A stretch of DNA of 64,000 nucleotides. It comes from Hemerocallis citrina (Eukaryota; Streptophyta; Magnoliopsida; Asparagales; Asphodelaceae). A model generated the notes under the pieces. It was not told where the DNA came from. It was given only the letters and a program-made list of their open reading frames with translations, and made no database searches. Shown here piece after piece: positions 1 to 64,000 of the stretch; positions within the stretch are counted from its first letter, which is position 1, and the number at the start of each line of letters is the position of its first letter. Location of the stretch: the NCBI GenBank assembly GCA_017893485.1, contig CM030366.1:51056565-51120564 (forward strand). The letters run 5' to 3'. Both the position numbers and the translations under genes were made by a program.

Positions 1-1523
1 TCCCCTTCCTCTTCTCCTCTTCTCCACTGTGCGAAAGAACAAGGCAGAGGAGAGAACCCAAATGCCTCTCCTCCCCTTCCTCTTTCTTCTCAGAAGAGCT
101 GCCGATCCGAGGTGCCGAGGTACCGACCCCCGCATATGGAGAAAAATTCGGCCGACCCCATCTCACCGTCGGATCGTATCAAAATTCATGCTAAAACATG
201 ATGAACGGTTCAGATCTTGCCACGTCTCCACAAAACGACAAGATAACGTTTTCTCGAAACTCGTGCCTCTTGTCTCGTGATTCGCGCCACGATCGTGATC
301 AACCGTCCAGATTGAGCCACGTAGCTCGGATCTCAAATCCGAGCTACCGACCTACCGAACAGCAAAGTGGGAAAAAATTCTCCTCAAAATTCGTGCTCGG
401 ATCTGCCGAACCAGATTCATTTGCCGAGCAACAAGGAAGAAAAGAGAGAAAAAAAAGGGTGGGGCACAAGGGGCCGGGTTCAGACCCGTTAAGGGGATCC
501 GACCCGAACCCCTTCCCATCTTCTTCTTCAGCATTCTGGCGCCAAAAAAACCAAACGAAGCCGAAGTCTCCTCTTATCCACTATGCGACCAAACCAACAG
601 AGAAGGGAAGACCCAAACTCCTCTTCTTCACGTACGAGCTCCTCCATGGCCAGCACCTCCTCCTTCCTCGCCTAGATCTTTCGAGCTGCCTTCCGAGCCC
701 AAAGCGTCGAGCTCCTTCGACTCGAAGCCTCACCGAGCTCGACATCTCCTCCACAAGCGCCTCCGTTGGCGTCATGCTCCCCTTGCTGAGCTCCAACCCC
801 CTCGTCGTGCTCAAGCTCACCACCGCCATTAACGAGCTCCATCGTCTTCGAGCTCCCTCGAGCAAACCCATTGTCAAACTTCCCCTCGCGAGCTTTTCCC
901 CTTCGCCTCTTCTCTTCGTCGAGCATTGAAGCACCAAGCTCACTGGCCGAACCCAAGCTCCGAACTCCTCTCCATGCCGAACCCAACTCCTCGGCCGAGC
1001 TTCGAGCTTCGCCACCTTCGCCACGACGTCGGACTCCTTCTCCAAGCTCGAACCCACTTGTCAAAGCTCCACAGTGTCGAGTTCACTGGCCGAACCCAAC
1101 TCCTCGGCCGGGCTTCGAGCTTCGCCACCTCCTCCGACGACGTCGAGCACCCATCACCAAGCTCGCCGAACCCATCAACCCGAGCTCGCACTCCGACCTA
1201 CAGTGCCGAGCTCCTTCCTCGACGAACACCGTCGCCTCCACAGCTAAAACTCCTCTCCGTCGTCGCTACCGAGCCGAGCTCCTCTCCACGGAGTCGCCGA
1301 GCTCCGAGCACGAACCACCTTCGACGAGCTCCCTCGCCGTGGCAGTTAGAACCCCTCGCCGTGCCAAGCCCCACCTCCGACGACCACCTTTGAGCTCCAG
1401 ACCCCATCGCCGAGCTCCTTCGTCGGGGCCTCCTTCAACGCCGAGTCGAGTTCGGTGGAGAAAGAAACAAAGAAAGAAAGAACAGGGACGAAGCGAAAAA
1501 AGAAAAAAAAAGAAGGGAGAAGG

Positions 1524-1544
1524 CCACGTGGCACTGCCACGTGG
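1524..1544. repeat. Paired palindromic G-boxes
   Basis: Two copies of the 8-bp palindrome CCACGTGG (1524-1531 and 1537-1544) lie 13 bp apart, about one helical turn. CACGTG is the plant G-box bound by bZIP and bHLH factors. Any function is inference; the pair sits at the end of an A/G-rich stretch with no gene beside it. Confidence 0.5.
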
Positions 1545-1692
1545 CATCATCTTGCATGATCGGCAGATTCAAATCGCCGCGCCGAAGTGCCGAGCGACTG
1601 ACCCTCGTATATGGGAAAAATACTCGCCGACCCACACGATCCGTCCGATCGTCTAAAAATTCGCGTCGCGGCACGATCGACGCTCAGGAATG

Positions 1693-1846
1693 CGCCACGT
1701 GTCCAGATCGTGATCTGCCTCGCGATGCGCGCATATCTGATCATGATGGACGGCCAGAAACACGCCACGTGTCCAGATCGTGATCTGCCTCACGATGCGT
1801 GCTCATCTGATCATGATGGACGGCCAGAAACGCGCCACGTGTCCAG
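1693..1846 (+). repeat. 70-bp tandem repeat with a G-box in each unit
   Basis: Units start at 1693, 1763 and 1833 (the third is partial). Each starts CGCCACGTGTCCAG and continues through gatcgtgatctgcct, a gatgcg block and catgatggacggccagaaac. The first two units differ at only a few positions. Each carries CACGTGTC, an ABRE/G-box-type core. It lies just before the AT-rich stretch that starts near 1850. Confidence 0.85.
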
Positions 1847-2647
1847 GTAATATTTAAATTATTTATTTATTTATTTAATTGTTTTTTTTATTTAAAAAAT
1901 CCGAAAAAAATATTTAAAAATCGAAAAAAATTAATTAAAAATTCTAAAAATAATTATTAATTCAGAAAAATTATTTTTAAACTCTGAAAAAATAATTATC
2001 AAATTAGAATAATTAATCAATATTTTCAATAATTAATTATTTAATTCGAAAAATGAATAAAAAATTCAAAAAAATGAGAAAAAATTCAGAAAAATCTGGA
2101 AAAATCACCCAAAATCCAGGAAATTCTGAGAATATTTTTGGGCATTTTACAAGCCCATAATAACACCGTTACACCCCGAGCAAGATTCCAAACTCCCTTA
2201 AGAATACCGATAAAATCCCGTACGCCATTAGAACAGTAAAATTACTCCTCAAAGGCTGATCAAACTCAGTCTTCGGGAGTGGGGGGCTCGTGATATGGCT
2301 AAAAATAGGATTAAACCGGGACCGTTCACATCGGACACGAATCTTAAAGCTCAGGGGTAAAACGGTAATTTCACATACAAATGGGTCTGAAACGGGTACT
2401 GGGTCTCCTTCTCACAGATCCAATAACCCGCGAACGGATCCACCTCAACTGGGTACGGGTCCCGACCCGATACAAACCCAGTCCGACAGGATAGAATTAG
2501 GGTCTCTGATTGAACCAAATCAACGGGCCTGATTCGCGACTATCCTCTCACCGGGAATTAAGGGATTACATTCCTAATCTGATTACGAGGATTTTACTCC
2601 TTATCAGATCACAGGAATTACATTCCTAATCTGATCCCTAAGGCAGA

Positions 2648-2655
2648 TATAAATA
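2648..2655 (+). promoter_or_regulatory. TATA box of LTR-like promoter
   Basis: TATAAATA followed by a C-rich stretch, about 75 bp upstream of TGACTTGAGCGTCGGAG (2731-2747). TATA box, short leader, then this motif is the usual layout of R/U5 in plant gypsy LTRs. Confidence 0.5.
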
Positions 2656-2876
2656 CCCCCCACCCATCTCCATTAAGAGGTAATCAATCTTTTGCTAGTT
2701 AAACGCTCTTTCATAATCATTTTTGGTTACTGACTTGAGCGTCGGAGGGTGCATCGCCGGGATCAACCCCGGTGTCTCGCACTTCCTTGCAGGTGAACGG
2801 CGAGAGTCAACGGTCAAGCTCCGGCGGAACAGGTTAGGTGTTTGCTATTCAGGTTTTCCAAGAACTCACAAATACT

Positions 2877-3035
2877 ATCTGTTTGCCCCCACACCAAAAT
2901 TAGCGGCAACAATAATAATGTTCTCTCCCCACAACGGCAGACCCGCGACTCGAACCAGCACCAACAGAGAGGCGACCAAGCGCCTACCCACTGAGCCACA
3001 ACTCAGATCACAACTACTGTAGGGTTTAGTTCATT
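2877..3035 (-). mobile_element. tRNA-derived SINE with target-site duplication
   Basis: On the minus strand the head contains a Pol III A box (TGGCTCAGTGG, 2988-2998) and, about 32 bp further, a B box (GGTTCGAGTC, 2947-2956). This is the internal promoter layout of a tRNA gene, but the rest does not fold as a tRNA. The body continues to about 2877. The 7-bp word aaatact flanks it at 2870-2876 and 3036-3042, a plausible target-site duplication. No long A or T tail is visible at the 3' end, so the end is less certain than the promoter. Confidence 0.6.
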
Positions 3036-3042
3036 AAATACT

Positions 3043-4327
3043 TGGTTCCCAACAAATCTAATTTTCTATACTTTCAACACTTTTGATTTTTATTCTTTTC
3101 CAAAATTTTTATCTTTATAAAAATAGTTTTAGACTCTAGAATTCCTTCTTTACTGATTTTAATTGTTATTTAAGAGATCTATACTCATTTTATGTATATA
3201 AATATTTTATTGAGCATATAAACATATATCTTGATTTCATTCGCAAAAAATCACTCCTTTCTTCAAAAATACTATTATTTTACGTCAATAGAACTCAAAA
3301 TTTGTTATCTTACTAATTTCATTCATATGAATGAAAATTTTCTTCATTTTTTTTCCAAATTAATCATTTTCTTTTTCTTATATTAAACATAAGGCAAGGT
3401 TCAACTAGTCAATTTTTTCTACTCATTTTAATTCGACTTTTCCTTTGTTCTACCATGACTATTTCTTCTCCAAAAAAATTTGTTTCTAATTTTTTTCTTT
3501 CTTTTTATCTACATTCCATACACAAAATTTAACCAATTTGTAAGAGACACACAATTGCATGCAACAATCAATTTATTCATTTGAGCCTAACAATTTTACA
3601 TATGCTTCTAATTAAATTTTCTTCTTTCCAACTTATCAATCATTTCATATGCATCACAATGACATACAATGAATTTCATGATTTTCTACAACTAGCAATT
3701 TTGTCATCACAATATGCATCAAATTTTACTAGAAAGAGTCATTAAACTAACAAAAAATTCAACCATATCACCTAGGCATGATTTCTATATTAATTAGAAA
3801 ATAAGAAGAGACACCCACCTTATAGTAGAATATTAGAAGCAAAACCCTCTTCAAAAGCACTTCAAAATCCTCACACAAGCTAGCCAAAATCCCAAACGAA
3901 AAAGCACAGTAAACAATACCCGAAAGCCTGCCTCTCTCTTCTTTATTTACTTAGTTTCTTTTTTTTTTTGTTGGTTAGGTTATGGAAAAGTGAATGGGAT
4001 TATGAGTTTTATTGAAGGTAATATTAGGTAGTTATAAAGAAACACCCCCCCCCCCCTCTCTCCACTACTCCATTTCCAAAAGTCCCGGTCAAAAGAACCC
4101 CAACATTCACCAGCCAACCTCTTGTGTGCACAATGCACGTGCTTGTGCACACCACCTCACATTTTAATATTTTTATTTTAAAATTAAAATATACGTTTAT
4201 ATATATAATATGCATATAAAATTAGTTTAATTAAAAATTATAGTTTTCATGTATGAATAAAATAGACACACACATACTTCATGAATTTCAGTTTGAAAGA
4301 TAATGCAACTAATGCGTGCGCTGCAAA
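3043..4327. other. AT-rich intergenic stretch, no gene seen
   Basis: AT-rich DNA with pyrimidine runs, a T run at 3960-3969 and a C run at 4045-4056 followed by tctctcc. No domain, promoter or RNA gene was recognised. Around 4125-4150 a GTGCACAATGCACGTGC cluster resembles the motif that recurs in the following repeat. Confidence 0.5.
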
Positions 4328-4828
4328 CACGTGCGTCGCACGTAAAAATGTAAAAATACGAAATAAATTCTATCGACGGGAAAATTTTCATAAACAATTG
4401 AAATACAACATACAAAATATATTTCATTAACTATTTATATATCCAATAATAAAATGAACACGTACATCAAAAATACGTGCACCTCACGTATAAAAAAAAT
4501 TTTAATCAAAAAATTGATAAAAACAAATTTATTTTTATAAAATGAATTTGAACAAGTCATAAGATAAATAATTTGAAACACATAAAAATATTACATGTAA
4601 CAGTGAAAATATACTTAATTGACAAGTGCATTGATAACACGTACAAAGCACGGAAAAACACATAGAATGAAATTTATTATTTGAGTTGACACAAATAGGA
4701 TAAAAAACTAAATTTTGAGAAGATGAGAAATGCATAAATAATTGAAATCCAAAATACGTATGATATTTACATTAATATATGTTACGGTTATTGCCGGTAA
4801 TAGTACAAAGTACACGTGCGTAACACAC
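4328..4828. repeat. Degenerate tandem repeat marked by CACGTGC half-palindromes
   Basis: Related GC-rich motifs occur at 4328-4343 (CACGTGCGTCGCACGT), 4474-4490 (TACGTGCACCTCACGTA), 4637-4653 and 4812-4828. They are 146-174 bp apart and separated by AT-rich DNA with shared words (gaaataaattctat / gaatgaaatttattat, caattgaaat). I read this as a decayed tandem repeat. The solo LTR starts 16 bp after the last motif. Confidence 0.5.
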
Positions 4829-5595
4829 TGGAGGCAAAATTGTTGTAACACCCCACATTTTATTTTAAATTAAAATGCATTTTCTGATTTTTGCACGTAT
4901 GATACATGTGCTAATTTTTATTCTCATTTTGTTACTCTCATTATCTATTTTTAGCATGCATAAGTTTCTAATTAGCCTTCTTTTGATTCATGGACCTAAA
5001 GAATAAATCCTAACCCAATAGATTAATTTAAGGAAAAGCCTACTAGGATAATTAAACTAGTTAATTAAAAAGAGAGCCCATGAATCAATCTCATTAGTAA
5101 AATCCTAAATTTAAGTTGAGCTTAGACTAACACATGACAAGTTACAACTTTTTAGTACACATTTAGAACTACAAGAATTGTATTTATTTTTGTATATATG
5201 CATGTGTACACTAATTCAACTAGGGGTGGCCAGTTTTTAGTGGGAAAGAATATGTATGTATATATGATAAATGTATGTCTATATGGTAATAGGCATTGTT
5301 ATAAAACTGATTAGTAAATATATGGGAGAATGGCATATATGTGTGTAATAATGTGTAAATGACATGATTTGATGATGGATGGCCCACGTACTGTGAAAGA
5401 AATGGCAAAAGTGCTGTTTGATCTTAATGACGTGGCCGGTTTTGGTAGTGGGGGAGAGAGAGAGTTGGGGGTTAAGGTATTAGAGAGGTGGAGTAGTGAA
5501 AAGTTGGGGGTTTTGGGAGTTAAGAAAGTGAAGGGTTAAAAATTAAATTGAATAATTTATTAGGTGTGTAATTTTGTTGAACCCTTAACTTTTTC

Positions 5596-5604
5596 TATAA
5601 ATAG
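5596..5604 (+). promoter_or_regulatory. TATA box of solo LTR
   Basis: TATAAATAG about 750 bp into the LTR, followed within about 30 bp by a CT-rich then purine-rich leader, as in the other long LTRs of this window. Confidence 0.5.
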
Positions 5605-6360
5605 CATCCTTTCTCTTCTCATTTCACACACCAAAAGAAAAAAAAAATCAAGAGAGAAGAAAAAGAAAGAGAGTAGAGTGTTCTTGCTTGGAGGAGTCTT
5701 GCTAGGAGAGGAAGGAGTTGCATTAGAGATAGAAGTGGAGTTCCATCTTTCTTTTCATTGTTCAAACTTCAATTGAGGTGGATGATCCTATGCTTTCTAA
5801 TTGTAGGGATTGCATGCTTAATAAGTAGTATAAATTTGATGTGATAATTAGAAGGTAAATTCATGCTTTTATGTATACCAAATTGTAGAAATGTTACTAT
5901 TGATTAAGAAAGAAAGAATTGTCATGTTGCTTGGAAATGAGAACAAAAAGTAAGGAGTAATTGTCATTTGTATGTTAATTTACAAATATAGAAACTAGTA
6001 ATTGTAAAAATATTTGATGAGATTTCATTATGGTTAAAAAGAAGTTTTTGTAAAGTAAAGTGGGTATACATAGCTTATTTAAATTGTTGTAAGAGAATAC
6101 AAATTTTTAAAGTTTGATTAAAATGAAGAACTACAATTCATATAAATAAAGAGAAGAAATAGATTGAAATTTAGATAGATTATCAAATATGAAAATTTTA
6201 AAGTCACGAGTTCTTACTAGTAAGTAAATCTCAGTATAATAAACAATTAGTAAACTAATGAAAAGATTGATCAAATGAAGAATTAAGTTTTTTGGAAATA
6301 ATAAAATAACAGAAGGTTGGGACAAAAGCCACCAAAGCGACTTACTGTCGTTGGGCACAA

Positions 6361-6580
6361 ATGGCCCAGTGGTCTAGCGCTGCGTTGTCTTCATGTTCGG
6401 CCTGGGTTCGAAACTCGGGAAACCCAAACATTTTTCTTTGTTTTGTTTAATTCAACTCAGATCCCGAGTTTGAGTATAAGGGGTTTTCGATGAAGAATCT
6501 AAACACAAGTCCTCAAAGGACTTAGTGGCTAGTAGGTTGGCTTTTGGTGCTGGTTGTTTGCTCATGGGTTCGATTCCTGG
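6361..6580 (+). repeat. Two tandem tRNA-like (A box/B box) modules inside the solo LTR
   Basis: Module 1: A-box-like TGGCCCAGTGG at 6362-6372 and B box GGTTCGAAAC at 6405-6414. Module 2: ACTTAGTGGCT from 6521 and GGGTTCGATTCC at 6568-6579. Box spacing is tRNA-like in both, but neither folds as a full tRNA by eye. They are probably heads of one or two SINEs inserted in the LTR, or a dimeric SINE. No clear TSD was found. Confidence 0.45.
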
Positions 6581-7394
6581 GGCTGTCTTTTACATTTTTG
6601 GACTTTAAAAAAAAAGTTTTGTTGAGTTTTTAATGCCTTTAAAAATTTGGGAAAGTTATAGTATACATATAACATGGTAGAGACTTTATAAAAAAAAATA
6701 TTTCTTGAGTAGTTTAAGTATGTTTTCAGAAGTTTAAAGAGGATTTGAGATGGGAAAAAATTGATGACTGTAAAATTACTAAATAAAAGCGAGACATCTT
6801 TATTTTGAAGAACAATAAAATGATGAGTTGGAAATTGAATTTCCTTTGAAGAAATCACACATTTCATCTTTTTATTAAGAAATGCTTGAGTTGGTTGAGT
6901 TGCGATTATGAGAATTTATACTCTTGATGAAATTATGTATTCTTGATGAGTAAGAAATTCTTGTTTGCTTTATGTGCCCAAATTGATAAATTAAATGTTT
7001 CATGTGAAAAATTATTGGTTGGAAAGAATTAAGAATGGATGAGCGAATCATGAATAGTGCTAAAATGAGACGATGATTCAGTTGTGGAATAAGAAAAGAA
7101 TAATCTAAGTTTAAAACATGCTTAATGAAGGGTGTGAATACCCATGATATCTTGTACATGAAAAATTGTGGTTTAGAGTTAGTAAGAACTCGGGGTACCG
7201 ACACTATTTGAAATAAAAGATTTGAGATATAATTTTGAGATATGGCCATAAAGCTATCTCGTATTTTGTGACTAAGTCCAGTAGGAGGTAAAATTAATTC
7301 TAGGTATGAAAAATTATTCATGTCTTGAACTTAAGAACATTGGCATATAAGTGAAGATGTGGTAAATCTTGGGCAAACGTGAGTGGGACTCTCT

Positions 7395-7680
7395 ATATAG
7401 TCAGGCGATGGTCTTGCTGCGGTGGTTCACCGGGACTATATACACAGTCGGGCGGGGATCTTACTGCAGCGGTTCTCCGGGACTGTGGTTGTCTCGTGGG
7501 AGACAAGCTTTTATTTTAAATCTGGGACTATGAATAGTCAGGTGGATAGTTTACCGTCTCCAAAGTATATACGTATACCGGAGCTAGAGGGGCACTTGCT
7601 GGTAGTTCGCACTACGAGGAGTCTGTATAACAATCGGGCGGCGGTCTTGCTACGGCGGTTCTCCGGGATTGGGATCCATA
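7395..7680 (+). repeat. Degenerate GC-rich repeat in solo LTR
   Basis: Three versions of a unit of about 40-47 bp (tagtcaggcgatggtcttgc..., cagtcgggcggggatcttac..., aatcgggcggcggtcttgc...), each ending in a ggttcNccGGGA block, start near 7399, 7446 and 7632. It sits in the 3' part of the LTR and has no visible coding role. Confidence 0.5.
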
Positions 7681-8267
7681 CTCGTATTACATCTCAACCT
7701 TGTTTTACTACTGGGTAGTTGTCATGGCGAGAGATCGAACCCTTTATTGTGGAGTACGTAGGTGCTTGCTCTCGGACCTATGTAGTATGGGATGCATAGA
7801 ATCCGAACAAGTGTGCATTAGTGTCATCCTAGTATAAATGTGTGCATTAGGCATTAATGCATGGCATACACTTACATATTTAGTATAGTCACAATTTAAC
7901 ACTTTATTATTCATTCAACTTTTATGATTTTGTTAAAGTAATGAGATCGTTATATGTACGGCATAGAAATGATAGCCGAATATAACATTTTCGTCAATTG
8001 TAAGCGACTGACGTGCCCACGCTTGATATGCAGGTAATGGACTTTGTCATGAAAATGTGATGATGTAGTTGATGATTTACATTGTTATAGTTGTACAAGT
8101 GTATTTTATTTCGTTGTTGTATTCTTCCGCTGTGTAAATAAAGATATAATAAACTCTGATGTATCATTGAAAAGTTTTAATTTCTTTGTAAAAATGTAAA
8201 AAGTGAAGTAAAGATCCTGTGAAATCATGAATTCGGTCTTATTTGAAATTCGGGGCGTCACAATTGT

Positions 8268-8913
8268 CATAACTAAATTTTGTGGGGTGTTGCACGCTTG
8301 ATAGGATGATGGAAGCTTCGCCAATGGAACGGAAGCAAAGGTTTAAGAAAATGGTTTTAGGGATTTGGAGTTAGCAGCTAAAAAATCCTGGGGGGGAGAG
8401 AGAGAAATTGGAGCTCTCCGATTTGGGAAATAGAGGGAGCAAACTGATCTGAATATGAGAGAAAGAGAGAAAGAGAGAAAAAATATAATAAATAAAGGAG
8501 TTGTTTTATTTTTTAATGTTTTTTTTTGTTTGGGGGGGGGGGGTGGAATTTGAATTTGAGTTTTGGAGGGAACTTTTGGGGAGAAAAATATCTTTTTGGG
8601 AGCTTAGATCTGAACCATTGATTTCCTTACTATTGAAGGAGAGCCACTTGATAGCTTTTCTTGCTGTTTTATTATATAGATTATAAAATTAATTAGTAGT
8701 GTTAAATCATATATAAATAGTAAATATTCTTACTTCTTAATGTGATCAACATATTCACCTCTTTCAATTATAATTGCATGACCAATATGAGCGAAACATG
8801 CTGCACAATTAATTTTTGGAAAACTTATAGAAGGAAAATAATTAATTATGTCATGAATTGTAGGAGAGAGACTTCATACTATTAATAGTTTAGACATTAC
8901 AGTGCAGTACACT
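8268..8913. other. Intergenic, purine-rich, no gene seen
   Basis: Contains GA-rich tracts (8391-8402, 8455-8480) and a G run (8533-8543), then AT-rich DNA. No domain, RNA gene or element end was recognised. Confidence 0.4.
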
Positions 8914-9422
8914 TTACTTACTATCATCACATGTATCTTCACATTCAATTGATAGAGATGATGATCTTTCATTTGATGGCTCTCCTACACACCAATTGTT
9001 ATTACTGCTCAAATCATCTGATAGCAAAGATGGTCTAGCCACTGTTGATGATTCACCAATACACCAAGCACTGTACGTCGCTGTATTTTTTTCATGTCTC
9101 ATTGGATGAATCACCCTTGTTTGACATGTTTTCTTGAGGCATGTTTCTAATTAACTCAGAGTGTTGATCTGAAGTGTTTAGGTTGAAGGTCACCCGCCTT
9201 TCAAATGTACGGATAAGTTAATCATCTGCCATAATACTTCGCAAGCGTTTTTATCTTAACTTTAGAATTCTTATCATACATGCAATTTTGTATGGATCTG
9301 AAGTCAGGATTGTCTTCATATGACAATGCCTTTTCTGCCACAGTATTTTGAACATTTGACGTCATGCACATGTAGAAATTACCTTAATGAGTTGGAAAGA
9401 CATATTATCTTTGTCTAGCAAC
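8914..9422 (-). pseudogene. Broken last exon of an unidentified host gene
   Basis: On the minus strand a splice-acceptor-like site (...ttattaatatag) is followed at 9422 by coding-like sequence in several overlapping frames: LLDKDNMSFQLIKVISTCA, then NPDFRSIQNCMYDKNSKVK...LAKYYGR, then TFERRVTFNLNTSDQHSEL...NKGDSSNET, then AWCIGESSTVARPSLLSDDL...CEDTCDDSK and a stop at 8914. Amino-acid composition and smooth joins suggest one ancestral exon of about 165 codons, with about three small indels and a stop at the LAKYYGR end. The tail repeats a WC(I/V)GE(S/P)S motif twice. I do not recognise the family. Nothing upstream shows further exons. Confidence 0.45.
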
Positions 9423-10643
9423 CTATATTAATAAGTGTGATTTTGGAAAATTATTTAAATATGAATAATAATATTAATTTTATTATTTATGTAATTAAAC
9501 ACATTGAAGAAGAATAGAACGAAACAATATATATTGAAATAAATTACAGTAGGGATTAACTCGAAAGAAAGTATAACATGAGAAAATAACACATTTAACA
9601 TACCCGATGTAATGAAAAACTCTGACTTCCCTCAATATAATTGAAAATCTCCCACTATCTTTGAATCTTTACACCTAATGTTGCAAACAAATAGTTGGAA
9701 ATATGTCAACAATACAAATTTCTAAACTCTAAATTTAAGAGATTTTGGGATACTTGCAAATAAACGAATATTATGATGTTTTACATTAAAAGTAATAAAT
9801 TGTTTAGTATTTTCTCATAAATTTGGATAGTGCAATAAATCATTACATTTTCCTTACAGAAGATAAAAAAAAGTTGGAAAGTTTAGTTGGGCATGTTTCC
9901 AATTTTAATTCTATTTAGTTTATATATAAAAGGATTTTTTATTTAATTATTTTGAAAGATATATTAAATATATATATATTAAAAAATACATTAAAAAAGA
10001 TATATTACAAAATTAATAACATCATTAAAAAATTCGGCAAAACCTCCCCAATGTATACAAATTTTTCCCTGTATAATTATAATCCAGCATATCAACATTC
10101 AAAAATTATGTAGTAAAGATGTTACAGAAAACACAATCTTCAAACTCAAGCCTTTGATAGTAATAAGACATGTCAAAATTCAATCACAATAATCTTTCAA
10201 TTGACAAAATACTTAAATCCAGTTATATATACAACAGATGGCTTAAATAAATTGTTCATGATAATAAAAGACTCCACTTTCTTAACAAAATATTGTTTAT
10301 TGCTAGGTAAATACAAAACCCAAAAAAAAAGGCTAATGGACAATGTATTTGGCATGGGTTCAGAGTTTCATACTCGATGAGATTCCACTTGCTGAAATGG
10401 AAATTGCTACTTGGTTGGTTGAAAGGTTTAGACTGAAATATAAGTTGCGTCTGATTCATTGTAATTTTTATTTATTTCTTCTTTTTAAAACCAATGTTGG
10501 TAAGATTGTTTCATATTTAGAATTGATATGATACTAATTTGGTAGTCTTTCTTTGAAAGGTTATGATTCTTACCTATAGTCTTTATTTCAAGTTTTGAGT
10601 AATTTGGGTTCATTATATATTAAAACTGGATTAAAGTTTGAGA
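9423..10643. other. AT-rich intergenic stretch, no gene seen
   Basis: AT-rich sequence with short open frames only. Its right end (about 10626-10648) still aligns with the 152-bp tandem repeat that resumes at 18223 beyond the retrotransposon, so it is the left half of that insertion site. Confidence 0.45.
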
Positions 10644-11061
10644 GATGTTGTAACCCCTGTTTTTCATTTTATGTATTTTGGGGTGTATTTTTTATTTTTG
10701 TGTATTTTTATCCCCCTTGTATTTTTCGAAACCGCATATTGGATTATTTTCAATATATATTCTTTTTCTTTAATTTTTGAACTCCTTGTGTGTTGTTCGT
10801 CGTTTTTGTTCATTTTCACCATTTTGAGTTCTTTCTCTCATTTTCTTGGCCTCGTTCATTTTTATATATTTTTTGGTGATGTGATAGATTTTGGTGGTGA
10901 TTTACCCAAATTTTGATTTTTGACCCTTAAGGAGATTTTTAGGAGCCATAGAATTCTCTATAAATTGTATCCCAATTAAAACCTACCCAATACCCATTAC
11001 CTATTTGTATACCTATTACTACATATTGATACCCACAACTCATTAACCCACAATTACCCCC

Positions 11062-11070
11062 TATATAAAT
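11062..11070 (+). promoter_or_regulatory. TATA box, 5' LTR
   Basis: TATATAAAT after a C-rich stretch, about 410 bp into the LTR. The same box is at 15251-15260 in the 3' LTR. A C/CT-rich leader follows in both. Confidence 0.5.
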
Positions 11071-13046
11071 ATCCTAAACTCCTTAAACCTAATTATCACC
11101 TCTCCCTCTCAAATACATCCCGGTCTCCCTCTCCTAATTGTACTCTCGGCTCCTTATTTCCCAAACCGACCTACACCTCTCCTTGCATCTACAACCGACC
11201 ACCATTAAACCAAAAATCACCATACAAACCATCCATCCATACATCAAAACCCTACAACCCCTTTCCTCCTTGTGGCCGGCCACCATCCAAAATAGCACCA
11301 CCACCCTCCATATCAACACAAGACCCTCCCTTTGTGGTGTTATTGAAGTGGGTTTTTGCCACTTTATCCATTACATCAAAGGAGTTGGTCGTAAGGCATT
11401 TTAGTTCGTGGGTTCGCTTGGATTTGTGCTTGGAAGGATCTCGCTCGTAGGTTTTGTTCCTAAAGCTTAGTTGCATCGTATTCACTCCATCATAAGGCAA
11501 GTAACTTGTACATAATTTCATTAGGTTGATACAAGTCAAAAAGTTCACACCTAGAATAGTTGGGCCTAGAGACAACCAAAAATTGTATTTTTGTTGATGA
11601 GTTTGTCTCTATTGTGTTGAATTTGGCCATAGAGGACTTATGACATGAAGCTTGATAGGTTAATGCCCTAGATTTCACCCAAACTTGATTTCGTTCGTGT
11701 ATGTGACATATTGCATGTTATGTGTTCGATTGATTGCCCATGTGAAACTTATTAGGCTTGGACATGTTAGAATCCCTCAAACATGATTTTTAGATGATTA
11801 GTAGGTTGTATTTCAAGTTTGATTATGTTTGGATCAATATCGTGGAAGTTATAGTGGTTTTAAGTAGAGGTGTGAAATCTGTATGTTGCAGTCTGTTCTG
11901 TGTTGCTTGCTGTTTTCATCGATCCTAAGGTCTGAATCTCAACTTGGAAATTAAAAGTTAATTGTAGATAATTTTATCTATTTTCAAACCCTACTAGTTT
12001 TACCTGATTTGGAGTTCGTATGACTGAGATATGATAGTTTTGATACAGGTGTGTCGATAGTTTCCTGATTCTGTTTTGTATAGATTTTGTTAACAATTTA
12101 TTTTCAAGAACTAGGCTATACATAATATCTTGGTATAATATTTTGCTCAGTGTTTCCTTATGATACAAGGGACTGTCTAGATTTTTTTTGTATTTTAAAG
12201 ATGAGTTTTATGTAGTGTTTCATGTTCTTTTCTAAATTCATCTTGTGCTGTAATTTGCGTGCTCTCCTATGTTGAACCCAGTTTTCACCCAAATTCCTTA
12301 TGTTTTATGAAAATTATTTGTGAGATATGAAAGTTTTAAAAATCTATCTATTTTCACTTCGTTTTGGTGGAATTGTATTTCGATTCGCTGATTGCGAGAT
12401 ATCCTTGTTTTCGTACAGCAGTGTTGAGAAATTCCAGATTCGTCAAACCATGATTTTGTGTTGCTTCTTATTTTTGATGACTTATCTGTACTTACTGGAA
12501 TATTATGAAACTTGTTATTTTGAGTCTATACCTATAGGGGATTACCCCAGATTTTTCGTGGAATTATTTGATGTATTTTCATGCTGTTTTTATGCTTTTG
12601 AAGTTGTTCCCCTGTTTTCTGGATGAACCAAAAATCTGTGTTCAATTCAGTTTTGAGTTGAGATGTTGTGAACTATTATATGACTTTATTATACTCGTTG
12701 GATGCGTGTGGATGTCTACTTTCCAGATCCATCGACGGATCGTGATTTGCATGCCTATACCTCTTAGAATCACTATTTTAGTACTGCTTAGTCATGCTGT
12801 CCTGATTATGAACCTAAACTATTTTGCTCGTATATGTGAATGTTTGTCATCTATGCTTGTATATTTGTTTCCTGAAACCTAAACCTGATTATAACATGTT
12901 GGTTTGACTCTGATTCATGCTTATACCTGCCTGTTTGAGAATAATAATAAATAATCAAGCCAGAATTTTAATGGGACAGATCAAAGAGTGGATAGTGCAG
13001 AAACGTGTACTCGGAATGAGACTTGTGTTTCCTGTATAACATGCTA

Positions 13047-13170
13047 CGGATAAAGTTTACCGATCAAGTTTACCGATTAAGTTACCGATCAAGTTTACCG
13101 ATCAAGTTTACCGATCAATTTTACCGATCAAGTTAATATTTTGTACCGATCAAGTTTACTGACCAAGTTC
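13047..13170 (+). repeat. 14-bp tandem repeat (taccgatcaagttt) in 5' LTR
   Basis: About eight imperfect units of taccgatcaagttt. The matching array in the 3' LTR is at about 17246-17383, with differing units and order, so it evolved after insertion. Confidence 0.8.
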
Positions 13171-14053
13171 TGTGATTCTGTGAGTACCTGAGTACACTGC
13201 CCTGCATGGTCCCCTATGAAATCTAAAGCGACACTGTTGTGTTGTAGCAACCATGTAGGGTGGGGTGCATGTCGTGCTACCTAGATAGTAATCACACAAG
13301 ACTTAAACTTAATACTTGAACATGATACTTGAATAAGATACCTTCCATGAGACATGCTTGCCTAATAATTGACTACATGATACATGAGACTTGATTACCT
13401 GAGACTTGAATTACATAAACATGATACCTGATACATGATTACACGAAACTTGACACTTGATGCATGTTTATAGGATACTTGTTTACTTAACACTTTTACC
13501 ATGCTAGTTTGTCTAGGTTGACATCATACTTATACCATGTACTAGTTAGTTTCCCCATTCCATGTGCTTGTATCCTACTCTATTTGTGACCTGTGACTTG
13601 CAATTGATGGGTACTTGTGTTTTCTCTTTTCCTCTTTCCTGCATTCGTTGAATTGCAGATTTTGGAGGACAGGTTCCTGAAGGTATTGGCGAGGTGATGT
13701 TTTAGATGCTGGAGATTCTGCTTATATTATTATTTCTTGTAGTTGCTTGAACAATAACTGTATTCATGTATTTGGAATTATTATCTTGTATTTGGGCAAT
13801 GTGATCCAGGAGTATTTGTGTATTTCAGATCATGACTATTTGAGATTAATATATTTTATTTCAAGTATTCTTGTTGGTATTTGGTTTATATGTGCATGTG
13901 GTTGACTTTTCTGGCTTCCGTCTCTGATTATATCTGTGATGTGTTGCAAAGATTTCTTGAAACAGCTTGAGGATGATAATAATCATTCGCTGGGCTTTTG
14001 TTACGTGCTCGTATTCCGTATTTTTGGGAAGCGAGGCGTGACAGAGTTTTTAG

Positions 14054-14070
14054 TGGTATCAGAGCCCAGG
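14054..14070 (+). other. Primer-binding site for initiator tRNA-Met
   Basis: TGGTATCAGAGCC starts 10 nt after the 5' LTR and is complementary to the 3' end of plant initiator tRNA-Met. It then reads CAGG, one extra C compared with perfect complementarity (AGG). Confidence 0.85.
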
Positions 14071-14414
14071 TTTGGCTAATGTATTAGTTGCCTAATATAT
14101 TAGACAAGCTTGGCTCAAACTGGAATCTGCTCATCATTTCACCCACCATGCATGCATAAATGAATCAATTATTATCAACATTGATCTAGATACTAGTCTT
14201 TTTCTTTTCTTTTTGATCCTTTCTTATTCGATTTTGTTGATTCCTTGATTCTTCCGTCTTTTTTTCAGTCGTCCTTTTTGATTGATTTCTTGTTGCGTAT
14301 GAATTCATTCTTTCGTACCCATATCCTTCTGAATTTGGTGCCATTTATTCTCTTTCTATTTTCTGCTTGATACGTCGGTCGGCATCACTGTATGCTATTG
14401 GCAGAGTCTTCCCG

Positions 14415-14469
14415 ATCAGAGTGGGGCAGCGGAAGCATGGTGGGCCCATAACCCACAAGTCCCAGGATC
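14415..14469 (+). pseudogene. 5' three-quarters of initiator tRNA-Met captured in the internal region
   Basis: Reads as tRNA-iMet from its first base: ATCAGAGTGG..., then A-box-like GCAGCGG, then GTGGGCCCATAACCCAC (the whole anticodon arm with CAT anticodon), then GTCCCAGGATC, where it stops inside the T-arm. Against plant tRNA-iMet as I remember it, I count three mismatches in 55 bases. The T-loop, the B box and the 3' acceptor strand are missing, so it cannot be a working tRNA gene. The same insert is in the internal regions at 53214, 58230 and 63287. Confidence 0.85.
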
Positions 14470-14797
14470 ATATTGTTGCTTCTCCTTCCTTGCATTGTTT
14501 TTGTTTCCCCTATCTCTTGCAGTTGTTTTCATCTGTTGACTTGTTGTTTGATCCAATTCTCTCCTGTCTTTTCTCTCCTTGATTTCAGTTCTGCCACTCC
14601 CTTATTGCTTTGCTATCTTGTGTTGATTCTTTCCTTTTGATACTGTTTGCTTCTTTTCTTGCATTCCATTTGATCCCATTGTTATCCATCTTCCTTCTTT
14701 TCCTGGTGTTGCCTTTGCTTTGTTCCTTTCTCTTAGCCCTCTGCTTTGTTGCCCTTCCCCAGTTTGCTGTTGCCTTGTCCTATGTACCGCCTAAGCA

Positions 14798-14836
14798 AAT
14801 TTCGAGGACGAAATTTTATTGTAAGGTGGATAGGAT
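14798..14836 (+). other. Conserved pre-LTR block / polypurine tract
   Basis: TTTCGAGGACGAAATTTT followed by a purine-rich aaggtggatagga directly before the 3' LTR. This block precedes the 3' LTR in Tekay/Del-type elements and marks plus-strand priming. Confidence 0.8.
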
Positions 14837-17800
14837 TGTAACCCCTATTTTTCATTTTATATATTTTGGGTTGTATTTTTCATTTTTGTGTATTTTTATC
14901 TCCCTTGTATTTTTCGGAACCGTATATTGGATTATTTTCAATATATATTCTTTTTCTTTCATTTTTTAACTCCTTGTGTGTTGTTCGTCGTTTTAGTTCG
15001 TTTTCACCATTTTGAGTTCTTTCTCTCATTTTCTTGGCCTCGTTCATTTTTATATTTATTTTGGTGATGTGATGGATTTTGGTGGTGATTTACCCAAATT
15101 TTGATTTTTGATCCTTAAGGATATTTTTAGGAGCCATAGAATTCTCTATAAATTGTATCCCCAATTGAAACCTACCCAATACCCATTACCCATTTGTATA
15201 CCTATTACTACATATTGATACCCACAACCGGTTAACCCACAATTACCCCCTATATAAATATCCTAAACTCCTTAAACCTTAACCCTAAACCTAATTATCA
15301 CCTCTCCCTCTCAAATACATCCCGGTCTCCCTCTCCTAATTGTACTCCTAGCTCCTTCTTTCCCAAACCGACCTACACCTCTCCTTGCATCTACAACCGA
15401 CCACCATTAAACCACAAATCACCATACAAACCATCCATCCATACATCAAAACCCTACATCCCCTTTCCTCCTTGTGGCTGGCCACCATCCAAAACAGCAC
15501 CACCACCCTCCATATCAGCACAAGACCCTCCCTTTGTGGTGTTATTGAAGTGGGTTTTCGCCACTTTATCCATTGCATCAAAGGAGTTGGTCGTAAGGCA
15601 TTTTAGTTCGTGGGTTCACTTGGATTCGTGCTTGGAAGGATCTCGCACGTAGGTTTTGTTCCTAAGGCTTAGTTGCATCGTATTCACTCCATCAGAAGGC
15701 ATTGAACTTGTACATAATTTCATTAAGTTGATACAAGTCAAAAAGTTCACACCTAGAGTAGTTGGGTCTAGAGAGAACCAAAAATTGTATTTTTGTTGAT
15801 GGGTTTGTCTCTATTGTGTTGAATTTGGCCATAGAGGACTTATGACATGAAGCTTGATTGGTTAATGCCCTAGATTTCACCCAAACTTGATTTTGTTCGT
15901 GTATGTGACATATTGTATGTTATGTGCTCGATTGATTGCCCATGTGAGAATTATTTGGCTTGGACATGTTAGAATCCCTCAAACATGATGTTTAGATGAT
16001 TAGTAGGTTGTATTTCAAGTTTGGTTAAGTTTGGATCAATATCGTGGAAGTTATAGTGGTTTTAAGTAGAGGTGTGAAATTTGTATGTTGCAGTCTGTTC
16101 TGTGTTGCTTGCTGTTTTCATCCATCCTAAGGTCCGAATCTCAACTTGGAAATTAAAAGTAAATTGTAGATAATTTTGTCTATTTTCAAACCCTACTGGT
16201 TTTACCTGATTTGGAGTTCGTATGACTGAGATATGATAGTTTTGATACGGGTGTGTCGATAGTTTTCTGATTCTATTTTGTATAGATTTTGTTAACAATT
16301 TATTTTCAAGAACTAGGCTATACATAATATCTTGGTATAATATTTTGCTCAGTATTTTCTTATGATACTAGGGACTACCCAGATTTTTTTTGTATTTTAA
16401 AGATGAGTTTTATGTAGTGTTTCATGTTCTTTTTTAAATTCATCTTGTGCTGTAATTTGTGTGCTCTCCTATGTTGAACCCAGTTTTCACCCAAATTCCT
16501 TATGTTTTATGAAAATTATTTGTGAGATATGAAAATTGGAAAATTTTATTTATTTTCACGTCGTTTTGGCAGAATTGGATTTCGATTGGCTGATTGCGAG
16601 ATATCCTTGTTTTCGTACAGCAGTGTTGAGAAATTCCAAATTCGTCAAACCATATTTTTGTGTTGCTTCTTATTTTTGATGACTTATCTATACTTACTGG
16701 AATATTATGAAACTTGTGATTTTGAGTCTATACTTATAGGGGATTACCCCAGATTTTTCATGGAATTATTTGATGTATTTTCATGCTGTTTTTATGCTTT
16801 TGAAGTTGTTCCCCTGTTTTCTGGCTGAACCAAAAATCTGTGTTCAATTCAGTTTTGAGTTGAGATGTTGTGAACTAGTATATGACTTTATTATACTCGT
16901 TGGATGCGTGTGGATGTATACTTTCCAGATCCATCGACGGATCGTGATTTGCATGCCTGTAGCTCTTAGAATCACTGTTTTAGTACTGCTTAGTCTTGCT
17001 GTCCTGATTATGAACCTGAACTATTTTGCTCGTATATGTGAATGTATATCATCTATGCTTGTATATTTGTTTCCCAGAACCTAAACCTGATTATACCATA
17101 TTGGTTTGACTCCGATTCATGCTTATACCTACCTGTTTGAGAATAATAATAAATAATTAAGCCGGGGTTATAATGGGACAGATCTAGTAGTGGATAGTGC
17201 AGAAACGTGTACTCGGAAGGAGACTTGTGTTTCGTTTATGACATGTTACCGATCAAGTTTACTGATCAAGTTTACCGATTAAGTTACCGATCAAGTTTAC
17301 CAATCAAGTTACCGATCAAGTTTACTGATCAGGTTTACCGATCAAGTTAATATTTTGTTACTGATCAAGTTTACCGACCAAGTTCTGTGATTCTGTGAGT
17401 ACCTGAGTACATTGCCCTGCATGGTCCCCTATGAAATCTAAAGCGAAACTGTTGTGTTGTAGCAACCATATAGGGTGGGGTGCATGTCGTGCTACCTAGA
17501 TAGTAATCACACAAGACTTAAACTTAATACTTGAACATGATACTTGAATAAGATACTTGCCATGAGACTTGATTACCTGATACTTGAATTACATGAAACA
17601 TGATACCTGATACATGATTACACGACACTTGACACTTGATGCATGTTTATAGGATACTTGTTTACTTGACACTTTTACCATGCTAGTCTGTCTAGGTTGA
17701 CATCATACTTATACCATATGCTAGTTAGTTTCCCCATTCCTTGTGCTTGTATCCTACTCTATTTGTGACCTGTGACTTGCAATTGACGGGTACTTGTGTT

Positions 17801-18222
17801 TTCTCTTTTCCTCTTTCCTGCATTCGTTGAATTGCAGATTTTGGAGGACAGGTTCCTGAAGGTATTGGCGAGGTGATGTTTTAGATGCTGGAGATTCTGC
17901 TAATATTATTATTTCTTGTAGTTGCTTGAACAATAACTGTATTCATGTACTTGGAATTATTATCTTGTATTTGGGCGATGTGACCCAGGAGTATTTGTGT
18001 ATTTCAGATCATGACTATTTGTGATTAACATATTTTATTTCAAGTATTCTTGTTGGTATTTGGTTTTTATGTGCATGTGGTTGACTTTTTTGGCTTCCGA
18101 CTCTGATTATATCTGTGATGTGTTGCAAAGATTTCTTGAAACAACTTAAGGATGATAATAATCATTCATTGGGCTTTTGTTACGTGCTCGTATTCCGTAT
18201 TTTTGAAAAGCGGGGCGTGAAA
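14837..18222 (+). repeat. 3' LTR of the 10.6-18.2 kb element
   Basis: 3386 bp, starts TGTAACCCCT. The last bases are GCGTGAAA where the 5' LTR has GCGTGACA, a point change at the terminus. TATA at 15251-15260, tandem array at 17246-17383. Confidence 0.9.
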
Positions 18223-18227
18223 GATGT

Positions 18228-18655
18228 CCTTTATTATCAATTTAATCAAAGCATAACAAACCACTTCCTGACTTTCATTTTAGGAAGATGTAAAAGTGAA
18301 TATCATACATTCACTTGCACATATGAAAACCTAACAAGCTACTTTTTGATCAAATATGACCCAAAGTTTGTGAAATGTGCCTCTGTTATCAATTTAATCG
18401 CATCAGGACAATCCACTTATTTACTATCAAGTTATGAAGAGATAAAAGTGACAATCATATATTTGCTTGCACATATGAAAACCTAACAAACCACTTTTTG
18501 ATCAAATCCGACCCAAAGTTTGCGAAATGTGCCAATGTTATCAATTTAATCTCAGTGTAACAAATCACTTATTGACTATCAATTTAGGAAGAGATATCAT
18601 ACATTCACCTGCACATATAAAAACCTAACAAACTACGTGTTGGTGAAATCCAATT
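18228..18655. repeat. 152-bp tandem repeat (about 2.8 units)
   Basis: The word TTATCAATTTAATC recurs at 18234, 18386 and 18538, exactly 152 bp apart. Units share gcacatatgaaaacctaaca and tttgatcaaat and end acccaaagtttg(c/t)gaaatgtgcc. The left flank of the retrotransposon (10626-10648) matches the end of a unit, so the element landed inside this array. Confidence 0.85.
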
Positions 18656-19121
18656 CGACTACTAATGGGTCAACTGTAAGACCGAAGAGAAGGCTTTTCT
18701 TAGATAGTATTCTGATATAATTTTCATTAAAGGAATATTTAAAAGGAAATTTAAATTAACTATGGTACATAAGGGTTTGTTATTAAAAATTTGAACTATG
18801 TTAGCCATCTACTAAATGATTACAATGTAATATTTGACGATAATCGGGTCAGAACCGTACGAATTGGAGGTCAAATTCATGTACATATATAGGGAATTGA
18901 AGAAAGTAAAAAAAACCCAAATAATCAAGATTAAAAAGGAAGGAACCCTAATTGGATTGAAGGATGACAAAGAGGGCGAAAGAATCTGACCTACGATAAA
19001 CGATCTCACTGTTGATCTTTTCTTGAAGGAACCTTAACTCAGATTTTGTAGGCGACTGCACGGGGAGAGTAGTAGGGAGAGGTGATGGTGGGTGGCTGTC
19101 ATACAGCAACTGTGAGGGCTG
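18656..19121. other. Intergenic, no gene seen
   Basis: AT-rich sequence grading into GC-richer DNA. A minus-strand open frame at 18812-19009 has no recognisable features. Confidence 0.4.
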
Positions 19122-19420
19122 TTGAAGGGTGGCATCGAGGGTAGTGCCATGATGGCTAACGGCGATGGTCAGAGGGTGGCGAGGGAGGAGAGTTTGGTTT
19201 GGATTTGGGCGCGGGTGGTAACGGCGATGGGCAAGAGGGCGGCGAACTTACGGCGATGGGTAGGGGGCGACGAGGGAGGAGATTTTGGGTGGGATTTGGG
19301 TGAGGGGGTCAACGGCGACGGGCAGGAGGCAACAAGGGTGGAGTGTTTGGGTGGGATTTGGGCGAGGGGGGTAAGGGTGAGTGGGATTTTGGGTTTGGGG
19401 GAGCAGCGTGGTTTTTTTTC
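19122..19420. repeat. GC-rich degenerate minisatellite
   Basis: Units with gcgaGGGaGGAG, tttgggtgggatttggg and aacggcgatgggc start near 19179, 19268 and 19331. The spacing varies (about 60-90 bp). The open frame across it is a by-product of the repeat. Confidence 0.5.
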
Positions 19421-19527
19421 CCTTTGTTATTTTAAGATGTGTATCACACGTGTTATGTTAAATGGGGAATCCTACTTTTGCTCTCTTTTCTCTATTTCAA
19501 AATAGAGAAAGGAGGGGGGGGGAGGCT

Positions 19528-19888
19528 TCTATACAATATATTATGCTAAACCACTTTTGTCTATGATTTTTTTTTCTTTTTTTAAAATTAAAAAATGTGA
19601 GCAAATGTAGGAGATAACTCCTAGCTCTTTCTCCATCCAAAATTTGAATTGGAATCATATTCCTGAATCGAACCTTAAAATTCGTGCAATAATTAATAGA
19701 TGCTATTCGATGATTTTTTTAAAAATAGTTTTATTATTTTCTCATTTTTAAAAGTTATATACAATATTGTACAGAGTTATACTATCTATACAATATATTA
19801 TGCTAAGACAATTTTTGATCCAAAGATTTTTTTTCCTATTTGTTTCATTTTAAATTTAAAAATGCTCAAATGTAGGAGGTAACTAGCA
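19528..19888. repeat. Direct duplication of about 95-105 bp, 257 bp apart
   Basis: CTATACAATATATTATGCTAA at 19529 recurs at 19786. Both copies continue through a T-rich block to caaatgtaggag(a/g)taact (near 19602 and 19866). The tract between is AT-rich. It could be a decayed MITE pair, but no terminal inverted repeat was found. Confidence 0.5.
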
Positions 19889-19889
19889 C

Positions 19890-20400
19890 TATCACAAAAA
19901 TCAGAAACCCGGAACCGTCCAGGACACAACATTGGACCGGAATCGACATGGTCTGTTGCTAGTAGGGTTTGGGTCATAAAACAAGGCCCGTTCATATGTT
20001 AGGATCAGGTCTGGGTCTGCTAAAATGGACCTGACCTGTACCTGGACCCGAACTTGTTCTATTGCGGTTAGGGTCTGTTTCCTAAATAGGACACCTTCAT
20101 ATTTTTGGGTCGAGTCTGATTCAGCTCAAAATGGACCTCGACCCGGACCCGAACCCAGACAAAAAATTCCTAACATCCCAATTAAACACAAGAAAAGCAA
20201 GGAGAAGAGAAGAAGCAGCAGGTCCAACCTCCCTCTCCTGCTCGACACCACCCGCTCGTTGCTCCCCGAATCCAATGGGTAGCATTTGTTTAACAGGGTC
20301 CGGACCCAGTTCTCACGGATCGGGTCTGGGTCTAATATTTGGACTAGTAGAGAAGCAGGTCCGGGTTCAGTAGTGCAGGACCCGACCGAACTGACTCGAT
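19890..20400. repeat. Region rich in (G/C)GGACC(C)GAACC words, two related ~103-bp blocks
   Basis: Blocks starting near 19991 (gttcatatgtt) and 20094 (cttcatatttt) share tctg..tc.gct.aaaatggacct...acccgaac. Dense GACCCG/GGGTC(T)GGGTC words resemble subterminal repeats of plant hAT-type elements, but no TIR, 8-bp TSD or transposase is visible, so the class is unproven. Confidence 0.35.
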
Positions 20401-21104
20401 AACATTGCTATAGGTAAACCTCCTACTTGCTTTTTATCCTTACAAATTTTAAACTATAATCATATCCGTTAATCAAACCTAAAAATATTACAATATTGTA
20501 TAGATGTTATCATATGAATTTTTCAACAAAATTAAAGTTATGTTATATTTTCTTTTTTTTAAATAATGTGCAATATTTGCACATAATTATATTAGTGTTA
20601 GCTTAAGATATAATATTATATAATATGTCCGTGCCTGCTTTCCAGTTACTTCTCAAACACCACCTGATATGGCCGTGTGGAACCCAGACCAATTGAAAGT
20701 TGAAAACCGACTGATTTTTTAGGGTCTGTGTCTTCTCCCATCACAACACGGTGGCTTATTAAAAAGTAGAGTTGACAGTCATAATCACACTAAAACATCT
20801 TTTGAAATATTAGTTCAAACTTCTTCTAAAATTAATGAATATGATTACGCAATTACAATAATCAAAATAAAGAGTCATAAATATATTTTTTGCTAAGACC
20901 TATACAGTTAGCACTGTCACTATTCTTTCCCAACAATGCTAGTTCTACTACTTTATTATACTGCTTACGTACATACAAAAAAAAAAAAAAAAAAAAAAAA
21001 ATCTTATAAATTCTTATAAATTAGTAACTATAACCATTAATTTATTTTCCCGTTGCAATGTTTTCTTTAGAAAAACAAAGAGTATAGCCACCTTCTTCAT
21101 TAAT
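20401..21104. other. AT-rich intergenic with a 25-bp A run
   Basis: No gene seen. A pure A run lies at 20977-21001. It is not the tail of the LINE at 21.5-23.4 kb, which lies on the minus strand. Confidence 0.4.
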
Positions 21105-21144
21105 AAGTTGGTAACGAAACAATCAAGTTGGTAACGAAACAATC
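21105..21144. repeat. 20-bp perfect tandem duplication
   Basis: AAGTTGGTAACGAAACAATC occurs at 21105-21124 and again at 21125-21144. The stop codon of the minus-strand exon candidate falls on the junction. Confidence 0.85.
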
Positions 21145-21431
21145 CAAAGGGCATGACTAGTGTACAAAAAAGTAAAAGTTACATAACTGAAAATAAAATA
21201 TAACTTCTCCAACGTACTTGTGATGGTGAAATAAATCCACTCATAAATCAACACATAAAGTAAAAAGAGCAAAAGAGATCCCACCAACAATCTCCCTAGA
21301 GGGTGGAAATCTGACAAGTGCAGACCCAACCAGTCAAGAGTCGGTCCAATCTCTATCTCATCGTCGTCGTACTCATCCACCTGGAAAGCTCTGGAAATCC
21401 TCCACCTCGGTCCCGTTGTTGCAGCTATGGC
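21123..21431 (-). pseudogene. Exon-like fragment encoding a putative membrane protein tail, unidentified
   Basis: On the minus strand a good acceptor (tcttatttccttgtag) is followed at 21431 by 102 open codons and a stop at 21123. The peptide starts AIAATTGPRWRISRAFQVDE, runs through acidic EYDDDEIEIGPTLDWLG, and then has hydrophobic, probably membrane-spanning, stretches (LLVGSLLLFLLYVLIYEWIY and LYFIFSYVTFTFL). Open length, acceptor and composition suggest a real last exon. I do not recognise the family, and upstream exons are not visible because a LINE occupies that side. Confidence 0.4.
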
Positions 21432-21539
21432 CTACAAGGAAATAAGATGCATAATGTGAGTTAAATTACCAAAAATATTCTTACTAGTCCGACAAAAGTA
21501 AAAGTTATTTCTATCAAGCTATGAAACCTATATTGTTGG

Positions 21540-23390
21540 GGCGGTGGCGATATATCAAGCTTCATTCATCTCATGTCTAACACTAGCAGACTTAGGACCC
21601 ATCCATAAATCCTCATAGGTCAGGGGATAATCGTTCATTCTAAGGGCCCTTAGAATCTTGACCCAAACTGCTTTACTCCTATGACATTCGATGAAAAGAT
21701 GATCTCTTATCTCATTGGTCATATTGCAGAAATCGCAGTTGGTCATAATGTTAGGCTGCCTTTTAACCATGTTCTCCCATGTGAGGATCGCATCATTGAG
21801 TACTAGCCAAAAAAAAAGCCCTGACTTTGAGAGGAGCTTTGGCTTTCCATCCTATAGTTGCCCACCTTGGTTTACAGCCTCTTAAGTGGATACAGTTGCA
21901 GAGCGAGCGTACCATAAAAGTTCTATTCTTTTCCAACTCTGAGGCTTTCCAGTCTGGACCTTGGGCACATTTCACCACTGATTGTGCTAGGTGAGTTGAA
22001 GTTCCTCAAGTCTAAGTTGGGATTCCTGGTTTAGACAGGATCTGCAATGGGGTTTCCATAACCCTATTTTTCCAAGTTTTAGCGACTGTGATGTTTGGTT
22101 GGGTCGCTTGTTCATAGAGGTCTGGGAACAAATCTTTGAGGGAGTGTGTACCACACCATTTGTCTCATCAAAACTTGGTTGAGAAACTATTGCCTATGAT
22201 CAATGTCACACAACTATTAAACGACTCATAAGCTTTGGAAACCCCTTTCCAGAACCAAGAGACTCTGGGGCCAACACGGAAGGCCAAATGTCGTGTTTTC
22301 CTCCTTTGTGGATATGACTGAATAGATTCCTTCCAGTCCTCTCTGTTTGGATGGAAAACTTTCCACCAACATATTCCAAGGAGGCAAAGTTCATATCTCG
22401 CAGATTAATAATTCCTAGTCCTCCATGGATTTTCTTCATGCAAGCTTTTTTCACTTAATCAAGCGATAACCCTCCTCTTTCGCATAAGCTCCCTTCCAAA
22501 CGGAATGCTTTTGGATTTGGTTGATCCTCTGAATAAACCATCTTGACATTTCAAAGAAGGATGTCAAGAGATTGGAAATAAGAGAATTGATCAAGGTGAT
22601 AGTTTCCCTATATTTCAACATGTTACTCCTGTCATTCGAGATATGGCATTGGTGAACTGCTTCCTCCATTGTGGCTACACAGTCTGGGATGTATCGCTCC
22701 TTGATGAAGCATGTCTGTTCATTACTAATCAACCTATCCATCACCCTTCCTAATCTGTTAGCGAGGATCTTGGTGATTATCTTGATCGAGCATTTGAGAA
22801 GACTGATGGGGCGGTTGTCCCCCATACTTTTCAAGTCCTCCTTCTTTGGGATAAGAACTAATTCCACCAAATTAATCCTGCTCAGTTTTAGTTTATGATC
22901 CTAGAACTCAGACATAGCTGCCAACCGGTCACCTTTAATATCCTCCTAGAAGGTATGGTACAAATGTATCGGAAACCCATCGGAACCTGGTGCTTTCTCC
23001 TTACTCATCTGAGAGATAAAATCCTTCACCTCCTCTTCCATGAGTTGTGCTTAATTTGATGTCATGGCATGGACAAGATCCTCTGACCTATCCTACCAGA
23101 ACTCCTTTCCGAGTGGTATTCTAAAGTTTATTTTACCTCCAAAATAGTTCTTGTACTAATTCTTGAACGCCTGTTTGGCTTCCTTATCTTCTTGAACAAT
23201 GTTGATTTTTTCCTGCACCAAGAGTATAAGATTGGATCTCCGACGCGCACTAGCTACTCGATGGAAGAATGCTCTCTCTTTGAGCCACGAAATTCTGGAC
23301 CTCTGTTGCTATTTAATTTCTTCTAATTTATATAGCTGAGCAATATCCTCCTAAAATTTTAACAGCTAATTTTGCTCCACTTATGTGAGG
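21540..23390 (-). mobile_element. Broken LINE (non-LTR retrotransposon) ORF2, minus strand
   Basis: In minus-strand order: a linker and early RT region (KEKAPGSDGFPIHLYHTF near 22930-23030), RT fingers (NRPISLLKCSIKIITKILAN and RLISNEQTCFIKER, within 22670-22870), post-RT KKIHGGLGIINLRDMNFASL (about 22400) and the C-terminal zf-RVT zinc-binding domain (WKAKAPLKVRAF..., CDFCNMTNEIRDHLFIEC, 21600-21860). The palm with the catalytic FADD box is absent between the HQCHISN region and the post-RT region, an internal deletion. Several stops and frameshifts are present. The 5' side is cut by the chromovirus LTR at 23396. Confidence 0.8.
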
Positions 23391-23395
23391 TCCCT

Positions 23396-26300
23396 TGTCA
23401 CGCCCCTTCCCAATAACATGGAATACAAGCTCATGACATAGGCCCAGCGAATGACTTTCGTCATCCATAAGCTCTTAATGTTCAACTTAACAATATAACA
23501 AGATAAATACAATTACACATGTATAAAAGAACAATCACATGAATAACAATACTTGGAATAAAACATGAAATAAACAAATATGATAATCCAACGTCTTAAA
23601 AACAAAATAACAATCTTCGGGTCAAAAGCCCATAATACAATGTTAATAAAACTCAATACAAGAAGTCCAAAAAAATAACGATCAATCTAGAAAGCAATAA
23701 ATCCTCAGAAAGACTATTCTCCAAGCCCTGCAGGTAACTCTCCTTGATCAACTGTGAATACCTAGAGCAAGTCATGGACAACAAGTAGAGAAAACAATAA
23801 ACAATAGAAATACGGCATAACAATGAATTCAATAAAACAATGAAATCAATAACAATGGATGATAGCAATAATCAATATCAATGGTAACAATATGATGGGT
23901 ATAACAATAAACGATATTTCAATATTCGATGTCAGTGCTCAATGGTCGATGTCAATATTAATAAACAATGTTCAATATCAATAGCAAGGACGATGTTCAA
24001 TATGTAGTATCAATAATGTGTTAATCTTTAAGTCTATTAGTTTTTAGCCTAAGTAATGCATGTAATATTGTGTCCCATACCATAGGTTCCGTGCATGCAA
24101 TCAATATTATCTAGACTATAGCGGTGTACTCTATAGATCATGTACTCGGCAACGATGAACAATAATGACTGATGAGTCAATGATCAATGACCGATGACCG
24201 ATGACTAATGCACGATTCAATCGAGATACTGTAATTAGTAATCCGTAATCAATCGATGACCGATATGACTGATATGACCGATAAGTAGGGAATACGGGCC
24301 CTTCCTCTGAGTATAGTCTCTATATTGACCAATACTAAAGTCAACCCTTAAACATCGACTTGTTAAGCATTTTATCGATGCAATCAATACATTATTTAAT
24401 TTAGAGAAATTCGATAAATGATGGTATCAATAGAAGTAACAATAGGACGATCAATTAGAATGAGACAATTAGAATGGTGCAATAGTACAATAGGATCATG
24501 CAATACAATTTATACAATTTAATCCATTCAATATAACAATATATATACAATTATATTAAGAAAATATGGAAACACAATTCAGGACAGTAATAGGTTACTG
24601 TACCAAAATCAAGTTTTTCACTACTACAGATATCCAAAACTGGATCCATCAGATGTTCTAGAAAGTAGACTCCTGCCTGGTTCCAACTCATATTTAAAAT
24701 ATGAAATCCGATAACAATAGATAGGTTAATTACATTGTTCTTTACAAATTACATGTTGTGACCGATAATCAAGATCAAGTTGTTATATTTGTAAAATCAG
24801 TAAAAACCCAATTTTAAATTCATCAAAAATATTTATTAAGTTTCTAATCATGTTAACTAATAATCTGGAATTTATTAGGGAGATATTCTAACATTAACTT
24901 AGCTTTTCAGTACTTAAACATGAAGAAATACATGAATCATGAATTCTGGAAGTAAAAGGCAGCAGTAGTAAAAACACCATAACTCTTGCAATAAAACTCG
25001 GAATTCAAATATTTTAGATATTCTGGAAACTAGAAACATAAGGCTACAATTTTTGTTTAGAAAACTATAATTTTTGATCTCAGATAATGGGTCAAAAAGG
25101 TCTCACAAATTCTAGGCAGACAGTGAAAATCATGGTTCAACATATTTCATGAAATATAAGCGATCTAAACGTGATAAAGTTCAACTCAATAGTTAAAAAA
25201 TCTTACACTCAATGTGGTAAACACAATAATATGGTAAGCACAATGAAGGATGCATCCATACACTAGTTTAACATCAACGAGGCATGAATCAATCATTCAA
25301 GAACAACAGCCTAATAATTAATTCTACAATATATAGTTTATTTGTGCGGTGTCATGCATAAACAACTCCTATAATCAATACTACATGAATGCATGAAAGA
25401 TTCGATATTTTAGAGTCAATAATGGCACGAAGTCAAGAATATCTTAAGTTAGCTCGTGTAAAGCCTCAATATACTCAACGGAAGATAAACAATATAACAA
25501 TACGGTAAATAATTTATGATCTACTTGCAAAATTTCAATAAAACCTTAAATTTGACACAATATGCAATTCAACAGGAAAGTAACTTGCCTTGATTGGATT
25601 AGTTATGAGCGAACGAATGAAAAAGCGGCGGGAACACGTACAACTCACGTGCACAAAGAGAACAACAGCAAGGACAACAACAACTACACGTGCAATGCAC
25701 GTGATCTCAACACAACAAGGGCACAGCAATGGCAATGGTGGCAACAGGGGTTTCGGCGCTGGCTTCGATGGCGGCAGCAAGGCATAGGGCAGCTGGCTGC
25801 AGTGGCAGGAGGAGCAGCAGATGGTGTAGTCGGTGTGGCGAGGGTAGGGGATCGAAGCGGAAGCTAGAGCAACGAGGATGGGTGGCTTCGGTCGACAGGG
25901 ATGGTGAAGTCGATGGTGGTCGGTTGCTGTGGTGAGGTTGGTGAAGGCAGGGAGTCGATGGGTCTGGCGATGACGGGTTGCGATGGTGTTGGGCCCAGTC
26001 GAGGAGGATGCCAAGGTAGAGGATGGTGACGGCGGGGCGATGCTGGGTGTGGCGATGAGGGCGGGGGATCAGGGGTTGAAGATGAACAGTGGTGGGGGCT
26101 TGGGTTTCAATAGTGGAGGGGAGATGAAGGGTTGGATAGTGAAGGTTAGGTTTGAATAGTGAGGGGGAGATGAAGAGGTTGGGGTTAATGGATGTACATT
26201 AAGAAGGGAGAGAGAGAGAAAAAGAAACAGGGAAGTTGGGGATACGGGGGATCGGGAGGAGTAAATCTGGGGTTGTCTGGTAGTGCGGATTGGGGTATTA

Positions 26301-26624
26301 GGTTAGTGGGTTTATGGGTCAAGATCCAGAAGGAGTGGGTTAGGATCCAAAGAGAGAAAGAGGCTATAGGGTTTTGGGTTTAAATCCAATAAGAATGAGA
26401 TTATCATGAAAAATAGTCCAACAAGGAGAAAAGATAATTCACGAAATTTAAATTCGGATTGGAAAAAATAAGATTCGAATAATTAAATGGGGATCAGTGA
26501 TAGTTCATGAACAATATTAGGACCAAAATTATTCGAGATGCTAAATGAAAGATAGAATAAAATCCGAATTAAAAGAAAAAGATAACAATGAATCAAAAAA
26601 GAAAAGATGAAATCGGGAGTTACA
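23396..26624 (-). repeat. 3' LTR of chromovirus A
   Basis: On the minus strand it starts TGTAACTCCCG (26624) and ends GGGGCGTGACA (23396), 3229 bp. Repetitive gat(g)accgatgac words lie at 24150-24290. A GC-rich patch at 25620-26100 includes CACGTGCAATGCACGTG (25687-25703) and open frames with no recognisable product. The matching end of the 5' LTR is at 44152-44288. Confidence 0.85.
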
Positions 26625-26665
26625 ATCCTACCCGACATACAATAAAATTTCATCCTCGAAATTTA
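26625..26665 (-). other. Polypurine tract / pre-LTR block of chromovirus A
   Basis: Minus strand: AAATTTCGAGGATGAAATTT, then ttgtatgtcgggtaggat, directly before the 3' LTR. It is the same conserved block as in the non-autonomous elements. Confidence 0.75.
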
Positions 26666-26689
26666 TTCAAGTAACAATAGGATAACCCC

Positions 26690-27225
26690 AAAGAAAAAGG
26701 ACTACACAAAAGATGGGGAAACTTCTTCTGAATCTCTTCCTCAAGTTCCTAAGTTGACTCACCCAGCGAGTGAGGATTCCAAGCAACTCGAACCAATCTA
26801 ATGACCTTGTTCTTCAAAACCGTCTCCCGTCGGTCCAAGATCGAAACCGGACGGATCTCACAGGACAAATCGGGCTGAACAAACAACTCGGAGTAGTCGA
26901 TAATATGACTTTCATCCCTGATATACCTCATGAGTTTGGAGACATAAAAAACATCATGCACTCTAGATAGAACCGGTGGCAATGCGAGTCTATAGGCTAC
27001 CTTGCCTACTCGGTCCACAATATCAAACGGGCCAATAAACCTAGGAAATAGCTTGCCCCCACCTCCAAACCTGATAACACCCTTCCATGGTGATGCCTTG
27101 AGAAACACATGATCAACCACTTTGAATTCCAACGGCCTCCAATGAAGATCTGCCCATTTCCTTTGTCTGTTCTGAGCCGCCTGTAGATGCTTCCTGATCT
27201 AAGCCATAGCATCAACCGTCCTCGT
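26690..27225 (-). pseudogene. Integrase C-terminal domain and chromodomain-like tail (chromovirus A)
   Basis: Minus-strand reading shows VVDHVFLKASPWKGVIRFG, LFPRFIGPFDIVDRVGKVAY, LPPVLSRVHDVFYVSKLMRY, then ILDRRETVLKNKVIRLVRVA and WNPHSLGEST. This is the integrase C-terminal (GPY/F-like) region plus the short chromodomain-type tail typical of Tekay-like elements; a stop interrupts the usual W-E-E end. Integrated elements use this tail to direct insertion to chromatin. A frameshift separates it from the integrase core. Confidence 0.8.
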
Positions 27226-27229
27226 GATC

Positions 27230-28041
27230 AACTCTAGCCCCAAAAGCTTCCTCTCACCAAGATCACCTCAGCATACTGGTGATCTACACTTCCGACCATA
27301 CAAAGCTTCGTATGGAGCTGCCTTAAGACTTGGTAGTTGTTGTTGTACGAAAACTCCACCAAGTATAGATGATCTTCCCAAGATCCTCCAAACTGGAGAA
27401 CACAGGACCTCAACATATCTTCCAATGTCTTAATAGTCTTCTCTGACTGCCCATCTATCTGTGGATGAAACGCAGTATTGTAGTTAAGCTTGCTCCCAAG
27501 GCTACCTTGAAGACTTTCCCAGAACTGAGATTTGAACCTAGTGTCTCTGTCTGATACAATACTGACAAGGACCCCCTGCAATCTGACAATCTTCTGTATA
27601 TATTTCTCTGCAAGGCTCTCCGTGGACTGACCCACTCTGAAGGGAATAAAATGGGCACTCTTTGTCAACCGGTCCATAATTACCCAGATGGCATTGTGAC
27701 CCTTGGGACTTCTCGGCAAAGTAGTCACAAAGTCCATCGTGATGCTCTCCCATTTCCATTCCAAAATAGGAAGAGTTTGAAGAAGTCCACCAGTTCTCTG
27801 GTGTTCTGCTTTCACCTGCTGGCAGATGAGAAACTGCAAAATAAATCTCGCCATAGCTCTCTTCATACCATGCCACCAAAAATGCAACTTCAGATCACGA
27901 TACATCTTTGTACCACCGGGATGAATAGAATATGGCGAGCAATGAGCTTCCTCGAGTAGCTTCTGCCGGACTTACACCTTCGGAACACATAGGCGGGTCC
28001 CAAAGCGGAGAGATCCATCCTCATGAACAACCAAATCAATC
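27230..28041 (-). pseudogene. Integrase zinc-binding and catalytic core (chromovirus A)
   Basis: The minus strand shows the HHCC region (HCSPYSIHPGGTKMYRDLK, then FILQFLICQQVK) and the DDE core. The three catalytic acids are D in ITMDFVTTLPR, D in SIVSDRDTRF and E in DGQSEKTIKTLED. The first cysteine of the zinc site is Phe (expected C in FILQ-F-LIC). A stop precedes VRQKLLEEAH, and a frameshift breaks the end after VEFSYNNNYQ. The 5' side is cut at the CACTA target site (ctt, 28042-28044). Confidence 0.88.
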
Positions 28042-28079
28042 CTTCACTACTAATCAGAATGGATATAACGACGTTTTTT

Positions 28080-28390
28080 TTTTGTCTATGGCGGCTCTTA
28101 TTAACGCCGCCATAGATGATAGCGGCGATAATAATAACGCTGTGCGTAACGCCGTTGTATCGAGCGTCGGGACAAACCATAGGTCTATCACGGTGCTTTT
28201 TTAGACCGTCGTTACAAGCCATAGGTCTATAACGGCGCTTTTTAAAAATGCCGTTATAGACCTACAACTTGTAACGACGGTTTTAAAAAGCGCCATTACA
28301 AGTTGTGCGTCTATAACGGCACTTTTTAAAACCGTCGTTACAAGTCGTAGGCCTATTACGGTGCTTTTTAAGCACCGGTATAGGTTCAAT
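28080..28390. repeat. CACTA subterminal repeats, low-coordinate end
   Basis: Alternating inverted units of gtctataacggcgcttttt / aaccgtcgttacaagtcgtag fold into a series of hairpins. In En/Spm elements, subterminal repeats bind the element's DNA-binding protein. A weaker set (taagcgtcgttatag, taagcgccattatat) lies at 32985-33100 near the other end. Confidence 0.8.
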
Positions 28391-28925
28391 TTTTTTATAA
28401 AAAATAATTCGCCACGTTTGGTGGATCGATATGTATCCCGGCATCGGGTTTTTTCCCACTATTTTAAAAATGGGTCACAAATTCAAAATATCTGTAGTCA
28501 CATCAAATTTGATAGTTCAAATCTTAAAATCACTAATAGCATAATAAACAACTATATAATGATGGACCACAATAAACAATAATTACTTGTCTAAAAATGG
28601 CCATACGAAGAGTTAGAAATATACATGTTATACATCAATTTCTTTAACAAAACATAAATTCTGTTTCGACCAAACATAAAAAGACTATAGTCCAAATTAA
28701 ACTAAACTATGGCAAAGTCTACTGTTGTGGCTCGACATTGCTTTCATTCACATTGATATTTCGCCCAGATGTATGTGCGTGACTAGAAGTCGATGGAATT
28801 CACTGGCTCTGTATAATTCACAATAGTGTCATTTATTAGTTTATTCACTACACTAGTCACCACACCAGTCAAATGCAATAGTTAAATTTCATACTGATAT
28901 CGTAAAATGTTGCTGAATACTTACA

Positions 28926-29092
28926 ATTCCATGTACTGGATTGTTAGAGTTGTGGTTTTGTTGGGAGATTAAAGAAGCAATCATATATTTCAAGCCGTCA
29001 ATCTCTTCCTGCATCTTGGCTTGCATCTTGAACACGTCCGGATACGTTGTACGACTGGAGGTAGATGCACAAGAACCAAATACCTGTGTCAA
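28926..29092 (-). pseudogene. Exon resembling the C-terminal part of a CACTA-encoded Transposase_24-type protein
   Basis: Minus strand: after an acceptor-like ttgacacag the frame reads VFGSCASTSSRTTYPDVFK, then MQAKMQEEIDGLKYMIASL, then SQQNHNSNNPVHGI, and meets a donor-like gtaagt at 28926. FGS-S/C-STSSRT followed by a coiled-coil M-Q-EEI pattern is what I remember of the tail of plant En/Spm-associated transposases (Transposase_24). A further open stretch with SHAHTSGRNINVN at 28719-28800 could be the last exon, but the simple join creates a stop. Confidence 0.45.
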
Positions 29093-29178
29093 GGAGGTAG
29101 ATCACAAAAAGCATATAATAAAAATCGAAATTTCTAATACTTCATTTATAAAAGTTAGTGTCAAGGAAACAAGTATAC

Positions 29179-29600
29179 TGATCAAACTAGTATACTGATC
29201 AGTATATACAGCTCAAAGAATGACATTTGACGTAAGGAGGAATGAACACAATTCTATTACTGGGTGGTCCTTCCCAATGCCCACACACAAAAAAAGAATT
29301 TTCAGATTCATGATGGATATATACAGCTCAAAAACATGGACTAGGTTGAGATTTAAAGTTAACATAAGTCCAACAAAAGATGTAGAATTGATAGGAATCA
29401 AAAATTAATATCAAACTAGTATACTGATCAGTATATACAGCTCAAAGAATGACATTAGCCGTATAAGAAGTACATACATCTGGGCATATAAAACCTTTGA
29501 ATTCCTTGTACAAACCTTTGAATTTTCAGATTCATGATGGATATATACAGCTCAAAAACATGGACTAGGTTGAGATTTAAAGTTAACATAAGGCACTATA
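29179..29600. repeat. About 225-bp tandem duplication inside the CACTA element
   Basis: AGTATACTGATCAGTATATA occurs at 29191 and 29418. ttcagattcatgatggatat followed by tacagctcaaaaacatggac recurs at 29301 and 29525. The period is 224-227 bp. It is non-coding. Confidence 0.8.
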
Positions 29601-30067
29601 TTTGCTGCATGTACAGTGCACTTATTCTTTAATGATAATGTAACAGAACTATGTAAATTAAGAAATTGATCAACACTTACTAATTTTCATTTGCATGCAA
29701 AAAAGGACTAAATTCATAACCACCTAAGGAATTGCCCATCATTATGAATGATGATTCATCTATCAGTGCTCACTAATTCGTCATGTGCATATATGAAGGA
29801 GAAAACATGAGCATAAAAGAATTAATATAGTAATACAGACATCTGGTTACAATACAAAATTTTAGATTATTCATTTTTGTTCTTTTGAAGAAGTCCTCAG
29901 TAATTATTGGACTGATTGGATATTTTTATGATGTTAAAACTTACAAAACAAGAATATTCTTGCTTATGCTTTGAGCTACATTGTTTTCACACTATGCCTC
30001 GGAGGAACATTATGCATTATGGTATAGTAAACTACCACACTAGTGTGTCTACAGATTCAAGACTTAC

Positions 30068-30362
30068 CCACACAAAAAGAACCATAAATTTGTCTGGTTA
30101 TCCCGTGCACTGCAAAACCACTTCACCCGTAGCAAGTGGATGCAAAGATGGAGCATTTAGTTAAGAGAAGTAAAACAAATAGCAGATTTATAACAAATTA
30201 AGCACCATATCCACACATACATGTGCGTAATAAAATAAAACATGTACACCCATTACCGTTGTCGGTTTGATAATTGGATACAGTAATAACTACTTTATAA
30301 TCTGGGCACTGAGCACAAAATGCTTTGTGATTCACAGGAGTGCCTTTTTCTGGAAAGGTGTA
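30068..30362 (-). pseudogene. Two phase-compatible candidate exons, unidentified, in the CACTA
   Basis: Minus strand: acceptor cttatcag, then 30362-30257 encoding YTFPEKGTPVNHKAFCAQCP and DYKVVITVSNYQTDN, ending in one leftover G before donor gtaatg. Next comes acceptor ttttgcag, then 30109-30068, which joins in phase to VHGITRQIYGSFCV before donor gtaagt. Both exons are open and the phases agree, so this looks like another gene piece. I do not recognise it, and it does not resemble ORC2. It could belong to the CACTA's own transcript. Confidence 0.4.
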
Positions 30363-31374
30363 CTGATAAGTTTATACTATACAAGAATTATAACATAAAT
30401 ATAGACACGGGCAATTCCAGGCTTTCCAATGAGTAGGAACTTAAGAGGTCGTAAAGTATTGCTTGTGATAGTTTAATCTCAGGTTCTGTGAATGTAACCA
30501 ATCTATCTAGACAGGTTTTCTCTCTTTTAAAGGGAGAGGACAGGAGTAATCTATTCCACCTTTTTTAAGGAAAGTCATCTATTCCACCTTGATAAATCAT
30601 TCAGATAAAGGCAAATAAGGAAAAGAAAGAAATTATTGTTCTATCATAAATATCATTCTTCACGTATATATTAATGAGAAACTATATGCATGTTAAATTT
30701 GCAGAGACAACAAATTAATACTTCAAAATAGAAAATAATATATGAAAAAAGAGAGACATAAAGTAGAGCTAAAAAAATTGATGCTCCAAAGAAGTTCATA
30801 TTACAGAACCCATATACTTTGAACTTTTTCAAAACACAGTTAATTAAATATTTACCTTCTAAAGATTTTTTTCCAAATTGATATTACATTAGAAATTCGG
30901 CAAACTCGAGCTCAGTATGTTTATTCACTGTACATTGATGGACTTAATTTAAATTTTTAGATTTTCCAGAGGACATGTTACTGATCTATTTAGAGGATAT
31001 GCTGAAATGTGTCAATTAATACAGATAAATGCTCAAGGTTACGATTCTTTAGACTTTTCAGTGAAGGAAACACCCTGCTTTGCACGGTACCCTTTAGGCT
31101 TTAGCTTGGTAAGACACTACGTTTGAGGCTTCCTAATGATCCTCCTTTCTAAGATTGGTTATTCAATAAACTATGAAATCATAATTTAGTCATGTTTATG
31201 ACCAGCATCCAATTTAGGTTAATTACCAGGTTCAAAAGCTTAAGCAAAAATATATATGGAAACTTTAGCTTAGTTATAAGTTCAGAAAGCATGAGAGCAA
31301 ATCTATATGAAAGATTAGTATGTAAATGAATATCCACGTTATTATCTTTTTTAGCATTCAGGAGAATGAGATAC

Positions 31375-32722
31375 TTGTTTTAGGTTGATTGAGGGAAGGT
31401 AGCCATTTAGGACAATGACGCTGAAATCGGTTAACGATGATGAAGCAAAATCTTCAAGCAAGAATTTCTTAGAACCAAACCCATACATCAAGAGGAAAAA
31501 TCCACACCTGCAAGAAGGAAGAATGTTTAAACTGCAATTAGTTCCCTTTTCTTCTCAAGTCTCTCTTTCTGTATCTGATCAAACTACACTTTGTTAATTT
31601 GTTATGTAGAAGAAAAGTCTGCATAATTTTTTGTGTGGGAGGGTGGGTTTGGGTTTTTTTTGGTGGGGGGGGGGGTGCACATGCTTAATTTGCTAGGTAA
31701 GCATAATCTAAACAAAATTTATATTGTGCGAGTCAGTAAACATGTAAAAGGGTGCATGAAATAAGCCTAACAAAAGATTCAGGAATGCACTAATAGGTTG
31801 TAATGGTAAACATGTTGATTCATTATTATTTACAACCTAATCATTTGTTTGCTAGAAAATCCTAACTTCAACATAAGTTGACATAAATTACACTAATAAA
31901 CAGAACTTCTTAACGTAAGTTCTCGACCAAGCATCAAACATCAAGTTGGATTATTTTGCAACCACCTCTTGATGCACGAATTGTAAGTTGTAAGAGAATA
32001 TCTACAGTGTTTGTTAGAATGTAAGTCTAAACAACCCTCGCTAAACTTTCAGAGTTTTGGTATAGCAGTACGGTATTTTTTTGACATGGTACCAAAGCAA
32101 CCCAAGTTTACACTAAAAAGATAACGCCTGTGAGTTGTGACTTAGGTTACGGCCCGAAAAAAAGGCACTCAACCTGCAAGAATACATGTGTAATACTCTC
32201 AACTCCGGCTACAACTTTGAAGTTTATGATTGAGAATGACAAAGACCCTAATGGCCAAGGATTACTGCACAAACAATTTAAAGAAACTAACATCTCCAAA
32301 TCGTATAAATGGTTCAGAAAATGTATCACTTAGAACAAGATAGAGTTCGCACCTCAACTCAAACAACCACTTGGAATAAAATTCTTTATACCCTTTCAAC
32401 AAGCTTTCTATCTCTTTCTCATGCTTCGTCACAACCGTAGACGCAGCAACCCTCAAAACCTACAACACACATTCATTATGGCATTAATTCAAACACCTTA
32501 GTAGCACATTCCGAAACACACCAAAAAAAACTCAAACTCACAAATCCAACACCGACCCATCTCAGATCAATGATGTAATAGTAGGAGTGACTGGGAGAAA
32601 AAGAAGAAAAAAAGACCTTTTCGTCAACGAGATTGATGTCGGCAAGTTTGCGGGTGGATTTCTTAGCGGATGGGACCCGATTTTGCGGGCAAGGAAGTAG
32701 TTGCGGGAGAACCCAAACTTCG
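31375..32722 (-). pseudogene. ORC2: Captured partial ORC2 gene (origin recognition complex subunit 2), three exons
   Basis: Minus strand. Exon 1 (about 32722-32617) reads FGFSRNYFLARKIG, then, after a small frameshift, KKSTRKLADINLVDEK and donor gtcttt. Exon 2 (32459-32353) reads VLRVAASTVVTKHEKEIE...FYSKWLFEL and ends AG before donor gtgcga. Exon 3 (31507-31375), after acceptor cttcttgcag, supplies G to complete Arg and reads [20 protein letters not shown]...[11 protein letters not shown] before donor gtatct. [26 protein letters not shown] and NGYLPS-NLKQ are the conserved core of plant ORC2, a subunit of the replication-origin recognition complex. The N-terminal ~150 residues and the C-terminal half are missing. 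Introns and phases are preserved, so capture was at DNA level. Confidence 0.88.
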
Positions 32723-32760
32723 CAGGCAAGGAAGTAGGCGCGATGGACGGAGTAGAAGGG
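32689..32760 (-). repeat. Small duplication at the 5' edge of the ORC2 fragment
   Basis: Plus-strand words ggcaaggaagtag (32689 and 32726) and gcgatggacggag recur within 80 bp, exactly where ORC2 similarity begins. They mark a rearranged capture junction. Beyond it, towards 32900, lies CT-rich (minus strand) sequence resembling a 5' UTR. Confidence 0.45.
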
Positions 32761-33192
32761 CGGCGCAAGCGGCGATGGACGGAGCTGAAGGACGGAGATT
32801 CAAGAGGAGAGGGGGTGAGGGGCAAATCGCAAGTGGCCAGAGAGAGAGAGAGATTTGGGAGGCTATTAGGGTTTATAGAATTGGGGGGAAACCAAAGTGA
32901 TGGCGGGACGAGGAAATAGGAAATATTTGCATGTGCAGAACACGTTGCAACGGAATAGTAAAAAAAATAGTTCAACACCGGTGGTGCATGTATAAGCGTC
33001 GTTATAGAGTAATCTCTGCCGGCGGTTCATGTATAAGCGCCATTATATATCATATATCTAACGGCGTTTTATACAAGCATCGTCATAGACACTCGATATT
33101 AACAAAAAAATAATAACAACGATCTATCCCGGTGTTTGGGTGTACACACCGAGATAGATATGCCGTTATAGCCGTTACGATTAGTAGTGCTT

Positions 33193-34800
33193 GAAATTGC
33201 TTCAACTTCAGCTCAAAACTTTTGCAATTGCTCATCATCTGACTGTGCCTCCTTAATCATGTCTACCAATGACGACTGTAGCTGAAGCATCATACAACTC
33301 TTCTCGGCACCAGGCAAAATCACCTCCAAATCTAACCTCCTCATGGCTTTCAAAAGCTCTTCCTTCTCAGCTAGAACTATAGCAACCGATCTTCTGCTCA
33401 AAGCATTAGGTACCAAATTAATCTTACCAGGATGATACTGCAAATTAATATCATAATCTGCCATCAATTCCAACCACCGCCTCTGCCCCATATTCAGCTC
33501 CTTCTAAGGGAATACGTACTTGAGACTTTTGTGGTCAGTGAAAATCTCCACTCGGTCTCCAAGTAAGTAATGCCTCGAAAACTTCAAGGTAAAATCACAG
33601 CTACAAGCTCCAAGTTATGTGTGGGGTAATTTTTCTCATGCGGTCTCGACTGTCTAGATGCATATGCGACAACTCTACCTCGCTGCATCAGCACAGAACC
33701 CAAACCTCTCCGTGAAGCATCATAGTGAATTAAGAACCTCCCTGATCCATCTGGTATGGTTAACACTGGTGCTGATGTCAACCGATTCTTCAACTCTGCA
33801 AAGGCTCCATCACAGGACTCACCCATACAAAATACTGATCTTTTCCGGTCAACTTGGTCAACAGCCCGGCACTCTTCAAAAAATCCTGAACAAACTTCCT
33901 GTAGTAACCTGCTATTCCAAGGAAACTTCGAACTTCTGATAGAGACTTCGGCGTCGGCCAATCCTTAACTGTAGTGATCTTGGAAAGGTCAACAGAAACT
34001 CCATCACCGGAAATGATGTGGCCCAAGAATGCCACACGATCCAGTCAAAACTCGCACTTGCTAAGCTTCCATAAAGCTGATTTACCCTCATTTTCTACAA
34101 GACTACCCTTAAGTGCTCAGCATGCTTTTCATGGCTCTGAGAATATACGAGGATATCGATGAATACCACAACAAACTTGTCCATGAAAGGAGAGAAGAAC
34201 CGATTCATCAAACTCATGAATACAGTTGGAGCATTAGTAACTCCAAATGGCATCACTAAAAATTCAGTGCCCATATCTAGTACGAAAGACAGTCTTCTGT
34301 ACATCATCAGCCTTCAACTTGACTTGGTGGTAGCCAGAACGAAGGTCTAGCTTTGAAAATATAGAAGCACCCCCAAGTTGATCAAACAGATCATCAATCT
34401 TTGGTAGTGGGTACCGGTTCTTCAAGTGACATTATTCAGCTCACAGTAGTCAATACACATCCTGCGACTACCATCCTTCTTGTTTACGAACAGTACAAAA
34501 GCTCTCCAAAGTGAGACACTTGGCCTGATAAATCCTCAATTCAGTAACTTTTGGATCTGTTCCTTCAACTTAGCGAGCTCAACAAGTGCCATTTGGTAGG
34601 GACTCTTAAAGATAGGAGCTGTACCCAGCTGAACGTCAATACTGAAGACTACTTCACGATCTAGCGGTAGTCCCGACAACTCTTCAGGAAAAACATCCAG
34701 AAAGTCTCACACAACTAACGGTGTGACTTCACCATCAGCACACACTTCTTCCAACACTATAGCGCCCTGGCTTGCCAACTTCTTAACACTACCAAGCGAT
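33193..34800 (-). pseudogene. Reverse transcriptase and RNase H of chromovirus A, inactivated
   Basis: Minus strand, in order: protease-RT linker (ASQGAIVLEE, PEELSGLPLDREVVFSIDV), RT with [60 protein letters not shown] and [17 protein letters not shown], connection MAFLGHIISGDGVSVDLSK and [20 protein letters not shown], and RNase H ending QYHPGKINLVPNALSRR. The catalytic FIDD box has lost one Asp (FID-ILVYS). RNase H DALSR reads NALSR. A stop interrupts YVFP-KELNMGQRR, with other frameshifts. The frame stops at the CACTA insertion after DEQLQKF. Confidence 0.9.
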
Positions 34801-34805
34801 GTTAC

Positions 34806-36530
34806 TGTCATGCTCCGCCTCTTAAAAAGATATAATACGAGTACATAACAAAAGCCCAGCGAATGATTTTCATCATCCATAAGCTGTTCAGGAATCTTTA
34901 CAACATATCACAGGGATAATCAGAGTCGGAAGCAAAGAAACAACCAGGCATGCATAATTGAAACAAGGCACCAATAGAAATTTACTTGAAACCAAAAGTA
35001 TATAAATCTCAAATAAATCAGAATCTGGACAAGTTAAATTATCCTGGGTCACATTGCCCAAATACAAAATAAATATCCAAGTAATCAAGTATATTTTGTT
35101 CAAGTTCAAGCAACAAATAATAATAATAATAAAGCAGAAAATCCAACACTAATACATCATCTCGCCAATACCATCTGGCAGCCGACCATCCTGATCTGCA
35201 ATTAGTGAATTGCAGGAGAAGGAAAGAAAAGAAAACAAGTATCCGTCAATTGCAAGTTACGGGCCACTTATAATATAGGATACAAGTACATGGGATAGAT
35301 AATTCTAAGTAACAAGCATAGCATGGTATAAGTGTGTCAACAGAAATATAATATCTAACATGAATATGAAAATAGAAACAAGTAGCATGGTATACTAACA
35401 GGTACAGGTAACATGTATCAAGTATCAAGTAAACCGGTAAACATGTAACAGGTATCAGGTAATAGGTATACAGGTAAACAAGTAATCATGTAACAGGATA
35501 ATCAGGTATCAAGTACAGGAAATCAGATTATGTCATGTCCAGTCTTGTTATATTACTAGCTAGGTAGCACTTCATGCGCCCCAAAAACATAACACATGGT
35601 TGTTACGACAAACAGTTTCATTTTAGATTTCGTAGTGGAGTCCATAGGGCAGTGTACTCAGGGTTCAGGATAACAGGTAACAGGAACAGGTAGAACCTAG
35701 TGGCTCTCTTCCGAGTACACCTTCCTATAGGAAGTATGCAGTCAGGTACAGGAAATAGGCATAACCTAGTGTTTATCTTCCGAGTATATCTTCCTATAGG
35801 GAAGCATGCAGTTAGGTACAGGAAACAGGTATAACCTAGTGGTTATCTTCCGAGTACATCTTCCTATAGGAAAGCATGTAGTCAGGTACAAGTAAACAAG
35901 ATCGTGAATCATGTAGTCATGAACACGTAACAGGCAGGCAGGACATAGGTCCTCTTCTCAGTACACGTTTCAATATTTTTCACTACTAGATCTTTCCCTT
36001 AATCCCGGCTTGGTCATTTATTATTATAATCAGACATGCATGTATTTGTAGGTAGGTGGTTAAGTATATGGGTATAAATGGCTAATATAGATCCTGGAGT
36101 AATATAAGATCATGGTTTAGGATAGATAATTAATAATATCTAAAGTGGTTTTATTAGGTATTAACATTTATAAAAACATGGTATGGTTGTATAGGATGGA
36201 ATGGGTTTCTGGTATGATTAGATATATGGTGATCAAAAAAAAAATAAAAAAAAATACATTGAGACGGGGACAAAAAAAGGGAAATAAAAATAGGGCACAA
36301 TAAATAAAATAAAGAGGATCACAAGTAATGGCTCGATCAAATGGAGACGAACAAAAGAGACAACAGGATCAAGAATTCAAAATAAAAAAGATGATAAACG
36401 ATAAAAATAAATACATAGAAACAAAAGGTCCAATATACGGTCCATGAGAAATACAAAGAGAGAAACTACACCAAAACAAAAAAAATAAATACCCTCAAAA
36501 ATACATAAAACTAAAAAAACAGGGGTTACA
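34806..36530 (-). repeat. LTR of a second minus-strand chromovirus (B), nested in element A
   Basis: Minus strand: starts TGTAACCCCTG (36530), ends GCGGAGCATGACA (34806), 1725 bp. It is preceded at 36531-36570 by the pre-LTR block, so it is a 3' LTR. The TSD candidate gttac lies at 34801-34805. Its start resembles the LTR at 10649 (tttatgta, cgtatattgga), a related family with shorter LTRs. It sits in the protease-RT linker of element A. Confidence 0.8.
35694..35900. repeat. 69-70-bp tandem repeat in LTR of element B
   Basis: AACCTAGTG recurs at 35694, 35763 and 35833. Each unit continues with tcttccgagta(c/t)a and cttcctatagg, then catgca/tatgca, gtcaggtacagg and aaa(c/t)agg. Confidence 0.85.
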
Positions 36531-37453
36531 ACCCTACCCACCTAACAAGAAGAATTTCGTCCTAGAAATTCAAAAAGAAGATACATAGGGTAACCCCGAA
36601 AAGAAAGGAAATCCAAAACAAAACAACTCAAAAAGAACAAAACAAAAACTACTCAAACAAATGAGGAAACTTCTCCTGAATCTCCTCCTCCAGCTCCCAA
36701 GTCGACTCACCAGGCGAGTGAGGATTCCAAGCAACACGAACCAACTTGATGACCTTGTTCTTAAGCACTTTCTTCCGCCAATCCACAATAGCAACTGGTG
36801 GAATCTCACAAGTCAAATCCGGCCGAACGGTCAACTCAGAATAGTCGATCACGTGGCTCTCATCTTGGATATATCTCCTGAGTTGTATGACATGGACAAC
36901 ATCGTGCACCCCTAATAAAGCTGGCGGCAATATAAGATGGTAGGCCACCTTGCCACTCGCTCCATGATCTCAAACGGTCCAATAAACCTAGGGCTAAGCT
37001 TGTCCCCACTACTGAACCGAATGATACCGCACCACGGCGATACCTTTAGGAATACATGGTCACCAACACCAAACTACAAAGCTCTCTGATGGACATCGGC
37101 CCATCGCTTCTATCTATCCTGAGCTGCCTGAAATTCTTCCTGATCTGAACCACCGCGTCAACTGTCCTGGTGATCAACTCCGGACCCAACAACTTCTTCT
37201 CACCAATGTCATCCCAGCACACTGGCGATCTGCACTTCTGTCTATAGAGTGCCTCGAACAGAGCAGCTTTAATACTATCCTGAAAGCTGTTATTGTACGA
37301 GAACTCCACGAGATGCAAATGATCCTCCCAAGATCCACCAAACTGAAGCATACAGGACCGCAACATGTCCTCAAGAATCTGAATAGTTCGCTCTGACTGT
37401 CCATCAGTCTGAAGATGGGAAGCTGTACTGTACTTCAACTTACTCCCCAAACT
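36531..37453 (-). pseudogene. Integrase C-terminal half and chromodomain-like tail of element B
   Basis: Minus strand: end of the integrase core (DGQSERTIQILEDMLRSCML and WEDHLHLVEFSYNNSF, within 37046-37450), then KCRSPVCWDDIGEKKLLGPE, a frameshift, the C-terminal LSPRFIGPFEI region, LRRYIQDESHVIDYSEL, and the intact tail VRVAWNPHSPGESTWELEEE, IQEKFPHLFE and a stop at 36649. The W-E-L-E-E-E...FPHLF end is the Tekay-type chromodomain tail and is better preserved than in element A. The core is cut by the LTR at 37454; the N-terminal pol of element B is not found. Confidence 0.85.
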
Positions 37454-38035
37454 TGTAATATTCCGGACGGATATTACATTGTATAAATTATTATTTTATT
37501 ATTATTTTGTTTTATAATTCCAAAATTAAAATATTTTGGTGATTGCCACCCGGTTTTGTTCATAAACATTATCTGCACACATGTACCAGTCTATGTACAT
37601 CCGTAATGTATCAAATTGGAACCGTGATCTTCCGAATTGATAATAAAATTTATTTTATTATTATTTTCAAAATTAAATTATTTTTATACGAATTATGTGA
37701 TGATTTTTCGGTATACACCTATACACATACATGTGTGTTATAGCAAATTTGTACATTATACAAATTAGGTGGTGTGTATTTTTGGACAAAATACTTGTCC
37801 TTGTCATGACAAATGACTAAGTTTGGGATTAGGAGGATTAAACTAGGGTTAAGTGTGCATGAAAGAATTAAGGAAAATTCTTCTAGAAGCTTGCACCATA
37901 CCTCTACCTCACACCTTACGCACACCTCCACCTCACCCTTGCCCATCCCTTGAGCAGGGCCGGCCTCCACCTCTCCTTGGGGGTTTTGTGCAAAAGGGTG
38001 AGTGCATTTTGCACTCTCCACCCTCTCCTTCATCC

Positions 38036-38043
38036 TATAAATA
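38036..38043 (+). promoter_or_regulatory. TATA box of the 37.45-kb LTR
   Basis: TATAAATA about 580 bp from the LTR start, followed by cccctccc and an A/G-rich leader. Confidence 0.5.
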
Positions 38044-38859
38044 TCCCCTCCCTTCACTCATGTCTCATTTTTACAAAGACAAAAAGAAAAGAAAGGAAAG
38101 AAAAATAAAGAGAGAACAACCTTTAACTTGAGAGTTTTTATTGTAGGTTTTCTTAGGGATCATAAGAGCTTAGTGGAATGAGAAGGTGTGCAAGCTAGTT
38201 CTTCCTAGCTTGTGTAAAAGGTGGGGGTTTCTCCATCCTTTCCTTTCTCTTTTGTTGATTTGTTTTCCCCTTGAGTTGTTTGTTTCTTTTGCGGTGATGT
38301 TTTATTGTGTTGTTGTTTTCTTCTGGTGTATGTTGGTTGTAACAACTTGGAGTAACATTAAGTATGGATAGAATAAATGATCACTTGAAAGAAAGTGAAT
38401 GGTAGAACTAAATAAAAACATAAAGATTGAACTTGATGGTTGTAAATTATTGTTCTTGTGTTATTATTTGGACTAAATGAACATAAGCATATGGTGATTG
38501 TGTATACACCCTCTTTGGGTTGTAGGACTTGATATTGGACTCATACATAAGCATATGGACTTGTGTACATACCCATTTGGGTTGTAGGACATACAACTTG
38601 AACTACTTGGACTAAGAACATGCATATTAATGATTGAACCCAAGTTGGGGATTCTTTATTTTAGTTGCTTGTTCCCTTTTATTAATCATATGGGTGTAAG
38701 AAAAAGAACCCAACTTGGATGCTAATTCTATTGTAGTGATAAAGAAAAAATTTAATGTTATTACTTGTAGAATGTTAAAAAGATCACTCTTTTTATGTTG
38801 ACTAATTAGTATGGTTTATGTTGTAGGTTGATGCTTAAGTAAGTAATAAAAGGACCATG

Positions 38860-40720
38860 CTTAAGATAGTAGTAGACATTCATGCTTAAGTATAGTAAGG
38901 ATCCATGTTCAAGAAATAGTAGACTTTTTGTAGTATTGTAGTTCACAAAGTTGGGTTTTTGTAATGTTGTAGGACTTGCAATTCATAAAGATAAGAAGTC
39001 TTGTTTTAGCTAGTAAAGATCATACTTAAGTAGTAATAAATGTTTATGCTTAAGTGTAAGTAAGGTAGTAGTGAATATTCATGCTTGAGTTGTACTAGAT
39101 ACCTTGCTAACTTGTTGTAGGAATTAAAGTAAGCATCCATGTTTAATTGTAGCAATATTTCCATGCTTAAGTTAAAGTAATTATCCATGCTTAGTTGTAG
39201 CAATTTCCATACTTATGATCTATCCATGTTAGATTGTGTAGGTTTGAGATAGTAAAGAAACTCCTCATGCTAGATTGTAGTAGTAGGTGTTCCACTTAAG
39301 TTGTTTTCATGCTTAGGTTGTTGTAGATCAACATACCATGCTAGATTGTAGTAGGTTGATGCTTGTGATATATACCATGCTTAGGTTGAAGTAAATATCC
39401 ATGTTTAAGTGTACTAATAATCCATGCTTAAGTTGTAGCAATTTTCCATGCTTGAAGTAAGCATCCATGTTTAGATGGTGTAGGAAAATTTTATCTCATG
39501 CTTAGATTGTTGTAGGAAAATTATATACCATGTTAGATTATTGTAGGATCGATACTCATGCTTTCTACCATGCTTAAGTAGTTGTAGGAAAAGATACATG
39601 CTTAAGTAGTAGAAGATATCCATGATTAGTTGTAGCAATTTTCCATGTTTAAATAAGCATCCATGCTTAGATTGTTGTAGAAAAATTATGTACCATGTTA
39701 GATTATTGTAGAATTGGTACTCATGCTTTCTACTATGCCTAATTTGTTGTAGGATAAGGTAGAAACTCATACCTACATTGTATACCATGCTTAAGTAGTA
39801 GAAGATATCAATGCTTAAGCATATTAATCATTCATGCTAAGTTGTAGTGAGTTCATGCTTATGTAGTATGCATGTGGTATGGATTGTAGTAGAGAACTCA
39901 TGTATATCTATGCTTAAAGTGTATACCATGCTTAGGTTGATACTTAAGTAGTATACCATGTTTTGAATGTTGTAGGTCCATGCTTAAAATGTATACCATG
40001 CTTAGGTTGATACTTAAGTAGTATACCATGTTTAGAATGTTGTAGGTCCATGCTTAAAATGTATACCATGCTTAGGTTGATACTTAAGTAATATACCATG
40101 TTTAGAATGTTGTAGATTCATGCTAAGTATATATCCATGCTTAGATTGTTGTAGGATTAATGTTTAAATTACCTACCATGCTTAGGAATGTGTAGGATTG
40201 ATGTTTAAATTACCTACCATGCCTAAGATTGTTATAGGAATGCTAAGTAGTATGTCATGCTTAAGATTGTTGTAGCTTCCGACCATGCTTGAGAATGTTG
40301 TAGAATGATGTTTAAGGTTGTATACCATGCTAATTGTTGTAGGTTAAAGTAGTAAAGAAAATCATGCTTTGTTGTATACCATGTTAAATTGTTAATACTC
40401 ATGGGTAAGTTGTAGCAATTAACCATGCCTAAATCTAGTAGCTATTCATACTTTAACTTATAATAGCTTCCTACTTAAGTTGTATCCATGCTTGTATTTG
40501 TAGTGTTTAGCAAAGAAACTATTCATGTTGTAGTTATAGTATTAACTATCACATTGTAGTTGTAGTGTTAGTAAAGAAACTTTCAAGTTGTAGTTATAGT
40601 GTTAATGAAGAACCTTCATGTTATAGTTATAGTGTTTAGTAAGAAACTATCATGTTGTAGTTGTGGTGTTAGTGAAGAACCACCATGTTGTAGTTGCAAT
40701 ATTGTGTTGTAAAGTAGTTC
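38860..40720 (+). repeat. Degenerate minisatellite built on CCATGCTTAAGTTGTAGTAG
   Basis: Dozens of variants of ccatgctta(a)g(a/t)ttgt(t)gtag, ataccatg and ttgtaggt words. A clean subarray has a 70-bp period, with GTATACCATGCTTAGGTTGA at 39921, 39991 and 40061. After 40500 the word changes to catgttgtagttatagtgtt. Short open frames here are by-products. Confidence 0.8.
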
Positions 40721-41240
40721 TAGTTAATCCCCTAGAAGGAATCCCATGGTTGAGATTACATAGTTAGAGCCATGCATGCTTGAATGGTGTATTATAGCAT
40801 TCTAGTTAAAAGAACCGTGCTTGAATTGTATATGGTAGTGAAGGATCAAAAAGGAACCATGAAACCATGCATCTAGCTCCTAGGTGATTCTAGCTCAAAC
40901 TTGAGAGAGAACCCATGAATCTAGTTGCATGTAGTTCTAATTCGTTTGGGGGAAAAGAAACTGTGGATTCTAGTTGTGTGAGGTTCTAATTAAAATTGAA
41001 CCTTATCATGGGGACATTCCTCATCCTTATGGGTAATAAGGGTTGGGAAGGTCACTAGTAATTGTTAGCTCGATAAAAGTTGTTATGTCGCCTTTGGGCT
41101 TCTCATTGGTAGAATGCATGTTTTAGACTGTTAGTAGATTCTTCTGTTGCTTCTAATTATAGAAGATCAAGTTTGCTAGTAAGCACGTTTGGTTGCTTCT
41201 AGGTTTGATTACCTGTATGGTTGTTTTTGCATATGGTTGT

Positions 41241-41540
41241 GCTCGTACGTGGTTCGACTGGCCCGTATGTAGCTGTGGGTCTCATATGTAGCTTATTTGC
41301 CTCGTATGTATGTTGTTGTCTCATACGCGGCTCGACTGGCCCGTATGTAGCTGTGGGTCTCATACGCAGCTCATTTGGCTCGTATGTGTGTTGTTGCTCG
41401 TACGCGGCTCGACCAGACCGTACGTAGCTATTGGTCTCATACGCAGCTTATTTGGCTGGTATGTATGTTTTTGTCTCATATGAAGCCTGCCTGGCTCGTA
41501 TGTAGTTTTTGGTTTCATACGTAGCTTGTTGGCTCGTATG
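41241..41540 (+). repeat. 77-78-bp tandem repeat with CTCGTACG/CTCATACG half-units
   Basis: GCCCGTATGTAGCTGTGGGT at 41261 recurs at 41339, and as gaccgtacgtagctattggt at 41416. Each unit has two halves starting (c)tcgta(c/t)g and (c)tcata(c/t)g. Three full units plus a decayed one are present. Confidence 0.85.
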
Positions 41541-42003
41541 TGTTCGATTTACTTGTATATAGCTTATTAGCTACTACGCAATTTTGTTATGCTCGTCTAG
41601 GGTGATATTATTACCCTAGGGGCTATCGACCATCAAGACATATGTTTTCTTACTCCTAAGGGACTGTGGACGAGCCACTCCTTGTGAACCGTCGGATTTT
41701 AACCGGTATAGGTTGATCACGGACCGGAGTATAGACGGAATCCAAGTTCAGGGTAGTGGCATGCAGGTACGTTCGTATTGCCAGGGTCTTGGATCGATAA
41801 GCCACGAATCAGATCCTTAGGGATTCTGGTAAGTCTAGGATGAGCAGCCTAGTAGAGTTATCTTACGAAGTCTAACTTAAGACTCAGCATGTTGTGTAAG
41901 TTTTGTGGTCATCCCTCAGTTGTTTAGGGTTAGTGACATTGATAGAGTAGTAACCTATGACTTTTACTACTTAGCGATTATTATTATCATCTTTTGCCGA
42001 AGG

Positions 42004-42503
42004 NNNNNNNNNNNNNNNNNNNNNNNNNNNNNNNNNNNNNNNNNNNNNNNNNNNNNNNNNNNNNNNNNNNNNNNNNNNNNNNNNNNNNNNNNNNNNNNNN
42101 NNNNNNNNNNNNNNNNNNNNNNNNNNNNNNNNNNNNNNNNNNNNNNNNNNNNNNNNNNNNNNNNNNNNNNNNNNNNNNNNNNNNNNNNNNNNNNNNNNNN
42201 NNNNNNNNNNNNNNNNNNNNNNNNNNNNNNNNNNNNNNNNNNNNNNNNNNNNNNNNNNNNNNNNNNNNNNNNNNNNNNNNNNNNNNNNNNNNNNNNNNNN
42301 NNNNNNNNNNNNNNNNNNNNNNNNNNNNNNNNNNNNNNNNNNNNNNNNNNNNNNNNNNNNNNNNNNNNNNNNNNNNNNNNNNNNNNNNNNNNNNNNNNNN
42401 NNNNNNNNNNNNNNNNNNNNNNNNNNNNNNNNNNNNNNNNNNNNNNNNNNNNNNNNNNNNNNNNNNNNNNNNNNNNNNNNNNNNNNNNNNNNNNNNNNNN
42501 NNN
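42004..42503. other. Assembly gap, exactly 500 N
   Basis: A round 500-base N run is usually a placeholder of unknown true length. It lies between the plus-strand LTR and the protease of element A, so the protease end, the LTR end and any TSD are unseen. Open frames across it are artefacts. Confidence 0.98.
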
Positions 42504-44001
42504 ACACAATGACGCCTTCACCTGTAGTGATATTCCACGCTGCCAGCATGTCGTTGCTGGCCAAACGGTGTAGGTTGACGAAGCGGGAGGTAACAAAGGA
42601 ATGAGTAGAACTGAAGTCAAAAAGAACATGAGCGGGAAAGGAGTGAACTAAGATAACACCTAGAGGAGGTCAAGGAATAAGAATACGAATATGCAAAATG
42701 TATGCAAAAGTGATAAACATGAATGATTAACAATAGAAGAACAACAGAATAGAATTGATAAGAAAGCAAAACAACACAATTATCGGCATACCTGCAACCA
42801 CGCCAATGGCGGTCTCAACATCCTCCACAGTCAGGTTGTAGGCCTGACCATGGCCTCTAGAAGGACCACCTTTAGGAGTGGCTCTCCTCTGATCGAATAT
42901 CTACCTCTGAGGTGGGAGTGGTGGTCTGTCCTGACCACGAGCAAGCGCTCCATGTGGAGCGAAATCTCCAACCGATGCAAGGGGTCAGGTCCTTCGGCAG
43001 TCATGAACCATGTGGTCATTACTTCCACACAGGAGGCACTGACAACTTTCAGCCCTACAATCCTTGCATGTGTGACCAACTCTGTGGCAGTAAGTGCATG
43101 TCTGGTCCACCAGTGGGGCAGTAGGCGAATAGGGTAAAGCTCTAGCTGTCTGGATCTGAACTAGCCTCCGAATAGGTCCTCCAGAAGACCTGGCAGCAAC
43201 GGAGTGCGAATAGACTGCAGAATGACACACTTCCTCTTATGAGCCTGCTCCTGGATTCTAGAAGCATCCAGGATATCCGCATACTATCGGATTCACAGGG
43301 CAGCAAGGTGGTTCTGAATTTCGATATCCAGACCCGACAAGAATCGGCAGTCTCTATCTTCATCATTTGCCACCATGGAAATAGAAAAGCGGCTCAGTCG
43401 GGTAAATTCTGCAGCGTACTCGTCTACGGTCCGACTCTCCTGGTTCAAGAAGATGTTTACTTCAATGTTGATACATTATGAAATAAACAACGAAATTTGC
43501 AAAGATAAACACTATCCGGCGAAACAGGGTTAGCGAGACAAATTGCTGCTCCATTTCATCTTTAGTGACACTAGGAAAGAACTTCGTGGAGATGGCCCAG
43601 GTGATGGGTCGCCCTAGTTGTTCAGTCTCTGCTCACCACCAGATGTGGGTGAGGTCAAAGAGCTGGATGCTTACAACATCCACTCGATCAACATCTGAAA
43701 TCCGCACTACTATCAACAACTACTCAGTCCGAATTAGCCATTGCTCAGCTTCAAGTGGAGTCTCAGTGCACCAGAATTTATCTGGATGTAGCCTCATGAA
43801 ATCCACCATATTACCAGATCTCGGTGGTAGTAAATCGGGTGGAGGTCTAGCGGATTCCCTGTTGGCAGCTTCAAAAGCCACCCTCATCAGCTCATTGTGT
43901 TCGCATTGCATCTGCATCATCTTCTACATCATCTGAGCAACAGTCGGCTCTTCTGACTGATCATCCCTAGTTCGGAATGATGAAGCACCCTTTCTATCCA
44001 T
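42504..44001 (-). pseudogene. gag and protease of chromovirus A, with intron
   Basis: Minus strand from ATG at 44001: MDRKGASSFRTRDD, EEPTVAQMM then a stop (43922), MQMQCEHNELMRVAFEA, FMRLHPDKFWCTETPLEAEQ, then YAAEFTRL-like capsid sequence, then two zinc knuckles (CTYCHRVGHTCKDC and CLLCGSNDHMVHDC) near 43000-43090. After TAIGVVAG comes an intron (42660-42791), then the protease: VILVHSFPAHVLF, with DFSSTHSF at the catalytic site (D-S/T-G expected; D kept, G lost). Gag packages RNA and protease processes the polyprotein. The frame is truncated by the N gap and carries several frameshifts. Confidence 0.85.
42660..42791 (-). other. 132-bp GT-AG intron between gag and protease (element A)
   Basis: Minus strand donor GCAG|gtatgc and acceptor cctctag|GTGTTATC, with a T-rich interior. 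Removing it joins VVAG to VILVHSF in frame. The same intron position is present in the plus-strand relative at 48580-48724. Confidence 0.75.
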
Positions 44002-44125
44002 GGTCTGCAATAAAATCAAACAGTTAGCATCCAAATTATAAGTTGGTTATCAATTATCCATGTGATTCACGTGTTGTACCTATTGATGGGTGAAACCGGT
44101 TAAACCCAAACTAATTAAAATCCAA

Positions 44126-44141
44126 CCTGGCTCTGATACCA
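44126..44141 (-). other. Primer-binding site of chromovirus A
   Basis: Minus strand TGGTATCAGAGCCAGG, a 16-nt match to the complement of plant initiator tRNA-Met 3' end. It starts about 10 nt inside the 5' LTR boundary at 44152. Confidence 0.88.
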
Positions 44142-44151
44142 CTAAAAACCT

Positions 44152-44288
44152 TGTCATGCACTGCTTTCCAAAAATATGGAACACAAGCGCGTGACATAGG
44201 CCCAGCGAATGACTTGCATCATCCATAAGGTGTTATTGTTCTACTCAACAATATAATAAGATAAATGCAACCATACATGCATAAAAGA
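44152..44288 (-). repeat. Truncated 5' LTR end of chromovirus A
   Basis: Similar to the 23396-23530 end of the 3' LTR (gacataggcccagcgaatgact, catcatccataag, aacaatataa-aagataaa, tataaaaga). Similarity stops at 44288-44290, where the plus-strand LTR begins; the remaining ~3 kb of this LTR is not in the window. Confidence 0.85.
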
Positions 44289-47159
44289 TACAACTCCCGT
44301 TTTTTATTTTTCCATTTTTATTGGTCTCGGGTGTAATCTCTTTTGTAATTCTATAACATTTCTTTTTGTTTCATTGCTGTATCGAATAATATTAGTTCTA
44401 ATATTATTCATGAGCTATCATTTGATTTCAAGATATTGTTCGAATCTTATTTCTCAATTTGAAGTTTGAATCCCATGAATTTGTCCTTCTCTTTATTTCG
44501 TACTATGGTTTTTGGGTGATAATTTTCTGTTTATTTCATTCGTGATTTTTCCCTAGTTCATGATTATATGTATCTTCATTCTCACTCATCTTTGGATCCA
44601 TATTTAAACTATTGATTGAACCCAATAACCCACTTTTATTAGATCCTAACCCTATAACTTACTACCCATTAGCCCAATTTACCCTAATTCTCTATATATA
44701 TACACCCCCTTATTAACCCTAATTACTCCTCCTAATCATCTAAACCAACAGCCGTCATCACCCTCTCCCTCTCCTATGTGCTTTCCCGAACTCCCCTGAA
44801 CACATCTCCACCCTAGCCCGCATTGCCTCGTCAGACCCCTGACCACCGCCCTTCAACAAAAGCACCCTCCCGTCCTGCCTCTTCCACTGCACTGCAACCC
44901 ACTGTCGGCCACCCCTCGCCTAGCCAGTGTCAATCGCCGCCGTCGCAGTGCACCGTCGAGCCACTGTTGCCTTGTTCTTGCTGACCCTCTTTGCACGTAG
45001 TGTGCACGTGCCTCCCCAGGATCCTAATCCCGTTATTCAATTATTTTGGTTCTAAAATTATATAAAGGTAAGTCACCGTCTATTTCTTGAATTGTTCATT
45101 GTATCTGTGTTCAAGAATATTCATTATATTTTTTGCAAGTAGATCTCATCATATTCATCGTATATTGTTGTTGCATTGTGTCTCGTTGGGAATGTAGAGG
45201 ATTTACATGAGCTAATCCTCTCATTCTTGACTTCGTGCCGGTATTTCATGTCTTTCATGCATTTCATGTAGATCTCTTGATATTAGAAATTGTTCATGCA
45301 TACCATCTCATCGATAAACTATTATAGTGTTGTATCATAGGTTGCTAGTGATTGAACTATTGACTTGATGTATTGTTTGGCATTAGATTGATGTATGGTT
45401 GTGTTTCTTCGCTGTAATCTCATGCTTACCATGTTAATCTATGATAATCGACTAATTGAATTGATAACTAAAACCCTATATCACTTTTATACCATGAAAT
45501 AGGATAATCCAGAATTTTTACTGTTTGTCTGGAATTTGCATAATCTTTTCTACACATCTGTTGACACTGAACCATGAAAGTTTGTAAATATAAAATGTAG
45601 CCCTATGTGTCTAGTTTCTAGAACACTAAAAATTATTTAATTCTGACTTATATTGCATGAGTTATGATTATTTTAAGACTGCTATGTTTTGAATTTCCTG
45701 ATTCATGATTACACCATATTAAAATGAGTATTAAATAGATGAACTACGATCAAATATTGCCATGATAAATTCCAGATTGATAGTTAACATGCTTAGTGTC
45801 ATGATAATTATTTTTACTGATTTTTAAAATAAATATTTATAGATTTTATTACTGTAACTGATTGACATCAATAACCAGCAAGAATCGGTAATCTGTAAAG
45901 AACCATGTAATTAACCTAGCTACTATTGTCGAAACTTTGACTTTAAATATGCGTTGGAACTGGGCAGGATTCTATTTTCTAGAACTTCTAACAGATCCAC
46001 ATTTGCTATTCTATAGTAGCGGAGAATCTAATTTTGGTGTAGTAACCTACTGATGTCTAGAATTGAGTTTCCATATTTTTTACAATACAATCAGATCTAT
46101 ATTATATTTGATGCACTGAATTAGATGAATTTCTTTGCATTATCTTAGAATCATAGTGTCATCATCCTAGTATTCCCTATTAATCATCTCATCGTTTCCC
46201 AATTGACTTTATAGTCCCTAGTGCTCCCTATAGGTATCGTAATATTGCCAACCGTTATTGCATGTTGATTTAATAAAGAATTAATTCACAAGCTGGGGTT
46301 TAAGGGTGATTTAAGTAGTGGACAATATAGTGACAGTACTTGGAGGAGGGGTTGTGTTTCCCTAAATAGTGTCATCGGTTAGTGTTCTATCTATCGTATA
46401 GTGTATCATGCCCAAATTATCGTATCGTGTATCAAAGAGTGAATCATGATTCGTGAATAATGATTATCGTTGCCGAGTAAATGATCTCAGGGTACACCAC
46501 TTAGATCTAAACAAAATTGGTTGTATGCATTGAACCTGTAGTATAGGACGCAATAGTACATGCATTAGTTAGGACTAAAATAAATAATAGACTTAAGATT
46601 GTCATCACATCATCATTGCATATTGTCATCATTATGGAATATTGTTATCAATATTGTTTACTGCTATTGTTATCATTATTGTTATTGTTATTGACTATCC
46701 TTATTTCCATTGTTCCCTGCTTTTCTCTACTTACTATCCATGACTTGCTCTAAGGACATTTTATTCTCTCTTTTTAGATTAACAACTTACAGGTAATCAA
46801 GGAGAACTGCCTGATGGATTGAAAGAACAACATTGGCAAAAGAATTGATAGCCTCGTCACTGATTTACTTATCATTTATGTTATAGAGGCTTAAATCATT
46901 GAATATTATTATTTTATTGTATAGTGGGCATTTGACCACAGGATTGTTATTTTTTTCCGAATTTGGTTATCTTGTTGCTATTTCATGTTGCAATTCGTTT
47001 TGTGATTCCTGTGGTTATGCTTATATGCATGCATGGTTGTATCGCTTTCATGTTTATATTGTTGAGTTGAATTAGTAAGAGCTTATGGATGACGCTAGTC
47101 ATTCACTGGATCAAAGTCACACGCTTGTATTCCATATTTTTGGGAAGCGGGGCATGACA
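44289..47159 (+). repeat. 5' LTR of chromovirus D
   Basis: Starts TACAACTCCCG where family members have TGTAACTCCCG (two transitions, or a damaged end) and ends GGGGCATGACA. TATA-like TATATATATA at 44693-44702. A GC-rich patch at 44750-45010 ends in GTGCACGTGCC. Length about 2.87 kb. Confidence 0.8.
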
Positions 47160-47168
47160 ATTTTTTAG

Positions 47169-47186
47169 TGGTATCAGAGCCCCAGG
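47169..47186 (+). other. Primer-binding site of chromovirus D
   Basis: TGGTATCAGAGCC then CCAGG (two extra C against the iMet complement), 9 nt after the LTR. Confidence 0.8.
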
Positions 47187-47364
47187 TTTGGATGATATAT
47201 CAGTCAAACTTGACTAACATATAGAGGTTTGGCTTTGACTGATATATTAGTCAGATTTGGGTTTAACCGATTTGACACAACAGTATGTACAACACGTGAA
47301 TCACATGGATAATTGATAGCCAACCTATATCTGGAATCTAATCATTTTATTTCAATTGCAGACC

Positions 47365-48579
47365 ATGGCTAGAAAGGGTGCTTCGTACTCCCGAACTGAG
47401 GATGATCTGTAGGAGGAGCCGACTGTTGCACAGATGATGCAGCAGATGATGCAGATGCAGCGTAAGCACAATGAGCTGATGTGGGTGGCTTTTGAAACTA
47501 CCAACAGGGAACCTACTGTACTGGCACCCGGATTGCTGCCACCAAGACCTGGTAGTGTGGTAGATATCATGAGGCTACATCCAGTTAAATTTTTAGGTAC
47601 CAAGAGTCCGCTTGAAGTCGAGCAATGGCTTATTCGGACCGAGCAGCTGTTGACTGCAGCAAGAATATCGGATGTTGATCGGATGGATGTCATGAGAACC
47701 CAGCTCATTGATCTCGCCCACATCTGGTGGCAAGCTGAGGCTGAACGATTGGGGCGACCCATCACCTGGGCCATCTTCACAGAGAGCTTCTCACGAAGTT
47801 CTTTCCGAGTGTCATTAAATATGAAATGGAACGGCAATTTGTCTTGCTAACCCAGGTTCGTCAGATATTATTGCAATTTTTGTTTTTTATTTCATAATGT
47901 AACAGCGTTAAACTAAGCATCGTCTTGAACCAAGGGAGTCGGACCGTAGACGAGTACGCTGCAGAATTTACCCGACTAAGCTGCATTGCTACTTCCATGG
48001 TGGCAAATGATGAAGATAGAGGTTGTCGTTTCTTGTTGGGACTGGATATTGAGATTCAAGATCGCCTTGCGGCCCTGCAACACCGATCGTATGCGGATAT
48101 CGTGGATGCTGCTAGGATCCAGGAGCAGACTTATAAGAGGAAGTGTGCCATTCTGCAGTCTATTTTGCACTCTGTTGCTGCTAGGTCTTCTGGAGGACCT
48201 ATTCGGAGGCCAGTCTCGACCCCTCCTGCAAGAGCATCGCCCTATCCACCTGCTGCCCCGAGAGTGAACCAGACTTGTGATTACTGCCGCAGGGTTGGAC
48301 ATCTGCGCAATGACTGCAAGTTAGCAAATCACTAATGCCTATTGTGTGGAAGTAATGACCACATGGTTCGTGATTGCTCGAGGAGCAGACCCCTTGCACG
48401 AGTTGGATGTCCCGTTCCATAGGGAGCCCTTGCTCGTGGTAAGGGCGGACCACCAGTCCCACCTCAGAGGCAGGTTTTCGAGCAGAGGAGAGGCGCTCCT
48501 AGAGGAGGTCCTTCTAGAGGTCGTGGTCAGGCCTATAATCTTACAGAGGATGCTGAGACTGCTTTGGGCATTGTTCCAG
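47365..48579 (+). pseudogene. gag of chromovirus D
   Basis: ATG at 47365: MARKGASYSRTEDDL then a stop (TAG, 47410), EEPTVAQMMQQMMQMQRKHN, MRLHPVKFLGTKSPLEVEQW, HIWWQAEAERLGRPITWAIF, a frameshift near 47790, VIKYEMERQFVLLTQ, about 75 unexplained bases, LNQGSRTVDEYAAEFTRL, then zinc knuckles CDYCRRVGHLRNDC and (after a stop) CLLCGSNDHMVRDC-like, and a basic linker to LTEDAETALGIVPG. Two C-X2-C-X4-H-X4-C knuckles bind genomic RNA. Similar throughout to the minus-strand gag at 42.8-44.0 kb, including the ~75-base insertion, so that insertion predates their divergence. Confidence 0.87.
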
Positions 48580-48724
48580 GTATATCTTTAATTGTGTTTT
48601 ATTTTGATTTTCTTGCTATCTTGTTATTCTATTCTATTGCTTTGTCCTCTTAACCTCTCATCCATGTATGTTTCTTGCATTTTGCTTTCTACATATTGTG
48701 TTCTCACCTTTGACTCCTTGCTAG
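48580..48724 (+). other. 145-bp GT-AG intron between gag and protease (element D)
   Basis: Donor CCAG|gtatat and acceptor ccttgctag|GCATTATC; T-rich. Joining gives IVPG-II in frame. Same position and phase as the intron of element A, with diverged sequence. Confidence 0.72.
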
Positions 48725-49419
48725 GCATTATCTGTAACCCCCGTTTTCCCAAATCCGTATTTTCTGTGTATTATCTGTGTTTGGGTTCTTTATGAAATGT
48801 TTCGTCTCATAAATTCGTTTTATTTCAAATTTATTTTGTATCTCCTGTTAAAATCCATTTCTTTTTATTAATTGTATTTATTGTTATTTTCAAACGATTT
48901 TTATATGGAAGTACAAACCCTATTAATGTTGTTATTATTATTTTTGTTATCAGTATTATTATTATTATTGTTAATTTTATTTTTATCATTATTATTATGA
49001 TTATTGGTATTATTGGTATTATTGTTATTATTATTATTAATAATATTATCCTTGATTTTCTAATTTAAAAATCTATTTCTATTGATAATTGTATTGTGGT
49101 AATTTCAAATAATTCCCATATTATAGTACAAAATATATTTGTTATGTAATCCAACCTTTTATTGGTTATTTTATTCTCTATTGGATTTTAACCCCTAACA
49201 ACCCAAACCCATAATATCCTATACCTGTTTATTAATCCCCAACACACTTCCATCCTATACTACCCTACCCATTTGCAGTCCCCATACCTGAAACCCGTTT
49301 CATATTTTCAGCCGTCATCCTCCTACTCCCCCTAACCCTAAAACTAAAATACCTTTATATATAACCCTACCCTGCTAACCTAAACCCTAGCCTCCTCCTA
49401 CTTTTCTATCTCCCCGTTT

Positions 49420-49780
49420 CCTTGGTCCCCTCCGCTTGCTCGTGCTGCGCTCGCGACCCTGCAGTGCGCCAGCCACCTCGACCCGCAGCTATAGCCCCCG
49501 TCCTATGCAGCGTCACCGGTGCCACCGCAGCCCATTCGCAACCCCTGTCACGACCTCACCTCAGCATCGACTGTAGGATCAGCCAGAGCACCGCCCTCTC
49601 CCTCGGTGACCACTGCCTCGCACCACCCGGTCATCACCCTACCACTCGACGACAGCAGTACTGCACTGTGCTTCCTCCCTGCCGTGTCGTCCTCTCGGCA
49701 ACACAGCCACCTACCTGTGGCCACTGCCCTCGCCGTCACTATCCCTGCTGCGCCGTCGCTTATCGTCGGATCCATGCCTG
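49420..49780 (+). other. GC-rich patch with an open frame in array LTR-A
   Basis: The frame 49422-49904 (160 codons) is matched in LTR-C by 59518-59946 (142 codons), both ending with the peptide FFDHHDHHVPLID. LTR-B has frame breaks (only the tail is open, from 54634). The peptide is Cys/His/Pro-rich and matches no family I know. Absence of stops is partly due to high GC content, so a protein is doubtful. Confidence 0.3.
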
Positions 49781-51759
49781 TGTAGCCCATTGGTGGTTGT
49801 TTTGTGATTGGGTTACTGTTGATCAAAGTGAGTTGATCACTTTGATTTTGGGCCATTGGGTCTTCTTTGATCATCATGATCATCATGTTCCCTTGATTGA
49901 TTGATTCCTTGCCGTCGATCACCCATGATCTTGATCTTTTGATCGCGGCCGTCGATTGCTTGACCCCTTGATCTCGACCGTCGAATTTGCCTGATCATCA
50001 TCATCATCATCATCAGTCTTGATCTGGCCGACTGATCTTATCCGACCATCTTGATCTTGATCTTCGATCTCAGCCGTCCGATTGTGTTTGTGATCTCGAT
50101 CGTTTTCTTCTTGTTCGTGACCAGTTGTTCATCTTGTTCGTGATTCGTTCGTTGTGTTCGTACCCGAGAATCCATTCCCGTTATTATTGCTCTTGCTTTG
50201 CCGTTTTCGTCATCATCTCTCAGGCAAGTAACTTGTATTCTTTTCTTTGTAAAATACAAGTACTAAATACCACCAGTAGTGTAGTTTTGTTCTAGAGATA
50301 ATTTTTGTGTGAAACCGTCTGTTGTATCTTGTCTCTATTCTGTTGACCCGCCTGTAGTTGTCTCACTACACATATGACATGAAATAACTTAGGGATGACC
50401 ACTTCTTGATGATTACATGCATGTTGTTCGTATGATATCGTGTGCTTGATTTGTTGATAGTAGTATAACTTGTTGTAGATTTGTGAAATAACCTACACCA
50501 TGTTACTTGGACATATAGTACACCGTATTTCATGTTTGGTTATGATTTGGATGAGTTTCATGTAAACTAGTTGATTTTGTGCATGAAGAATATTTTCAAT
50601 TTGGTCGATTCCGATTTTTATTCAGTATTTTAGACTCTATTAAGTTCAGTATATTAAAATTATTTGTGGACATTAACGGTAGAGAATTCTGTCTATTTTC
50701 CAACCCTTCTGACAGATCTCTGTTTTGATTTATGAGTTGTGCGTTATGACTATTTTACTATAGTGATGTAGAAACATTCCAGATTTCATTTTATATGAAT
50801 TTTGTGGAATAAACTATTTTTATTTAGATGTCAAAAGTATTATTTTGATCCAATATTTTGCTGAGTATAACTAGACCTGATTGGGATTAACCCTGAATCT
50901 TTGTGGATTTAATTAATGAGTTTTACCAACTATTTTATACTTGCAAATGATAACTATACTAGCAGAATTTCATTGCTGTTCAGTAAAGATACATAATTTC
51001 GACCTGATTCTACTTGCTGTTTGAAAAACCTTTCTGAATATGAAAGTTATCCTATTGTATCTAGTTTATTACCCTTTTGACGGATCTGGATTTCGATTTA
51101 TATTTTGTGAGATATTGTTGTTTTGGTAATGCAGTGATTATGATTACAGATTTATAAAACTTCCTTATCTTGTTGCTCTCTGATTTTACTTGACTATTGT
51201 ATTTATGTTGGAAAATTATGCAACTTGATTTTTTGTTACTAACCATACTAGGTAGTAACCCAAATTTTTTGTGGATTTAATTAGTGAGTTTTCATGCTGT
51301 TTTTCTTTTTATGAATACAAACTTCTTATTTCTGGCTGAACATGTTTTCTGGATTCAAATCTGTTTTAAGACTTGTTTTTGTGAATTACCATATGACTTA
51401 TATATATTTCTTAGATTCGGCTAGGAGTCTATTTTCCAGAGTCTTTGACGGATCCATATATACATTTTTGTAGCAACGGGAATTCCAGATTTAGTTCAGT
51501 AATGTCGTGTTGTCCTGAACTAGAAATTTTATTGTTCTGTCATGTTAAGAGTTGTTTTTCACCTGTACATGTTTATCTTTTAACCTGAGCCTGTTACTTG
51601 TTTATGCTATGTTGTACTTGCTCTGTTTTGTAACACATAATGCCTGTTTGATAATAATAACAAAATAACCAAGCCGGGGTTAAGGGAAAGATTTGGTAGT
51701 GGAAAATATAGAAATTTGTACTCAGAAGGGAGATCGTGTTTCCCATTTTATGTTTGATT

Positions 51760-52000
51760 CATGTTGATACATGAACCTATTGATGCATGGACCTGTTGGT
51801 TAGTGTACCTGTTACCTATTTATGCACGGACCTGTTGATTCGTGTACCTGTCACCTGTTGAGGCATGGACCTGTTGGGTTGTGTACCTGTATCCTATCGA
51901 TGCATGGACCTGTTGGTTCATGTACTTGTTGATTCATGAACCTGTCGATGCATTAATCTAATGATTCGTGTACCTATCTGATTCATGAACCTGTTCATGT
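51760..52000 (+). repeat. 39-40-bp tandem repeat in array LTR-A
   Basis: Units of tgatgcatggacctgttggt followed by tcgtgtacctgttacctgt; about five units here. Equivalent arrays are at about 56790-56990 (LTR-B) and 61835-62045 (LTR-C), with different unit numbers and order. Confidence 0.8.
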
Positions 52001-52785
52001 TTTCCGTTTTCCTGATCCCTGAGTACACGGCTCTATGGACACCACTACGATATCTAAATACAAACTTGTTTGAATTTAGCAACTATGTGGTAAAAGGATG
52101 GACGCATGAAGTGCCACTTAGATAATAATAAATACAAGACTTGACTTGACACGACATAACTTGACATGCCTGACACCTGTTACATGATACCTGTTACATG
52201 CTTGCCTGATACATGTTACCAACCTGTTAGCGCATTATGTTATTTGATTCTGTTTATGCTTCATGCTAGTTGTTCTATTTTGTTGCCATGTATATTCCAT
52301 GCTTTGTAGTTTATTCTTTTCCATGTACTCGTGCCTGCACTAAAAGCGGCTGTAACTTGCATTGACAGGAGTTTTGTTTTCTTTTCCTCTTCTTGCAATT
52401 TATTCAATTGCAGATCAGGGTGATCAACTGCCCGATGGAGTAGGTGATCTGAGATTCTAGTTGCTGGAGATTTTTCTATATCTATTTATTTTTCTTGTTG
52501 CTTATCTTGAACAATTGTACTTGGTTACTTAGATTATTTGTATTTGGAAAACGTGACCCAAGTTTATTGACTTGTTCAGATCTAGTTTATTTGAGATTAA
52601 TATAATTTTGTTTCAAGTAAATCCTGTTGGTATTTTGATTCATATATGCATGCTTGGTTGGCTTCTCCTGTTTCCTACTCTGATTATTCCTGTGAAATGT
52701 TGTAAAGATCCTAACAGCTTATAGATGATGAAAATCATTCGCACGGCTTAGTCATGTATCTCTCTTCGGAAAGCGGGGTGTGACA

Positions 52786-53801
52786 AGGTTTTTAGCGGTA
52801 TCAGAGCCCAGGTTAGGCTAATATATTAGCTTGACTGATATATTGGACAAGTTTGGCTCGATTTGTGATCGGCACAACAGTACACAGACCATGCATGCAT
52901 GAATGAATTAATAATCAACAATTAATCCGGATACTAGTCTTATTCCATTCATTTTGATCACTTCTTATTCAATCTCTTAATTCCTTGATTCTTCCATCTT
53001 TTTCAGTCGTCCTCTTTGATTGATTTCTTCTTGGGTATGAATTCATCCTTTCCATACCCATATTTCTTGATTCTGGTGTCATCCATTCTTTTCTTCATGC
53101 TTGGTTCGTTGATTGGAATTGCTGGATCTACTTCGACATTTTAGCGGCTTGGATCATCACCAGGAGACGAAGTGTCATCCTTTGCACCAAGATGTAGATG
53201 CAGAGTCTTCCCGATCAAAGTAGCTCAGCGAAAGCGTTGTTAACCCATAACCCACAGGTCCCAGGATTCTCTTGTTGTTTCTCCTTCCCTGTATTGTTTG
53301 CTTCTTTCTATTCCTTGTACTCGTCTTCATCCGTTGACTCATTGGCTGGTCTAACTCTTCCTTGTCCATCCTTTCTTCGATTCCAGCTCTATCTGTTTCT
53401 TCATCTCTTTGCCTTACTATCTTGTAAGTCTTGTGTTGTTTCTTCTTTATTTTTGATACCGATTACTTCCTTCTTGCATTCCATTTTACCATCATGCACC
53501 CATTTATTATTTGATTCAATTCCTCCCTATTCATTCTCTCTTTGATTCTAGTTCTGCCTACTCCCTATCTTACTTTGTTATCTTGTATTGATTCTTTCCA
53601 TTTGATACTGTTTATTTTCTTTCATACATTTCATTTGACCTCATTGTTATCTTCTTTCTCTTTTTCTGGTGTTGCCACTGTTTTGTTCCATTCCCTAGTT
53701 CTCTGTTTTATTACCCTCCCCCAAGTTTGCTTTTGCCATGTTATATGTACCGCATAATCAAATTTTGATGACGAAATTTTGTTGTAAGGTCGGTAGGTTT
53801 T
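52786..53801 (+). other. Array internal region 1 (1016 bp, non-coding)
   Basis: PBS at 52796 reads CGGTATCAGAGCCC (first T changed to C). Pyrimidine-rich sequence, the iMet-like insert at 53214-53267, more CT-rich DNA, then the degenerate pre-LTR block (TTTTGATGACGAAATTTT). Open frames are hydrophobic by-products of T/C richness. It aligns with the 793-bp internal region at 14044-14836, with about 130 extra bases before the tRNA insert. Confidence 0.85.
53214..53267 (+). pseudogene. Initiator tRNA-Met 5' fragment in internal region 1
   Basis: ATCAAAGTAGCTCAGCGAAAGCG, slightly more decayed, then ...AACCCATAACCCACAGGTC and CCAGGAT. The anticodon arm is weakened (gttaaCCCATAAcccac), consistent with age. 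Confidence 0.75.
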
Positions 53802-56800
53802 GTAACCCCTGTTTCCCCAAATCTGTATTTCCTGTGTATTATCTGAGTTTGGGTACTTTATGAAATTTTTCGTTTCTTAAATTCATTTAATTTCAAATTT
53901 ATTTTGTATCACCTATTAAAATCCATTTCTTTTCATTAATTGTATTTATAGTTATTTTCAAACAGTTTTTATATGGTAGTACAAACCCTATTAATGATGT
54001 TATTATTATTATTACTGTTAATTTTATTTTTATCATTATTATTATAATTATCGGTATTATTGGTATTATTGTTATTATTATTATTAATATTATTAGCCTT
54101 GATTTTTAATTTAAAAAACTATTTCTATTGATAATTGTGTTGTAGTTATTTCAAATAATTTCCATATTAGAGTATAAAATATATTTGTTATGTAATCCTA
54201 CCTTTTATTGGTTATTTTATTTTCTATTCGATTTTAACCCCTAACAACCCAAACCCATAATATTAATCCCCAACCCACTTCCATCCTATACTACCCTACC
54301 CATTTGCAATCCCCATACCCGAAACCCATTTCACTTTCCAGCCTTCATCCTCCTACTCCCCCTAACCCTAAAACTAAAATACCTACGTATATAACCCTAC
54401 CCTGCTAACCTAAACCCTAGCCACCTCCCGCTCATCTATCTCTCCCTTCTCGTTGGTCACCTCCGCCTGCTCGCGCCGCCCTCGCGACCCCGCAGTGCGC
54501 CAGCCACCTCGACCCGCAACTGCAGCCCCCGTCCTCCACAGCGTCACTGGCACCACCGTAGCCCAGTAGCGACCCCTGTCGTGACCTCACCTCGGCAGCG
54601 ACTATAGGATCAGCCAGAGCACCGCCCTCTCCCTTGGTGACCACTGCCTCATGCCACCCAGTCATCGCCCTGCCACTTGACGACAACAGCACTGCACCAT
54701 GCTTCCTCCCTGCCGTGCTGTCCTCTCGGCGATGCAGCCACCCACCTGTGGCCACCGCCCTTACCGTCACTGTCCCCGCTGTGCCATTGCCAGCCGTTGG
54801 ATCCATGCCTGTGCAGCCCCTTGGTGGTTGCTGTGTGATTAGGTGGCTGTTGATCACTTCGATTTTGGGACGTCGGATCTTCTTTGATCATCATGATCAT
54901 CATGTCCCCTTGATCGATTGATTCGTGGCCATCGATCACCCGTGATCTTGATCTCTTGATCGTGGCCATCGATTGCTGGATCCCTTGATCTCGACCGTCA
55001 GATCTGCTTGATCATCATCATCTTCATCATTAGTCTTGATCTGGCCATCCAATCTGATCCGATCATCTTGATCTTGATCTTCGATCTCAGCCGTCCGATT
55101 GTGTTCGTGATCTCGATCGTCATTATCTTGTTCGCAATCAGTTTTTCATCTTGTTCGTGATCATCTCGTTCGTGATTCGTTCATTGTGTTCGTGTCCGGG
55201 AATTCGTTCCCGTTATTCTTGCTCTTGCTTCGTCGTCTCTCAGACAAGTAACTTGAATTCTTTTCTTTGTGTAATACAAGTACAAATTACTGTTTGTAGT
55301 ATAGTTGTGTTCTAGAGAAAATTCTTGTGTGAAATGCCCTGTTGTATCTTGTCTCTATTGTGTTGACCCGCCCGTAGTTGTCTCACTACACACATGACAT
55401 GAAATAACTTAGGGATGACCACTTCTTGATGTTTACATGCATGTTGTTCGTATGATATCGTGTGCTTGATGTGTTGATAGTAGTATAACTTGTTGTAGAC
55501 TTGTGAAATATCCTATACCATGTTCCTCTGACATCTAGTACACCATATTTCATATTTGGTTATGATTTGGATGAGTTTCATGTGAACTAGTTTATTTTAT
55601 GCATGAAGGATATTTTTGGTTTTTTCGATTTCCATTTTTATTCAGTATTTTGGACCCTATTAAGTTCAGTATATTAAAATTATTTGTGAATATGGACTTT
55701 AGAGAATTATATCTATTTTTCAACCATTCTAACAGATCTCAGTTTCGATTTATGAGTTGCGAGTTATGACTATTTTACTACAATGGGGTAGGACAATTTC
55801 AGATTTCGTTTTATATGAATTTTGTGGAGTAAACTATTTTTATTCTGATGTTAAAAGTATTATTTTGATCCAATATTTTGCTGAGTATAACTAGACCAGA
55901 TTGGGATTAACCTTGAAATTTTGTGGATTTAATTAATGAGTTTTACCAACTATTTTATACTTGCAAATAAAATCTATACTAGCATAATTTCCTGCTGTTC
56001 AGTAAAGATACATAATTTCGACGTGATTCTACTTGCTTTTTGAAAAATCTTTCTGAATATGAAAGTTAGCCTATTTTATCTAGTTTATAACTCTTTTGAC
56101 GGATCTGGATTTCGATTTACATTTTGTGAGATATTGCTGTTTTGGTACTGCAATGTTTATGATTCCAAATTTACAAAACTGCCGTATCTTGTTGCTTTCT
56201 GATTTTACTTATTGCCGTATTCTAATTATGTTGGAAAACTATGAAACTTTATTTTCTATTACTGAACATACTGGGAAATACCCCAGGTTTTTCGTGGATT
56301 TAATTAGTGAGTTTTCATGCTATTTTCCTGTTTATGAATACAAATTTCTGATTTTTGGCTGAACACGGGAATCTGTTTTAAGACTTATTTTTGTGAATTA
56401 CCATATGACTTATATATATTTCTGAATTCGGCTGGGAGTCTATTTTCTATATTCTTTGACGGATCCAGATTTGCATTTTTGTAGCAATGAGAATTCCATA
56501 TTTAGTGCAGTACTGTTGTGCAGTTCTGAACTTGAAATTTCATCGTTCTGTCCTGTTAAGAGTTGTATTTCACCTGTACACATTTATCTTTTAACCTGAG
56601 ACTGTTACTTGTTTATGCTTTGTTATACTTTCTCTGTTTTGTAACACATACGTGCCTATTTGATAATAATAACAAAATAACCAAGTCGGGGTTAAGGGAA
56701 AGATCTAGTAGTGGAAAATATAGAAATGTGTACTTAGAAGGGGGCCCGTGTTTCCCATTTTATCTTTGATTCATGTTGATATATGAACCTGTTGATGCAT

Positions 56801-57813
56801 GGACCTGTTGATTCGTATACTTGTTACCTGTTGATGCACGGACCTGTTGGTTCATGTACCTATTACCTGTTAATGCATGGACCTGTTGGTTCGCGTACCT
56901 GTTACCTGTTTATGCATGGACCTGTTGGTTCGTATACCTGTTGATTCATGAACCTGTTGATGCATGAATCGGATGATTCGTGTACCTATCTGATTCATGA
57001 ACTTGTTCATGTTTCCTGTTTTCCTGATCCCTGAGTAAATGGCCCTATGGACTCCACTACGAAATCTAAACGCAAACTTTTTTGAATATAGCAACCGTGT
57101 GCTAAAAGGATGGACGCATGAAGTACTACCGAGATAGTAATAAAGACAAGACTTGACTTGACCTGACATAACATGACATGCTTGGCACCTATTACATGAT
57201 ACCTGTTACATGCTTGCCTGTTACGTGTAACCTGTAACCTGTTAGCACATTATGTTATTTGATTCTCTTCATGATTCATGCTAGTTGTTCTATTTTGTTG
57301 CCATGTCTATTCCATGCTATGTAGTTTATTCTTTCCCATGTACTTGTGCCTGCACTACAAGCGGTCCGTAACTTGTATTGACGGGAGTTTTGTTTTCTTT
57401 TTCTCTTCCTACAATTTATTCAGTTGCAGATCAGGGTGATCAGCTGCCCAATAGAGTAGGTGATCTGAGATTCTAGTTGCTGGGGATTTTATTATATCTA
57501 TTTATTTTTCTTGTTGCTTATCTTGAACAATTGGACTTGGTTACTTGGATTATTTGTATTTGGGTAATGTGACCTAGGACTATTGACTTGATCAGATCTG
57601 GTTTATTTGAGATTATTATAATTTTGTTTCAATTAAATCCTGTTGGTATTTTGATTCATATATGCATGCTTGGTTGGCTTCTCTTGTTTTCTACTCTGAT
57701 TATTCCTGTGAAAAGTTGTAAAGATCCTGACAGCTTATGAATGATGAAAATCATTCGCTGGGCTTAGTCAATTATCCGCATTCCGTATCTCTTTTGGGGA
57801 GCGGGATGTGACA
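53802..57813 (+). repeat. Array LTR-B
   Basis: 4012 bp; starts TGTAACCCCTG, ends GGGATGTGACA. TATATAA at 54388-54394; (ATT)n near 53995-54100. Confidence 0.9.
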
Positions 57814-58816
57814 AAGTCTTTAGTGGTATCAGAGCACAGATTTGGCTAATGTATTAGCTTGACTGATATATTAGGCAAGCTAAGCTCGATCTGGGATCGG
57901 CACAACAGTACACAGACCATGCATGCATGAATGAATTAATAATCAATATTGATCTGGATACTAGTCTTATTTCATTCATTTTGAACCCTTCTTATTCAAA
58001 CCCTTGATTCCTTGGTTCTTTCATCTTTTTCAGTCGTCCTCTTTGATTGATTTCTTCTTGGGTATGAATTCATTCTTTTTGTACCCATATTCCTTGATTC
58101 TGGTGTCATCCATTTTTTTCTTCTTGCTTGGTTCATTGATTGGCATTGCTGGATCTATCCCATATTCCTTGATCACCCGGAGAAGAAGTGTCGTCCTTTT
58201 CTCCAAGATGTGCATGAAGAGTCTTCAAGATCAGAGTAGCGCAACGAAAGTGTTGTGAGCCCATAACCAACAAGTCCCAGGATTCTCTTGTTGTTTCTCC
58301 TTCCTTGCATTGTTTGCTTCTTTCTATCCCTTGTACTCGTCTTCATCCGTTGACTCATTGGCTGGTCTAACTCTTCCTTGTCCATCCTTTCTTCGATTCC
58401 AGCTCTATCTATTTCTTCATCTCTTTGCCCTGTTATCTTGTAAGTTTTGTGTTGTTTCTTCTTCATTTTTTATACCGATTACTTCCTTCTTGCATTTCAT
58501 TTTACCATCATGCACCCATTTATTAATTGATTCAATTCCTCCCTATTCATTATCTCTTTGATTCCAGTCCATCCTACTCCCTATCTTGCTTTGTTATCTT
58601 GCGTTGATTCTTTCCCTTTGATACAGTTTATTTTCTTTCATGCATTCCATTTGACCTCATTGTTATCTTCTTCCTCTTTTTCTGGTGTTCCCACTGTTTT
58701 GTTCCTTTCCTTAGTTCTCTGTTTTGTTACCCTCCCCCAAGTTTGCTTTTGCCTTGTCCTATATACCGCCTAATCAAATTTCGTGGACGGAATTTTGTTG
58801 TAAGGTGGGTAGGATT
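57814..58816 (+). other. Array internal region 2 (1003 bp, non-coding)
   Basis: PBS at 57824 (TGGTATCAGAGC then ACAG instead of CCAG). iMet-like insert at 58230-58283. Pre-LTR block TTTCGTGGACGGAATTTT before LTR-C. Confidence 0.85.
58230..58283 (+). pseudogene. Initiator tRNA-Met 5' fragment in internal region 2
   Basis: ATCAGAGTAGCGCAACGAAAG, then TGTGAGCCCATAACCAACAAG and TCCCAGGAT; the same start and end points as the other copies. Confidence 0.78.
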
Positions 58817-61800
58817 TGTAACCCTATTTCCCCAAATCCGTATTTTCTATGTATTATCTGAGTTTGGGTTCTTTATGAAATTTTTCGTTTCCTAAATTTG
58901 TTTTATTTCAAATTTATTTTATATCTCCTGTTAAAATCCATTTCTTTTCATTAATTGTATTTATTGTTATTTTCAAACGATTTTTATATGGTAGTACAAA
59001 CCCTATTTATGTTGTTATTATTTTTTTATGAGTATTATTATTTTTACTGTTAATTTTATTTTTATCATTATTATTAGATTATTGGTATTATTGGTATTAT
59101 TGTTATTATTATTATTAATATTATTACCCTTGATTTTTAATTTAAAAATCTATTTCTATTAAGAATTGTATTGTAGTTATTTCAAATAATTCCCATATTA
59201 TAGTACAAAATATATTTGTTATGTAATCCTACCTTTTACTGGTTATTTTATTTTCTATTAGATTTTAACCCCTAACAACCGAAACCCATAATATCATATA
59301 CTTGTTTATTAATCCCCAACCCACTTCCATCCTATACTACCCTACCCGTTTCACTTTCCAGCTGTCATCCTCCTACTCCTCCTAAACCTAAAACTAAAAT
59401 ACCTATATATATACATAACCCTACCCTGCTAACCTAAACCCTAGCCTCCTCCCGCTCATCTGTCACCCCTTCTCCCTAGTCCCCTTCGCCTACTCACGCT
59501 GCCCTCACGACCCCGCAGTGCGCCAGCCACCTCGACCCTCAGCTGTAGCCCCCGTCCTCCGCAGCGTCACCGGTGCCACCGCAGCACAGTCGCGACCTCA
59601 CCTCGGTCGTGACTGCAGGATCAGCCAGAGCGTCACCCTCTCCCGCGGCGACCACTACCTCGTGCCACGCAGTCATCGCCCTGCCACTCGACAACAGCTG
59701 CACTGCACCGCACTTCCTCCCTGTCGTGTTGTCCTCTCGGTGTTGCAACCAACCACCAGTGGCTGCCACCATTGTCATCACTGTCCCCGCTGCGCCGCCG
59801 CCCACCGTCGGATCCACGCCTGTGCATCCCATTGGTGGTTGCTGTGTGATTGGGTTGCTGTTGATCAAAGTGAATTGATCACTTTGATTTTGGGCCATCA
59901 GATCTTCTTTGATCATCATGATCATCATGTCCCCTTGATTGATTGATTCCTGGCTATCGATCACCCGTGATCTTGATCTCTTGACCGCAACTGTCGATTG
60001 CTTGATCCCTTGATCTCGACCGTCGGGTCTGCTTGATCATCATTATCTTCATCATCAGTCTTGATCTAGCCATCCGATCTGATCTGATCTGATTCGATCA
60101 TCTTGATCTTGATCTTCGATCTTAGCCGCCCGATTGTGTTCTTGATCTCGATCATCTTCATCTTGTTCGCGATCAATAGTTCATCTTGTTTGTGATCATC
60201 TCGTTTTTAACTCGTTCTTTGTGTTCGTGCCCAGGAATTCGTTCCCGTTATTCTTGCTCTTGCTTTGTCGTTTCTGTCGTCGTCTCTCATGCAAGTAACT
60301 TGTATTATTTTCTTTGTGTAATACAAGTACTAAATACTGCATGTAGTGTAGTTGTGTTCTAGAGAAAATTCATATGTGAAACCCCTTGTTCTATCATGTC
60401 TCTATTGTGTTGACCCGCTTGTAGTTGTCTTACTAAACACATGACATAAAATAACTTAGGGATGACCACTTCTTGATATTTACATGCATGTTGTTCGTAT
60501 GATATCGTGTGCTTGATGTGTTGATAGTAGTATAACTTGTTTTAGACTTGTGAATATCCTATACCATGTTCCTTGGACATCTAGTACACCATATTTCATG
60601 TTTGGTTATGATTTGGATGAGTTTCATGTGAACTAGTTGATTTTGTGCATAAAGGATATTTTCGGTTTGTCGATAACCATTTTTATTCAGTATTTTGGAC
60701 CCTATTATGTTCAGTATATTAAAATTATCTGTGAACATGAACTGTAGAGAATTCTGTCTATTTTCCAACCATTCTGACATATCTTGGTTTCGATTTGTGA
60801 GTTGCGTGTTATGACTATTTTACTACAATGGCGTAGAAAAATTCCAGATTTCATTTTATATGAATTTTGTAGAGTAAACTTTTTTTATTCTGATGTTAAA
60901 GGTATTATTTTGATCAAATATTTTGCTGAGTATAACTAGACCTGATTGGGATTAACCCTGAATTTTTGTGGATTTAATTAAAGGGTTTTACCAACTATTT
61001 TATACTTGTAAATAATAACTATAATAGCAGAATTTCCTTGCTGTTCAGTAAAGGTACATAATTTCGACCTGATTTTACTTTCTGTATGAAAAATCTTTCT
61101 TAATATGAAAGTTAGCCTATTGTATCTAGTTTATCACCCTTTTGACGGATCTGGATTTCGATTTATATTTTGTTAGATATTGCTGTTTTGGTACTTCAGT
61201 GTTCATGATTCCAGATTTTAAAAAATACCGTATCTTGTTGCTTTCTGATTTTACTTGACTATTCTATGTTGGAAAATTATGAAACTTTATTTTCTGTTAC
61301 TAAACATACTAGGGAATACCCCATATTTTTTGTGGATTTAATTAGTGAATTTTCATGCTGTTTTCCTGTTTATGAATACCAACTTCTGATTTCTGGCAGA
61401 ACATGTTTTCTGGATTCAAATCTGTTTTAAGACTTATTTTTTTGAATTACCATATGACTTATATATATTTGCTAGATTCGGCCGGGAGTCTATTTTTCAG
61501 ATTCTTTGACGGATCCAGATTTGTATTTTTGTATCAACAGAAATTCCAGACTTAGTGTAGTATTGTCTTGCTATCCTAAACTAGAAATTTCGTTGCTCTG
61601 TCCTGTTAAGAGTTGTCTTTCACCCGTATATGTTTATCTTTCAACCTGAGCCTGTTACTTGTTTATGCCAGGTTATACTTGATCTGTTTTGTATCACATA
61701 CATGCCTGTTTGATAATTATAACAAAATAACCGAGCCGGGGTTAAGGAAAAGATCTTGTAGCGGAAAATATAGAAATGTGTACATAGAAACGGGCCCGTG

Positions 61801-62859
61801 TTTCCCATTTTATGTTTGATTCATGTTCATACATGAACCTGTTGATGCACAGACCTGTTGGTTTGTGTACCTATTACCTGTTGATGCACTGCTTTGTTGG
61901 TTCGTGTACCTGTTACCTATTGATGCATGGACCTGTTGGTTCGTGTACATATTACTTGTTGATGCATGGACCTGATGGTTCGTGTACCTGTTGATTCATG
62001 AACCTGTTGATGCATGAATCAGATGATTTGTGTACCTGTCTGATTCATGAACCTGTTGCTGTTTCCTATTTTCCTGATCCCTGAGTACACGTCCCTATGG
62101 GCTCCACTAAGAAATCTAAACGCAAACTTGTTTGAATGTAGCAACAGTGTGCCAAAAGGATGGATGCATGAAGTGCTACCTGGATAGTAATAAGCACAAG
62201 ACTTGACTTGACATGACATAACTTGACATGCCTGACACCTGTTACATAATACTTGTTGCATGCTTGCCTGATACATGTTACCTTTAACCTGTTAGCACAT
62301 TATGTTATTTGATTCTATTCATGATTCATGCTAGTTGTTTTATTTTGTTGCCGTGTCTACTGCATGCTATGTAGTTTATTCTTTCCTATGTACTTGTGCC
62401 TGCAATATAAGCGGCCCGTAAATTGCATTGACGGGAGTTTTGTTTTCTTTTCCTCTTCCTGCAAATTATTCAATTGCAGATTAGTGTGATCAGCTGCCCA
62501 ATGGAGTAGGGGATCTGAGATTCTAGTTACTGGAGATTTTTCTATATCTATTTATTTTCTTGTTGCTTATCTTCAACAATTGTACTTGGTTACTTGGATT
62601 ATTTGTATTTGGAAAATGTTACCCAGGACTATTGACTTGTTCAGATGTAATTTATTTGAGATTAATATAATTTTGTTTCAAGTAAATCCTGTTAATATTT
62701 TGATTCATATATGCATACTTGGTTGGCTTCTACTTCCTGCTCTGATTATTCCTGTGAAAGATTGTAAAGATCCTGACGGCTTATGGGTGATGAAAATCAT
62801 TTGCTGGGCTTAGTTACGTATCCGTATTCCGTATCTCTTTTAGGAAGCGGGGTGTAACA
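58817..62859 (+). repeat. Array LTR-C
   Basis: 4043 bp; starts TGTAACCCTAT, ends GGGGTGTAACA (G to A in the usual TGTGACA). TATATATATA at 59404-59413; (ATT)n near 59040-59125; GC-rich open frame 59518-59946. Confidence 0.9.
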
Positions 62860-63873
62860 AGGTTTTTAGTGGTATCAGAGCCCAGGTTTGGCTAATGTGT
62901 TAGCTTGACTGATATATTAGAAAAGCTTGGCTCGATCTAGGATCGACACAACAGTACACAATCCATGCATGCATGAATGAACTAATAGTCAACATTGATC
63001 TGGATACTAGTCTTATTCCATTTATTTTGATCCATTCTTATTCAATCTCTTGATTCTTTCATTCTTCCGTTTATTTCAGTCGTCCTCTTTGATTGATTTC
63101 TTCTTGGGTATGAATTCATTCTATTCGTACCCATATTCCTTGATTCTGGTGTCATCCATTCTTTTCTTCTTGCTTGGTTCGTTGATTGGCATTGCTGGAT
63201 CTACTTTGACATGTTAGCGGCATGGATGTTCACCAGAAGAAGAAGTGTCGTCCTTTGCTCCAAGATGTGCATACAGAGTCTTCCCGATCAGAGTAGCGCT
63301 GCGGAAGCGTTGTGGGCCCATAACCCACATGTCTCAGGATTCTCTTGTTGTTTCTCATTCCCGACATTGTTTGCTTCTATCTATTCCTCGTACTCGTCTT
63401 CATCCGTTGATTCATTGGCTGTTCTAACTCTTCCTTGTCCATCCTTTCTTCGATTCCAGCTCTATCTATTTCTTCATCCCTTTGCCTTGTTATGTTGCAA
63501 GTCTTGTGTTGTTTTTTCTTCATTTTTCATACAGATTACTTCCTTCTTGCATTCCATTTTACCATCATGTACCCATTTATTATTTGATTCAATTTCTCCC
63601 TATTCATTCTCTCTTTGATTCCAGTTCTGCCTACTCCCTATTTTGCTTTGTTATCTTCTATTGATTCTTTTCCTTTGATACTGTTTATTTTCTTTCATGC
63701 ATTCCATTTGACCTCATTGTTATCTTCTTCCTCATTTTATGGTGTTGCCACTGTTTTGTTCCTTTCCCCAGTTCTCTGTTCTGTTATCCTCCCCCAAGTT
63801 TGCTTTTGCCTTGTCCTATGTACTGCCTAATCAAATTTCGAGGACGAAATTTTGTTGTAAGGTGGGTAGGATT
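62860..63873 (+). other. Array internal region 3 (1014 bp, non-coding)
   Basis: PBS at 62870-62883 (TGGTATCAGAGCCC). iMet-like insert at 63287-63340. Pre-LTR block TTTCGAGGACGAAATTTT and aaggtgggtaggat, the best preserved of the three. Confidence 0.87.
63287..63340 (+). pseudogene. Initiator tRNA-Met 5' fragment in internal region 3
   Basis: ATCAGAGTAGCGCTGCGGAAG, then TGTGGGCCCATAACCCACA (complete anticodon arm, CAT anticodon), then TGTCTCAGGAT. It is preceded by gagtcttcccg, as in the element at 14415, so the insertion junction is shared between the families. Confidence 0.83.
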
Positions 63874-64000
63874 TGTAACCCCTGTTTCCTCAAATCCGTA
63901 TTTTCTGTGTATTATCTGAGTTTGGGTTCTTTATGAAATTTTTCATTTCCTAAATTCGATTTATTTCAAATTTATTTTGTATCTCCTGTTAAAATTCATT
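63874..64000 (+). repeat. Array LTR-D (start only)
   Basis: TGTAACCCCTGTTTCCTC..., the first 127 bp of a fourth LTR, cut by the window end. Confidence 0.88.

Follow-up and report, generated by a model that had tools for sequence, protein, structure and literature searches.

The PBS of an LTR retrotransposon is rewritten in each cycle from the 3' end of the primer tRNA, and by the common view a primer tRNA contributes no more than about 18 nt to such an element. LARD elements possess kilobase-long LTRs and an internal region without intact coding domains, and we know of none with a captured tRNA, while TRIM elements have short LTRs and a total length under about 1 kb. Cassandra, a non-autonomous plant LTR element, has a small-RNA sequence, namely 5S rRNA, in its LTR (PMC10886601) and is reported to occur in long tandem arrays (PMC7215508). 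Helenus (TRIMp3) is also a non-autonomous LTR element, and many of its copies hold a tRNA-like sequence; this sequence lies in the LTR, includes a putative Pol III promoter made up of boxes A and B, is not complementary to the element's own PBS and is suggested by the author to be a SINE insertion (Kojima 2024, PMC10886601). Retrozymes, non-autonomous plant elements with a tRNA-Met PBS that are likely mobilised by Ty3/gypsy elements, carry a functional RNA motif as well, but theirs are hammerhead ribozymes located in the LTR, and the elements are 1-1.5 kb long (PMC11722881). In Ty3 itself, which is primed by the initiator tRNA-Met (iMet), a bipartite PBS uses the tRNA beyond its 3' end, with the tRNA arms pairing with the element RNA (PMC5371799).

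Here we describe LTR elements from a 64,000-nt stretch of the Hemerocallis citrina genome (contig CM030366.1; the window in the following) that hold the body of iMet, their own primer tRNA, in the internal region. Unlike in Ty3, it is the element which holds the tRNA sequence, in sense orientation. The insert differs from the tRNA-like sequence of Helenus in being internal, in having box B cut, as it ends at nt 54-55 inside the T-loop, and in being the primer tRNA itself; matches to the tRNA body were found in the internal regions of the window and in none of its LTRs. From Cassandra the elements differ by an iMet tRNA in the internal region, and no 5S rRNA reached the Rfam gathering score within the window. 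With LARD elements they share kilobase LTRs (3.4 kb in element A, about 4 kb in family B), a non-coding internal region, a PBS and a PPT, but the internal region is shorter here with 0.8-1.0 kb (793 nt in A, about 1000 nt in B); the total span of element A, 7.6 kb, lies outside the TRIM range. Judged by its parts, the family belongs with LARD-like non-autonomous derivatives and is set apart by a captured segment of a new kind. The claim in a preliminary description of this DNA that no described family carries the body of its own primer tRNA internally agrees with our search of the open-access literature (subscription journals lay mostly outside its scope), in which we found no such element and in which Helenus and Cassandra came nearest.

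Structure of the elements and identity of the insert

The genome from which the window derives (3.78 Gb) contains 25 exact 72-nt copies of the plant iMet sequence among the 40 scored of 80 candidates, showing that this sequence is that of the host gene. The insert of element A corresponds to iMet nt 1-55 and agrees with it at 52/55 sites (3 mismatches, E 6e-20, blastn in the window), so that the reported presence of about 55 nt of the 5' part of iMet in the internal region is borne out. It begins exactly at the 5' end of the mature tRNA, runs in the tRNA sense about 360 nt from the PBS, and its end at nt 54-55 falls within the T-loop, two nt ahead of the canonical A58 (linear position 57). The family B inserts at 63287-63340 and 58230-58283 show 5 and 8 mismatches in 54 nt, respectively (blastn), and in the first copy 53244-53267, a part of that insert, matches iMet at 24/24 positions (nt 31-54). 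The similarity to the host iMet is far above chance. Neither ARAGORN nor Rfam called the fragment a tRNA, which is no surprise given that it lacks the 3' half of the T arm, and no Rfam family reached its gathering score within the window. The PBS of element A is complementary to the 3' end of the same tRNA over 13 contiguous nt (iMet nt 63-75), as had been claimed, and the PBS word TGGTATCAGAG is found at 14054, 57824 and 62870 and with one base changed at 52797. Thus the insert is the body of the elements' own primer tRNA, internal to non-autonomous LTR elements (Table 1).

Table 1. Features of element A, family B and an autonomous-type neighbour in the window.
Feature	Position	Strand	Remarks
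Target-site duplication GATGT, element A	left 10644-10648, right 18223-18227		adjoins LTR ends TGTAACCCC...GGCGTGACA/GGCGTGAAA
5' LTR, element A	10649-14043	+	3395 nt; self-alignment 93.5%
PBS, element A	14054-14066	+	13 contiguous nt complementary to iMet nt 63-75 (blastn)
Stable hairpin overlapping and 3' of PBS, element A	14062-14116	+	fold
Protease-gene remnant, decayed and shortened by deletion in element A	14277-14414	+	aligns to class-2/B flanks that match the autonomous protease
Insert, element A	14415-14469	+	5' acceptor strand, D arm, anticodon arm, variable loop, T-stem 5' strand
Non-coding stretch downstream of the insert, 77% pyrimidine, element A	14470-14790	+	composition
PPT region CAAATTTCGAGGACGAAATTTTATT	14796-14820	+	pattern and blastn; resembles autonomous elements in the window
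3' LTR, element A	14837-18222	+	3386 nt; self-alignment
Family B, LTRs and internal regions repeated in tandem	48733-64000	+	self-alignment
Family B internal regions	52786-53800, 57814-58815, 62860-63873	+	alignment
Insert, first B internal region	53214-53267	+	alignment; nt 31-54 exact
Insert, second B internal region	58230-58283	+	46/54 to iMet
Insert, third B internal region	63287-63340	+	49/54 to iMet
Family B protease remnant, ending ...LAAWMFTRRRSVVLCSKMCIQSLPD at the insert	63097-63286	+	translation
Protease piece of autonomous-type neighbour, relative of the upstream flank	42504-42669	-	Pfam RVP_2, 2.1e-8
PBS, same autonomous-type neighbour	44124-44141	-	18/18 to iMet nt 58-75

Element A is a non-autonomous LTR retrotransposon with two LTRs, a PBS, a PPT near 14800 and the target-site duplication GATGT, and its LTR pair has diverged by a K2P distance of 0.0488. 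The region around its PBS (14046-14120) folds at -29.2 kcal/mol with a z-score of -4.95 and is a candidate leader structure. The bearers of the other inserts had been called a second LTR family; other elements do hold the insert, but family B is a diverged relative of element A with pieces of 65-83% identity in LTR and internal region. Similarly, the word gagtcttcccg said to precede every insert is present at 14415, 53214 and 63287, while 58230 reads gagtcttcaag. Common ancestry of the insert in both families, one of the possibilities raised beforehand, is shown by the flanks that they have in common. The family B array has a period of about 5 kb and at least three units, and in both families the non-coding stretch 3' of the insert consists of 76-77% pyrimidines (14470-14790 and 63341-63820).

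Two autonomous-type elements in opposite orientation, at 42504-44141 (minus strand) and 47169-48555 (plus strand), carry gag-like or protease pieces and an iMet PBS, and their internal parts match each other as inverted repeats. PBS and leader of the insert-bearing elements are 86-88% identical to the autonomous-type element at 47169, and their PPT block is 73-78% identical to elements at 26697 and 36589. By PBS, leader, PPT and protease flank, the insert-bearing elements can be classified as relatives of Ty3/gypsy elements, which we take to be Tekay-like, with these as putative helpers for mobilisation in trans.

Flanks and origin of the insert

The upstream flank of the insert is collinear with a protease gene. 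In tblastn the family B flank matches the autonomous protease piece with 37% identity over 41 residues (E 1e-4), and the class-2 flank is joined to the same piece. The length of the remnant varies by subfamily, class 2 ending at AWNIT and B extending to the CKQS region, and in the D-type copies (L100, L105, L109) it reaches the linker between protease and RT. Alignments of D-type to autonomous linkers scored 75.0-85.7 in 5/6 comparisons and 62.7 in the sixth, against a maximum of 66.5 for 100 shuffles of L109 aligned to one autonomous copy. Two of the three D-type copies end in CTTCCC(C)GATC, similar to CCTCCCGATCGAGAGG in the autonomous L181, the site in L180 being less similar. The autonomous protease pieces continue past the class-2 and B junction points in 16/16 cases, and the protease/RT-linker pieces past the linker site in 2/2, all without a tRNA match at E 0.1. 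Downstream of the insert it is mainly the PPT in which the sequence resembles the window's autonomous-type elements, and no protease or pol match was found there within the window. No Pfam hit was obtained in P0002, and the decayed protease piece is the only coding trace noticed in the internal regions. Since a decayed protease/RT-linker gene forms the upstream flank, the tRNA piece lies on one border of a deletion in which most of pol was lost. An initial reading of CCCGATCAGAG as a C-P-I-R motif of the protease was dropped, the autonomous copies having QSPLLIGG there.

We favour, with a probability of roughly 0.6, a capture by RT bridging on the free 5' part of the primer tRNA, the piece later being kept near the tRNA sequence. 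The ancestor would have been an iMet-primed Ty3/gypsy-type element on its way to losing most of its coding region. During that deletion, RT engaged in minus-strand synthesis would have departed from the genomic RNA close to its 3' end and carried on along the primer tRNA, copying nt 55 to nt 1, before it ran off at the 5' end of the tRNA and resumed in the protease/RT-linker region, so that the tRNA piece would be filler at the edge of the pol deletion. Since the last 18 nt of the tRNA are held in the PBS duplex and A58 is methylated, nt 1-57 would be usable as template. The order of the jumps is one that we infer, in particular the first jump, as the data contain no uninserted relative for the 3' junction. 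Strand transfer had already been proposed for the capture and gives the best origin, but the ATCAGAG common to PBS and tRNA 5' end does not mark the landing site; the 5' junction lies in the protease/RT-linker gene, with a short match of its own.

Two variants of this idea were given up. If RT had simply read on through the tRNA during plus-strand transfer, an antisense body would adjoin the PBS, in conflict with the orientation and distance of the insert. The class-2 junction, where insert nt 1 directly follows ...TCACC, is no longer needed as a second run-off from the tRNA 5' end, because an autonomous copy has CACCACAGGTGGCG there, similar to CACCATCAGAGTGGCG, and an ordinary microhomology deletion explains it equally well.

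Insertion by another route, as a tRNA-headed SINE or a truncated tRNA retropseudogene, appears improbable. Retropseudogenes in the form of 5'-complete, 3'-truncated tRNA pieces are known, and the insert resembles them in this respect, but whereas a SINE has a tRNA head with boxes A and B, a body, a tail and a target-site duplication of its own, the insert is a 55-nt piece with box B cut, and no SINE body or A-tail was seen (both judged by eye). Moreover, its 5' flank is protease-derived, its 3' flank is without protease or pol match in the window, and both flanks are element sequence common to the subfamilies. A Pol III promoter within the insert was rejected as well because of the cut box B.

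Spread through the genome and conservation

For a survey of the genome we used a 31-place pattern in which iMet nt 26-54 are followed by C or T at nt 55 and by a non-G at nt 56, the last of which excludes intact iMet genes. It gave 1206 mismatch-free hits (620 plus 586) and the reversed control gave none genome-wide; thus the matches are not due to chance. When A-type loci were picked by their upstream flank alone, the insert was present in 30/30 (the best 30 of 3304 candidates) with 83.6-100% identity to iMet, and class-2 loci picked in the same way had it in 39/39 (the best of 1943 candidates, the query copy uncounted), both sets being the closest matches to one query each and hence relatives of the queries and no random sample. 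The insert, first noted at this one locus, is therefore not confined to it. In local alignment of the 30 A copies it starts at nt 1 in 29 and at nt 2 in one, and in none of the 30 does it extend beyond nt 55. A family B query found 40 places, and of 14 segments of 75 nt inspected, three showed the insert, two its first bases at the edge, and the remaining nine were too short to reach it; all 14 were kept out of the conservation counts. A query built on the leader with the PBS gave no hits, the words in it being too frequent.

For the comparison of insert and flanks, 30 further copies first picked with the insert in the query were used only in the tree and the column counts, mixed with flank-picked ones. 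The tree sample comprised 60 loci less 5 duplicates, that is 55 distinct A-type copies. In this mixed sample 7/55 insert columns and 298/589 flank columns had a minor count of at least 4, and by a stricter measure of shared changes on the tree these were 3/55 and 152/589, the tree being built from the flanks, which lowers change counts at flank sites. Among the 69 flank-picked copies, ungrouped diversity per column was 0.111 in the insert and 0.204 downstream (p 0.018), and 6/54 against 26/81 columns had a minor count of at least 10; the base composition of insert and flank differs.

Four subfamilies cover 63 of the 69 flank-picked copies, with 6 left out. Minority bases per cell amounted to 0.050, 0.041, 0.075 and 0.046 in the insert and to 0.059, 0.043, 0.037 and 0.052 downstream, which indicates comparable decay of the two regions in dead copies; the exception is subfamily C2a, where the load in the insert is twice the downstream value. 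Fixed differences between subfamilies numbered 0-1/54 in the insert and 4-18/81 downstream in a first test (p 1.4e-4 to 0.16), whose subfamilies rested on those very downstream columns, making it partly circular and biased toward fixed differences there; the majority-state differences of 3.6% in the insert and 20.6% in the flank likewise come from groups drawn on the same columns. We therefore split the downstream columns into halves, clustering the subfamilies on one and testing them on the other. In one direction 0-1/54 insert sites and 4-7/40 downstream sites showed fixed differences (p 0.09, 0.035, 0.008), and in the other 0-1/54 and 3-11/41 (p 0.33, 0.003, 0.0002), so that 3/6 pairs, which are not independent, reach p <0.01. 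By these held-out differences the insert has diverged less between lineages than its flanks, the comparison for which the preliminary description had called.

A neutral passenger, captured once and seemingly conserved through young lineages or the way in which subfamilies were drawn, is rather unlikely in view of the held-out test and of the majority-state differences, the latter with the circularity just mentioned. It would account for the one position and common flanks of the insert and for the similar decay of insert and flank in dead copies, and with copies grouped by upstream class alone no difference was seen (0/54 fixed in the insert, 1/81 downstream, p 1.0). Grouping on the insert itself also gave no difference (2/54 and 8/81, p 1.0). 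Among the copies L061-L090 and L111-L149, those of class 2 fall into two downstream types, one of them shared with subfamily A1, so that recombination has taken place near or in the insert.

The commonest base equals the tRNA base at 55/55 sites in A-type and at 54/55 in class-2 copies, the exception being nt 10 with T in 19/39 copies. The best reading of the sequence comparisons is that replicating lineages kept the insert nearer to the tRNA sequence than the flanks, and that either renewed copying or selection may have been the keeper.

Maintenance of the insert

Variants other than C>T and G>A are commonest at insert nt 10 (19/69), 43 (12/69), 25 (canonical 26; 11/67) and 41 (7/69). The most variable Gs outside CG in the flank-picked copies are G10 (22/69) and G25 (13/67), followed by one at 8/69; G9 (5/68), G45 (3/69) and G52 (5/69) vary too, G9 no more than other Gs. 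The modifications of yeast iMet include m1G9, m2G10 and m22G26 (PMC10602860), and in tRNA sequencing of fission yeast RT misreads m1G9 and m22G26, m2G10 not being among the misread sites in the part of that study cited here (PMC4697793). G10T and G25T thus coincide with positions methylated in yeast iMet, a map which may differ in this plant. On the flank tree G25T requires 15 changes for 20 copies, a degree of homoplasy that only 1/21 comparable transversions in the flanks exceeded. Three of four lineage variants fall on the three methylated Gs, with a chance of 1.7e-4 in a comparison that was framed post hoc and includes the family B variant G9A. The scattered G25T and the variants at methylated Gs fit recopying from the mature tRNA, but an A>G change at nt 43 (canonical 44) is fixed in 10/10 copies of subfamily A2 (among L065-L083) and speaks against frequent renewal; the ordinary variability of G9 and the absence of m2G10 from the misread sites count against recopying as well.

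As keeper we tentatively rank first repeated template switches to the tRNA within the 55 homologous nt. Selection on the RNA ranks after it and may be almost as likely: folded into D and anticodon hairpins or bound by a tRNA-binding protein, the fragment would serve packaging, primer capture or dimer formation, and replicating lineages without it would fail. The lower divergence between lineages together with the comparable decay of dead copies speaks for it, and so does the participation of the 5' end of the Ty3 primer tRNA in dimerisation of the initiation complex (PMC5371799), but the 12-nt palindrome of Ty3 is absent from the plant tRNA. The insert also folds no better than shuffles (z -0.62, -0.65 and +0.69; +1.79 with flanks), for which reason selection on structure alone was rejected, and the acceptor and T-stem 5' strands, unpaired and without partner in the insert, are conserved as much as the stems.

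Two further functions have less in their favour. A role as RNA mobility tag, with tRNA-Met and the pyrimidine-rich stretch carrying element RNA to meristem or meiotic tissue, is quite unlikely and would follow by analogy from mRNAs that become graft-mobile by fusion to tRNA-Met, once into meiotic tissue, and from poly-CU motifs that act similarly, the 3' neighbour of the insert being 76-77% pyrimidine. However, according to the same review, the meiotic case had full-length tRNA-Met and many tRNA-like motifs fail to move mRNA (PMC8047152), and the pyrimidine bias may be incidental. Least probable of all is a decoy for 3' tRNA fragments that otherwise block the PBS. The insert and the 3' 22 nt of iMet are predicted to refold as a split cloverleaf with a gain of 13.6 kcal/mol, matched by 1/200 shuffled inserts, but the PBS gains about twice as much (27.3) with the same fragment.

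If renewal from the tRNA is indeed the keeper, the insert might even be a second host-templated segment besides the PBS, written anew again and again from the free 5' portion of the primer tRNA, although we regard this as doubtful. Nearly the whole primer tRNA would then conceivably be kept current, with nt 1-55 in sense and nt 58-75, as in the autonomous PBS, in antisense.

In summary, most of a tRNA body was captured by these elements, spread to more than 1000 near-exact copies and stayed host-like through the divergence of subfamilies. The elements document a natural case of strand transfer to the primer and show how large deletion derivatives form, and they offer a testable case for either continual rewriting from the host tRNA or an RNA function of a tRNA sequence in a retroelement.
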